Translations under genes and position numbers: made by a program | The notes under the pieces: model-generated | Databases searched by the model: none | What the model was told of the DNA's origin: nothing | What the model saw: only the letters and a program-made list of their open reading frames with translations | NCBI GenBank assembly: GCA_000611775.1 | Contig: KK106987.1 | Span: forward strand, 496,001 to 560,000 | DNA from: Umbilicaria muhlenbergii | Taxonomy: Eukaryota; Ascomycota; Lecanoromycetes; Umbilicariales; Umbilicariaceae | Direction of reading: 5' to 3' | Length of the DNA: 64,000 nucleotides | Shown here: positions 1 through 64,000 of the stretch, in pieces | Layout of the letters: each line of letters starts with the position of its first letter | Position numbering within the stretch: the stretch's first letter is position 1

Positions 1-34
1 ACTAACTCAGAGTTAACTTGCTAAATTGCTGATG
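1..34. repeat. E3 foldback repeat, terminal 34 bp (truncated by window edge)
   Basis: The first 34 bases match the right end of the E3 repeat at 53,579-53,612 almost base for base, including the terminal GCTGATG. The sequence after position 34 is hAT sequence homologous to about 51,640 onward, so E3 sits inside this hAT copy at a different place from the E3 insertions in copy B. The rest of the repeat lies left of the window. Confidence 0.75.
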
Positions 35-1590
35 AATGCTTGTGATATTTATTCATGCTGATAAAGATTTACTTCTCTTTAAATCTTCAAGCTCTGCATA
101 CTTTCCTCATTATTTTTAATGCACATTTTTCATGTTGTCCTTCACTTAAATACCTGTCAGTTAAATAATGTTCATAAATAATGTCTGCATTCATTCTTAA
201 TGATTAATATTTTATTATCTTCAGATTTTATACATCTTTTTAATATACTTCTTCATCTTTAACATATCTTCTCAACTTCAACACATCTTGTCATCTTTAA
301 TAAACTCATCATCTTCAACATATTCTGTCATCTTTAGAACTTATCATCTTCAACACATTTCATCATTTTTAATATACTCAGTCATCTTCAATTTATCCTG
401 TCACAATCATCATGCTTCATCATATTCAACACATTTCTTTAATGTATCTCTTGTCTTTTCTAACTAGTCATACACCTTCACAACTTTTCACAAGTATAAT
501 TAAACAAGTCAACACTCATAGTAATGCTGAAAGCTAATGCTTATTAGGTAACTGAAGTATGATGTGTATTAAAAATAAAGTTAAACATCTGTCAGCTGTC
601 TCTTCTTCTTTTAAAGATGAGCTTCATTAAGTCAGAAAGTCAGTGAAAATTTATAAATCATTAAAGAATAAAGTTATGAAGAAGCATCAGAAAGACTTAA
701 CATAATGATGATTAATTATATAATTTACATCTTGAGGAAAAGAACCTGCTCACTCAGAGTGATTAAAGATTTTGTGAAAAATTAAGTCAAAAAGTAAGTT
801 TCTCATATTAATTGATAATATCAAAAGTTAATACCCTTTTGCAGTGAGAGCTTTTCATGAAATTAAACATTATCAACTTATAAAAAAGCTTCTTATTCTG
901 AAAGCTGCATTTCAATGTTTAATACATAAAATCATAATCAATCTGCCAAGCATGCAGAACATTAATGTTAAAAAAATATATTAACAGAAGACTGCTCTGC
1001 TGATGTTACAGAAATCAACAGAAGTGTTATTGATTTCATTTTTTAAAAATAAGTTGTCTGAAATACAAAGTAATGCTAAAGTTGATGCCTTCACGCAGAT
1101 ATCAATTTACTCATCATTCATGAAAAGTGAATCATTATTTAAAGTAAGAATATAATTTTAACAAAACATCTCTTGCTTCTTGATTCAGGTGGAAATCTTG
1201 CACTGTATATTATTAAAATGCAAAATTCAAGGGCTATACCTGCTTCAAGGCAGCATGATGACTAAAGAAGTAATGTTAAATGATAATGCTTAAATTGTTT
1301 CTGTAGGATAGGATACTAGTGTAGTAATAAGAATATGAAACTTAAACTGAGATCACTCTGACCTGCATAAGTGATAACTCTAATGTGCAAAAGTAAAGTT
1401 TTAACTCTTGTGCAGATAGAATGCATCATATATAAAGACTTGATGAGTTCTGCAAGACTCTCAGTGTCTTACTTTATTACTCACTTCAACTTGACATGTC
1501 AAGATGAGTTTAAAATCACTGAGACACTGTCATCTGACTTGACTTAACTCAACTTAACTCAGTGTCACTCTGACCTGCAGTGACAGCCTA
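1..1590 (-). mobile_element. hAT transposon copy C, terminal part
   Basis: Homologous over its whole length to 51,640-54,278 of hAT copy B (without the E3 insertion there). It holds the TTCAACACA-type minisatellite (about 240-480), the non-coding subterminal region and the terminal inverted repeat ending TGACAGCCTA at 1,590. No transposase sequence is inside the window; by analogy with copy B the transposase would lie to the left on the minus strand. The flank from 1,591 is LINE sequence, so the element inserted into a LINE. It is strongly mutated: the CpG-rich terminus of the MITE (for example around 55,080-55,188) reads here with many C-to-T and G-to-A changes. Confidence 0.85.
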
Positions 1591-2414
1591 ATTTCATGAT
1601 ATGTAATGAGTTTTCAGTCACAATTAATTTAGTTCTCAAGGCTTTTTCAGCCTCTTGACTGCTTGCAAAGGCAATGACTGCAGATGAGTGTTTTTTAAAT
1701 TTTTTACTCTCTGTTGTAAACATTCAGCTTGATTTACACATCAATTTTAAATCTTTATTAAAGATTTTCATCTCATCTTTTAGCAATTGTATTCCCTCTG
1801 CCTTGTTGAAAATCTCTGTAGATACTTCATGTAAAATTATTTTATATCATTTCTGATCTTTTTGCACATAAACTAGATTCAGGTTTAATTCTGGCTTTTA
1901 AATATTTTTATGTTGTAATAACTCTTCTGCACTGCTCTCTTTTATCACAGTGAGGATTATGTTATTTTGTGATCTAGAAATAATAACTGTTGTGATCAAC
2001 ACCTTTGCAATTTTTGCATTTTTCAATGCATTGTTGACTTTATCTCAGACTTGCATTGAGTTGAAGCTTGCTGTTGCAATTGATGTTTTTGATATTAACA
2101 GTACTCTGTGTTCTCTTTGTGTAATCTGTTTAATCTCTTTGATTAATGTAAACTTTTGCGCCTTTTTAACCACCTTTATTTATGGTTTATTGATGTTTTG
2201 AGTCAATATTTGCACAAATGTTGATTTTGAGCTTTGATGTTTTTGGGTGTTTTCAGCATTTTCAGTCATATTCACTGAAAAGTTACCTGATTGAGCTGAA
2301 TTTTTCATCATAGATTCAGGCTCATGTGTTGCATTAATACTGAAGGTTTCAGCCTTATCTGATGCAATTTGATTGTTTTGCATTTCTGCATGCTGTTTTT
2401 AACTGTTTTGTGGA
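1591..2414 (-). mobile_element. Tad-like LINE fragment L1 (ORF1 middle and C-terminal half)
   Basis: Minus-strand LINE fragment. Read in reverse, 2,383 to 2,180 matches the ORF1 stretch with EPESMMKNSAQ and MTENAEN seen in copies L2 and L5, and 1,600-1,860 matches the part just before the zinc knuckles. It starts abruptly at the hAT end (1,590) and stops at AACTGTTTTG near 2,414, where a second LINE in plus orientation begins. The same fusion occurs at 55,197. All frames are broken by stops, so it is a relic. Confidence 0.85.
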
Positions 2415-2439
2415 ATGCAGCGCAGCGCAAGCGGAAATT

Positions 2440-3283
2440 AAAAAGTAATCAAGTCACACATATAATATATCATTGTCATAGGCCTCATAAACTACTCAGT
2501 TCAGAGACTTAAACCCTTTTTTTCAATTCTCAAAGCCAGCAGTGATTGCGAAAGCAAGATAAATTCAAAAATATCACAAAGTTGTCACAATCCTCACACC
2601 AAAAATGAGTGAAAATCATAAAAACAACAACACAACAACCACAACACCTTTTTTCTTGATTTGTCATGTAAGAATTAAATTTAAATCTATCTTACACTGC
2701 TTTTACAAATCACAAAACATCAAAAACACATTGTTATTCACTGCTTTCTGCCTTTGTTATTACTCAACACATGTCAAATCACGGTTCTTGAGAATTTTGA
2801 TGAGGTGTAAGCACTAAACCTTAAATCAATCACCTTGCAAAATATCATGAAACTTCACTTTTTCCGCATTTTCCTTCATGCTTTACAATACTAAAGGTTA
2901 TTCTTTTTAAGTTTGACATAAAGAACTGTAAAAAGCTCAGATTAATAAAAAAGTCTGCAGGGGAAAGCACTATTCTGAGTACAAGAGATATAAAGAACTC
3001 TCATCAAGCATTTTATATATAAAGAGTAAAGGTCAGTGAGTTTATATCATTTTCTATTTGAATAAGCTCAGATTAAGTCAGGCTACAGGTGATTTTAGGG
3101 GCTTTTATAAGGCTTAAATTCTTAAGGATCATAGTGGCTACTTATTCTGAGTATCAGGAATAAAAAAAGGGGCCTTTAAACTCTTGATTGTGCTTGAGCT
3201 TATAAAGGAAGGGATATTAAACTTGAAGTAAATTCAAGATACCACCAGGACTGAAATGCCAGGAAAACATCAAAAACATTATA
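2440..3283 (+). promoter_or_regulatory. LINE L2 5' leader (putative internal promoter region)
   Basis: About 840 bp without a convincing coding frame lies before the ORF1 start codon. It is conserved in L5 (55,210-56,066) and on the other strand in L3 (14,600-15,465). All three copies begin within about 30 bp of the same point (core GGAAACCAAAAAG in L5), which suggests this is the real 5' end. LINEs of this kind carry an internal promoter in this region; I see no defined promoter motif. The small open frame at 2,605-2,817 is not kept in L5 and is not called a gene. Confidence 0.6.
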
Positions 3284-5104
3284 ATGAATATAACATCAGA
3301 CATGAAGTCTGAAAACAGTAATCAGTGCACTACACCTACATCAGCAGCATTCATAACAAAGGAAAACTACTTTGTTATGAATAATAATCAAAACAGCTCA
3401 TTCACCTTCTCACAAACACACAAGCAAATCAAAAAAGTCACATTGCAAGATAAAAAACGCAAAAACACCACTTCCTCACAGGAAAGCCAACCAGTGAAGG
3501 TGTGAATTCAAAGTTCAGAGGAAAACTGCGAAAATCTGCAAAACAGCAAACAGAGTAAAAGTGAAAAAACACTGAATTTAAGACACAAAATGATAAAATC
3601 ACTGTATTTAGCAGCAAATTCTGCACTGTTAAATCTAGTCAATGCATCGCACCTGTCGCAAAAATTTAACCTAAATCAGGCAATTTTCCACCTCGCAAAG
3701 TTGCAAAACTCACAAAATGTGAAAAGTCCACAATTGGCAAATTTGAACACAAACGTGCAAAATCACCACTTGCAAAGCCAAATTCAGGTCATAAGTTCTA
3801 AAATGGATTTACTACTACGCAAAACAGATAGCATGAACGCAAGTGTAAAGACAGCTGCAGAAAACACGGGGAAAATGCAAAAAGTTGCAAATGCAGCATT
3901 TGCGCAAAACAATCAAAAACAGCACGCGGAAATGAAAAACAGCCAAATTGCATCAGATAAGGCTAAAACCTTCAGTACTAATGAAAAACAAGAGCCTGAA
4001 TCTATGATGAAAAATCCAGCTCAATCAAGTAGCTTTTCAGTGAGTATGACTGAAAATGCTGAAAACGCCCAAAAACACCAAAGCTCAAAATCAACATTTG
4101 CGTAAATGTTGGCCCAAAATAGCAGTAAATCATGAACAAAGGTAGTTACAAAGGCGCAAAAATCTGCATTAGTCAAAGAAACTAGGCAGATCACACAACA
4201 GGAATGCAGGCTACTGCTGACATCAAAAACATCAATTGCAGTGGCAAATTTTAACCTAATGTAAGTTTAAGATAAAATCAACAATGCATTGAAAAATGCA
4301 AAAATTGCAAAGGTGCTAGTAGCAACAGTGACTATTTCTAGGTCACAAAATAGCATAATCCTCACTGCAGTAGAAGAAAGCAGCGCAGAAGAGCTATTAC
4401 AATATAGAAATATCTGAGAGCTGAAATTAAACCTGAACTTAGTTCACGTTCAAAAAGACCAGAAATGGTACAAGATAATTCTACATGAATTATTCACAGA
4501 GATTTTTGACAATGCGGAGGGAATGCAATTGCTAAAAAATGAGATTGAGATCTTCAATAAAGGTCACAAGATAATTCTACATGAATTATTCACAGAGATT
4601 TTTGACAATGCGGAGGGAATGCAATTGCTAAAAAATGAGATTGAGATCTTCAATAAAGGTTTAAAATTGGTGTGCAAACCAAGCTGAATGTCTACAGCAG
4701 AGAGTAGAAAATTTAAAAAGTATTTATCTGCAGTCATTGCCTTTACAAGCAGTCAAGAGGCTGAAAAAGCCTTGAGAACTAAGTTAATGATGGCTGAAAA
4801 TTCACTACATACCGCGGAATACACAGACTGCAAACCATATGAGCAATGCATCAAATGTCAAGGATTTGGCCACACACAGCATAAGTGCACGCATAAAGCC
4901 AAATGCCAAATATGCGCTGAAAATCATTATACCAGAAAGCACATATGCTTTATTTGCAAAAAAGGACAAGAAATATGCGGTCACACAATATTAAAGTGTG
5001 CAAATTGCAAAGAAAATCACCAGGCGAATAGCAAAGACTGTGAATATTACAGAGCAGTTAAACTTTATTCAGCAGACAGAGACCCTTTAATCATGAATGA
5101 ATAA
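3284..5104 (+). pseudogene. LINE ORF1 (Gag-like, zinc-knuckle RNA-binding protein), copy L2
   Basis: One reading frame of 607 codons from the ATG at 3,284 (MNITSDMKSEN) to TAA at 5,102-5,104. The N-terminal 280 residues are rich in Gln, Asn, Ser and Lys. The C-terminus holds CIKCQGFGHTQHKC followed by two further Cys/His knuckles (CQICAENH and CANCKENH), typical of LINE ORF1 proteins that coat element RNA. Compared with L5 it is 32 codons longer because of an in-frame 96-bp tandem duplication. The frame is broken by TGA codons and by TAA at 4,103-4,105, where L5 has CAA. ORF2 overlaps its stop in the motif TAATG. Confidence 0.85.
4471..4662 (+). repeat. 96-bp tandem duplication inside LINE ORF1
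   Basis: Two adjacent copies of a 96-bp unit beginning CAAGATAATTCTAC (4,471 and 4,567) and running to CTTCAATAAAGG. Copy L5 has only one unit (from about 57,257). The length is a multiple of three, so the ORF1 frame is kept. The two units are nearly identical although the rest of the element is mutated, so the duplication is probably recent. Confidence 0.9.
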
Positions 5105-6250
5105 TGTGTAATATAAACACACAATATTTAAACACAGACCTGCAGGAATTATCTAAAATTCAAATTTTTTAACATAACTGCAATAAATCAACAAATGCTA
5201 TGCAATCATGTTTAGAAGCTGCGGTGAGGAAAATAGATATTGTGTTAATACAAGAACCATGAATTGAGCCAAATAATAATATTATTTCACACTCAGCATT
5301 TACTAGCATTATCCCAACGTCAGAACTCAGACCACGAGTTTTAACATTTATTACAAAAGTAAACAAAGGAATAAAATGCACGCCTAGATCAAATATATCA
5401 AAGGATGCAGATTTACAAGCTCTGTTTATTTCTGCATCAGGTTTAGAAGAAATTCTACTGTTGAATGTATATAATGAAAGGTCTCTTCAGCCTGAATTAA
5501 ATACATGAACAATGAAAAGAGCATTAAGTCAAATAAGTACAACAACTAAAACATTAGTTTGTGAAGACTTTAATGCACATCATGCATGATGAAATTCTAC
5601 AATCACAGAGGCAAAAAATGCAGAAAGTCTACTACAATGACTGCAAACAAACCACTGCAACTTAGTCAATATATCAGACGTCATGACATTCATCAGACAT
5701 ATTGTAAACAGACAATATTCATCAGTTTTAAATTTAACATTTGCAACAAATCAATTAATATCAGAAATAATTGATTGGCAAGTTAATAAAAAAGTGTATA
5801 CTGATTCAGATCATGAGGTTATTCAGTTTTTCATAATTACTGAAAATCTTACACTGGTGAAAAGTTCTTTCAACGCGCCGTTCAATATACAAAAAGTGAA
5901 TTGCCAGTGAGAGAACTTTACAAAGGAATTACAGCAAAATGCAAAAGCAATAAGTTTAAATCAATTATTAAAACAAATGATTGAAAACTTAAGAGACTTA
6001 ATTGCATAAACTGCAGAAGACAATATTCCTAGATGAAAATCATGCAACAAATTTAAAGTATAATGAATGAAAAACCTCATCAGGCTTAGAAAATAAATGT
6101 TAACAGCAAGAAGACACTACAACAAGCATGATTAATCTGAAAGACAGTGAATTAAATTCACAACAAGCAGATCTGAGTACTTTCAAGTTATTAAAAATGC
6201 AAAACAAAAATCCTGAACAACATTTCTTACAGAAGCAAGTGGAAAAGATG
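5104..6250 (+). pseudogene. LINE ORF2, N-terminal endonuclease domain, copy L2
   Basis: Starts at the ATG that overlaps the ORF1 stop (TAATG at 5,102-5,106). Readable blocks include VLIQEPW, NVYNERSLQPELN, NAHHAW and DSDHEVI. These match the order of motifs of the exonuclease-endonuclease-phosphatase fold used by LINEs to nick target DNA (Glu of QEP, Asp/Asn of the DFN motif, and the C-terminal SDH). The frame contains TGA codons at tryptophan positions and at least one TAA. It ends about 50 codons after SDH at the junction with hAT copy A, before any RT motif. Confidence 0.82.
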
Positions 6251-7319
6251 TTGATTTTGAACTCACCTTGACGTGTCAGGTCAGGGTGAATAATAAAGTA
6301 AAACACTGAGAGTTCTGCAGAACCTGTCAAGCCTTTATACATGATGCATTTTATTCACACAAGGGTTAAAACTTTACTTTTGCGCATTAAGGTTATCACT
6401 TATGCAGGTCAGAGTGATCTCAGTTTAAGTTTCATGTTCTTATTACTACACTAGTATCCTATTCTACAGAAACAATTTAAGCATTATCATTTAACATTAC
6501 TTCTTCAGTCATCATGCTGTCTTGAAGCAGGTATAGCTCTTGAATCCTGCATTTTAATAATATACAGTGCAAGATTTCCACTCAGGTCAAGAAGCAAGAG
6601 ATGTTTTATTAAAATCATATTCTTACTCTGAATAATGATCTGCTTTTCATGAATGATGAGCAAATTGATATCTGCGTGAGGGCATTAACTTTAGCATTAC
6701 TTTGTATTTCAGACAATTTACTTTTTAAAAATGAAATCAACAACACCTCTGTTGACTTTTGCAACATCAGCAGAGCAGTCTTCTGTTAATATATTTCTTT
6801 AACATTGATGTTCTGCATGCCTGGCAGATTGATCATGATTTCATGTATCAGATGTTGAAATGTAACTTTCAGAATAAGCAGCTCTTCTGTAAGCTGATAG
6901 TGTTTAATTTCATGAAGAGCCTTCACTGTAAAAGGGCATTAACTTCTGACATTATCAACTAATATGAGAAACTTACTTCTTGACTTAATTTTTCACAAAA
7001 CCTCTGACTGCTCTGAGTGAGCAGGTCTTTTTCCTTGAGGTGCAGATTATGCAATTAATCATCATCATATTAAGTCTTTCTGATGCTTCTCTGCAGCTTT
7101 ATTCTTTGATGATTTGTAAATCTTTGCTGACTTTCTGACTTGATGAAGCTCATCTTTGAAAGGAGGAAGAACAGCTGACAGATGTCTGACTTCATTTTTA
7201 ATACATGTCATACTTCAGTTACCTAGTAGGCATTAGCTTTCAGCATTACTATGAGTGTTGACTTGTCTAACTATACTTGTGAAAGGTTGTGAAGGTGTAT
7301 GACTAGTTAAAAGAGACAA

Positions 7320-7580
7320 GAGATGCATCAAAGAGATGTGTTGAATGTGACAGAGCATGATGATTATGAGAGAAATGAGTTGAAGATGACTGAGTGTGTT
7401 GAATGTGACAGAATGAGTTGAAGGTGACTGAGTGTGTTGAAGATGATAAAATGTGTTGAAGGTGATGAGTTCTGAAGATGATGAGATGCATTAAAAATGA
7501 TGAGTTTATTGAAGGTGATGAGGCACGTTGAAGTTGAAAAGATATATTAAAGATGAAGAAGCATATCAAAAAGGTGTGTA
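7320..7580. repeat. Degenerate GTTGAAGGTGATGA-type minisatellite in hAT copy A
   Basis: About twelve imperfect units of 18-24 bp with the core GTTGAAGNTGA, also present in copy C (about 240-480) and copy B (about 51,830-52,010). Its conservation in all three copies makes it part of the element rather than a later expansion. It produces open frames of repetitive Ser/Thr/His that I do not regard as genes. It may serve as a subterminal transposase-binding region, which is inference. Confidence 0.75.
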
Positions 7581-7892
7581 AAATCTGAAGATAATAAAAT
7601 ATCAATCATTAAAAATAAATGCAGATATTATTTATGAGCATTACTTAACTGACAAGTATTTAGATGAAGGACAACATGAAAGATGTGCATTAAAAATAAT
7701 GAGAAAAGTACACAGAGCTTGAAGATTTAAAGAGAAGCAAACCTCTGTCAGCATGAATAAATATCACAGGTGTTATCTAAAAGCATTATTTAATTGAAAC
7801 TTTAATAATGAAGTGTAAAAGAGGGATGCTAAAGTGCATGAAAAGAAGAACATGATCAGCTGCAGATTTTACATCTGTAGTTAAGTTGTCAA

Positions 7893-7992
7893 ATCAACAT
7901 AACACTTTCAGCATATTCACTGTAGAGGTGAGATGTTGTGATATCAACATTTAACTTTCAGTGCATTCACTGCAGCAGCAGGATGCTGTGAT
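7893..7992. repeat. 50-bp direct repeat pair in hAT copy A
   Basis: Two adjacent 50-bp units (7,893-7,942 and 7,943-7,992) beginning ATCAACAT and ending GTGAT, followed by the start of a third (ATCAACAC). The equivalent repeat is seen in copy B near 51,410-51,530. Confidence 0.75.
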
Positions 7993-8559
7993 ATCAACAC
8001 AGGTTTTTAAAAACATGATTAAAATACATAAATATAAACATTTCTTGCGCAACTCACCTCTGCTCATGTTATCATCATTTGATTTACACTTCACCTCATC
8101 ATTTAAATAATATTGTAAGTTAATATTAACATTAAATCCTGTTTAGCAGCGCTCTTAATCACATAAGCCTCAGTATTGAAATTCACAAGTCAAAGAACAA
8201 TTTATCAGCTGTGCATATTAACTCTTTTCAACATTCATCCTCCTTCATCATTTAGCAGCATGTCTCATTTCTTCAGGTATTACTCACATGTCAATAATAA
8301 TGACAATTATTAACATTTACTGTTTAATTTACATCACTTCTTCATCAGTACATTTAATCACCCGCTTTCTCACTCTTTTATGTTGAAAGCAAGGTAATGA
8401 TTAAAGATAATGCTTACATCATAAAAGACAGATCATTAATTTATATAATAATGATATAATCAAGTTCTTCTCTCACTTCATCATGATTAATCTACTTATC
8501 ACACCTCAGTGAGCAGATCAACATAAGATAAATGTTGCATTAATCACTCTGTAAAAGCA

Positions 8560-9641
8560 CCTCAATGAATATAATCAGCATGAAAGCATGATCAGAAAGC
8601 AGCAAAAACATTATAATAAAACTGATAATCAAGCTATAATTGCACATGCTAGAAATGCAGATGAGCAGGTTAAGTTAAAATATCATTAAAAAGTATAAAA
8701 AGTAACATCAGGTTGAAATGAAATGAATCATGATGAATATCAAGTCTTGATGAAAAATGCCTGAGAAATCAAGTCTGTGAAATGTTTCAAGAAGAAGTTG
8801 TCAGGTAAGATTAATAAATAATACTCATTTTGCAAGCTATTTACACTTATAACAGAATGACTTAAACAAAATCTCATGAGTATTTAAAACAAGATTATCT
8901 TCAAGTGTGAAAATATGAAAGATGAGTTCCTTCAAGCCTTGCTGTGAAAGAGTAGCAAAATCAAGCGTAACTTAACATGCATCAATGAGGGGAATGATGA
9001 TGATGAGAACAATGACATTAATGATGAAAAAAATGAAAATGATGATGAAGATGATGATGAAGATGATGATGACACTGATGCTGATAATGAAGAGAAGAAG
9101 ATAAGCAGATATGAACATTACTTACTGACATTACTTATTAATCAATGAGTATAAATGTCAGAGGAGATCAAAGAGGTAATTTTTAAACATAATGTTTCAA
9201 TTATGCAGCATCTTGAATGACTGATATATCATGCTGATTATGAGTTGTTGAAGCAAGCTGACTCTGAGGTAATGCTTGAAGATAATGCTGATGAGCTTAA
9301 TTTTAACATGAATACAGAACCTGAAAAAGAAACTTATAAACTTCTGAAAAAATCTTCATTTTCCTGCATACATTGTACATGATGTTAATGAGTTGAAGAA
9401 TGATCTGAAGGCTAAGAACAATGCTCACACAACTGAAGAATCAGTGAAGGAGGAAGTGTTGATTGAGAAGAAAATTATTAAAGTGTCAAAAGATGATTTA
9501 ATAACAGATCATGAACTTTTCATGAAGAACTTATTGATGTATAATGAGGAAGACTTTGTGGTGAATGATATTAAAAAGAATGAGAGCTTAAAATTAAAGT
9601 ATGAGAAAACATCTGCATTAAAAGAAGAAGTTAAAACTTAA
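8560..9641 (+). pseudogene. hAT accessory ORF with acidic central tract, unrecognised
   Basis: A frame of about 360 codons that can be followed when TGA is taken as a lost Trp codon, on the same strand as and upstream of the transposase. It has a Gln/Lys/Asn-rich N-terminal part, an Asp/Glu tract at about 8,985-9,105 (DDENNDINDEK then runs of D), the block EEKKISRYE, and a C-terminal segment at 9,393-9,641 (HELFMKNLLMYNEEDF) ending TAA. The same layout is kept on the minus strand in copy B (49,773-50,855), so it belongs to the element. I do not recognise a domain. It could be a separate accessory protein or an upstream exon of the transposase. Confidence 0.55.
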
Positions 9642-10254
9642 TCTTTTTTTATTAACTGCACATTTATACAATAAGCTCAGATGTTACCTATTGACATTAT
9701 CATTTACTCACTTTCATTGATGTATAATATCATGCTTTGACATGAAAATTAAAGTCATGAATTTATAATGAGAGGGTGTGTTTCTTCTAACATATGATTA
9801 TTCCTATTAAAATGAGTAGCATGTTGAAATCTTAAATTTCATTTAATCACAGCTGTTTCATAACTTCTTTCATTTTTATGATTTTTAGCATCTTTTTAAT
9901 TACTTGATTTTATAAGCTGAAAATGAATGAGTTTAATATCTTTTAACAGATCATCATAAGTCACTGTAAGATTATTTATAAGATGATCATCATTTTTGTT
10001 GCATAAACAAGCTTTTTCATGCATCATAAATGTGATTGAATATTAATACTGCAGGGTTACATGTAACATAGTGATTATCTTTGATGAGTAAAGAGGTGTT
10101 TTAATGCAAAGTACACACAATCTGATATCTGTTCAATTACACTGCAAGATTACATGTGCCTCATACATGTGTCTTGATCATTACTTTTTAACATTATTTT
10201 TCAAGAGTAAAAGAGGTTTTCTGTGTAACATATTTATCTGACATCTCTTTTGAT

Positions 10255-13200
10255 ATGCATATAAGTGTAATTATTCTTTACACAACAATATCTTCTTTCT
10301 TAAATCACTCATCACTGCAATTTCTGCATACACTTCTATCAATATATCTCAATATGATAATGACTTTTCTCTCTCAGAAGCAGAAGAAATTCTCATCTCT
10401 TTTTCATAATCACAAACCTCTCAGGAATCTGAGGATGCTTAAATTTTACCTCATGCTCTTTAAAATTTATCACCACTTATTGCACTTCAATGCAACACTC
10501 TCAAGACACACGTTTTCTGAAAAAGTGACAAGTGATATGTGAAATTCTTTCATGAGTGATGAAAGTCAACTCTACATGATCTTCACACTCATGACAAACT
10601 GAAAGACAATTTTAAATGAGGATTCACTACTCAGTCCTTCAACTACTGAAACCTGTTTGAGCAGGTTGCAGTCATGCAGAGTGAAAAGTTAAACTTATAA
10701 TATAAGCTTTATCAAGCTGTCATCAGTCACCTGAATATGAAGAACACTGATTTTAACATTATAAAGAAGCATTTGCATTTAAACTGCTGCAAGATATCAC
10801 TCAAGTGAAAGCATTCACAATTTACACTGAATGAACTGTTGCAGTCAACAGTAAGTTTGTTTCTTTTTATGTATTACCTTTCTTATCAGTATTAATGCTG
10901 AAAGTTAATGCTCTTATGATATTTCTTAAAAATGAACAGTACGCAACCTTGACATTTTAATATACATGAGAAAAGCCTTTGAACAGCAAATCATTAATGC
11001 ACTCATATTTATGAACGCCTCCTTCTGATTCATTGAGAACAAGCAGCTTCATATCACTTTTATGATGCTTCAAGATGACATTCAGATACCTTGTCACAAT
11101 AAAATCTGAAACCTTGTCACAAATCAATATCAAAAAGTGATGCTCATTGTACAAGAGAATCTTGCTCAGATAAACAGTAAAATGTCATTAACTTTAAATT
11201 ATTAATCTCATAATCACTTATCCTTCTTGACGGTTACTGCCTATTACATTGATAATAACTAAAACTACAATGAGGCCTTATTGAGATTTGAGCATGTAAA
11301 TGAGTCACATATTGAAGTCACTCTGACAGGTCACGTCCTTAATGTTTTAAAGATTTTTAAAATTAAAGACAAGCTTTTCATTATCATTATGAATAACATC
11401 TTTAATAACATCACTATGCACACACATCTGAAGTCAGTCTTAAGTGGTGATCATGATATTCAATGAGACAATGCTGAAGCAATAATATCATGCATAACAC
11501 ATATTTTAACTCTTGCTGTCAAGGCTTTACTGAGGTCACTTGATGTGAACGTCAGAAATGATCATCATGTGAAGATATAAAATGTGAACAAGTTGATAAA
11601 GATTCAAGAGAAGATATCTTTGATTAACATCATGCAAAAGGCAAGTGAAATGATAATGCTCATTGATAATGCCTGAATGTTAACAACATGTGACAGATTT
11701 AATATCTTTCAATTATAATCAACTCTTCCTCACAGATATTTGAATGATTTGCAGATATTCAACAGCAAGTTTATGTAAACAGCTTAAATTAAAAACCCCT
11801 TTAAATGATTCAAGATGTTAAAATGTGATGAAATTTTACATATGACATGCTTTTTTAAACTTATGTTCTATGAGAGGCCCTGCACAACTTTATCTTTAAT
11901 GAATAAGATAGAAAGCTCTGAGTTCTTGTAATCATTAATTCAGAATGAGAACAGGTCTGTTACCTTTTAACATTATTAAAATCATTTAAAGACTGAACTG
12001 CAGCACTTTTGAAAACTACTGAAGTTATAATACATAAAACCTGATACGTGTACAATCAATTCATCAATCACATTGTAGATCACTGCTGCTGAGTGCAGCT
12101 GAAAATCACTCTCTGAAAACATGAACTGATCACTGCCCTGAAAGCCTGTCAGGATAAGTTAAGAGATTATTATGAAAATTCACAAGCAAGTTAATGATGA
12201 ATTTATAATCTTGCAACTGTTTTAAACCCGTCATGTAAGATGATCAAGTATAAGATAACTTTGATGCATATATCTGCTTAATCATGACTAATGCATCATA
12301 GAGGAAGGAAGTAACAAAATCTTAAAAAATTAAATGAAATCAACAGTTTCAAGATTACTATGATTTACATTACTTAAAATATGAGAGTCTGACTATGAAC
12401 TCAACTACTGCTGCAGGTCAATCACAAAATATGAATTTCAACACATTAATTAAACAGACAGAGCTGAAGGATCAATGATGAATAAATACTTAAAATAATG
12501 TCTTTAAGTATCTTTCCACGTCAGTCAATTATGTCAATGATTCACTAAAGGTAATGCTCAAAGGTAATGCTGATATGAGGCTTGAGTTAATTATATCATT
12601 AAATGTGAAGTGTCAACTACAGTGATCTTAAAGGTTTTTTTCAGATGATAAGAGATGTTCTTGCTGTATGTGCTTTTGAAGTAGATGTGAAATGCATCTT
12701 TAATATGATTAAAGACATCTGCAATTGACGGCATGAACATCTGAGTGCTGAGATTATATGTATGCTCTGTTTAATTAAGTATCATAAGTGAAACACCTTG
12801 TTGAATGACCTCATTGATGATGATAACAATGATGAGGAAGTCAGCATCTCTGAAATCTGAGCTTAAGAGGCCTCTGTTCTGAATGAGTTAATTATAACAG
12901 ATGATGAGGAGGCTTATGAGTTCATGAAGACATCTCAATGAAGGAAGCTTACCTCTGTTAAGTGTAAAACAGTGACAATAAACAGTGATAATCATGATGA
13001 GTCTGACATGAACAATTCAGATGATATGAGAGTAGATGAACTTGCTGATATGCATCAAATGAGAGTGAAAATGAGGCAGAGTAATGACTCAAACACCTTT
13101 ATTATGATTGAAGATGTGTCAAAGGGCAGAAGATAAGATGATTTTAACATGTTTTTATCATCTGATGACCTGATGACCTTCCTCACTTCAGCATGAAGGA

Positions 13201-13394
13201 GTGAAGCTTGAAGAAGATCAACTGCAGTTAATCAAGATAAGCAACTTATGAATTCAACATATGAATGATGCATTATTATCAGCATCAGTCAATCAGTATT
13301 GCTGTCTGCAGATCAACACTGAGTTATGTTATGAAATCAGCTACAGATACAGTCTGCAAAGTTAAAAAAAGTATATAATCATCACAAATTCTAA
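10255..13394 (+). pseudogene. hAT-family transposase, decayed
   Basis: Recognisable blocks in order: a Cys/His-poor region at about 10,480-10,560 (FNATLSRHTFSEKV) that could be a BED-type finger; 11,281-11,460 with KIFKIKDKLF then NNITMHTHL, matching the hAT core where the catalytic Asp precedes Asn-Asn; 11,480-11,540 with AEAIISCITHILTLA; 12,150-12,260 with KLRDYYENSQ and IYNLATVLNPSCK; and 12,650-12,790 with the dimerisation (hATC) region DVLAVCAFEVDVKCIF. An acidic C-terminal extension follows to TAA at 13,392. Stops are mostly TGA and the frame shifts several times. Family assignment is also supported by the 8-bp TSDs of copy B. Confidence 0.8.
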
Positions 13395-13799
13395 ATAAAC
13401 ATTACCTTTGAGTATTATCTTTGAGCATTACTTTTTTAACATATCATGTTTTTCTTCATGTTTGCACAGTGCTTACAATGTATAATATCAGTCTTTGCAG
13501 ATTAATAATTCAATTATAAATATATAAAAGTATTCAATTATCACAATACTTATCTTTGATAACAACATAATGCAAAGCTGTGATAATATGAGAAGAAAAG
13601 TGATGTTATTACTTATATTAAATTTACTACTGTTATGATGATTAAGCAAAATTAACTGTATATGATTAGTTCAGTGTTCATGTGAGTACCTCAGAGTTAA
13701 CTTGATTGATCACTGAATATCAGGTTCATGAAGAGGTCAGATTTATAAGTTAAGTTCTTAATCATTAACCTGACCTGACCTGACTCAAATGACAGCCTA

Positions 13800-15465
13800 G
13801 GTGTTTTTGGGCGTTTTCAGCATTTTCAGTCATACTCACTGAAAAGTTACCTGATTGAGCTGAATTTTTCACCATAGATTCAGGCTCTTGTTTTGCATTA
13901 ATACTGAGAATTTCAGCTTTATCTGATGTGATTTGACTGTTTTGCATTTCAGCGTGCTGTTTTTAATTGTTTTGCGCAAATGCTGCATTTGCAACTTTTT
14001 GCATTTTCCTCATGTTTTCTGCAGCTGTTTTTACACTTGCATTCACACTGTCTGTTTTGCACTGTAGTAAATTCATTTTAGAATTTATGATCTGGATTTG
14101 GCTTTGCAAGTGATGATTTTGCACATTTGTATTCAAATTTGTCAATTGTGGACTTTTCACATTTTGTGAGTTTTGTGACTTTGCGAGGTGGAAAATTGCC
14201 TGATTTAGGTTAAATTTTTGCGACGGGTGTGATGCATTGACTAGATCTCACAGCGCTGAATTTGCTGCTAAATACAGTGATTTCATCATTTTGTGTCCCA
14301 AATTCAGTGTTTGTTCACTTTTACTTTGTTCACTGTTTTGCAGATTTTCACAGTTTTCCTCTGAACTTTGAATTCACACCTTTGCTGGTTGGTTTTCCTG
14401 TGAGGAAGTGATGTTTTTGCATTTTTTATCTTGCAATGTGACTTTTTTTGATTTGTCTGTGTGTTTGTGAGAAGGTGAATGAGCTGTTTTAATTATTATT
14501 CATAACAAAGTAGTTTTCCTTTGTTATAAATGCCGCTGACGTAGGTGTAGTGCACTGACTACTGTTTTCAGACTTCATGTCTGAAGTTATATTCATTATA
14601 ACATTTTTTAATGTTTTTCTGATGTTTTGATCCTGATGGTATTTTGAATTTACCTCAAGTTTAATATCCCTTCCTTTATAAGCTCAAGCACAATCAAGAG
14701 TTTAAAGGCCCCTTTTTTTATTCCTGATACTCAGAATAAGTAGCCACTATGATTCTTAGGAATTTAAGCCTTATAAAAGCCCCTAAAATCACCTGTAGCC
14801 TGACTTAATCTGAGCTTATTCAAATAGAAAATGATATAAACTCACTGATCTTTACTCTTTATATATAAAATGCTTGATGAGAGTTCTTTATATCTATTGT
14901 ACTCAGAATAGTGCTTTCCTCTGCAGACTTTTTTATTAATCTGAGCTTTTTACAGTACTTTATGTCAAACTTAAAAAGAATGACCTTTAGTATTGTAAAG
15001 CATGAAGGAAAATGCGGAAAAAGTGAAGTTTCATGATATTTTGCAAGGTGATTGATTTAAGGTTTAGTGCTTACACCTCATCAAAATTCTCAAGAACCAT
15101 GATTTGATGCATGTTAAATAATAACAAAAGCAGAAAGCAGTGAATAATAATGTATTTTAATGTTTTATAATTTGTAAAAGCAGTGTAAGATAGATTTAAA
15201 TTTAATTCTTACATGACAAATCAAGAAAAAAGGTGTTGTGGTTATTGTGTTGTTGTTTTTGTGATTTTTGATCATTTTTGATGTGAGGATTGCAACAACT
15301 TTGTGATATGCTTAAATTCATCATGCTTTCACAACCACTGCTGACTTTGAGAATTGAAAAAAAGGGTTTAAGTCTCTGAACTGAGTAGTTTATGAGGCCT
15401 ATGATAATGATATATTATATGTGTGACTTGGTTGCTTTTTGGTTTCTGCGTGCATTTTTTTTTAA
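13800..15465 (-). mobile_element. Tad-like LINE fragment L3 (5' leader and N-terminal half of ORF1)
   Basis: Read on the minus strand, it begins near 15,465 with the GCAGAAACCAAAAAG core of the 5' end. It runs through the leader, starts ORF1 at about 14,595 (MNITSD) and breaks off at 13,800 within the AENAQKH stretch, where the hAT copy A terminus lies. Segments at 14,160-13,963 and 13,947-13,765 correspond to residues about 155-290 of L5 ORF1. Several stops and TGA codons are present. The A/T run at 15,456-15,467 marks its 5' boundary. Confidence 0.85.
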
Positions 15466-15699
15466 ATTAAGATAAGGGGTGATGAGGTTCTGATAAAGTC
15501 ACAATAAGTGCTTTCTTTTAAACATGCTCATAACTTCTATGAGCCTGTCACTTCTTTAAAAACATGTTTCACTCTATCTAGAGGAGTGTTGTCTGAGGTT
15601 ATGCATAATAATATCATGCTGCTGATAAAGCAATCACTGATTACATAGAAAATTCAAGACAGGAGAGAGAGAAGTTTTAAGAATTAAAAAATAAAAAGA

Positions 15700-17030
15700 G
15701 AGAAAGTTCATGATGTTAAATAATGCTCAAAAACATTTCTTGTTGACTTTCATGCAAGAGCTTTCTGTCAGCATTGATGAAGAGTGCATGATGATATTGA
15801 TGATTACATGATTAAATCAAGAATGAATTATTAAGTTTATGCTCATTCTCCTCAAAGATCCTTGCAGCTCTGCTTTAATAATCAAGCTTATTTAATGCAC
15901 AGGTGTTGATATTGATACTGATTACATCATCAGAGAACTTTACTCAGTGAAAACTCACAGTTCATTTCCTTTGCATTAAGTTTCATTTTCAGGTCATTTA
16001 TATTTTAATAAAAGTGATTCAGTCTCTTCACCACTTGATATAAACTTAATAAAGTCATGTGCAGTGATCATTGCACATCTGTACAGAGTGAGCAGTGCAT
16101 ATGTTCTTGATTTAAAAGTTTATAAGTTAAATAACTTTATTCTTCATGATGAGTGATCCTGACATGTTTAATATATAATACTTGCACATGATCTGCATGT
16201 CTCATGCTAAATCCTCAGATTCATCAGTGATCTTAAAGCTTATATCTCTTATCATTAAGTAAGTTATATGACTGATGAGAACTTAATATTTCATAATTTT
16301 CTTATTTTCTTTCTTCAGCCCCTTTCACTGTTTATGAGTTTGTTCATCATAAATGATGCTGCATGAAATTCTTAAAATTATTACATTTCTTTCTGATTTT
16401 ATCAGAAGAGACTTCAGAGTATTTTTTATTACAACTGATGAAAGATTAAATAGAAGAAAAAGTGCTGTGATCATGAATTTACATATATTAAGTAAATACT
16501 GAATTATTTACTCATGCTCATATTTTTTTATATTCATGTGCAGTCATCCTTCTTCCTTCAGGTTCATTCTTCAGAATAAATTTATTAAAGTTTAATTAAC
16601 TTTCTTCATATCCTCATCTGTTATTTATATCATTTCATTAATGTTAAAATCCTCCTTCTTATATCTGTTTACCCTCAATCAGGCTTTATGATGATTAATT
16701 TTATCATGAGTGATGTTGAGTGACATCTCAATCATGTTCAGAGGCTCATTGTTATCATCATTATCATTGATGTTTTTTATAACTTACTCAGTTGTAACTG
16801 ATTCTGCTGTCATTTTTATAAAAGCACCCGCGGTGAGTTCTTGTGAATTAATCATGATTTCATCAGGTCAACTAATCTTGATGAGCTCATCATCTTCATC
16901 ATACAAGTTGTATGAGCCCTCATCTTCATTAAGTTGCATAGTATTGAACTTCATCATCAGGATTTACTTCATCTTCATCATTATAATAAAGGTTCTTGAA
17001 GTTATACCTGCTTAATGTGCTCATATAATA
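15700..17030 (-). pseudogene. Unrecognised decayed coding region
   Basis: Between L3 and the large DNA transposon, the minus strand carries a long protein-like frame if TGA is taken as lost Trp. It begins near MQLNEDEGSYNLYDEDDE (about 16,940), passes an Asn/Asp tract and continues with KKEDFNINEM and FMITALFLLFNLSSV (about 16,450) and DISFKITDESEDLA (about 16,250). A second block near 15,750-15,850 reads HHALFINADRKLLHESQQEM. Polar composition, acidic clusters and a hydrophobic segment suggest a former protein. I cannot name the family. It is outside the TSD of the neighbouring transposon. The rest of 15,466-17,184 shows nothing else. Confidence 0.35.
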
Positions 17031-17184
17031 AATGCATGCTGTGAGTTGATCTCTCATCACAACATCATATGATTTTGTCATGATTATTTCTTATGTTATG
17101 AGTGATAAGTCTTGTGTTATAAGTGATGAGTAGTGATAAGTAACTGACAGTTGATTTAAGGCTCACTGTAAAATATTAAGTGAT

Positions 17185-17192
17185 TACTGTAA
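17185..17192. repeat. Target site duplication, left (TACTGTAA)
   Basis: TACTGTAA directly precedes the left end of the large DNA transposon. TACTGTAT directly follows its right end at 29,678-29,685. Seven of eight positions match. An 8-bp duplication fits what is reported for Zisupton/KDZ-type elements. Confidence 0.6.
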
Positions 17193-17420
17193 GGGCCTCT
17201 ATGATAATTGCATAACTGTTATACAACAGTTACATTACAGTTATACAACTATTATACAGTTATGCAACAGCTGCATAACTGTTGCATACAAGTTATGCAA
17301 TCATAAAAGTTTATGCAATGGTTACATAATCATCACAAATACATGCACACGGGGCATAACTGGTTTCAGTGACAGGGCATATATGTACATTATGTTCAGT
17401 GACAGGGCATAACTGATTCA
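17193..17420. repeat. Left subterminal repeat cluster of the 12.5-kb transposon
   Basis: Many short repeats in both orientations, such as TTGCATAACTGTTATAC, CAACAGTTAC, TATGCAACAG and GCATAACTGTTGCATA, between 17,207 and 17,330, followed by two copies of CAGTGACAGGGCATA (17,370-17,412). The mirror image of the first motif set fills 29,520-29,660. Clusters like this usually bind the transposase; that role is inferred. Confidence 0.75.
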
Positions 17421-17859
17421 CAGTTGCAGATTTGAATGAGTGATTGATTCAAGCAGCTAAAGCAACTGTAATGTTGCAATGAAGACTGAAGGTATATAGC
17501 AGAGATGTGATAAGAATTAAGCAAATAACACTTCATTTCTCCTCATTTAGTAGCTTAAGATTCTCAAGCTCATCTGATGACTGACAGCTTGAAATAAAGA
17601 ATGCAGTGATTTTTTTTACTGAATCTTCTTCTCCTTCTTCATCCTCTTCTCTTGCTTCATCTCACTGCTCTGCTCTCTTCTTCATTTCACCTCATGGCTT
17701 CACTCCTGACTTCACTCTCAACCTCACCCTCACCTCAGTGTCATTATCATCATTTAGTCTCAGCTGAACTTCTGTGAATTATTGTCACTTTTGACTGAAT
17801 TGTCACCTTTGATGTGAGGATGATGATTGCTGATCATATCAAGCCTGATCATTGTTGAG

Positions 17860-17979
17860 GATGTCATTTATATTAACAAAGCCTTCACTGATGTCCTTTA
17901 TGTTAATGAAGCCTTCACTGACATCCTTTATGTTAATAAAGCCTTCATTGACATCCTTTATGTTAATGAAGCCTTCACT
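17860..17979. repeat. Four 30-bp tandem repeats (coding, acidic decapeptide)
   Basis: Units at 17,860, 17,890, 17,920 and 17,950, each ending in GCCTTCA(C/T)T. On the minus strand each encodes a SEGFINIKDV-like decapeptide. They preserve the frame and contain the recurrent palindrome half AAGCCTTCACT. Confidence 0.85.
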
Positions 17980-18879
17980 GACATCCTCTTCTTCAAGATC
18001 ATCCCTCATGTCTTTCTGCATATTCTCATGATCATGACCTTTCATGATCCTCTTTCACTTCATCAGCTTATTATGTCTTGTGTTAAAAAACACAGCATCA
18101 AGACTTGCATCTGAATCATCATTCAAATCAACAGGAACATCTCTTCTCAGACTTTGTTTAAGCATTTTCTCTGAAAAGTCATCAATCATGATCAGGTCCT
18201 TGAACTCCCCCTTTTTTCAGAAGGCGTCAAACATATTCAGCAGGTGTTGTTGAGTGTATTTTAAAATAATCATGTCTCAGGGCTCCTGCTTGAGCAGTTG
18301 AGTCATTCAAGAGTGAACAATTAACTGTACAAATGCATAATGTAGGAAGAGTAGCTTGTTGAATGATGCATCTTTAAAGTTCATCACCTCATTGATGAAC
18401 TTGAAGACAGAATCAAGTCAATGATCTTGATAATCAACATTGACCTCATCCTTGAGCTGTTTGAAAGCTTGAATGTCTTCAAGGTTGTTGATGATGACGT
18501 AGTGTTCAATTCACGTCAGAGATGCTTTGAGGATATGATTTTTTCAAGTCTTATATGCACTTCACACCCTCTTTTCCTCTTCTTTGAACACAGGATGATT
18601 CTTTCACATATCAGGAAATGTCATCATCACTGACTGCTTCACATTGAGATTAGAAAGTGTGACACAAAATCATCATTAAGCTGTGATGAAGAGTTCTTCA
18701 TACATCTGAGAATATGACTTCAGCATTTTTTTAACATCATTGATGCTCTGATCTGCAAATGTATCATTTGTTATTGTTGAGTCACTTTAACTTCTGCTCA
18801 ATGTGCTGTCTCTGTCTTCAGATCATGGCGTGAAACTGATGTTTAACAGTTTATTGAATAGGGCTTGTCAGAAGTTTAA

Positions 18880-19130
18880 TGAGGTTGAGGAATGAAGCTG
18901 TTGACTCAATGAGGATCAGAGTTGTTGACTTGATGAAAGTCAAAGTTGTTGACTTGATGAGGGATGAAGTTGTTGACTTGATGAGGAATGAGGTTGCTGA
19001 CTCACAGATCAGGTTTGCTGACTTGTCAAGGGACAGGATTACTGACTTGAAGGCTGAGCTTATTGACTTGAAGGTCAAGCTTGTTGACTTATTAAGAAAT
19101 GAGGTTGCTGACTTGAAGGCTGAGTTTAAG
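18880..19130. repeat. Degenerate 18-30 bp repeats encoding Q/S-rich segment
   Basis: Repeated GTTGTTGACTTGATGA and GACTTGAAGGCTGAG units. On the minus strand they encode SSSQQL and QPSSQQ runs in the frame of the surrounding gene. On the plus strand they yield a stop-free, heptad-like 174-codon frame (18,879-19,403), which I take to be a by-product. Confidence 0.7.
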
Positions 19131-19859
19131 GTTGTGACTCATGACTTAATGAAGTCTTCACTGATTTCTGAGCTTGTCAGATATTTGATGATGCTGAAGG
19201 CTGAAACTCATCATTTAGTGAAGTCTTCACTGAGGCATAATTTGTTGACCTTCAGCTTAAAGGTTGCATACTCAGTCCTGATTGAGACAAAGTGTCATCA
19301 ATATCATCTCATACTCTCTTCCTTGACTGAGCGTCAGCAGTGGCTCTTAAATCATGAAGTTGAGATGCTGATAAGTGTTGTGAACCCTGTGATGATGAGG
19401 TAGGTGCATTATGTTCAGTTATAATCATAAATGATATGATGTTTGTCCTCTGAATGATGTTTATTCTCTGAATGATGTTAGGCCCTTTCATTTATCAAAG
19501 ATATAAGCAAACATACCTTCTTTGAAGGTGAACTGATTATCATGTCCTCATCACTCTCATCATTTAAGGCATGATTGATACAGCGTTGATGATCTTGCTC
19601 AGATCAAGAATTTGACAACTCATCTCTTGATGTGTCTGCCGTTGAGGGTGTGACATTTTGATCAGAGGTTTAACAGCGTGACCCTCTTGACTGAGAGATC
19701 ATATTAACCTACAGTGCTGAGTATCTACATCATACTGTGCAGGGAGGTTGACTAGTGAGTGATTACTTCAACTGTCAAGAGGCTTTATTTTGAAGCCTCA
19801 TTATCAGTGTTTAATCAAATCTGAATTTGATGACATCATTAAATAAATCAACATCTGAG

Positions 19860-20401
19860 GCCTCTATAAGTCAAGAGGCCACACAACATCAGTCACTTTT
19901 AGATTAAATTTATCATCTTCACTGCTGTTCTCATTATTATCTTTTATAATCTTCTTCTTAAGATTCTTTTTTGTGTTATTCTTGTTCTTGTTATCCTGCT
20001 TCTGATCCTCCTTCTGATCCTTGATGTTGACACTTTTGTTAGTGCCAAATATGCTGAGCTTCAAATCTATTGTCAACTGAGCCTTGTCAACAGAAGTAAT
20101 TGAGGCGGCTGATGAGGCAGCTGACAGGGCGGCTGACAGAGCATATGACAGCACAAGGGAGATGAACTGTGAAGGAGATGAGAAGATTAATAATGCACAC
20201 ATGCTCAAGTTGATTAAAGTACTTACACAAGCCTGAGACAGTGACATTTAATGCTCTGTAAGCATACATAACTGCCTTCTGCTTAATCTTCTTCTTCATC
20301 TTCTGCGCGCCTGATGTGATTGACTGAACAATGTTTGCTTGCTGAGGCAATACTATTGTGCAAAAGAATGATGAATGAATGATGTCACTGAAGTTGAACA
20401 T
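19860..20401 (-). pseudogene. Possible upstream exons of the minus-strand gene
   Basis: Two overlapping open frames on minus. One (20,401-20,087) begins MFNFSDIIH and has a basic stretch KMKKKIKQKAV. The other (20,247-19,864) has a highly polar tract (DQKEDQKQDNKNKNN then KKNLKKKIIKD, SSEDDKFNL). The polar composition and position directly upstream of the Q-rich gene suggest these are its 5' exons, but I could not place splice sites with confidence. One of the two frames is a shadow. Confidence 0.3.
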
Positions 20402-21188
20402 CAGAGCCTGTTTGTAGCTAGTCAGGCAATGTTCATTGATGTGAATAATTCAGAGGTTATTGATCATTGCAGTTCAGGCATAATTTGAGAGATCTGTTGT
20501 CATTAATATTTTAACATAAGTAAAGAGTTCACATTTGCTGTCTCAACTCACATCTACACATCAATGTTAATCATTTTATTTCTTTGTTCAGAAATTTGTC
20601 ATCAGCTCTTGTTCTGACCTGATGAAGTCTTTCCTGAAGCTCTTGATGCCTGCACTTAAATGTTGAGTCAAGTCATTCACTGCTCAACATTCACTGTGTA
20701 AGTCAACAATCAACGCCCTCATCAATCTTTTCATTAATCAACTCATTAATATCTTTATTCTATTTCAATTCAACCACTTACCTTGTGCTGATTGTATCAT
20801 CAACGTGTTGATTGCTACAGCTCATCAAGTGCATCTTAAATTCAATTTTAAATCATACCTTCAAGATCTGAAGTCAAATCAGAAGTTCAGTTTAACCTTG
20901 AAATCTGAACTGAAGGTGAATCTGATCTCAGGTATGAAGTTGAATTCATAAGTTTTCAACATTAAACCTCTGATTAAACCTCACTTCAGAGATCAAAGTC
21001 TTCATTCTCTTTCATGACAGTCTCCTCCTTCATGATGTCATCTCAACCTCATTCACCTTCCTCTCATCTGCATTCACCCCCTTCACCTTGACCCCCTTCA
21101 TGACAGCTCAGTATAATCACATGTTGAGGTGCACCTCAGTGAAGCCTTCACTAGAGCTTCATTAGCTAACTTATTTATAATCATCAGC
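20402..21188. other. Divergent intergenic region of the 12.5-kb transposon
   Basis: About 790 bp between the minus-strand gene and the helicase gene, presumably with both promoters. It shows local short repeats (AAATCTGAA / TCAGAAGTTCAG at 20,865-20,935), pyrimidine-rich stretches (CATTCACC, CCTTCACC at 21,045-21,100) and one copy of the palindrome AGTGAAGCCTTCACT (21,139-21,153). No coding frame is supported. Confidence 0.5.
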
Positions 21189-24100
21189 ATGACTCATGAT
21201 ACTTGCAACATATGAATGAACTGAGAACGCCTAGTGAAGTTTCTTGATATAGAGTCAAAAGAAGAGCTACAAGTGTGAGCAGAGAGTAAATTGTTCAAGC
21301 TGACTTTCATGAAACTTGACAAAGAGGTCATCACAAAGGAGTGAGAAGAAGTTAAGAAAAAAGGTGTCCTCTGATTTAAAATGTTCTCCTTAAACACTGT
21401 TCAGAAGCAGCTGATTGCTGATGAGAAGACTGAGCTTGCCAAATACTCTGCAAGACATATTGATAAGTCAGACTGAGTCATCATTAATCATTATGCATAC
21501 TTCCTCTACTGCATCAAACAAGATAATACCACCTCTTATGACAGGATATTCTATGAGCAATGTTTAACAGACTCTGAGCTTGATGATCAGGTCTGATTAT
21601 TATTAAAATGATTCTCTTATGACCTGTCAGACTTCAGGAAGGTGACATTCAATGAGACATAAATTTTAAATGAGACCCTGAGAAAGAAGAAAGCTTGAAC
21701 AATTGCAGCAGTGACTGAGGAAGAATCTGACATGAAGAAGCTTATTGATGATGAGGAAAGAATCATATTTCAAAATGAACTCTGAGTCAAGAGTCAATCA
21801 GTATGATCTCACTTCAAGACAGAAGATGATGAGTGAGGTAACTTCAAGCTTGCTTAAATCACATGTTAATCTACCACAGAAGAAGCACTAACTGCAGAAA
21901 AATGAGTTGCTGATCAAGAGGTTGAGATGATTAATGAGACTGAGGTCATTATATCAAACGCAGGTATTGTCATTGATAACATTGAATATATGAAATTAAA
22001 ACACATCAGTCCTACACTTAAGATAACAGATCACTGATGACAACACATGATGTTGCATACTGCAGTTGACATTGTCAGCACCTGACATGATCTTGTCACT
22101 GAACTTCAGCACATATATGCAGATGATCACCTCAATGATGCACAGTTCATCACCTGAGAGAATGAAGTACAAAAGATGATGAAAAAGAATAACATCTCAT
22201 ACAGTGACTTTGATGAGACAGCTGCTGTGAAGTTTGATGAACAACAAAGTTGACTTAACAATGAATGCTATCAGTGAGAGGATGTTGCTGAGGCCTGTGT
22301 CAACCTTAACATTGTCAACCTCAGCTGATCATGACTAGAGGGTATGCCCTTTGCCTGTCAGCTTCAAATATGATAAGTCATGATCATTCATGCAATCATT
22401 GTCTTTCAGCTCAGTCTGCTTCATGAGTGTGTCATTGCTGACTGTGTCAGACTTGATAAAACATGAACTGTGATTGAGTATATCATATCTGTAAGTCAAG
22501 CCCTCACCCTCAACTGGCCCCCTTGGTGAAGGCTTCACTGAAGCGCTCAAGATTAACTATATTATAATGAGTCAATGCATGGTTCAAGGTTAGCCCTGAT
22601 GATCAGGAGGCCGTGAAGCCTACAATCATCATCATATCACTCAACCTCATTGATCAGTGAATTGAGGAGATTGCCTGAGTCACTTCAGGTCTTAAGATCT
22701 GAAAATATTAAGAAGATGTCAAGTCACAGTTAAAAGATTTACTCAACATCATTTTTTAAACACTGATCAAGAACCATCACCTGTTTAGTGATAATGACAG
22801 CAATGAGAAGAATGTAATCATCATGATATATCAGACCTGAGCAGCAAGACATGAGGTTCAAGATCAGCAGAGTTGATGTCTTCAGAACAGTTACTTCAAG
22901 ACTGCAATTAAGAGCAAAATGCAGGAATATGACCTGAACTGGTCACATGATCTGCATGATCAATTCAACATCATCATTCTGAATGAAGCACACGTCATCA
23001 AAAATGATAAGATTCAGCTCAATACTTCATTATCTTGATTAAAGTCATTCTACATGGCATTAAGTGCGTTTATGACTATGGCTGAAGCTTGAGATTTCAG
23101 TGACTATCATAAGCTATTGAAACCCATTAACGCTGAGTCTCTATGGTCATCAGTCAAGCTTATTGAGTATGAACTTGACTCTGACATTAATCTTAACACC
23201 TTCAACCCTTATGATCTGTCAGCTGAACATGCTGCAACAGTTCTACAATTGACTATGTGTGCAGCAAAGCAATGAATTTATTCACTTCATATATCAACAT
23301 CAATCACTGAAGCCCGTCTGCAAAAGTTGTGAACTGAGTGCATACTTCAGTGCACTCATGCTTTCAAAATTCTGTTCAATAACTCAAAGATCATTGAAGA
23401 GAACCTTTCATGCATCAATGCTAAGATCATTAAGACTTAATACATCATTTCTGAACAAAAATTATATCAAGAACAAGCAGATCAACTTTACTGCAAGCTG
23501 ATCTACTCTGATCAAAAGACTCATCAATCAAAGTGAAGCTTCCTCACACTGTGCAAGATATTCTTATGTTGTATTTAAGTTTACTTCTTGCACATTGAGC
23601 ACATGATTAAAGCCTCAACAATGTGATGATGAGTGACTGACCTCATCTTTATTTGATGATGGCTGAAAGAAATTTTCAAGAAGGTATCAGACTTTGAGCT
23701 TTTTTCACAGAATGATTGACTTAAGCTTCTCATCATGTTGTGCTGTGATTTTTTCAAGCTTCAGATCACGTTGATCCTCCTGACTGATGTTGTTGTTCAT
23801 GATCAACAGAAAGTAATTGTATGATGCATGTATCCTGTCACTCAATTGCTACTGTATGATGCATTGCAGCTTGCTGAAGTTAACTGTATCATCTTTTACG
23901 CTGAGATGTCATCAGATGAGTGATTCAAGGTGATCTCAACCTTTAATGACAGTGACAAAACTGACATGATCTTCATTAAGTCTTACATGATCAGCTCCTG
24001 TGAGCTTAATCTACAAAAGTGATGTTGAAATGTTGTTAACTTCAACACCTCACTGAGTGATTCAATGACCATGCAAGCTGTCAGCTGTGCACGCTGAATG

Positions 24101-24493
24101 AGGAACTCAAGCAAGGTCATCAATGTTTTTGATATTCATAATAAAAATACATTCAATGATCATCTTGTTAAGAACAATATTTGCAAGTCTTTCCTCACTG
24201 TGATGACTGAACTGAACAAACAGTTGTTCAATGATCATGATGAAGGATGAGATATGAAGGCTTATGATGATGACCTTGACCTTGAAGACTTTCTCATATA
24301 CAATGAGGAGCTATATCAGGAGAATGCATCTGAGGTACAAGAAAAGCTGAATCTCAAGCATGTGAAAACTGAGAACATCCTTTGATGAATCATCAAGTTC
24401 ATCAAGGATGAGCATGTTGTCATGAGTTCTGATTCTGAGTCTGAAGTGGCAGGAGAGGAGATTAAGGATGACAGTGATTCTTCTGAGATTTAA
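21189..24493 (+). pseudogene. SNF2-family DNA helicase/ATPase of the transposon
   Basis: About 1,070 codons after removing a likely intron. An N-terminal helical region runs from ATG 21,189 to about 22,300. Helicase motif I reads VIADCVRLDKTW (22,430-22,470; the family has GLGKT). Next is a GT-AG intron (22,491-22,588, GTAAGT...CAAG, phase 0), then KPTIIIISLNLIDQW (Ia). Motif II reads IILNEAHVIKND (22,975-23,010; the family has DEAH/DEGH). The C-terminal lobe has KVIVWCMYPV, CELNLQKW and the motif VI-like SMTMQAVSCARWMRN (about 24,060-24,110). An acidic tail ends at TAA 24,491. Stops are mainly TGA at Trp sites and motifs I and II are damaged, so it is inactive. SNF2 ATPases translocate on DNA; here it may open chromatin or act with the transposase. 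Confidence 0.75.
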
Positions 24494-25351
24494 TGAAGAC
24501 TTCATCAGGGCAGCTTTCAATGATATGTAGACTCCTTGATGTTATTGAGGCTTGATGCTAACTAGTCAGTGATTAAAGGCATTACATGCTCATCACATGT
24601 ACAGTAGTGCCTGATTTCTCCTTGATGATTTCATGTTTCCCTCAGTGATTTCATATTCCTCTCTGTGATTTCCTCTTTATGAGTTTCACAGCAGTTTTCA
24701 TGGTTTCTTCTGTGATTGATGATTGGCAGTTGGCGGTTGGCGGTTCTCAGCAGTTGTCATGATTAGTAATATATGTAATGTGTTGCCTATGAGTGATTAG
24801 TATAGTCTTGATGAGGGGCTTGTTGATCAGGAAGCTGAAGGGGGGAAGGATCTGAAGAGTGTGTGAGGTTGATTGATCAAGGGGATCATCATGCATCACT
24901 TAATGTTCAAGTCATAAGCCTCCTATGATGATGAATCAGCTCATTACATGTAGTCATCAAATATTCAGTTCTTATGTGTACACACACTTTCTGATTTAAG
25001 CTTTTTGAGCACATTCATTTCAGGTTCAAAAACCCAAAGCTGCTCATTAAAAACTAAACAATATATTTTAAAAACTAGTTTAGAAAATTAAATAAATCAG
25101 TGTGGCTCATTGGTAATGTGAAATGTAACAGTGCTGAGTTCAAGTCTCAGATGAGTTCTGCCTTCATACATGTATCTTTTGAACAAATGAAAGATGCATG
25201 ATGAGCACTCAGCTTATCATGTTGAGCGCCTGCTACAATCAGAAATCATTAAAATTTTGCATACTTTTTTTGATGAGTCACTCACTTGTCATTTTCTTGA
25301 TTTTTATTTATTCTGCTGTCTTATAGCACCTACCCTGCTTCATCACACATC
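24494..25351. other. Spacer between helicase and transposase genes
   Basis: No coding frame is supported. It shows repeated GTGATTTC(A/C)T units at 24,620-24,720, a GGCAGTTGGCGGTTGGCGGTT triplet repeat at 24,725-24,745 that keeps CpG, a purine-rich GAAGGGGGGAAGG at 24,837, and a tRNA-like block at 25,096-25,162. The transposase promoter should lie here. Confidence 0.5.
25096..25162 (+). ncRNA. tRNA-like relic (possible SINE head)
   Basis: TGGCTCATTGGTAA resembles an A box / D arm. Thirty bases on, CTGAG-TTCAAGT-CTCAG forms a perfect 5-bp T-arm stem with the canonical 7-nt TTCAANT loop. The acceptor stem pairs poorly and the anticodon arm is not clear, so this is no working tRNA. It could be a decayed tRNA pseudogene or the head of a tRNA-derived SINE captured by the transposon. 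Confidence 0.35.
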
Positions 25352-28300
25352 ATGACTTCAAGAAATGTTAACCGTCTTGAGTGAGTGACCTGAACGCCGG
25401 CAGGAGCATATGATCATAAAGACTCACATGAACTTGACTCACATGAACTCAACTCACATGAACTCAATTCACATGAACTCAACCCACATGAGCTTGATGA
25501 CTCACATGAGCTCAATGACTCACATGAGCTCAACAACTCACATGAGCTCAACAACTCACATGAGCCTGATGATCATGAGCCTGATGATCATGAGCCTGAA
25601 CGCATAGATGATGGTATTAGTCAATTCAATAATGACAGTCAAGATGAGCAAGGGAGCAACAGGAGTAATGAGGTCTGAAGAGATCTTTATGATATTATAT
25701 GTTTCATCTTCAAAGCAACATCTACTGATGCATACAGGATGATCAGGAATATTTATATTTTAAAGTGAAACCTGCATCTTTGATGAATTATGAGTTAGAT
25801 CTCATTAATATTGAAAATCTTGATGATCTTAAAGACTTCACTCTTGATGACTCTGATGATCTTGATGACCCTGATAGATGATCAGCAGCCTCTGAAACTT
25901 CATCATTTAAAATCATTGAGACTGTTACCTTTGAATATACTCTGCCTTCAGAAGTTCTTGCCCTCAGTTTATGATGTGAGAAGTCTGAGATATTCAGAAT
26001 GAATTATACACATCTTTGAGAAGTCCTTCATATGTCACTTAACTTGATGAAGGCTTCACTGAAGTGAGTTAATTCTGAGGAGCTTGATGCAGATTCTCTT
26101 ATGCTGAACACTGACATCCTGCACCTCCCTGCCAAACTTGATATCATAAAACATCAGGTTCAATGACATCTATTAATGCTGCAGTTAATGCAGAAGTCAC
26201 TGACAGTCCTCATTAAGAAGCAATCCTCTCTACTGGCTGAAGCAAAGGACAAGAGGGGGGACATACTGAAATGAACAAGCTGACAATACTGATATGATTC
26301 ATTGAATCTGGTTACCTGAATCCTCTCCGCATATCAGCTATGAGACAAGATGCATTTTGACATGACTGAATATCAAGATGAGTCAACTGAGTTATGACAC
26401 TTCAGAGTGTGAGGTTCATTAATTCAAGCTACTTCTGATGACAATGCATATAATCAGGCCGGTGAGCTGTTGATTTCAGAGGACATCATATGATTTCAAC
26501 TTATGAAAGAATATTTCAAAGGCTGAATCACCTTCATTGACTGAGATCATAGATTCACAGCCAGGCATGTGAGTGAGGTTGTTTTTACAGTGCAGATAAT
26601 TCTAGCAGACCTCATCTTTCTTCTCTCAGCAGTGTTATTAAATCATGATGATCATGAGCTGTTTCTTATGAAGGACATATGTTTAAAACTCACATCAAAT
26701 ATGATTATTCATCACCTGAATGTGTTTCTTGACTGAAAGTTTATGAATGAGGAAATTATGTATCCTGATGACTGCTTCTACATCAGACGTGTTGTCAGCA
26801 ACAATATAATGCAAGCTTGAAATCAGCTACATTCAACTCAGGTGAAGCTGAAGGTGAATCACTTTAAGTGAGATCATGTCATCAACATCTTTTTCATGTC
26901 AATATGCTCTCTATCATTTATTCTCTTTATCAATGACTTCAGTGTACATTAAAATAATTATCAGGCCCTCAAAGCCTTCTATCTGATTTCAGTCAGTCTT
27001 TCATATGAAGAGAGATGAAAAGTGGTCAATGTTTTTTCACTTATGCTAAGCTCACATGAGGCAGACATAAGTGATGTTGTTGAGGCATTTGTCACATCAA
27101 TGCAGCAGCTTGACACGGGGTGTACTTTCAATATACATGAAGAAGATACACTGATTTGTGCATTCATCATGATCATTATTGAAGACATGCCTCAACAAGC
27201 TGACAATGAAGGATTTCTTCATCACAGTGCAAAGACAGGCTGTTGAAGCTGCTTCTGTCTCAGTGATCAACAGGTCAATCTACAGTATGACATTATAAAT
27301 CATGATTGATATCACTGAGAGACTGTAAGTTTAAGGGATGAGGCTGCTGAGTTGACTGATGCAGAGAAGATGAGATTCCTGAAGAAATATGACCTGCAGG
27401 AGCAACAATCATCAATCATGACAATGTTGACATCAGCACTTGACCTCATCATCTCATCAGAATATGACGCACCTCACTTTAAATGATGAGGTTTAAAATG
27501 AATACTACAGAGCCTGTTGTTCTCTGTCATCTTCACAAAGAAGGGGAGCTCTTCTTATCTTAAGGTCTTTCAGACATTCAGGTATCCTTCATCATGACTC
27601 AAGATTTAAAGTTTAATGTATTACATCTGATCATGATCACTTTCTGAGGCAGGTAAAGTTACAATCCTGATGCTGCTGATTCTACATAATCATGTCAATG
27701 TTAATTAATTTCATCTATCATTCCTTCATGCAGCAGACAAACACCTCAACTGCACTGACATCACACAACTTCCCCTCATGCTGCTCATAATCTGCGCTTT
27801 TTGAATCATTGCACAGTTCAATACCGCTGTTGAAAGTCAATGATATACACATTCAGACACACTACACCGCCTGATCATCAAGGCCTGAAGGTGTTATCAA
27901 CAACTGATGCATTACATGATGAAGGCTGCTGATGAAGCCTTCACTGAGACATCACCTGCAGACAGAGAAGTATTGAATGAGTCAGATGCAATCATCAATC
28001 AGTCATTATTGAAAGCTGAGGAGTCATTAGACGCTGATGAGTCATTAAACATCAGTGAGCAACTAGATGTTGAGACCTCAAGCTGATGTAAGACAAAATT
28101 CAAGTTGAAGAAGCTATTAAGTCCTCTGACATCTATATCAATCTTTACATAGCTGACTTCATGTATATAAGCCTTCTCAACATACATGCCGGCTTGCACC
28201 TAGCAGACACCGCAAGGGAGTACATCACAGTCATGAATTATAACATCCTTGCTGAGGAGCTTAAGCATAAGTACAAACTGTTTATCACCTGCTATGATAC

Positions 28301-29084
28301 CTCACTGATGAGTTATAGGGGGATAAAGGCAATGGCAGACACAGCTGCACCCTCAAACCTTATGAACTATATCTTCACCAAGGATGTTGTCAAGCAGTCT
28401 TTACAACTTGAGCTTGCAGGTGCTTGAGATCACACACACTCAGAGGTTATGAAGTGTCTGGCAGTTCTGAAGAAACACTGCCTCACTGTTCTCAACAACT
28501 TCCTTTCAGTGAGGGAGCATGAGCTTGATGAGGATGATGATGAGGAGGAGGAGAGGATTCAGACTGTAAAGAATGACAGTCATTGAAGGATCAGTTTGTC
28601 TGTCTTTAAATTTAAGCTCTCACGTCACTTCTATAGCATACATCAGATGATCAAGTCAGTCAATCTGTCACTGTAACATATCTTTCAACAACACTTGACT
28701 CAGGCCTTCAATTTGAACTACAGGCTACGTGAAGTGTGAGACATAAGATCTCAATGACTCAAATGAGCATGTTGATTGACATACACTGATCAGTGAGCAG
28801 TTTATTAACTGATAATCATGAGGATCTAGACCCCGCTCTATTCAGTCAATGTGTATGCTAATGAAGGCTTCACTAGGATAATGAATCAACAGACAGTACA
28901 CAACATGAGGAATTATATTCAAGTGAGGTATGAAGCTGACGCTCATGCTCATGATCATGATCATGATTAATACTAATATCAATACTCAACCTGAACTCAA
29001 ACCTGAACCTGAATTCAAACCAGAGCTGAAGCTGAAGCGGAGACAGGAGCAGAGGCAGAGGTGAAGGCAGAGGTGAAGGCTTAA
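25352..29084 (+). pseudogene. TNP2/KDZ-type transposase, decayed
   Basis: About 1,240 codons from ATG 25,352 (MTSRNVNRLE). An SHEL/SHEP repeat tract is followed by an acidic linker (DDSDDLDDPD, about 25,845). The core reads FILFINDFSVHWNNYQALKA (about 26,920-26,980), SLSYEERWKVVNVF, DVVEAFVTSMQQLDTG (27,070-27,118), MPQQADNEGFLHHSAKTGC (27,187-27,243), YDIINHDWYHWET, and SLLNIHAGLHLADTAREY (28,167-28,220) with MNYNILAEELKHKYK. I know these from fungal TNP2-like/KDZ transposases: the acidic DF..Y motif, DMPQQ..N.GF and the NIH.GLH..D block. There are frame changes near 25,700 and 28,085 (introns or decay) and many TGA codons. The C-terminal tail is Ala/Glu-rich and ends TAA at 29,082. Confidence 0.75.
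25425..25600 (+). repeat. 15-18 bp tandem repeats encoding SHEL units
   Basis: Eleven or so units of CACATGA(A/G)CT(C/T) spaced 15 or 18 bp, ending with three GATGATCATGAGCCT units. In the transposase frame they encode (D/N)SHEL(D/N) and DDHEP repeats. All spacings are multiples of three. Confidence 0.85.
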
Positions 29085-29399
29085 ATGATCAATGTTCACT
29101 TGACACAATGTTTTGCTTGCATATATCACAAGTGACAATACATGTTCATGATCATGAATGTTATATGTGCAGAGAGTGAGAAAAACCCTGTTCTGAATCT
29201 TCTGTTACACTGAGTAACATGAAGACAGAGCATATATGAACTGCCTGCTCTACAGAGGAGTGAAGGTTTATACTACATTGATGTGAATATGAATGAAACA
29301 TGATTGTCTCATGAGCTGAATGATGATGAGAGTTATGTATTAGAGTGTGACTGAGGAGTACATTATCTATAATCAATAAAGCTGACTTACTTTACATTG
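29085..29399. other. 3' region after the transposase gene
   Basis: About 315 bp with no supported gene. It contains CATGATCATGAA palindromic stretches and a short open frame on minus (29,376-29,161) without recognisable features. A terminator should lie here but I see no defined signal. Confidence 0.4.
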
Positions 29400-29677
29400 C
29401 AATTACATCATAACCAGTATCACTGCTACAACCGTGACTTGAAATTTCAGTGGATAAATGCTCACATAACGGTTATGGGTTGTTGCAACCAATATGGTGT
29501 TGATGTTGTAATTATAATGCAGCGGTTGCATGACAGTTGCATAGAGTTGCATATAGTTGTGCAACCTTTACATGACAGATGTGCAGCAGTTGTGAAATTA
29601 TTATGCAAAGGTTACACAACTTTATGCAATCTTATACAACTGTTATACAACTGTTATTCTTTTTACTGTACAGGCTG
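29400..29677. repeat. Right subterminal repeat cluster of the 12.5-kb transposon
   Basis: Repeats such as GGTTGCATGACAGTTGCATA, TTGTGCAACCTTTACA, GGTTACACAAC and TTATACAACTGTTATACAAC, inverted relative to the cluster at 17,207-17,330. The end of the element, CAGGCTG, is followed by TACTGTAT, the TSD partner of TACTGTAA at 17,185. Confidence 0.72.
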
Positions 29678-29685
29678 TACTGTAT

Positions 29686-30169
29686 GATGATGTTGTATTA
29701 TTCATGAACAAGGAGAGGTTTGCTGCAGTAAGTTTAACAAAGGAAGTGAAATTCTCTGACATAATATTTAAAGACAAGAGGAGGTTCTCTGTAGTATATT
29801 AAGTAAATGAGTACATGATGCTGTTATATTATTTAAAAACAAGAGGAGGTTTGCTGTTGTGTGAGTGAAATGAAGTTCTCTGACATAATATGTCAAGTGA
29901 TGAGGAAAGTGAGGTGTAAAGCTCATTATTCAGTGATGAAGCAATGACAGTGAATTATTTTAACTCTGCACATCATTCAATGAGGAATTTCTCTGAGCAT
30001 GTCATGTATGATGCTTCATAATATGATAAGTATGCTTCATTAAGTGTTATTCATAGCACGTGAAGCAATCAGGGTCATGTGATGAGAATTTAAAAAATTT
30101 TAAAAAATCTTTTATTGATTCCTTCTTGAAGGTGTTAACTTTTATCATTAATCATTAATGCTTCAACCT
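29686..30169. repeat. Three imperfect direct repeats of about 65 bp, otherwise empty
   Basis: AACAAGGAGAGGTTTGCTG (29,705), ACAAGAGGAGGTTCTCTG (29,773) and AACAAGAGGAGGTTTGCTG (29,838), each followed by a similar stretch with TCTCTGACATAATAT in the first and third. No gene is supported in the rest of this interval. Confidence 0.6.
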
Positions 30170-30825
30170 GAGCTCTCATGTGTGCATCATTATACATTTT
30201 TATGAGATCTCTTGCGCTTCTCAGATTCTTAATGTTATATCACATGTCATGTTCAGAGCTGTAGCCTTTTCATCATACAAGATATTCAGTGATTATTTTA
30301 TAATTATTGCATTCAAAGCACCTTATTCTCTTCTTGAGCAGGTGTTCAATTTCATAATGATTTAAATCATTATTTATTATCACTGACAGTAGGTGATTTG
30401 ACCTCAGCTGATTATATAAGTCAGCTGTGATTGCATCTTTCAGGTGAGTTATTGATATGATGTCATGAATTCATCAATGAGAGAGGAGATTTAATTTATA
30501 AGTTAAGTATTCAATTTTCTTGATGATTTTAAATAATTTTATGAACTGTTGTTTAATCTTCTTGTTCTGAATACCTGATATAGTGTACCCTCAGTGTAAT
30601 CATAGGTTGATCATGTTATTAACTTTAAAGAATTTTGATGTATGCCTGCTGTTGTAGTACTTCTTCATGCATATGACAGTAAAGATAATAATATTCTTTA
30701 TATTAACTGTTGTTGATCTGTATTCTGTCATTACTGTCATTGAGTTTACAGAATTAACATCTTGAATATCTCTTAAGATTGCTTTATTTGTAAGTTCACT
30801 GTTCTTGTTGATTCATAAAAGGTTA
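30170..30825 (-). mobile_element. Chromovirus (Ty3/gypsy) fragment: integrase C-terminus and chromodomain
   Basis: On the minus strand this shows the end of a Ty3/gypsy polyprotein. There is an integrase C-terminal region and, towards 30,200-30,290, a chromodomain-like stretch, as found at the C-terminus of fungal chromoviruses. It is broken and incomplete, an old copy. It is cut at 30,825 by the E3 foldback. The remainder of the element is not continuous with what follows E3, which is on the opposite strand. Confidence 0.65.
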
Positions 30826-31440
30826 CATCTGCAACTTGGCAGCCTGCTCAAAAATAAGGTTTTAGTTAATAGTACTTTATGCGCTCAGAGCACTCTCTGA
30901 GCAGTAAATGAGCTCATACAAATCTTACACTTTAAATAACTATTATACCTTCATGAATAATAAAAAACTTTTTATTGAAAAGTTTTAAATCTCTTTATTC
31001 TGTACACTTTACAAACTAAAGATTTCTTCATAAGTTTAAATTTTTGAATAACTCAACAACAACAACACATAAAAAGAAACTTTGTATAAGAAAACTCTTA
31101 AACAGCTTATTCTCTACAACTTATAAACTGAAAGTTATATCATCAGTATAAAAGCGCAATAGTTATTCAATATGCTAATATATTTATAATTAGTTAAAAG
31201 TTTTTTAATTCATAACTATTGCAAATTAAAACTTATGAAGAAATCTTTAGTTTGTAAAGTGTACAGAATAAAGAGATTTAAAACTTTTCAATAAAAAGTT
31301 TCTTATTATTCATGAAGGTATAATAGTTATTTAAAGTGTAAGATTTGTATGAGCTTATTTACTGCTCAGAGAGTGCTCTGAGCGTATAAAGTACTATTAA
31401 CTAAAACCTTATTTTTGAGCAGGCTGCCAAATTGTGAATA
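30826..31440. repeat. E3 foldback element, short symmetrical form
   Basis: A 615-bp near-palindrome. The left arm (30,826 to about 31,033, starting CATCTGCAACTTGGCAGCC) is the inverted copy of the right arm (about 31,233-31,440, ending GGCTGCCAAATTGTGAATA). Each arm holds GCTCAGAGCACTCTCTGAGC, itself an imperfect palindrome. No coding capacity, so it is a MITE-like or foldback element. The flanks are two different retroelement fragments in opposite orientation, so no target duplication can be read. Confidence 0.85.
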
Positions 31441-34318
31441 ATGTTTCAACACTTCATTAATAATGTATTACTTAATTTATTAAACACATGTTGTATAATA
31501 TATTTAAATGATATCTTAATCTATTCAGAGTTTCTATTTAAATATTAAACTCATGTTTAAACTGTTTTAAAATGACTGAGAAAGGCAAATTTACAAGCTG
31601 AAATCAAGAAGTGTGAATTTCACAAGACTGAAACTTAATACTTAAGATTAATTATAAGATGTCATGACATCTGAGTAAACTCTGAAAAGATCATGATTAT
31701 AAAAACTTAAGAAGTGCTCATCAATTTAAAATAGTTGCAGGCATTTTTAGATTTTTGTAACTTTTACTGATGATTCATAAAGGGATATTTCAAAATCACA
31801 AAGCCTTTAATCAAACTGACAGGCAAGAACATACTTTTTAATATATAAATTGAACAGTGTCTTCAAACCTTTAATGAACTAAAAAATTGATTGATTAACA
31901 TGTTAATATTACAATGCTTTGACTGAACTTGAACATGTTATTTTAAATGTGATTCATCTGATTTAATATCTGCAAGAGTATTATCTCAGAAAGATGATTA
32001 AAAATTAATGCATTTAATGACATTTTTCTCTAAGAAACTCATATCAGCTGAATGCAATTATGAAATCTATGACAAGGAATTGTTGATTATCATTTAAAGT
32101 TTAAAAAAATGATGTATTAAACTGACAGGAACAAAGGATCTGATTTAAATTTTAACAGATTATAAAGCTTTGAAGTACTTTATAATAATCAAGAAACTGA
32201 CTCATAAACAAGTTAAATGAGCTGAATTTCTCTCATAATTTAACTTTGTGATTACATACTGAACAGGTAAGGAAAATGAAAAGATGAATATACTCATTAA
32301 ATGCTTAAATGACTGACTAAAGAAGAATGAAAACAATGAGTGATTATGATGTTAATCTTAAATTATGTTACTGAGCTGCTGCTTAAACTCACACATTATT
32401 ATTAAACAAAAGAAAAAAGCTCCTCATCTTTTAAAATCAACTGAACAGATTTTAAATGAATCAACTGAACAAGCCTTGAATAAATCAGCTTTAAATAAAT
32501 CAACTGAACAGGCCTTGAATAAAACTTTAAATGAATTAATTACTCATTATGTGAAAGCAGATGATTTCTGTCAGGAAATTTTAAACTTATTATAAATTAA
32601 AGCAAGACATTTAATAAAGATTTTTCTCAATGACTGCACTGAGAATGCAGGCTGACTGCTTTATTAAGAACATGTATGAATCTCAGGCATTAATAATGAT
32701 CTAAATCAGAACAAATTACAATAATGATTGATTCAAAAAGCTCATGAACAGCTGGCAGTAAAACATATTAAACACTGAAAGACTCTGAGACTGCTTGCAT
32801 ACTTCTACTACTGACTCTGAATGAACTGAACAATAAGTTGTTTTGTTCAAAATTGTCACATGTGCTGCTGAACAAAGAACACAAATGAGCAGTATCAAGG
32901 AACTCTGAAATCACTTTTAATTTCAAGTCATTCATGACAAGATATTTCACTCAACTTGATTATCAAATTACTTGAAAGTGAAGGATTCAATGCAATCCTG
33001 ATAATCATTTGCAAATTAATCAAAAAGAGACATTATATCTTTTATTTAATAAATAAAGAAGGAGGAACATCAACTAAATATATTATTAAACTTTTACTTC
33101 ACAATGTATGAAGATTTCATAAATTATCACAGACAATTACATCAGATTGAGAATCACAGTTTATAACATTACTGTGAAAACACTTATATGAATGACTCTG
33201 AATCAGATTAAAACCTTCAACTGCTTTTCACTCTGAGACAGATGAGCAGTCTGAAAATGTGAATATAAATGTTAAACAATATCTTAAAGCATTTGTGAAC
33301 TATCAGCAAGATGACTGAGCAAAATAATTATTAATGATTAAGTTTACAGCTAACAATGCAGATTCTGACTTCATTAAAGTTTCATCATTCTTTGTGAATA
33401 AAGAATATTATCTTTAAATGAGCTTTAACTCTGAATGATTGATCACCCTGCTGCTGACAAAAGAATGAATTCTGAAGGAAAAAGCTGATTTCATAATGAA
33501 TCATATAAAGGCTTTACATGTGATGTTATAAAACAATATGACAGCAGCACAACTTCAGCAAGAAGATTTCATGAACAGAATTTAAATATTAACCTCAACA
33601 TATAAAGTGAGAGACCTGATATGATTGTTAATGAAAAACATTCAAATGACTCACTTGTTTAAAAAATTGAATCACAAGAATAAAGGACCTTTTTAAATCA
33701 AGAAGAAAGTATCAACTTAAACATATAAACTTGAATTACTTAAGTTAATGAAAATACACTCTATCTTTCACATCTTTTTATTATAACTCACTGTGAATGA
33801 TCCTTCACTTGAACAAATTGAATCATCATCATCATCAGTAATAATGAACAGACTGAATCAGAATGAGAAGTTGAATAAATTAATAATAACTGTTGATGAA
33901 AAAACAGATTACAGTATAAAGTGACATGAAAAAAATACTCACTTGACAAGACTTGATACAACACTGATGAATTCAAACACTCACCTGAACTGAAAGAGGT
34001 ATTTCATGAGAGGTACTCAAATAAGCTGATTGAGTCACTGAATACATCAATAACAAAGCAGAAAAGTAGATGATCAGCTCATGAAGTTTATTAAATAAAG
34101 AAGAGAATAGTGTCAGGTTTATATTTAAACATTAAACTAAATTGAACTAAATGACTAAACAGGTTAGCAGTGATTAAATTAATGAATTTAATGTGTATAT
34201 AAAAGTTTTAATCTTCATGCTCTTTCTTTTTTTGCTTCTTAGACTAGAATTCTTCTCTGTAGTTAAATGTCAGTTGTTAAAATATATATATTAATTCATA
34301 ATCTGCATAGTCCTGACA
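31441..34318 (+). mobile_element. Chromovirus (Ty3/gypsy) fragment, RT to 3' LTR
   Basis: Plus-strand retroelement relic. It begins inside reverse transcriptase (YLNDILIYSEF at about 31,500), passes RNase H (about 31,900-32,260) and integrase (about 32,600-33,600), and ends in a 3' LTR at 34,111-34,318. It has no gag, protease or 5' LTR here, because the E3 repeat marks its left edge. It is broken by many changes in every domain; an old fossil copy. Confidence 0.75.
34111..34318 (+). repeat. 3' LTR of the chromovirus fragment
   Basis: 208 bp starting TGTCAGG and ending CCTGACA, a perfect 7-bp inverted terminal pair of the TG...CA type. It has a TATATAAAAG motif at about 34,196 and follows the polyprotein remnant. 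No second copy of this LTR is in the window. Confidence 0.65.
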
Positions 34319-35168
34319 CAGAGGTGTAATGAAATACATTATAAGTTGAGTGATAAACACCTTAAATGTGATTTATTTATACATTTTTAAGTAATTTATT
34401 ATAACATCTTTTCAATCCTTCACTGCCTTGACTGAACATTGTTCATTATTAAGGCGTATTAGATAATCCTTCATGACAGATAAAAATGCTGACTGAATTA
34501 TTTAAGAAGCAAGAGCAGACTGAAGATGAATAAATATCTTATCATGAAAATCATTCATACATTGAATTTCATCATAATTCAGGAAGATTGAAAGATGATG
34601 AAATTTAATGAAGAAGTTTAAAAATCTTGTTGTTTCTTGAGTAAATTTAATATATGCTTAATAAAAGTTTCTGAGCTTGTCTGAGTCTTCATAAATATCT
34701 TTCAAGTCTTTCAGAATGTCATTAATCATTCAGTATAATTCAGCTGAAGGCTCATATGAGGAATAGAATTCAATGTATTAAGTAATTTTTTCATTAATTA
34801 AAACAACACATATCTCATGTGATTAATCTCCTCTGAGAAGTGATCATTATTGACTGACAGTTTAACATAAATTTTGTTTATTCAATTATCTCAGGTGAAT
34901 TTGATATTATCATTTAAAAAAAAGAATCAAGAAGCTTCTGTGAACATTTATTATTATTTAAACTGTTTAAAACATTTGAAGAATAAGTGTCTTCTCATTT
35001 AATTCATTGTCTTTTCTTTCAAAGGTGATATTTAACATCTAGAGTGATAAAGTTAACATTAAAAGAGATCACACAATGTTGCTTCTCTGTAAGAGCATTT
35101 GTAAGAGAGTTTTTTTCAATCATGAAGTTGTTGATTTGTTCATTGATTTTCATGTTTAAGTGTAAGAC
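34319..35168 (-). mobile_element. Ty3/gypsy gag fragment
   Basis: Read on minus between about 34,980 and 34,380, the sequence gives a helical, gag-like stretch (SYEPSAELYWMINDILKDL region) of the kind found before the zinc knuckle in Ty3/gypsy Gag. It lies just outside the LTR of the chromovirus at 35,169. It may belong with the fragment at 30,170-30,825, but that is inference. Broken, old. Confidence 0.5.
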
Positions 35169-35387
35169 TATAGCGTCTCTTATTAAAAAGAGAAGTACAG
35201 TTGAGGTTCATGACAACATGAGATATAAATATATAAAGGTTATATGATCCTAATTATATAAAACTAATAACTAAGAAATGAAGGTGAGATAAGCAGTGCA
35301 AAGTTTTCATGTGACTCATTAACACTGTCAAGTTGCTTGTAGAGCGTATGCCTTACATGAGTTTCAGATTGTTATTAACTCATGATA
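35169..35387 (-). repeat. Chromovirus 3' LTR
   Basis: About 219 bp starting TATAGCGTCTCTTA (plus-strand sense), matching 43,287-43,506 along its whole length with one indel. The possible flanking duplication TAAG (35,163-35,166 and 43,508-43,511) is weak. Confidence 0.8.
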
Positions 35388-38300
35388 ATTATCTCCTCTT
35401 TATGCAGCAGCCCTTCAGCGCAGAAAGATGAGTGACTGATAAAAGACTCAGTTAACAGTTGAATCAATGACATGATATCAACACTGATTAAGCAAGATGA
35501 TAGCAAGATGAGCTTGTCACATGACAGTGAAAATCCTGAGAAGTGAAGAGACAGCAGTGAAGTCATGACAGTGTAAACATGATAACATTATAATAGCATA
35601 ATTAAGGCCCTGAGTGATGATATCACAATAAGAGCTTTAAAGTATAAATACTGTTAACTTCTCAGCCTTCTGTCATCAACTTTTGTCAGAGCAGTGATTC
35701 ATCATCATAACATCATTAACACATTCTTAAAATGCATTATTTTCATCATTACAACATCAGTCATTATGTCTGTAAGTCAGAGAAGCTGACTTCACAGATG
35801 CATTTTTAATGTGAGTCATTATATAACACTCACTCATTGTCAAGTGCTCTGCTGAACTTCATGCACATTTTATCAAACCTTTCTGTCTCTGTTGTTCTCA
35901 TCACTTCATGAATGACATGACTCAGGTATGTGATGTCAGGTTGAATGTTAAGTGCGCATATTACATAAATCTGCATAAAGTTTATCTTTTAATAAGTTTA
36001 ACCTGCTCATCTGTTGTACTTCACTGATGATTTAAAGTCTCTGCACATTTCACCTGCAAGATTAACACCTTGATACACTTAATTAATAAAGTTAATATTA
36101 ACACTCTTTCACCTGCTCTCCTGATCACTCTCAAGGCGCGTCAAAAATGTTATAACAAGAAGATCATGATGCATCTTCATATTATTAACTGTCATCAGAA
36201 GTTGTTGAAATTGAAGTTTATTATTAAAGTCAACCTCCTGCTTCTTGAGCAGCTTAAATGCAGCAACAACACACTTAAAGATATTTTAAATATCATGTGA
36301 TATTCAGTTTAACCTTCTTCTCTTTACCTCTGACGTGATGATTATAAACAGCTAATATGCATTTTATTTTAAAAGCATTTGCCTGTCATTATTGATGATG
36401 ATGATGATGATAATGAAGGTTTCTCTCCTTTTAAGAAGTCAGAGGGGTCAGAGGAACTGAAGAAGAATGATGAAGATAAGAAGAAAAATGATGATGACTT
36501 CAGATGAGTAAATAATATTTTGTCAGCATTTTGCTGATCTTGTATAATAATTTCTTTTTCCTCTGACCCTGATCAGGTATGCTGTTACAGTGATAATAAT
36601 ATTATGTTTCTCTTGTGTCTTGCTGATGATTTATCTTCTTTAGTGAACTTGTTGCTCTTAACTCTTGCTGTAAATCATCTATAAGGCCTCAATAAAACCT
36701 GTAAAACCTCTTGAGGAAAATCAGGAAAGAGTGTCTTTATGACATCAATTAAATCTTTTTAAATCACTTTCTTTTATGTTTATTTAATTCATTATTAAAG
36801 GCTGCTCACATTTCCTGCACACCTTTTAAGTTCTTTTTTAATACTCATTGATCATATTCTTCTGATCAACTCTTTCATCTCACTTTGTACAAGATTTCAT
36901 TCCTGAATTTCTGACAATTTAAAATCTCTTCAACTTCATATTCTTCTTCATCATCAATTAGCTTTGAAGGTGACAGCAATGATTTAAAGTCATCATCAGC
37001 TCTGTGCTGATATGACTTCAGATAAGAGATGTGAAAGACATTATGAATTTAATAAATGAGTGATAAAGTTAATTTATAAATCTGCTTCTCTATTAAGTCT
37101 TCAATCTGAAATGATTTAATGAATTTATGAGATAATTTCCTGCTCAGGTGCTTCTGTCATAAGTTTTTCATGAACAACATTATCAAGTCTCTCATATTAT
37201 AGGTCTTGAGTTTATGTTTAACATCATAATATTTTGCTTAAGAATTAATTATATTTTCTCATCATTGTGACAGCACTTCTTGTATGTCATGAAATCATTT
37301 CACTCAGTTTTTAACTGCAGGTACCTCTTCTTTTCTGAAGTCATCTTCAACTTTAAATCTTACTTCTGAATGATAAGCATACATGACATAAAAAGAGCTG
37401 CACTTTATTGATATTTGCATTTCATTATTATAAGTGAATTCTGTTAAAGATAAAAGATTCATTCAGTTGTCTTGTTCATCTGAGCAGTAACAGTGAAGAT
37501 AATATTTTAAGATTTAATTCTACTGTTCTATCTGTTTATTCATTTGCAGGTAAAAGGCAGTGCTTAATTAATACTTCATTCTTAAATAATAGCACATTTC
37601 TGATCAAAAAGCGCTTGTAAAAACTGATCTTTAATCAGAGACAGCCTCTTTCAGTACATTGAATTAATATATTATTTCCTCATAAAACAAGTCAGTCAAC
37701 TCTGTTGCTGTAATCATTTTCATGATTTGAATATATTGAGCCATTTTCATATACTGATTTATAATCATTAAGATCACATCATACATGCAACCTCTGCACT
37801 TACTTGACAGCAAGTTAATGATAAAAATCATTATAACTTGCTGTCATGATTCTTCTGACTGAGGCAGCACTTGTAGCTCATCATAAAGATGATGTTTAAG
37901 CACTTTCACCCTTTGACAGATGTTGCATGACACAACATAATCTTTAACATCTTGACTCATATCAATTTAATAATATTTGCAGTTAATCAATTCAAAAGTT
38001 CTTTCTACTTTAAAATGCTCTGTCAAGACATCATCATGATGACATTTCAAGATCTTTACCTTTACTGACTTTTCTTTCAGAATGTATATTTGTTCCTCAT
38101 GAAATAAAAGACCTTTGAAGTTGAATCTTCAGAGACTTTCAACTTTAACCTTGTGTTTCACTGATGTACAATCAGTGTTGCGCATCACTTCTACAAATGA
38201 ATCATCATTTTGTAAAGTTTGAATTAAATTTCTTAAAGGTAAACTCAGGCTTTTATCAGCTGTTTCATGAATGACAAGATCTCTTATCATCACATGTGAA

Positions 38301-39685
38301 ATGAGTTGTTTGCAATCAACAGTTTCAATGACAGAGTTAAGCTGTTTTACAGCTACATCACAGTCATCATGAGCAGATGTTTTGTCATCACTTCTTCAGC
38401 ATTTTTTCTGAAGTTTAAGGTTTTTAATCTCAGTCATTCTCCTCACTCCTGTGAGCAGTTGTCTCACAATAGAGGCATATCTGAGTGAGAATATGTTCAC
38501 AAGAGTGATTAACTTTCTCTGAAGTGTTGAGAGTAATTTCTTCATAATTTCACTCATCTTTTTAACATCTCTGTAGTCTGATCACCTTGATGATGCATCA
38601 GCAGAGTTGATTTTTTCAGACTGATGCAGAATATTAAAATTAAAAGCAGTGAACTTCATTACTCATCATGCTTGCCTGTCATTCAATTCCTTCATGTTCA
38701 TAAATCCTCATAAATTATTATGATCAGTTAATACTTTTATGATATGACAACTGCCTTCAAGGTAGTGTCATCAGTGTTTAAACATCATAATGATGACAAG
38801 GAGCTCTTGATCATGAGTTTCATATTAAATCTCTGAAGGAGACAGCTTTCTTAATTAAAACATAATTAAATGTCACTCTTCATTATTCAACAGCTGAGAC
38901 AGGATGTCAGTGAGTTTAATGATTAATGCATTAATCTTCACTTGTATCTGTAACTTCAGATTAAAGTGAATCAGGATAAATGTTATTATAAAGACTTCAT
39001 GAAGATAGTTAAACACCTTCTTTGCATCATTTGAGAATTTAAAAGACTTAAACTTCTTTTCATCCTTGTTATCTTTCATAAGGTTTGTCAAGAGGGCTGC
39101 AACTTGTGAATAATACTTAATAAAGTGTCTATAAAAGTTCACAAAGCTCAGGAAGATTTATACTTCTTGAAAAGTTATTAATATTAATCAATCCTGTATG
39201 ATGTTCACTCATCATAGATTCATCACTACGCCTTCAGTTGTGATAATAAATTCTAGGAATTTCACCTTGATAATGAAGAATTCACACTTCTTAAAGTTCA
39301 TGTAAAATTGAAATTAATGAAGTCAGTTTAACACCTGCTTAACATGCTCTTGATGTTGCGCTGATGATTCTGAGTATATAAGAATGTCATTTAAATAGAC
39401 AACACAAAAGACATTCACAAGCTCTGTTAATGCTTGATTGATGTAAGCTTGAAATGTAACTGAAGTGTTGATCAATCTGAAAGGCATGATCATATACTCA
39501 AAGTGATTGTAACATGTGTGAAACATCATCTTTCACTCATCCCTCTTCTTGATGTGAATACAGTGATAAACGTCTTTTAAATTTAGCTTCATAAACAGCT
39601 TGACTTCATTAAGCTGATTTAATGTTTCACTTATAAAAAGTAATGAGTGCCTGTTCTTGATGATCACCTTGTTCAACCCTCAGTA

Positions 39686-39900
39686 CATCCGCAACTTGGC
39701 AGCTCACTTAAAAATAAGGTTTTAATTAATAGTACTTTATGCGCTCAGAGCACTCTCTGAGCAGTAAATGAGCTCATACAAATCTTACACTTTAAATAAC
39801 TATTATACCTTCATGAATAATAAAAAACTTTTTATTGAAAAGTTTTAAATCTCTTTATTCTGTACACTTTACAAACTAAAGATTTCTTCATAAGTTTAAA
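39686..39900. repeat. E3 foldback element, left part up to the assembly gap
   Basis: CATCCGCAACTTGGCAG onward matches the left arm at 30,826 nearly identically until the run of N begins. It is preceded by TA. It inserted into the RT region of the chromovirus. By analogy with 30,826-31,440, some 400 bp more of it should be hidden in the gap. Confidence 0.85.
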
Positions 39901-40658
39901 NNNNNNNNNNNNNNNNNNNNNNNNNNNNNNNNNNNNNNNNNNNNNNNNNNNNNNNNNNNNNNNNNNNNNNNNNNNNNNNNNNNNNNNNNNNNNNNNNNNN
40001 NNNNNNNNNNNNNNNNNNNNNNNNNNNNNNNNNNNNNNNNNNNNNNNNNNNNNNNNNNNNNNNNNNNNNNNNNNNNNNNNNNNNNNNNNNNNNNNNNNNN
40101 NNNNNNNNNNNNNNNNNNNNNNNNNNNNNNNNNNNNNNNNNNNNNNNNNNNNNNNNNNNNNNNNNNNNNNNNNNNNNNNNNNNNNNNNNNNNNNNNNNNN
40201 NNNNNNNNNNNNNNNNNNNNNNNNNNNNNNNNNNNNNNNNNNNNNNNNNNNNNNNNNNNNNNNNNNNNNNNNNNNNNNNNNNNNNNNNNNNNNNNNNNNN
40301 NNNNNNNNNNNNNNNNNNNNNNNNNNNNNNNNNNNNNNNNNNNNNNNNNNNNNNNNNNNNNNNNNNNNNNNNNNNNNNNNNNNNNNNNNNNNNNNNNNNN
40401 NNNNNNNNNNNNNNNNNNNNNNNNNNNNNNNNNNNNNNNNNNNNNNNNNNNNNNNNNNNNNNNNNNNNNNNNNNNNNNNNNNNNNNNNNNNNNNNNNNNN
40501 NNNNNNNNNNNNNNNNNNNNNNNNNNNNNNNNNNNNNNNNNNNNNNNNNNNNNNNNNNNNNNNNNNNNNNNNNNNNNNNNNNNNNNNNNNNNNNNNNNNN
40601 NNNNNNNNNNNNNNNNNNNNNNNNNNNNNNNNNNNNNNNNNNNNNNNNNNNNNNNNNN
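39901..40658. other. Assembly gap (N)
   Basis: 758 N. The left edge is within E3 and the right edge about 20 bp inside the hAT-MITE. The missing sequence should be the rest of E3, a short piece of the chromovirus and the MITE terminus. The palindromic nature of both repeats is a likely reason for the gap. Confidence 0.95.
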
Positions 40659-41310
40659 GGGTGACACTGAGTCAGGCCGGGTCGGGCCGGGTCAGGTGAC
40701 AGTGTCTCAGTGATTTTGAACTCACCTTGGCGTGTCAGGTCGGGGCGGGTAATGAAGGCAGACACTGAGGGTAATTAGGACACTGAGAGCCGCAATAATT
40801 AGGGCTAAACCCTTTCATAATTTAATATATTATAGAACTCAACGCGCCCGTCAATTCTATGCAAAAATCATCAAGAACGGATCGCTGCGCATTAAGTTAT
40901 GTGAGTTTGAAAGTTGACACTTTCGTCAAGTTGATTGATTGATGATGTTCGCCACCCTGAACTTCAAACCCACACAACGCAATGCGCCGCGATCTGTTTT
41001 TGATGATTTTTGCATCAAATTGACGGGCGCATTAAGCTCTACAATTCAATAGAGTTGCAAAGGAATCAAGTCGCAATGTCATATTTAGTAAGGGCATTAC
41101 CTTGCGGCCTTATCTATTTTTTGAAGTTCACGGCTCAAAAATTAAAGTTTAGCGCGCGGGAGTTAACCTGATTGAGTTAGTTCAGTGTCTATGTGGGTAC
41201 CTCAGGGTCGACCCGGTTGGCCACTGAATACCAGGTCCATGAAGGGGCTGAACCTGTGAGTCAGGTCTTTGACCATGGACCTGGCCTGACCTGACTCAAA
41301 TGACAGCCTA
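40659..41310 (-). mobile_element. hAT-derived MITE, copy 1 (left terminus in gap)
   Basis: Colinear in reverse with the complete MITE at 54,517-55,188. It ends TGACAGCCTA at 41,301-41,310, and its first 20 bp or so are hidden in the gap. It is CpG-containing and about 45-50% GC, in sharp contrast with its surroundings. No coding capacity. It interrupts the chromovirus RT region. The flanking AGCACCTC (41,311-41,318) would be the TSD, and its partner lies in the gap. Confidence 0.88.
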
Positions 41311-43286
41311 AGCACCTCTAATTCAGTATTAAAGAGGTTATACAAAGGGTCATAAGATGAATTTGTGCTGTTCAAATCAATTGCATGATCACTGACTTTA
41401 TGAGATGAAAGGAGGTCAGCATTCTCTGTTGAAAACATATTCACATAATCAATGTACTTCTCAGGTAAAGCTTGTGTTATTTTAATGCTTTGTATGTGCA
41501 CCTCTAATGCAGCATAATCACTCAGACTGACTCATATCAAGGTGTAAACAGCAGAGTGATTTTAAATCTCTCTTGCAAATTCATCAGATGACTGTAACTC
41601 AATAAACTGCTTCTTAATATTAAAGCGCCACGCCTTCATTCTGCAGTCAATTCACACATGTTCAGTCTTCAATGCAGAAAGTTCAAGGATAAGGGATGAT
41701 CCTGACTTATTTAATGCATAAAATACATGTTCACATTCATGAGACTGTCCTTAACTGTCAGTAAGCTGATAATGCACATGATAAGCACTGAAGCAGTAAG
41801 CCTTCTGATCATTTAAAAATTAAGATTAAGGCAACAAGCCCTCTGTACAAGTCAATTGATGCTCAATAATGAAATGTTACAAAATCACATTGACTTCAGC
41901 TCCCGTGTTCAATAAGGCTTGCATGAGTATGACATCATCATTGTGAAGAACTTGTTCATCAACAATTAAATTAAACTCTGAGGTTACTTTTGTTCAGCAC
42001 TTCAGTGATGCAGAGCCTTCACTGAAGTGTTTTCATTTTTTGATGCTGAAACAGCTGCAATCAGGGTCTTATTCAGGTTTAAGTTTTTCACAGGCTGTGA
42101 ACAATTAGAGAAATAATATCTCTTTTGATTATAATTTCAACAAGTCATGTGTGACAAGTCCTTTGTTTCAGAAGCCTTCATTGATTCACTTTTATATTTA
42201 TTATCTCACTTGCTCTTCATCTTGCCCTCATCAGGCTTATGATCTTTATTCTCAGCAGACTTCAACAGTGACTCAAGTTTATAACTGAAGATAACTGTCA
42301 TATTAGGATTTGCTTTCAATTTCATGATGCCTCTTAAACATAAATTATTCTTCAGGCGTGCAGTCAACATGATGATTTCTTTTTAAATTGTGAGTAGATT
42401 CTGATAATTCATCAAGGCTGCATGAACCTCAGGTTTTAATTTTGTGAAGAAGTGAATCCTCATATGCTCTTCACTGTAAGAAGGTAACTGAGCTTTCAAG
42501 GTGCTTAAATAATTATTGAAAGCTTGAACTGATTAATGAGGTAGTTGAACAGCATTATTATACAATTGAGTGATGTGAAGCTGATGATTCACAGGGTCCT
42601 CAATAATGTTGAGCAGGAATTTCATAAAATCATTTCAGATAACAGTGAAATAATCTTTAATCTCATCATCTTGCAGTCACACCTTCTTTGATTCACTCTT
42701 TAAGTATTACATAACATAAATCATCTTATCTTCCTCATGAGGGAAATCAGCTGAGTTAAAATGAAAGATATTTCTTGCATTTCACATTTAATTCAGGTGC
42801 TCTTTCATGTTCTTATCATGATATAACAGCAACTCCTTTGCCTGAATTCTTGATCATACATTTCATATTGACAGCATTTCATCAGCGCAGCGCTTGCTCA
42901 TTATGAACTCAGCATTCATAAAGTCAAGAAATCTCTCAGCTGAAGTATCAACATGAGTAGCAGAATCTTTGAGTAAATTGATTTTTAATGTTAAAACTTT
43001 CATTCAGAGCTGCTGCAGCTCTTGTTGCTTAAGGAGTTCATCTCACTGTCATTTCACTTGCATGATTTCATTATTAATGTTATGCACTGTTTCACCTGAG
43101 GATTCTCTGCTCATGAGGTTTACTTCACTGATGTCAGAGGAAATGAGTGATATTTCACAGTCATTTTGTTAATTCTTCATCATCATGTCTCATTCTGCTT
43201 CAGAAGTTTAACATAATTGATTTCAAGTCTGCATCTTATCTCAGGTCATCACTCTTTGAAAGATAAAATTATTAAAATTATAAAAT

Positions 43287-43506
43287 TATAGCGTCTCTTA
43301 CTAGAAAGGGAAGTATAGTTGAGGTTCATGACAGCATGAGATATAAATGTATAAAGATTATATGATTCTAATTATATAAAACTAATAACTAAGGAATGAA
43401 GGTGAGATTAAGCAGTGCAGAGTTTTCATGTGACTCATTAATGCTGTTAAGTCACTTGTAGAGCACATGCTCTACATGAGTTTTAAATTATCATAAACTC
43501 ATGACA
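43287..43506 (-). repeat. Chromovirus 5' LTR
   Basis: About 220 bp ending, in plus-strand sense, with CTCATGACA. It is the counterpart of the LTR at 35,169. About 35 bp of unassigned sequence (43,507-43,540) separates it from LINE fragment L4. Confidence 0.8.
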
Positions 43507-43540
43507 TTAAGTCTTATTGTTCATGTAATGTGTTGAAGAC

Positions 43541-44687
43541 AGCATGCATTTCATTTCTTTGTTTGCTTTTGTAATAAATGTTAAAACTCATGATTTGAGT
43601 TCTGATGTTGAGATAATGCTAATAAATATCAGATGTGAAATAATACTGTTATTTAACTCAATTCATGATTCTTGAATTAACATAATATTTATTTTCCTCA
43701 CTGCAGCTTCTAGACATGATTGCATGATATTTATTGATTTATTGCAGTTATGTTGAAAAATTTGTATTTTAAATAATTCCTGCAGGTCTGTGTTTAAATA
43801 TTGTGTGTTTATACTACACATTATTCATTCATAACTAAAGGATCTCTGTCTGCTGAATAAAGTTCAACTGCTTTATAACATTCACAGTCTTTGCTATTCA
43901 CCTGATGATTTTCTTTGCAATTTACACACTTTATTATTGTGTGACTGCATATTTCTTGTCTCTTTTTATAAATAAAGCATGTGTGCTTCCTGATATAATG
44001 ATTTTCAGTGCATATTTGACATTTGACTTCATGTGTACACTTATGCTGTGTGTGGCTGAATCCTTGACATTTAATACATTGCTCATATAGTTTACAGTCT
44101 GTGTATTCTGTGATATGTAGTGAGTTTTCAGTCATAATTAATTTAGTTCTCAAGGCTTTTTCAGCCTCTTGACTGCTTGTAAAGGCAATGACTGCAGATG
44201 AGTACTTTTTAAATTTTCTACTCTCTGTCATAAACATTCAGCTTGATTTACACATCAATTTCAAACCTTCATTAAAGATTTTCACTTCATCTTTTAGCAA
44301 TTGCTTTCCCTCTGCATTGTCAAAAATCTCTGTAGATACTTTGTGTAAAATTATCTTATATTATTTCTGATCTTTTCACACATAAACTAAATTCAGGTTT
44401 AATTCTGACTCTCAGATATTTTTATGTTGTAATAACTCTTCTGCACTGCTCTCTTTTACTGCAGTGAGAATTATGTTATTTTGTAATTTAAAAATAATAG
44501 CTGTTGTGATCAACACCTTTGCATTTTTTGCATTTTTCAATGTGTTGTTGACTTTGTCTCAGACTTGCATTGAGTTAAAGCTTGCTGTTGCAATTGATGT
44601 TTTTGATGTTAACAGTACTCTGTGTTCTCTTTGTGTAATCTGTTTAATCTCTTTAATTAATGCAGACTTTTGCACCTTTTTAATCAC
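43541..44687 (-). mobile_element. Tad-like LINE fragment L4 (ORF1 C-terminus and part of endonuclease)
   Basis: Read on minus, 44,237-43,821 gives the ORF1 C-terminus with CIKCQGFSHTQHKC and further knuckles (138 codons open). Then comes the TAA/ATG junction and the N-terminal part of the endonuclease to about 43,541. On the other side ORF1 runs up to 44,687, where hAT copy B is inserted. It resumes at 54,279-54,516. Same family as L2 and L5. Confidence 0.88.
44680..44687. repeat. Target site duplication of hAT copy B, left (TTAATCAC)
   Basis: TTAATCAC precedes the element and TTAATTAT (54,279-54,286) follows it. The two differences are both C/T, as expected from later mutation. Removing the element and one TSD restores LINE sequence colinear with 2,150-2,190. 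Confidence 0.85.
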
Positions 44688-45079
44688 TAAGCTGTCATTT
44701 GAGTCAGGTCAAGTCAGATCAATGATTAAGAATTTAATTCATGAGTTTAACTCCTTCATGAATCTGATATTCAGTGATCAATCAGGTCAACTCTGAGGTC
44801 CTCATGTGAACACTGAATTAATCATATACAGTTAAAATTGCTTAATCATCATAACAGTAGTAAATTTAATATAAGTAATAACATCACTTTTCTTCTCATA
44901 TTATCACAGCTTTGCATTATGTTGTTATCAAAGATAGATATTATGATAATTGAATACTTTTACATATTTGTAATTGAATTATTAATCTGCAAAGATTAAT
45001 ATTATACATTGTGAGCACTGTGCAAACATGAAGAAAAACATGATATGTTAAAAAAGTAATGCTCAAAGGTAATGTTTAT

Positions 45080-48000
45080 TTAGAATTTGTGATGACTGTA
45101 TATTTTTTTTAACTTTGCAGACTGTATCTGTAATTGATTTTATAACATAATCTGATGTTGATCTGCAGACAACAATACTAATTGATTGATGCTAATAATG
45201 ATGTGTCATTCATATGTTGAATTTATAAGTTGCTTGTCTCAATTAACTGCAGTTGATCTTCTCTGAGCTTCACTTATTTATGCTGAAGTGAGGAAGGTCA
45301 TCAGGTCATTAAATAATAAAAATATGTTAAAATCATCTTGCCCTCTGCCCTTCAACATATCTTCAATTGTAATAAAGGTGTTTAAATCATCATTTTACCT
45401 TATTTGCACCTTTATCTGATGCATATCAGCAAGTTCATCTACTTTCATATCATTCAAATTGTTCATGTCAGACTCATTATGATTATCACTGTTCATTGTC
45501 ACTGTTTTACACTTAACAGAGATAAGCTTCCTTCATTAAAATGTCTTCATGAACTCATAAGTCTCCTCATCATCTGTTATAATTAACTCATTCAGAATAG
45601 AGGCTTCTTAAACTTAAGTTTTAAAGATGCTGACTTCCTCATCATTGTCATCATTATTAATGAGGTCATTCAATAAGGTGTTTCATTCATAATACTTGAT
45701 TAAACAGAGCATAAGTGTGTATAATCTCAGCACTCAGATGTTTATGCTGTTAATTGCAGATGTCTTTAATCATATTGAAGATGCATTTCATATTTACTTC
45801 AGAGACACATACAGCAAGAACATCTCTTATCATCTGAAAGAAATCTTTAAAATCACTGTAGTTGACACTTCACATCTAGTGATGTAATTAACTTAAGCCT
45901 CATATCAGCATTACCTTTGAGCATTACCTTTAATAAATCATTAACATAATTGACTGATGTGAAAAGATATTTAAAGATATCATTTTAAGTATCTGTTCAT
46001 CATTAATCCTTCAACTCTGTTTATTTAATTAATGTGTTGAGATTCATATTCTGTGACTGACCTGTGATGATAATTGAGTTCATAGTCAGACTCTCATATT
46101 TCAAGTAATGTAGATCATAATAATCTTGAAATTATTAATTTCACTTAATTTTTTAAGATTTTGTTACTTCTTTCCCTTATGATACATTAGTCATGATCAA
46201 GCAGATATATGCATTGAAGTTACTTTATACTTGATCATCTTATATGACAGGTCTAAAATAGTTGCAAGATTATAAATTCATCATTAACTTGCCTGTGAAT
46301 TCTCATAATAATCCCTCAACTTATTTTAACAGGCTTTCAAGGCAGTGATTAATTTATGTTTTTAAAGAGTGATTTTTAACTGCACTCAGCAGCAGTGATC
46401 TGCAATGTGATTAATGAATTGATTGTACATATATCAGGTTTTATGTATTGTAACTTCAATAATTTTCAAAAGTGCTGCAGTTCAGTCTTTAAATGATTTT
46501 AATAATGTTAAAAGATAACAGACCTGTTCTCATTCTGAATTAATGATTACAAGAACTCAGAGCTTTTTATCTTATTCATTAAAAATAAAGTTGCACAGGG
46601 CCTCTCATAGAACATAAGTTTAAAGAAGCATGTTATATGTGAAATTTCATCACATCTTGATGTTCTGAATCATTTGAAGAGGTTTTTAATTTAAGTTGTT
46701 TACATAAACTTGCTGTTGAATATCTGCAAATCACTTAAATCTCTGTGAAGAAGAGTTGATTATAATTGAGAGATACTGAATCTGTCACATGTTGTTAACA
46801 TTCAGACATTATCAATGAGCATTATCATTTCACTTGCCTTTTGCATGATGTTAATCAAAGATATCTTCTCTTAAATCTTTGTCAACTTGTCTGCATTTTA
46901 TATCTTCACATGATGATTGTTTCTGACATTCACATCAAGTGACCTTAGTAAAGCCTTGACAGCAAGAGCTAAAACATATGTCATGCATGATATTATTATT
47001 TCAGCATTGTCTCATTGAATATCATGATCATCACTCAAGACTGACTTCAAATGTGTGTGCATAATGATGTTATTAAAGATGTTATTCATAATGATAGTAA
47101 AAAGCTTGTCCTTGATTTTAAATGTCTTCAGAACATTAAGAACGTGATGTGTCAGAGTGATTTTAATATGTGACTCATTTACATGCTTAAATCTCAATAA
47201 GGCCTCATTGTAGTTTCAGTTATTATCAATGTAATAAGCAGTAACCGTCAAGAAAGATAAGTGATTATGAGATTAATAATTTAAAGTTAATGACATTTTA
47301 CTGTTTATCTGAGTAAAACTCTCTTATATAGTGAGCATCACTTTTTAATATCAATCTGTGATAAGATTTTAAATTTTATTGCAGCAAGGTATCTGAATGT
47401 CATCTTAAAACATCATAAGAGCAATATGAAGCTGCTTGTTCTTAATGAATCAGAAGAAGGTGTTCATAAATATGAGTGCATTAATGATTTACTGTTCAAA
47501 GACTTTCTTTATGTATATAAGAATATCAAGGTTGTGTACTGTTTATTTTTAAGAAATATTATAAAAGCATTAAATTTCAGCATTAGTACTAATAAGAAAG
47601 ATAATACATAAAAAGAAATAAACTTACTGTTGACTGCAACAGTTCATTCAATGTAGATTGTAAGTGCTTTCACTTAAATGATATCTTGCAGCAGTCTGAA
47701 TGCAAATGTTTTTTTATAATACTGAAATCAGTGTTTTTCATATTCAGGTGACTGATGACAGCTTGATAAAGTTTGCATTATAAATTTAACTTTTCACTCT
47801 GCATGACTGTGACCTGCTCAAATAGGTTTCAGTAATTAAAGGATTAAGTAATGAATCTTCATTTAAAATTGCCTTTCAATTTGTCATAAGTGTGAAGATC
47901 ATGTAGAGTTGACTTTCATCATTCATGAAAGAATTTTGCATATCACTTGTCACTTTTTCAGAAAATGTGTGTCTTAAAAGTGTTGCATTGAAGTGCAATA

Positions 48001-48203
48001 AGTGGTGATAAATTTTAAAAAGCATGAGGTAAGATTTGAGCATCCTCAGATTTCTGAGAAATTTGTGATTATGAAAAAAAAGTGAGAATTTCTTCTGCTT
48101 CTGAGAGAGAAAAGTCATTATTATATTAAAACATATTGATAGAAGTGTAGGTGAAAATTGCAGTGATGAGTGATTTAAGAAAGAAAATATTATTGTGTAG
48201 AGC
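45080..48203 (-). pseudogene. hAT-family transposase of copy B, decayed
   Basis: The counterpart of 10,255-13,394 in copy A, block by block. The core frame at 47,197-47,012 contains VLNVLKTFKIKDKLF and NNIIMHTHLKSVL. The putative N-terminal region lies at 48,203-47,876 (FNATLLRHTFSEKV). The dimerisation region lies near 45,700-45,850, and the acidic C-terminal extension ends near 45,080. The same positions are open or stopped as in copy A in many places, with additional private changes. The 5' side is interrupted by E3 at 48,204. Confidence 0.75.
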
Positions 48204-49134
48204 ATCAGCAATTTAGCAAGTTAGCTTTAAGTTAATTTTTAGCACTTTGAGTGCTCTGAGCTTTTGATCTCATGTCTCAGCTAACAGCCGCTCTTAGCAT
48301 CCTCTGAGCACTTTGAGCTCAACCTTAAATCTTGAGCAGAACATCAAAATTTTGTGATAAAAAAACAGTTATTAAAACAATTGTTTAAACAAGTACACAC
48401 ACAGTGTTATAATAACAGTAAAACTTATAATAAGTAAACTTTTACTAAAATTCACTTTTCTGCAATAAAAAATCATGATTTGTTAAGTCTGAAAGCACTG
48501 TATAAGTGTTGAGTTCTGAATATTTAAAGAACTTCAAGATTTTCACCACTTAAAAATTTACACACTTTAATAACTTTTGCACCTCAACAGATATGAAGAA
48601 ACTTTCAATGCATAAATTATAAAAAACAGTATTCTCTATTAATGTTAAACTAAAAGTTTCTTCATAACTGCTGTTGCTGTTAAGTTATATTTAATTCAAG
48701 TTTTCAATAGCGAAAAATCTTTCAAAAAAAGTCACATACTTTGAATAACTATTGCGCTTCTATACTTATGATATAACTTTCAGTTTATAAGTTGTAGAGA
48801 ATAAGCTGTTTAAGAGTTTTCTTAGACAAAGTTTCTTTTTATGTGTTGTTGTTATTGAGTTATTCAAAAAGTCATTAAAAGTCGGTTTATTAATGTTGTG
48901 ATTTTCATCACTGAAAGTTTAAAATCAATGTAACTTTTTAACAACAACAGTTATAAAAAAACTTTAAGTTATAGAACTGGTTAAATAAAAAGTTTTTTAT
49001 TATTCATGAAGGTATAATAGTTATTTAAAGTGTAAGATTTGTATGAGCTCATTTACTGCTCAGAGAGTGCTCTGAGCGCATAAAGTACTATTAACTAAAA
49101 CCTTATTTTTGAGCGGGCTGCCAAGTTGCGGATG
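48204..49134. repeat. E3 foldback element inside hAT copy B
   Basis: 931 bp from CATCAGCAATTTAGC to GCCAAGTTGCGGATG. Inverted relative to 52,493-53,612 and about 190 bp shorter by internal deletion. The empty site in hAT copy A (about 10,255-10,290) shows the insertion point. The dinucleotide GA on both sides may be a 2-bp duplication. No coding capacity. Confidence 0.85.
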
Positions 49135-49772
49135 GAAAATAATTACATTTATATGCATATTAAAAGAAATGTCAGATAAATATGTTACACAGAAAACCTC
49201 TTTTACTCTTAAAAGATAATGCTGAAAAATAATGATTAAAACACATGTATGAGGCATGTGTAACTCTGCAGTGTAATTGAACAGATATCAGATTGTATGT
49301 ACTTTGCATCAAAACATCTCTTTGCTCATTAAAGATAATCATCATGTTACATGTAATCCTGCAGTATTAATATTCAATCACATTTATGGTGTATGAAAAA
49401 ACTTGTTTGCACAACAAAGATGATGATCATGTTATAAATAATCTTATGATGACTTATGATGATCTGTTGAAGGATATTAAGCTCATTCATTTTCAACTTA
49501 TAAGATCAAGTAATTAAAAAGATGCTAAAAATCATGAAAATGAAAGAAGTTGTGAAACAGCTGTGATTAAATGAAATTTAAGATTTTAACATGTTACTCA
49601 CTTTAATAAGAATAATCATATGTTAAAAGGAACATGCTCTTTTATTATAAACTTATGACTTTAATTTCTGTGTTAAAGCATGATATTATGCATCAATGAA
49701 AGTGAGCAAATGATAATGTCAGTAAATAACATCTGAACTTATTGTATAAATATGCAGTCAATAAAAGAAGAT

Positions 49773-50855
49773 TAAGCTTTAACTTTTTTTTTAATGCAGA
49801 TGTCTTCTCATACTTTAATTTTAAATTCTCATTCTTTTTAATATCATTCATCACAAAGTTCTCCTCATTATATATTAATAAGTTCTTCATGAAAAGCTCA
49901 TGATCTGTTATTGAATCATTCTTTGACATCTTAATAATTTTCTTCTTAATTAATACTTTCTTCTTCATTGATTCTTCAGCTGCATGAGTATTATTTTTAA
50001 TCTTCAGATCATCCTTCAACTTATTAACATCACATGCAATGTATGCAGGAAAATGAAAGTCTTTTCAGAAGTTTATAAGCTTCTTTTTCAAATTTTATAT
50101 TCATGTTAAAATCAAGCTCATCAGCATTATCTTTAAGCATTACCTCAGAGTTAGCTTGCTTCAACAACTCATAATCAGCATAATATATCAATCATTTAAG
50201 ATGCTGCATAATTGAAATATTATGTTTAAGAATTATCTCTTTGATCTTCTCTGACATTTATACTCATTGATCAGTAGATAATATCAGTAAATAATACTCA
50301 TATCTGCTTATCTTCTTCTCTTCATCATTAATGTCAGTGTCATTATCATTTTCATCATCATCTTCATCATCAATTTCATTCTCTTCATCATTAATGTCAT
50401 TATTCTCATCATCATCATTCTTCTTATTAATGTATATTAAATTACACTCAATTTTGCTACTCTTTTGCAGCAAGACTTAAAGGAACTTATTTTTCACATC
50501 TTCATACTTAAAAATAATTTCATTTCAGATACTCATGAGATTTTGTTTAAATTATTTCATTATAAATATAAATAACTTGTAAAATAAGTATTATTTATCA
50601 GCTTTACCTGACAACTTCTTCTTGAAATATTTCACAGACTCAATTTCTCAGGCATTTTTCTTCAAAACTTGATGTTCATCATAACTCATTTCATTTCAAC
50701 TTGATGTTATTTTTTGTATTTTTTAATGATATTTCAACTTAACCTGCTCATCTGCATTTTTAGCATGTGCAATTATAACTTGATTATTAATTTCATTATA
50801 GCACTTTTGCTGCTTTCTGATCATGTTTTCATGCTGATTATATTCATTGAGGTGC
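49773..50855 (-). pseudogene. hAT accessory ORF of copy B, unrecognised
   Basis: The counterpart of 8,560-9,641. Open stretches are 50,473-50,264 with an Asp/Glu tract (DDDENNDINDEE) and EEKKISRYE, and 50,019-49,693 with HELFMKNLLIYNEENF. Preservation of the acidic tract and flanking motifs between two copies argues for a real element protein. Function unknown. Confidence 0.5.
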
Positions 50856-51829
50856 TTTTGCAGAGTGATTAACATAACACTTATCTTACATCAACCTGCT
50901 CACTAAGGCGTGATAAGTAGATTAATCATGATGAAGTGAGAAGAAGACTTGATTGCATCATTATTATATAAATTAATGATCTGTCTTTTATGATGTGAGT
51001 ATTATCTTTGATTATTACCTTGCTTCTGACATAAAAGAGTGAGAGAGCGGGTGATCAGGTGTATTAATGAAGAAGTGATGTAAATTAAACAGTAAATGTT
51101 AATAATTGTCATTATCATTGACATGTAAGTAATATCTGAAGAAATAAGACATGCTGCTAAATGATGAAGGAGGATAAATATTGAAGAGAGTTAATATATA
51201 CAGTTAATAAATTGTTCTTTAACTTATGAATTTTAATACTGAGGCTTATGTGATTAAAAACGCTGCTAGACAGGATCTGATGTTGATATTAATTTATAAT
51301 ATTATTTAAACAATGAGGTGAAGTGTAAATCAAATGATAATAACATAAGCAGAGGTGAGTTTCACAAGAAATGTTTATATTTATGTATTTCAGGCATGTT
51401 TCTGAAAACTTGTGTTGATATCACAGCATCTCACCTCTGCAGTGAATGTATTAAAAATTAAATGTTAATGTCATAACATTTCACCTTTACAGTGAATGTG
51501 CTGAAAGTGTTGTGTTGATTTAACAATTTAATTACAGATGTGAAATTTGCAGCTGATCATGTTTTTCTTTTCATGTATTTTAGCATCCTTCTTTTACACC
51601 TTATTATTGAAGTTTTAATTAAATAATGCTTTCAGATAACACTTGTGATATTTATTCATGCTGACAAAGGTTTACTTCTCTTCAGATCTTTAAACTCTGC
51701 ATACTTCTCTCATTATTTTTAATACACATTTTTTATGTTATCCTCCGCTTAAATACCTGTCAGTTAAGTAATGTTTATAAATAATGTTTGCATTTATTCT
51801 TGACAACTGATGTTTTATTATCTTCAGAT

Positions 51830-52010
51830 CTTACACACCTTTTCAATATACTTCTTCATCTTTAACATATCTTTTCAACTTCAATGCATCTCATCATCTT
51901 CAAAACTCATTATCTTCAACACACTTCATCATCTTCAACACACTCAGTCACCTTCAATTCACTCTGTCACAATCATCATGCTTTGTCATATTCAACACAT
52001 CTCTTTAATG
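51830..52010. repeat. Minisatellite of hAT copy B
   Basis: TTCAACACA / CATCTTCAA units of about 18-24 bp. This is the reverse complement of the array at 7,320-7,580, at the same place within the element. Confidence 0.75.
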
Positions 52011-52492
52011 CACCTCTTGTTTCTTCTAATTAATCATACACCTTCACAACTTTTCACAAGTATAATTAGATAAGTCAATACTCATAATAATGTTGAAAAC
52101 TAATGTCTACTAGGTAACTGAAGTATGATGTGTATTAAAAGTGAAGTTAAACATTTATCAACTGTTTCTCCTTCTTTCAAAGATGAGCTTCATTAAGTCA
52201 GAAAGTCAGTGAAGATTTATAAATCATCAAAAAATAAAGTTATGAAGAAACATCAGAAAGATTTAATATAATGATGATTAATTATATAATCTGCACCTCA
52301 AGGAAAAAGACCTGCTCACTTAAAGTGATTAAAGATTTTGTGAAAAATTAAGTCAGAAAGTAAGTTTCTCATATTAATTAATAATGTCAGAAGTTAATGC
52401 CCTTTTGCAGTGAAAGCTCTTCATGAAATTAAACATTATCAACTTATGAAAGAGCTGCTTATTTTAAAAGCTGCATTTCAATATTTAATACA

Positions 52493-53612
52493 CATCCGCA
52501 ACTTGGCAGCCCGCTCAAAAATAAGGTTTTAGTTAATAGTACTTTATACGCTCAGAGCACTCTCTGAGCAGTAAATGAGTTCATACAAATCTTACACTTT
52601 AAATAACTATTATACCTTCATGAATAATAAAAAACTTTTTATTGAAAAGTTTTAAATCTCTTTATTCTGTACACTTTACAAACTAAAGATTTCTTCATAA
52701 GTTTTAATTTGCAATAGTTATGAATTAAAAAACTTTTAACTAATTATAAATATATTAGCATATTGAATAACTATTGCGCTTTTATACTTATAATATAACT
52801 TTCAGTTTATAAGTTGTAGAGAATAAGCTGTTTAAGAGTTGTCTTATACAAAGTTTCTTTTTATGTGTTGTTGTTGTTGAGTTATTCAAAAAGTCATTAA
52901 AAGTCTATTTATTAATGTTGTAATTTTCATCACTGAAAGTTTGAAATCAATATAACTTTTTAACAACAACAGTTATAAAAAAACTTTAAGTTATAAAACT
53001 GTTAAATAGCTTCTTCTCTACAACTTATAAACTGAAAGTTATATCATAAGTATAAAAGCGCAATAGTTATTCAAAGTATATGACTTTTTTTGAAAGATTT
53101 TTCGCTATTAAAAACTTGAATTAAATATAACTTAACAACAACAGCAGTTATGAAGAAACTTTTAATTTAACATTAATAAAAAATACTATTCTTTATAACT
53201 TATGCATTGAAAGTTTCTTCATATCTGTTGAGGTGCAAAAGTTATTAAAGTGTGTAAATTTTTAAATGGTGAAAATCTTGAAGTTCTTTAAATATTCAGA
53301 ACTCAACACTTATACAGTGCTTTCAGACTCAACAAATCATGATTTTTTATTGCAGAAAAGTGAATTTTAGTAATAGTTTACTTATTATAAATTCTACTAT
53401 TATTATAACACTGTGTGTGTACTTGTTTAAACAATTGTTTTAATAACTGTTTTTTTATCACAAAATTTTGATGTTCTGCTCAAGATTTAAGGTTGAGCTC
53501 AAAGTGCTCAGAGGATGCTAAGAGCGGCTGTTAGCTGAGACATGAGATCAGAAGCTCAGAGCGCTCAAAGTGCTAAAAATTAACTCAGAGTTAACTTGCT
53601 AAATTGCTGATG
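52493..53612. repeat. E3 foldback element, longest complete form
   Basis: 1,120 bp from CATCCGCAACTTGGCAG to AAATTGCTGATG. The imperfect terminal inverted repeat has the consensus CATCNGCAANTTNGCA. Inside are further inverted pairs, for example AATAACTATTGCGC...AATAAGC at 52,773-52,832 and its reverse complement at 53,008-53,075. The empty site in copy A (near 6,855) shows a clean insertion with a possible 2-bp duplication. No protein is encoded. Confidence 0.85.
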
Positions 53613-54278
53613 CATGAAATCATGATCAATCTGTCAGGTATGCAGAACATTAATGTTAAAAAAATATGTTGACAGAAGACTGCTCTGCTGACATTATAAA
53701 AATCAACAGAGATGTTGTTGATTTCATTTTTTAAAAGTAAGTTGTCTAAAATACAAAGTAATGCTGAAGTTAATGCCCTCACGCAGATATCAATTTGCTC
53801 ATCATTCATGAAAAGCAGGTCATTATTCAGAGTAAGAATATAATTTTAACAAAACATCTCTTGCTTCTTGATTCAGATGAAAATCTTATGCTGTATATTA
53901 TTGAAATGCAGGATTCAAGAGCTATACCTGCTTCAAGACAGCATGATGACTGAAGAAATAATGTTAAATGATAATGCTTAAATTGTTTCTGTAGGATAGG
54001 ATACTAATGTAGTAATAAGAACATGAAACTTAAATTGAGATCACTCTGACCTGCATAAATGATAACTTTAATGCGCAAAAGTAAAGTTTTAACCCTTGTG
54101 TGAATAAAATGCATCATGTATAAAGGCTTGACAGGTTCTGCAGAACTTTTAATGTTTTACTTTATTACTCACTCTGACTTGACACGTCAAGGTGAGTTCA
54201 AAATCACTGAAACACTGTCACTCAACTCAATTTAATTCAGCTTGACTCAGTGTCATTCTGACCTGCAGTGACAGCTTA

Positions 54279-54516
54279 TTAATTATCTTCATTCATGATT
54301 TATTAATGTTTTGAGTCAACATTTGCGCAAATGTTGATTTTGAGCTTTGATGTTTTTGAGTGTTTTCAGCATTTTCAGTCATACTCACTGAAAAGCTACC
54401 TGATTAAGCTTAATTTTTCATCATAAATTCAGGCTCTTGTTTTGCATTAATACTGAAGGTTTCAGCCTTATCTGATGCAATTTGACTATTTTGTATTTCC
54501 GCGTGCTGTTTTTAAC
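54279..54516 (-). mobile_element. Tad-like LINE fragment L4, continuation beyond hAT copy B
   Basis: Begins with the TSD TTAATTAT and continues the ORF1 sequence left at 44,687. It ends with TTTTTAAC (54,509-54,516), the TSD of the MITE, which is repeated at 55,189-55,196 followed by TGTTTTG of the same LINE fragment. Confidence 0.88.
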
Positions 54517-55188
54517 TAGGCTGTCATTTGGGTCAGGTCAGGCCAGGTCCATGGTCAAAGACCTGACTCATGAGTCCAGCCCCTCCACGGACCTGGTATC
54601 CAGTGGCCAACCGGGTCGACCCTGAGGTACCCACATAGACACTGAACTAACTCAATCAGGTTAACTCCCGCGCGCTAAACTTTAATTTTTGAGCCGTGAA
54701 CTTCAAAAAATAGATAAGGCCGCAAGGTAATGCCCTTATTAAATATAACATTGCGACTTGATTTCTTTGCAACTCTATTGAATTGTAGAGCTTAATGCGC
54801 CCGTCAATTTGATGCAAAAATCATCAAAAACAGATCGCGGCGCATTGCGTTGTGTGGGTTTGAAGTTCAGGGTGGCGAACATCGTCAATCAATCAACTTG
54901 ATGAAAGTGTCAACTTTCAAACTCACATAACTTAATGCGCAGTGATCCGTTCTTGATGATTTTTGCATAGAATTGACGGGCGCATTGAGTTCTATAATAT
55001 ATTAAATTATGGAAGGGTTTAGCTCTAATTATTGTGGCTCTGAGTGTCCTAATTACCCTCAGTGTCTGCCTTCATTACCCGCCCTGACCCGACACGCCAA
55101 GGTGGGTTCAAAATCACTGAGACACTGCCACCTGACCCGGCCTGACCCGGCCCAACTCAGTGTCGCCCCGACCCGCGGTGACAGCCTA
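54517..55188. mobile_element. hAT-derived MITE, copy 2, complete
   Basis: 672 bp bounded by TAGGCTGTCA and TGACAGCCTA and by perfect 8-bp TSDs TTTTTAAC (54,509-54,516 and 55,189-55,196). About 140 bp at the left and 170 bp at the right are homologous to the ends of the full hAT element. The middle (54,785-54,995) is not: it is an inverted repeat with arms of about 100 bp (CTTAATGCGCCCGTCAATT and its complement). CpG is frequent and TCGACC, CCGGCC and GCGCGC sites survive, so it is younger than its surroundings. It encodes nothing credible. Confidence 0.92.
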
Positions 55189-56066
55189 TTTTTAACTGTT
55201 TTGTGAGAAACGCGCGGAAACCAAAAAGCAATCAAGCCACACATATAATATATTATTATCATAGGCCTCATAATCTACTCAGTTCAGAGACTTAAACCCT
55301 TTTTTTCAATTCTCAAAGCCAGTGATGGTTGTGAAAGCACGGTGAATTTAAACATATCACAAAGTTGTCGCAATCTTCACACCAAAAATGAGTGAAAATC
55401 ACAAAAACAACAACACAACAATCACAACACCTTTTTTTTGATTTGTCATGTAAGAATTAGATTTAAATCTATCTTACACTACTTTTACAAATCACAAAAC
55501 ATTAAAAACACATTGTTATTCACTGCTTTCTGCCTTTGTTATTACTCAACATGCGTCAAATCACGGTTCTTGAGAATTTTGATGAGGTGTAAGCACTAAA
55601 CCTTAAATCAACCACCTTGCAAAATATCATGAAACTTCACTTTTTCTGCATTTTCCTTCATGCTTTACAATACTAAAGGTCATTCTTTTTGAGTTTGACA
55701 TAAAGGACTGTAAAAAGCTCAGATTAAAAAAAAAGCCTGCAGGGGAAAGCGCTATTCTGAGTACAAGAGATATAAAGAACTCTCATCAAACATTTCATAT
55801 ATAAAGAGTAAAGATCAGTGAGTCTATATCATTTTCTATTTGAATAAGCTCAGATTAAGTCAGGCTACAGGTGATTTTAGGGGCTTTTATAAGGCTTAAA
55901 TTCATAAGAATCATAGAGGCTACTTATTCTGAGTATCAGGGATAGAAAATGAGGCCTTTAGACTCTTGATTGTGCTTGAGTTTATAAAGGAAGGGATATT
56001 AAACTTGAGGTAAATTCAGGATACCACCAGGACTGAAACATCAGAAAAACACCAAAAAACATTATA

Positions 56067-57791
56067 ATGAATATAACATCAGACATGAAGTCTGAAAACA
56101 GTAGTCAGTGCACTACACCTACGCCGGCAGCATTCATAACAAAGGAAAACTACTTTGTTATGAATAATAATCAAAACAGCTCTTTTACCTTCTCGCAAAC
56201 ACACAGGCAAATTAAAAAAGCCACATTGCAAGGTAAAAAACGCAAAAACACCACTTCCTCACAGGAAAGCCAACCAGTGAAGGTGCAGATTCAAAGTTCA
56301 GGGGAAAACTGTGAAAATTCACAAAACAGTGAACAGAGTAAAAGTGGAAAAACACTGAATTTGAGACACAAAATGATGAAATCACTGTATTTAGCAGCAA
56401 ATTCTACGCTGCTAGATCTAGTTAATGCATCACACCCGTCGCAAAAACTTGACCTAAATCAGGCAATTTTCCTCCTCGCAAAGTCGCAAAACTCACAAAA
56501 TGCGAAAAGTCCACAATTAGCAAATTTGGACACAAACGTGCAAAATCACCACTTGCAAAGCCAAATTCAGGCCATAAGTTCTAAAATGGATTTACTACTA
56601 CGCAAAACAGATAGCATGAACGCAAGTGTAAAGACAGCTGCAGAAAACACGGGGAAAATGCAAAAAGTTGCAAATGCAGCATTTACGCAAAACAATCAAA
56701 AACAGCACGCGGAAATGAAAAACAGCCAAATTGCATCAGATAAGGCTAAAACCTTCAGTACTAATGCAAAACAAGGGCCTGAATCTATGATGAAAAATTC
56801 AGCTCAATCAGGTAGCTTTTCAGTGAGTATGACTGAAAATGCTGAAAACGCCCAAAAACACCAAAGCTCAAAATCAACATTTGCGCAAATGTTGGCCCAA
56901 AATAGCAGTAAACCATGAACAGAGGTGGTTATAAAGGCGCAAAAATCTGCATTAATCAAAGAAACTAGGCAGATCACACAATGAGAACGCAGGCTACTGC
57001 TGACATCAAAAACATCAATTGCAGTGGCAAATTTCAACTCAATGCAAGTTCAAGATAAAATCAACAATGCATTGAAAAATGAAAAAATTGCAAAGGTGCT
57101 AGTAGCAACAGTGACTATTTCTAGGTCACAAAATAGCATAATCCTCACTGCAGTAGAAGAAAGCAGCGCAGAAGAGTTATTACAACATAGAAATATCTGA
57201 GAGCTGGAATTAAACCTGAACTTAGTTCACGTTCAAAAAGACCAGAAATGGTACAAGATAATTCTACATGAATTATTCACAGAGATTTTTGACAATGCAG
57301 AGGGAATGCAATTGCTAAAAAATGAGATTGAGATCTTCAATAAAGGTCTAAAATTGATGTGCAAACCAAGCTGAATGTTTATGGCAGAGAGTAGAAAATT
57401 CAAAAGGCATTCATCTGCAGTCATTGCCTTTGCAAGCAGCCAAGAGGCTGAAAAAGCCTTGAGAACTAGGTTAATAATGACTGAAAATTCACTACATACC
57501 GTGGAATACACAGACTGCAAACCTTATGAGCAATGCATCAAATGTCAAGGATTTGGCCACACACAGCATAAGTGCACGCATGAAGCCAAATGCCAAATAT
57601 GCGCTGAAAATCATTATACCAGGAAGCACACATGCTTTATTTGCAAAAAAGGACAAGAAATATGCGGTCACACAATATTAAAGTGTGCAAATTGCAAAGA
57701 AAATCACCAGGTGAATAGCAAAGACTGTGAATATTACAGAGCAGTTGAACTATATTCAGCAGACAGAGACCCTTTAGTCATGAATGAATAA
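56067..57791 (+). pseudogene. LINE ORF1 (Gag-like, zinc-knuckle RNA-binding protein), copy L5
   Basis: 575 codons in one frame from ATG 56,067 (MNITSDMKSEN, aligned with L2) to TAA 57,789-57,791. The only stops inside are four TGA codons (about 56,916, 56,982, 57,198 and 57,372), and no TAA or TAG. The N-terminal 283 residues are intact: low-complexity, Gln/Asn/Ser/Lys-rich, with a helical segment about residues 150-230. The C-terminus has CIKCQGFGHTQHKC, CQICAENHYTRKHTC and CANCKENHQVNSKDC. The protein would bind element RNA. Lost Trp (TGG to TGA) or Arg (CGA to TGA) codons explain the stops. This is the nearest to an intact gene in the window. Confidence 0.87.
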
Positions 57792-58584
57792 TGTGTAGTA
57801 TAAACACACAACATTTAAACACAGACCTGCAGGAATTATTTAAAATTCAGATTTTTCAACATAACTGCAATAGATCAACAAATGCTATGCAATCATGTTT
57901 AGAAGCTGTGATGAGGAAAATAAATATTGTGTTAATTCAAGAACCATGAATTGAGCCAAATAACAGTACTATTTCACACTCAGCATTTATTAGCATTATC
58001 CCAATGTCAGAACTCAAACCATGAGTTTTAACATTTATTACAAAAGCAAACAAAGGAATAAAATGCACGCTGAGATCAGATATATCAAAGGATGCAGATT
58101 TACAAGCTCTGTTTATTTCTGCATTAAGTTTAGAAGAAATTCTACTGTTGAATGTATATAATGAAAGGTCTCTTCAGCCTGAATTAAATACATGAACAAT
58201 GAAAAGAGCATTAAGTCAAATAAGTACAACAACTAGAACATTAGTTTGTGGAAACTTTAATGCACATCATGCATGATGAAATTCTACAATCACAGAGGCA
58301 AAAAATGCAGAAAGTTTACTACAATGACTGCAAACAAATCACTACGATTTACTCAATATACTAGACGTCATGACATTCATCAGACATATTGTAAACAGAC
58401 AATATTCATCAGTTCTAAATTTAACATTTGCAACAAATCAATTAATACCAGAAATAATTGATTGACAAGTTAATGAAGAAGTGTATACTGGTTCAAATCA
58501 TGAGGTTATTCAGTTTTTCATAATTACTGAAAACCTTACACTGGTGGAAAGTTCTTTCAACGCGCCGTTTAATATACAAAAATA
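57791..58584 (+). pseudogene. LINE ORF2, endonuclease domain, copy L5
   Basis: The start codon overlaps the ORF1 stop (TAATG, 57,789-57,793). It is readable through VLIQEPW, NVYNERSLQPELN, CGNFNAHHAW (the catalytic Asp of the family's GDFN reads Asn here) and a GSNHEVI block in place of SDH, so two catalytic positions are altered compared with L2. Tryptophan positions read TGA. No RT follows. Confidence 0.82.
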
Positions 58585-58975
58585 TAACAGGTGGTGTCAT
58601 AGTGACTGAAGTGATATTATCATTCAATGAACTATAAGTATGATTCAATGAACTAGACAAGGTTCAATGAACTAACATGATCATATAATGATCTTAGGGT
58701 TAAGACCAAGTAAGGGAACTAATAGTCATAAACTTAAGAGATTGCATTTGATACATGAGTTGAGCACAAGCTCCTAACTATAAATCTACTTGTGATTATA
58801 TAGACTATAAGAGACTCATGTGCTCAGCATGCTCATGATGTAACACTTCATGCTCATCATGCTCATGATGTAACACTTCATGCTCATCATGCTCAACAGG
58901 TGAGCATGATGAGCAGTATCATGTATACACTCACACTGCGTACTTTGCTAGTATTATAGTGTGAGAGCCTTAACA
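58585..58975 (-). repeat. Probable 3' LTR of the second chromovirus
   Basis: About 391 bp bounded by TAACAG and CTTAACA at the transition from LINE to retroelement. It contains a 30-bp tandem repeat (ATGCTCATGATGTAACACTTC, twice, 58,838-58,895) and the repeated phrase TTCAATGAACTA. The partner LTR is not in the window, so the limits are provisional. Confidence 0.5.
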
Positions 58976-59139
58976 CTAGCTTTCTCCTCAAGGTTTTCAT
59001 CCTCAAAAACTTAAACATCTTCATGCCTTCTTCCTGAGTGCAAAAGAAACTGAATTCCTCTTAATGATGTTATAATTTTCTTTACAGACTCAACCTCACT
59101 TCTTCTATCATGTGATCATGTAGGTAATGTGTTGATGAC

Positions 59140-59490
59140 ATGAAAGATTACTGCATGAGTGATAGTTCTGAAAAGTGTGTCACTTATATTTAAACTGAAA
59201 AGTCTTGTGACCTTTCTTTTAGTAGTGCTGACTGAGAAAAGGTGAAAGTTGAACTGACTTCTCTGAAGGAAAAGACTTCTGCTGCTGAGGAAATAATTGC
59301 TGAGGTGTCAGCTAAGTTAATCTGTTTGTGCAAACAAAAAAGACTGTTGCAATGCTGTCAGAAAGACTTCATCTCTCATGAGTTTATAAACATTGAAGAG
59401 TTGAAGGCGGAGGAGAGCAAGCAAGCAGAGACTTCAACTTCAATCATTACTTTCAAACTTTTCAACTTCTCAGCATTGAATGACCTCTGA
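59140..59490 (+). pseudogene. Antisense coiled-coil ORF at the 3' end of the second chromovirus
   Basis: On the strand opposite to the retroelement, between its LTR and chromodomain, an open frame at 59,242-59,490 (MKVELTSLKEKTSAAEEII...) continues upstream across TGA codons to about 59,140 (SSDSEKCVTYI). It predicts an amphipathic helix with heptads and a CLCKQKRLLQC stretch. Fungal annotations often show a predicted coiled-coil protein of this type beside gypsy elements, as I recall; I cannot verify this here. It may be an element-encoded antisense gene or host sequence captured by it. Confidence 0.4.
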
Positions 59491-62400
59491 GGTTCAGGTT
59501 CTGTTGTTGAAACTGATGTAAATTTATTGCACAATGAGTAAGATTCTCTTCTGATTCTCATGTGTTTCCTGCTGTGTTGTACCCTTTTTACTTGATTAAG
59601 TAATGAAGCTCATCATCAACTTTCTGTTGATTCAGGATTTCTTCTACCTTGAACTTGACATCTTGACTCTTTAGGTTGATCTCTGATGAATTCATCTGTA
59701 ATAATGTTTTCAGATCTGCTAATTTGAGTAGAGATACATGAAATATTGAATGTATTCACATGAATGATGAAAGTTCAAGTTCATAGTTGACACTTCCTTT
59801 CTTCTTTGTAATCTGAAAAGGTCTTAACTTCTTGTGATTCAACTTATTGCTTGATCATGTTGTCTTGATGTTGTGTCATAAAAGGTATACTTTACTCTTC
59901 TCTTCAAGAGTAAGTCCCTTATCTCTTTTCTTATTATGATATATCACTGACCTTTTCAAGGCAAATTTTATGTCTCATTGTAGTTTTTTATGAAGGTCTT
60001 TTAATTGATTCACTCATACTTTCACTTTCTGTGCTATGACTTTCAGCCCCCTCACTTCATTCATAGGTGAGTTGAACTTGTAGTTGATGTAAAATGATAA
60101 TACCTTCATAGATTCTGTTGTTGCTGTGTTATAAGTTAATTAAGCTATCAGTAAGAGTTCTACTCAATTGATTTGTTGATAATTAACATAGCAGTGTAAG
60201 TACTGTTTCAACATTTGATTTAACTGTTCAGTCTGTCTGTTCATCTGAGGATGATATGCTGTGAACAGCTTATGATGAATTCCTAGTTGATTCACTAATG
60301 ATTTTCAAAACTTGAAAGTGAAGAGTTTATCTCTGTCTGAGATTATTTCTTCTGACAGCTCATGATTGATTGTTATGATTCTTAAAAATATGTATGTTAA
60401 TTCTTCTGCTGATGATGACTTCTTATAAGGTATGAAGTATTCATACTTTGTAAGTCAATCTGTTATGACAAGTATTGTGTTGTATAATACTTTCATCAGT
60501 GATTCCTTTGACTGTGATAGTTTTACTATGAAGTTCAATGTGATGCTTAATCATGATCATAATGATGTTGATGATGACTTTAACAATTCATATGATTTAT
60601 GTCGCTCAGCTTTGTTTTTTCAGCATGTGTCACATTTTCAAACAATCTCTTCAACTTTTTTTCTCATGTGTGGGAAATAATACATTTTAGTAAGTCATTT
60701 CACTGTTTTGTTGATTCTCTGATGATCATTCATTTTGCTGAAATGACTTTCTTCTATCAGTGCTTCTCTTAAGCTGACTGAGACATAAATTAAGTCTTAA
60801 AAAGGTAAGAGACCTTCTTGCTTTTTAAAGCTTTCATGATCATTGATATTTTGAAGAACTTATTGTGTTAACTTGTCATTCTTCAACACTTTTTGAACTC
60901 AACTTTTGAAAATGTTATCCTCAACTTTTATCATAAAGTTAATTTCTTTATTGTATGTTATGCTCTCTTGCTCATTCTTTCAAAGAATGATTTAATTCAT
61001 GACTGACTTTTTCTGCAGGTAGTCAGCTCATCTGTTAAAAACATTCACTTTAACATTCTCTGATCCTTTTTGATAATGAATCTTGAAATTATACTGTGAT
61101 AATTCTTCTGATTAATGAACTTATCTTCAGTTCAGGACCTTCATTGTCATGAAGTATAACAGACTCTTATGATCTGAATACATCTGAACCTCATGCTTTG
61201 ATCCTTTGAGATATACACGTCATTGCTTAAATGCATTAACAATAGTTAGCAGCTTCTTATCATGTATCTTATAACTTTATTCAGCACTTAACAGTTTTTG
61301 TGAGTAATAAGCTACTGATCACAAACATCTCTTATCATCTGATTGATTAATGCACACTTTTATAACTTCATCTGATGTGTTCATCTTGAGCGTAATAAGT
61401 TTCTTGAAGTTGAAACTCATGAGAATTAATTGTGATGTGAAGTGCTTTTTTAACTCTTTGAAGAATTTCTGTGCTTCAGTAAATTAAATAAACTTTCAGT
61501 CTTTCTTCATTAATTCTGTTAAAGGTGCTGTGATTTTAAAATATTTCTTGATGATCTTTTTATAGAAGTTTGTAAAGTTTAAGAAGGATTGTACTTCCTT
61601 GATGCTTATTAAAACTGATTATTCAATCATGAAATTAATTTTTTTCAGGTTCATCTGTAGATTTTTCAGTGTAATGATAAATCTGAGGAATTGAACTTCC
61701 TTGACATAAAAAAGACTCTTCTTAAGCTTAACTTGCAAGTTGATGTTCTTTAACACTTGCAGGACTTTCTGAACATGTTTAACATGTTACTCTTTTATTT
61801 TCAAGTATATCAGTATGTCATCAAGGTAGATGATCATGAACTGATTTAAATATTGTCATAAAACATTGTTGATAAAAGCCTGAAAGGTTGCAGGGGCGTT
61901 GATTAATCTGAATGACATTATCAAGTACTCATATAGCCCTGAGCATGTCTGAAATGCTGTTTTTCATTCATCACCTTCTTTTATTCATATCTGGTTGAAT
62001 GCCTCTGAGATGTTAAACTTCATGAATCATTACACTCTTTAAAATCTGTCCTGCAGTTTTAACATGAGCAGCAGTGAGTAACTGTTCTTTATTATTATGT
62101 TGTTTAGTGCTCTGTAGTCAACACACAACCTCAATGATTCATCAGATTTTGAGACAAACAATATTGAATATTTAGTTGAAGATTAAGATTCTTAAATAAA
62201 TCCTTTTTATAAGTTCTTCTTTAAATATTCTCACAATGCATTTAACTTCTGAGGTGACAATGAGTATATGAGTTGCTTCATCAGTTTACAATCTTTCATG
62301 ATTTTGATTTTATGATCTCATTTTTAATGTTTCAGCAAGATGTCCTGTTTCTTTACTACTATAAACAACTCTTCAAAGTCTTTGTATTCTTTAGGGATAG

Positions 62401-63612
62401 ATAACTTGATAATAGAATCTCAATCATCATTGACTTATTTAGTTCACAGTATCTTTGTGTCAAGATTTTTTAACTCCTTATGCATCTCTTTTACTGTCAT
62501 AGTGAAGACTTTCACTCCTTCAGGTGATTTCAGGACTGAATATAACTTCATGAGAGTATTACTCTTCATGAAGTATATTTAATTCTCAGTTTAATCAATC
62601 ATCAGATTGATCTTCTGAAGTTAAAATATGCTTAAAATTATATCACTTCCTGACTGCTTCATGATGTTGAAACTGATCTTTTCTCAGTGTCAACTCAACT
62701 GAACAGATATCAGGATCATTTCTTTATTCATGAGTTCATTATTGTGTTTCATAAGAGTTTTATTAAACTCTTAAAGCAAGTAAGGATTTTGCTTCTTCTG
62801 AACTTTGATTTCTTTTTTTATGATGAATCATGAGTTTATGAAGTTCTCTGTACAGTCACTGTTTATTAACAGTCAGGCTGAGTGACCTTTCACTTTAACT
62901 CAGACATGAAAGTTATTCACATCTGCTGTGATAATGATTTCTTTAATAATCATACTTTCTGAAGGCTTTAAAATAAGCATCTTCAAAAGCCTCTGACCTG
63001 AAGAGCTTTTTAGTTTTTTGAATTAAAAGAAAGAAACCCTAGGTTCTTCTTTACATATTTAAAGTCTTCAGGTTTGACTTTCTTGTCTAAATATCATATT
63101 GAATTCAGCTTTAAGTATTCACTTCAGAGTTCTTAAACTTTCATTCTCAACTTTCTTGAGATGTGAGCTTCATCAAGGGTAACATACCCTCCTTCAGTGA
63201 TGAACTTGAAACCTTTTGATAAAGTTTCTTTAATTATATCTTGATAATTCATGTCTCTGATTTCACTCTTCTGAATGAATATATCTTTAATCATTCACAG
63301 GATGTGTTCTTGCAACAGGCTCACATATTCTTCATCATTCTTAAAAGACTTCTTCATAAGATTGAACACTTTCTCATAAGTTTTTAATCACTGTTCTTCA
63401 CAGGTGAATGCTCAGATGTTATCATTTTTTTTCATAAACTCTTCTGAATCTTCAAAGTCTGCTACTTTTATGAAGTCTTCTTCATCACTAGATGAAGACA
63501 TGACATCATCACTGTCAACATAATTTTCCTCTTGATTGAATTGATCATGTTAATTTTGCTGTTTCTTTAAAACTGTGATCAGGTTCATCTGAGAAGTCAT
63601 AACATAATCTCT

Positions 63613-63822
63613 TATTCCTTTTCATTGACATGAGAATCATTCAGAGTCATCTTTGTCACTCTGATGTATTTGATAAGCATCATCATAACATGCTGTTTAA
63701 AACATAATGTTATGTTTTATTTCTTTTCATTGACATGAGAATCATTCAGAGTCATCTTTGTCACTTTGATGTATTTGATAAGCATCATCATAACATGCTG
63801 TTTAAAACATAATGTTATGTTC
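63613..63822. repeat. 105-bp tandem duplication in the chromovirus gag region
   Basis: Two nearly identical units (63,613-63,717 and 63,718-63,822), each with CATTGACATGAGAATC and ending ACATAATGTTATGTT. The low divergence between units points to recent slippage compared with the age of the element. Confidence 0.85.
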
Positions 63823-64000
63823 TTTTCTGCTCTTCACTTCTTGCATAATGATGTATGTCTTTCTGAGTTGAACAGTCTTTCCTGAGATTTAACAGTCATG
63901 AGCAAAGTGTTTTAACTTTTCACAGTTATAATAATTGTTTCTGTGAGTTTATTCTTTCTTGCCTGAGCTGTTCTTTCATTGAAAACAGGTTTTTTAAACT

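What the first reader, a model, noticed from the sequence alone, without database searches (positions are those of the whole stretch)
17185..29685. A 12.5-kb DNA transposon carrying transposase, SNF2 helicase and a divergent Q-rich gene
Directly seen: matching 8-bp flanks (TACTGTAA / TACTGTAT), inverted clusters of TTGCATAACTG-type repeats at both ends, and three long protein-like frames that decayed in the same style. Known: TNP2/KDZ transposases and SNF2 ATPases have the motifs listed in the features, and Zisupton-type elements make 8-bp TSDs. Inference: the helicase and Q-rich protein are cargo or partners of the transposase, not neighbours by chance. A transposon that brings its own chromatin remodeller would be unusual and may be undescribed in this form.
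Basis: partly seen in the sequence, partly recalled or inferred. Interest (0 to 1): 0.85.

Follow-up and report, generated by a model that had tools for sequence, protein, structure and literature searches.

The report
RIP-dead fungal transposon with helicase gene
This stretch looks like the mutated remains of one large cut-and-paste jumping gene, probably from a fungus, that carried a transposase, a DNA-motor (SNF2) gene and a third gene region resembling a piece of the RNA-silencing enzyme Dicer; transposons with such motors are on record, but the Dicer-like piece may be new.

Summary
Decayed genes and matching repeat clusters at both ends are real; the 8-bp target-site duplication is unproven. 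About 17.19-29.69 kb is best read as one CMC-type (CACTA/EnSpm-like) DNA transposon killed by C-to-T hypermutation. It holds a minus-strand Q-rich gene, a divergent SNF2-like gene (Pfam SNF2 1.5e-5, Helicase_C 0.0026, both below curated cut-offs) and a transposase recognised only by motifs (D, D, C(2)C, H(3)H, E; no Pfam match). For repeats derived from the left end, the right end ranks first of 446 windows. A transposon with an SNF2 helicase is not new: a 2013 paper credits "Inton and Enton" with one. No genome, second copy or empty site was available, so that the three genes moved together is inferred from one copy. This copy must be inactive.

The parts
17185..17192 (.). left candidate target-site duplication TACTGTAA (weak)
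   Evidence: 7/8 match to 29678-29685; chance depends on edge freedom
17193..17340 (.). left subterminal repeat cluster (TTRYRYAAC-type motif, both orientations)
17710..20750 (-). decayed divergent gene, approximate limits; C-terminal part 17710-18700; lysine-rich stretch about 19930-20020 in another frame. That all of it is one gene is inferred
   Evidence: minus-strand readings; 17710-18700: 16 stops in this frame against 42 and 30 in the other two minus frames; no Pfam match for 18280-18699 or 17710-19401
18858..19401 (-). Q/S-rich repeat part of the divergent gene (17% Q)
   Evidence: against: 11 stops in 181 codons, while a plus frame here has none
20090..20449 (-). stop-free 120-aa frame; residues 14-67 (20249-20410) match Pfam Dicer_dimer PF03368
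   Evidence: 1.1e-5, 25.8 bits against cut-off 23.7, unmodified DNA; 4.4e-4, 20.7 bits in the first long-frame scan
20750..21290 (.). space between the divergent gene and the SNF2-like gene
   Evidence: gene layout
21290..24494 (+). decayed SNF2-like gene: SNF2 domain 22607-23056, Helicase_C 23786-24082, degraded Walker A-like stretch 22437-22463 (by eye, against a recalled consensus)
   Evidence: PF00176 1.5e-5, 24.7 bits against cut-off 24.9; PF00271 0.0026, 18.4 against 23.5; 52 stops (44 TGA, 8 TAA) in 1040 codons of the two frames; the piece with the Walker A stretch matched nothing
25350..28970 (+). decayed transposase gene, approximate limits; repeated His/acidic N-terminal stretch 25422-25599
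   Evidence: readings; tandem repeat; no Pfam match to a transposase
26935..28259 (+). CMC-like catalytic motifs: D 26935, D 27184, C(2)C 27241/27250, H(3)H 27301/27313, candidate E 28254 or 28257 in another frame
29440..29660 (.). right subterminal repeat cluster
   Evidence: top of 446 windows for left-derived 9-mers
29678..29685 (.). right candidate target-site duplication TACTGTAT (weak)

Best explanation
One inactivated cut-and-paste DNA transposon of the CMC (CACTA/EnSpm-Mirage-Chapaev) kind, about 12.5 kb, in a fungus-like genome with RIP-like C-to-T hypermutation. Working copies would have used the DD..E transposase to bind the subterminal repeat arrays and to cut and rejoin the ends (inferred from motifs and anatomy). 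The SNF2-like motor most likely helped the transposase reach or remodel chromatin-packed ends or targets (inferred). The divergent Q-rich protein, with a Dicer-dimerisation-like domain and a lysine-rich stretch, is most likely an accessory nucleic-acid- or partner-binding protein of the element (inferred, weak). Shown here: gene remnants, shared end repeats, hypermutation. Not shown: mobility, gene linkage in other copies, exact ends.
For: Shared repeats at both ends. SNF2 and Helicase_C matches in order. CMC motif order in the transposase reading, as described for CMCT and Sly1-1. Even G+C (0.365-0.389) over seven segments from end to end, against 0.314 and 0.279 in the 5-kb flanks. No strong match inside the region to the repeats that fill the rest of the window. 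Size and an extra gene resemble Sly1-1, 11,534 bp.
Against: No Pfam transposase match in any piece; the transposase call rests on motifs. SNF2 and Helicase_C scores lie below curated cut-offs; phmmer against the PDB found nothing for the helicase or the Dicer-like piece. TSD unproven. No CAC..GTG ends seen; CA sites are the least hypermutated context here, so loss of a CAC end by this process is no easy excuse. Even G+C is not unique: a LINE-like stretch elsewhere has 0.357. One weak outside match (159 bp, 63%, 3e-4) to 60297-60451. No second copy, no empty site in the window.
Confidence: 0.7

Rival explanations
1. A composite: a CMC transposon next to, or inserted beside, unrelated decayed genes or a second element that carried SNF2 and the Q-rich gene. 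They were neighbours by chance and were hypermutated together.
For: Only one copy is seen and no genome is held; hypermutation also covers the flanks (CpG o/e 0.13 and 0.06), so shared decay does not prove shared origin.
Against: Matching repeats at both outer ends, no second set of such ends inside, even base composition.
Confidence: 0.17
2. A KDZ (Zisupton-type) element with 8-bp duplications.
For: A 7 of 8 direct repeat at the proposed edges, not reached by any of 1500 random pairs if those edges are taken as fixed.
Against: The edges are not fixed by anything else; the motif order is the CMC one; no transposase family matched in Pfam.
Confidence: 0.05
3. A helicase-bearing Academ (AcademH) element, for which 9-10 bp duplications are reported.
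For: The direct repeat extends to 8 of 9 (TACTGTAAG/TACTGTATG); AcademH is reported in fungi and makes 9-10 bp duplications.
Against: Academ helicases are reported as RecQ/DEAD type, ours matches SNF2; 9-mer pairs this good occur in 214 of 400 random zone pairs. The AcademH paper could not be read, so transposases were not compared.
Confidence: 0.06

Closest known systems
[quoted passage not shown]
   Same: CMC-type transposase with C(2)C and H(3)H, similar size (11,534 bp), an additional gene, RIPed copies of about 12 kb
   Different: two genes only are described, the second of unknown function and, in Chaetomium, divergent from the transposase; here the SNF2-like gene is on the transposase strand and a third, divergent gene region has a Dicer-dimerisation match. 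No sequence comparison was possible
Inton and Enton, said to encode an SNF2 helicase (one sentence in PMC3627910, passages seen; the source it cites not seen)
   Same: transposons with an SNF2 helicase
   Different: nothing else about them was available here
TET/JBP-bearing fungal EnSpm/Plavaka elements (PMC12730594: abstract, first part of Results, section 3.3, first part of Discussion, passages seen)
   Same: CMCT transposases with C(2)C and H(3-4)H in fungal elements that carry an accessory gene, proposed to resist silencing
   Different: SNF2 and Dicer-dimerisation matches here; no TET/JBP match in the Pfam scans (that Pfam holds such a model is recalled)
AcademH and KolobokH (known here only from passages in other papers)
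   Same: DNA transposons with a helicase gene, found in fungi
   Different: RecQ-type helicases; 9-10 bp duplications for AcademH

Membership tests
CMC/CMCT (CACTA/EnSpm-like) | DD..E with C(2)C and H(3-4)H between the second D and E | tested here: met
   motif order; by motif only, in a decayed reading; the loose D-C2C-H pattern has 20 start positions in six frames of the window, the stricter D-hydrophobic-P form, written after seeing this site, has one
CMC/CMCT (CACTA/EnSpm-like) | profile or tree relationship of the transposase | tested here: inconclusive
   no transposase family at E up to 10; decay may hide it; no sequences for a tree
CMC/CMCT (CACTA/EnSpm-like) | CA..TG (EnSpm CAC..GTG) ends and 2-5 bp target-site duplication | tested here: inconclusive
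   TGAT flanks TAC(T/A)GTA on both sides by reading, too short to mean anything; no CAC end at the edge
KDZ/Zisupton | 8-bp target-site duplication | tested here: inconclusive
   7 of 8 match; 0 of 1500 with fixed edges, 344 of 400 in 80 x 55 bp zones
KDZ/Zisupton | KDZ-type transposase domain | tested here: inconclusive
   no match in Pfam scans; that Pfam holds a KDZ model is recalled
SNF2 ATPase | SNF2 motor and Helicase_C lobes in order | tested here: met
   PF00176 1.5e-5 and PF00271 0.0026, in order, both below the curated cut-offs
SNF2 ATPase | intact Walker A | tested here: not met
   reads degraded in this copy (by eye); speaks against activity, not ancestry
Dicer | Dicer dimerisation domain | tested here: met
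   25.8 bits against cut-off 23.7 on an unmodified open frame; covers profile positions 20-72 of 89
Dicer | helicase, PAZ and RNase III domains in the same gene | tested here: not met
   no such match in three minus-strand frames of 17185-21213 or of 21200-29103; not filed as a Dicer
AcademH | RecQ-type helicase | tested here: not met
   best match is the SNF2-related domain

The most novel reading that the evidence does not exclude
Intact relatives of this transposon carry a two-part kit against host silencing: an SNF2 motor that opens heterochromatin over the element, and a protein with a stand-alone Dicer-dimerisation domain that competes for Dicer's partners or binds its RNA and so blunts RNA interference.
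Probability: 0.12. Interest if true: 0.8.

Novelty: new variant of a known kind. Interest (0 to 1): 0.42.

Why it matters
Fungal transposons are known to pick up genes that may fight silencing (TET/JBP). If less decayed copies confirm that one element carries both a chromatin motor and a Dicer-like partner domain, that would be a directly testable case of a transposon acting against both heterochromatin and RNA interference. If not, it remains another large accessory-gene-bearing CMC transposon killed by hypermutation.

Tried and rejected
Alternative genetic code (TGA as a sense codon): frames lengthen, but TGA falls where both arginine and tryptophan would be expected by recalled motif consensus, TAA also occurs in the frames, and repeat copies elsewhere show the same C-to-T process; rejected.

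A Dicer gene: only the dimerisation domain matched; rejected. Structure prediction of that domain from one sequence gave mean pLDDT 48.9 and was not used. PDB sequence searches found nothing (at E up to 1, at E up to 10). Relatives: pattern matches but no confirmed hit in viral contigs or genome contigs; these collections are viral and prokaryotic, so this says little. Weak Pfam hits judged chance, all under cut-off: EP400_N 0.0032 (0.041), MMACHC 0.011, FtsL_2 0.042, FilE_C 0.0082 and Cas6b_N 0.048. No tRNA or Rfam match in the window. Host species: not determined; 'fungus' is inferred from RIP-like decay and the kind of elements.

Own slips found on checking: the stop count for the Q-rich gene, piece 8 and piece 8 were set in the wrong frame; replace the first two, and the third is replaced. 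One search also read 25702-28101 in frame with W/Q at stops and found nothing. After this I lowered the best explanation from a drafted 0.72 to 0.70 and raised the composite rival from 0.15 to 0.17, because the Q-rich part is less clear-cut than I had it.

Literature searches for an SNF2 gene in such elements: KDZ+SNF2+transposon, 0 papers; SNF2+Tnp2+transposon+fungi, 0; EnSpm+SNF2, 2 papers, unrelated by title and start of abstract, not opened; 5 of 6 terms, 34 papers, 20 listed, 4 of these opened for passages or sections; Academ+SNF2+transposase, 2 papers, both opened for passages. I did not search specifically for Dicer-dimerisation domains in transposons.

Full report
What is there. The stretch 17185-29685 differs from its surroundings in base composition: G+C 0.365-0.389 in seven consecutive segments, against 0.314 and 0.279 in the 5-kb flanks, though a LINE-like stretch elsewhere has 0.357. 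Both edges hold clusters of a short, nearly palindromic repeat. Using only repeated 9-mers from the left edge (74 on both strands), the best two of 446 windows of 280 bp start at 29440 and 29580, with 56 and 41 matching positions; the next, at 52960, has 38. One of the 446 windows overlaps the left cluster by 28 bp and is not among the top eight. The hand-made consensus TTRYRYAAC has 8 of its 13 occurrences in the two ends; this second test is post hoc. A local alignment of the left cluster with the reverse complement of the right one scores 27, reached by 4 of 500 random pairs; it lies inside the clusters (about 17224-17302), not at the very tips.

Target-site duplication. TACTGTAA (17185) and TACTGTAT (29678) match at 7 of 8 bases, TACTGTAAG/TACTGTATG at 8 of 9. 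If the edges are taken as given, 0 of 1500 random 8-bp pairs do as well; with 12, 20 and 30 bp of freedom the rate is 2%, 12% and 31%. In zones of 80 x 55 bp, 344 of 400 random pairs hold an 8-mer pair with at most one mismatch and 214 of 400 such a 9-mer pair. A perfect 8-bp repeat, TTACTGTA at 17184 and 29663, is also there. As nothing else fixes the edges, the duplication is unproven. By eye TGAT flanks TAC(T/A)GTA on both sides, a 4-bp reading, equally unproven.

Genes. Plus strand 21290-24494: the piece 22574-23080 matches SNF2-rel_dom at 1.5e-5 (24.7 bits, cut-off 24.9) and 23756-24220 matches Helicase_C at 0.0026 (18.4 bits, cut-off 23.5). The first piece was cut after a long-frame scan in which the SNF2 hit had 1.9e-4. 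Plus strand 25350-28970: no Pfam transposase match in any piece, but the reading holds D (26935), D (27184), C(2)C (27241, 27250), H(3)H (27301, 27313) and, in another frame downstream, a candidate E (28254 or 28257). The loose D-C2C-H pattern has 20 start positions in six frames of the window; the stricter D-hydrophobic-P form, written after seeing this site, has one. This order is described for CMCT transposases (PMC12730594) and for Sly1-1 (PMC4592977). Which residues are catalytic is inferred from recalled family knowledge.

Minus strand about 20750-17710: a divergent gene with a Q/S-rich part. In 17710-18700 its frame has 16 stops, against 42 and 30 in the other minus frames. In the Q/S-rich part (18858-19401) it has 11 stops in 181 codons while a plus frame has none, so there the coding strand is uncertain. 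No Pfam match to 17710-19401. An unmodified, stop-free 120-aa frame at 20090-20449 upstream in this gene region matches Dicer_dimer at 1.1e-5, 25.8 bits, over the curated cut-off of 23.7. It was first found in a scan of 12 long frames, with 4.4e-4. In all 18 long frames scanned with X at stops (six each; three, three) only this and SNF2 were below 1e-3. Of ten unmodified window frames it alone passes a cut-off. That this frame and the Q-rich frame are exons of one gene is inferred.

Decay. Five aligned pairs of repeat copies in the window, which overlap in part, differ by 1142 transitions and 69 transversions; the share of C positions that differ as C/T is 0.42 before G, 0.30 before C, 0.21 before T, 0.16 before A. 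The element has CpG o/e 0.12. In six frames (2720 codons) there are 104 TGA, 20 TAA, 1 TAG, no CGA and 4 TGG. This is the mark of a RIP-like process, with CpG and CpC preferred over the CpA of Neurospora (the latter as stated in PMC12730594). This copy cannot make its proteins.

Comparison. The nearest described element is Sly1-1: 11,534 bp, CMC transposase, a second gene of unknown function, divergent from the transposase in Chaetomium, and RIPed copies of about 12 kb. In Neurospora intermedia spore-killer regions a Sly-like transposase gene has a neighbour gene that may belong to it (PMC6185902, passage). The Dicer-dimerisation match is the part for which I know no precedent, but I did not search the literature for it specifically. 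One paper reports a fusion of a DEAD helicase with a Dicer-dimerisation domain among fungal host-TE fusion candidates, noting that Dicer itself has a helicase (PMC10799480, passage).

Limits. One copy, no genome, no relatives in the collections searched, no empty site in the window. The mechanism (transposase on end repeats, SNF2 motor as helper, Q-rich protein as accessory or counter-silencing factor) is inference from anatomy and family knowledge.

Noticed in passing
57719-58672 and 55186-58582: A LINE-like element: Exo_endo_phos_2 match at 1.2e-12, less hypermutated (CpG o/e 0.42), with an 87%-identical copy at 2393-5895.
   Followed up: partly
44687-48205 with 10273-13800; 49138-52492 with 6844-10275: Long inverted pairs of repeat copies, 86-90% identical, differing almost only by transitions.
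   Followed up: partly
4470-4660: A perfect 96-bp tandem duplication inside a repeat copy, presumably recent.
   Followed up: no
63612-63828: A 105-bp tandem duplication, 96% matches.
   Followed up: no
39901-40658: An assembly gap of 758 N; repeat copies end against it on both sides.
   Followed up: no
29684-29906: Imperfect direct repeats of about 100 bp directly outside the right end of the element.
   Followed up: no
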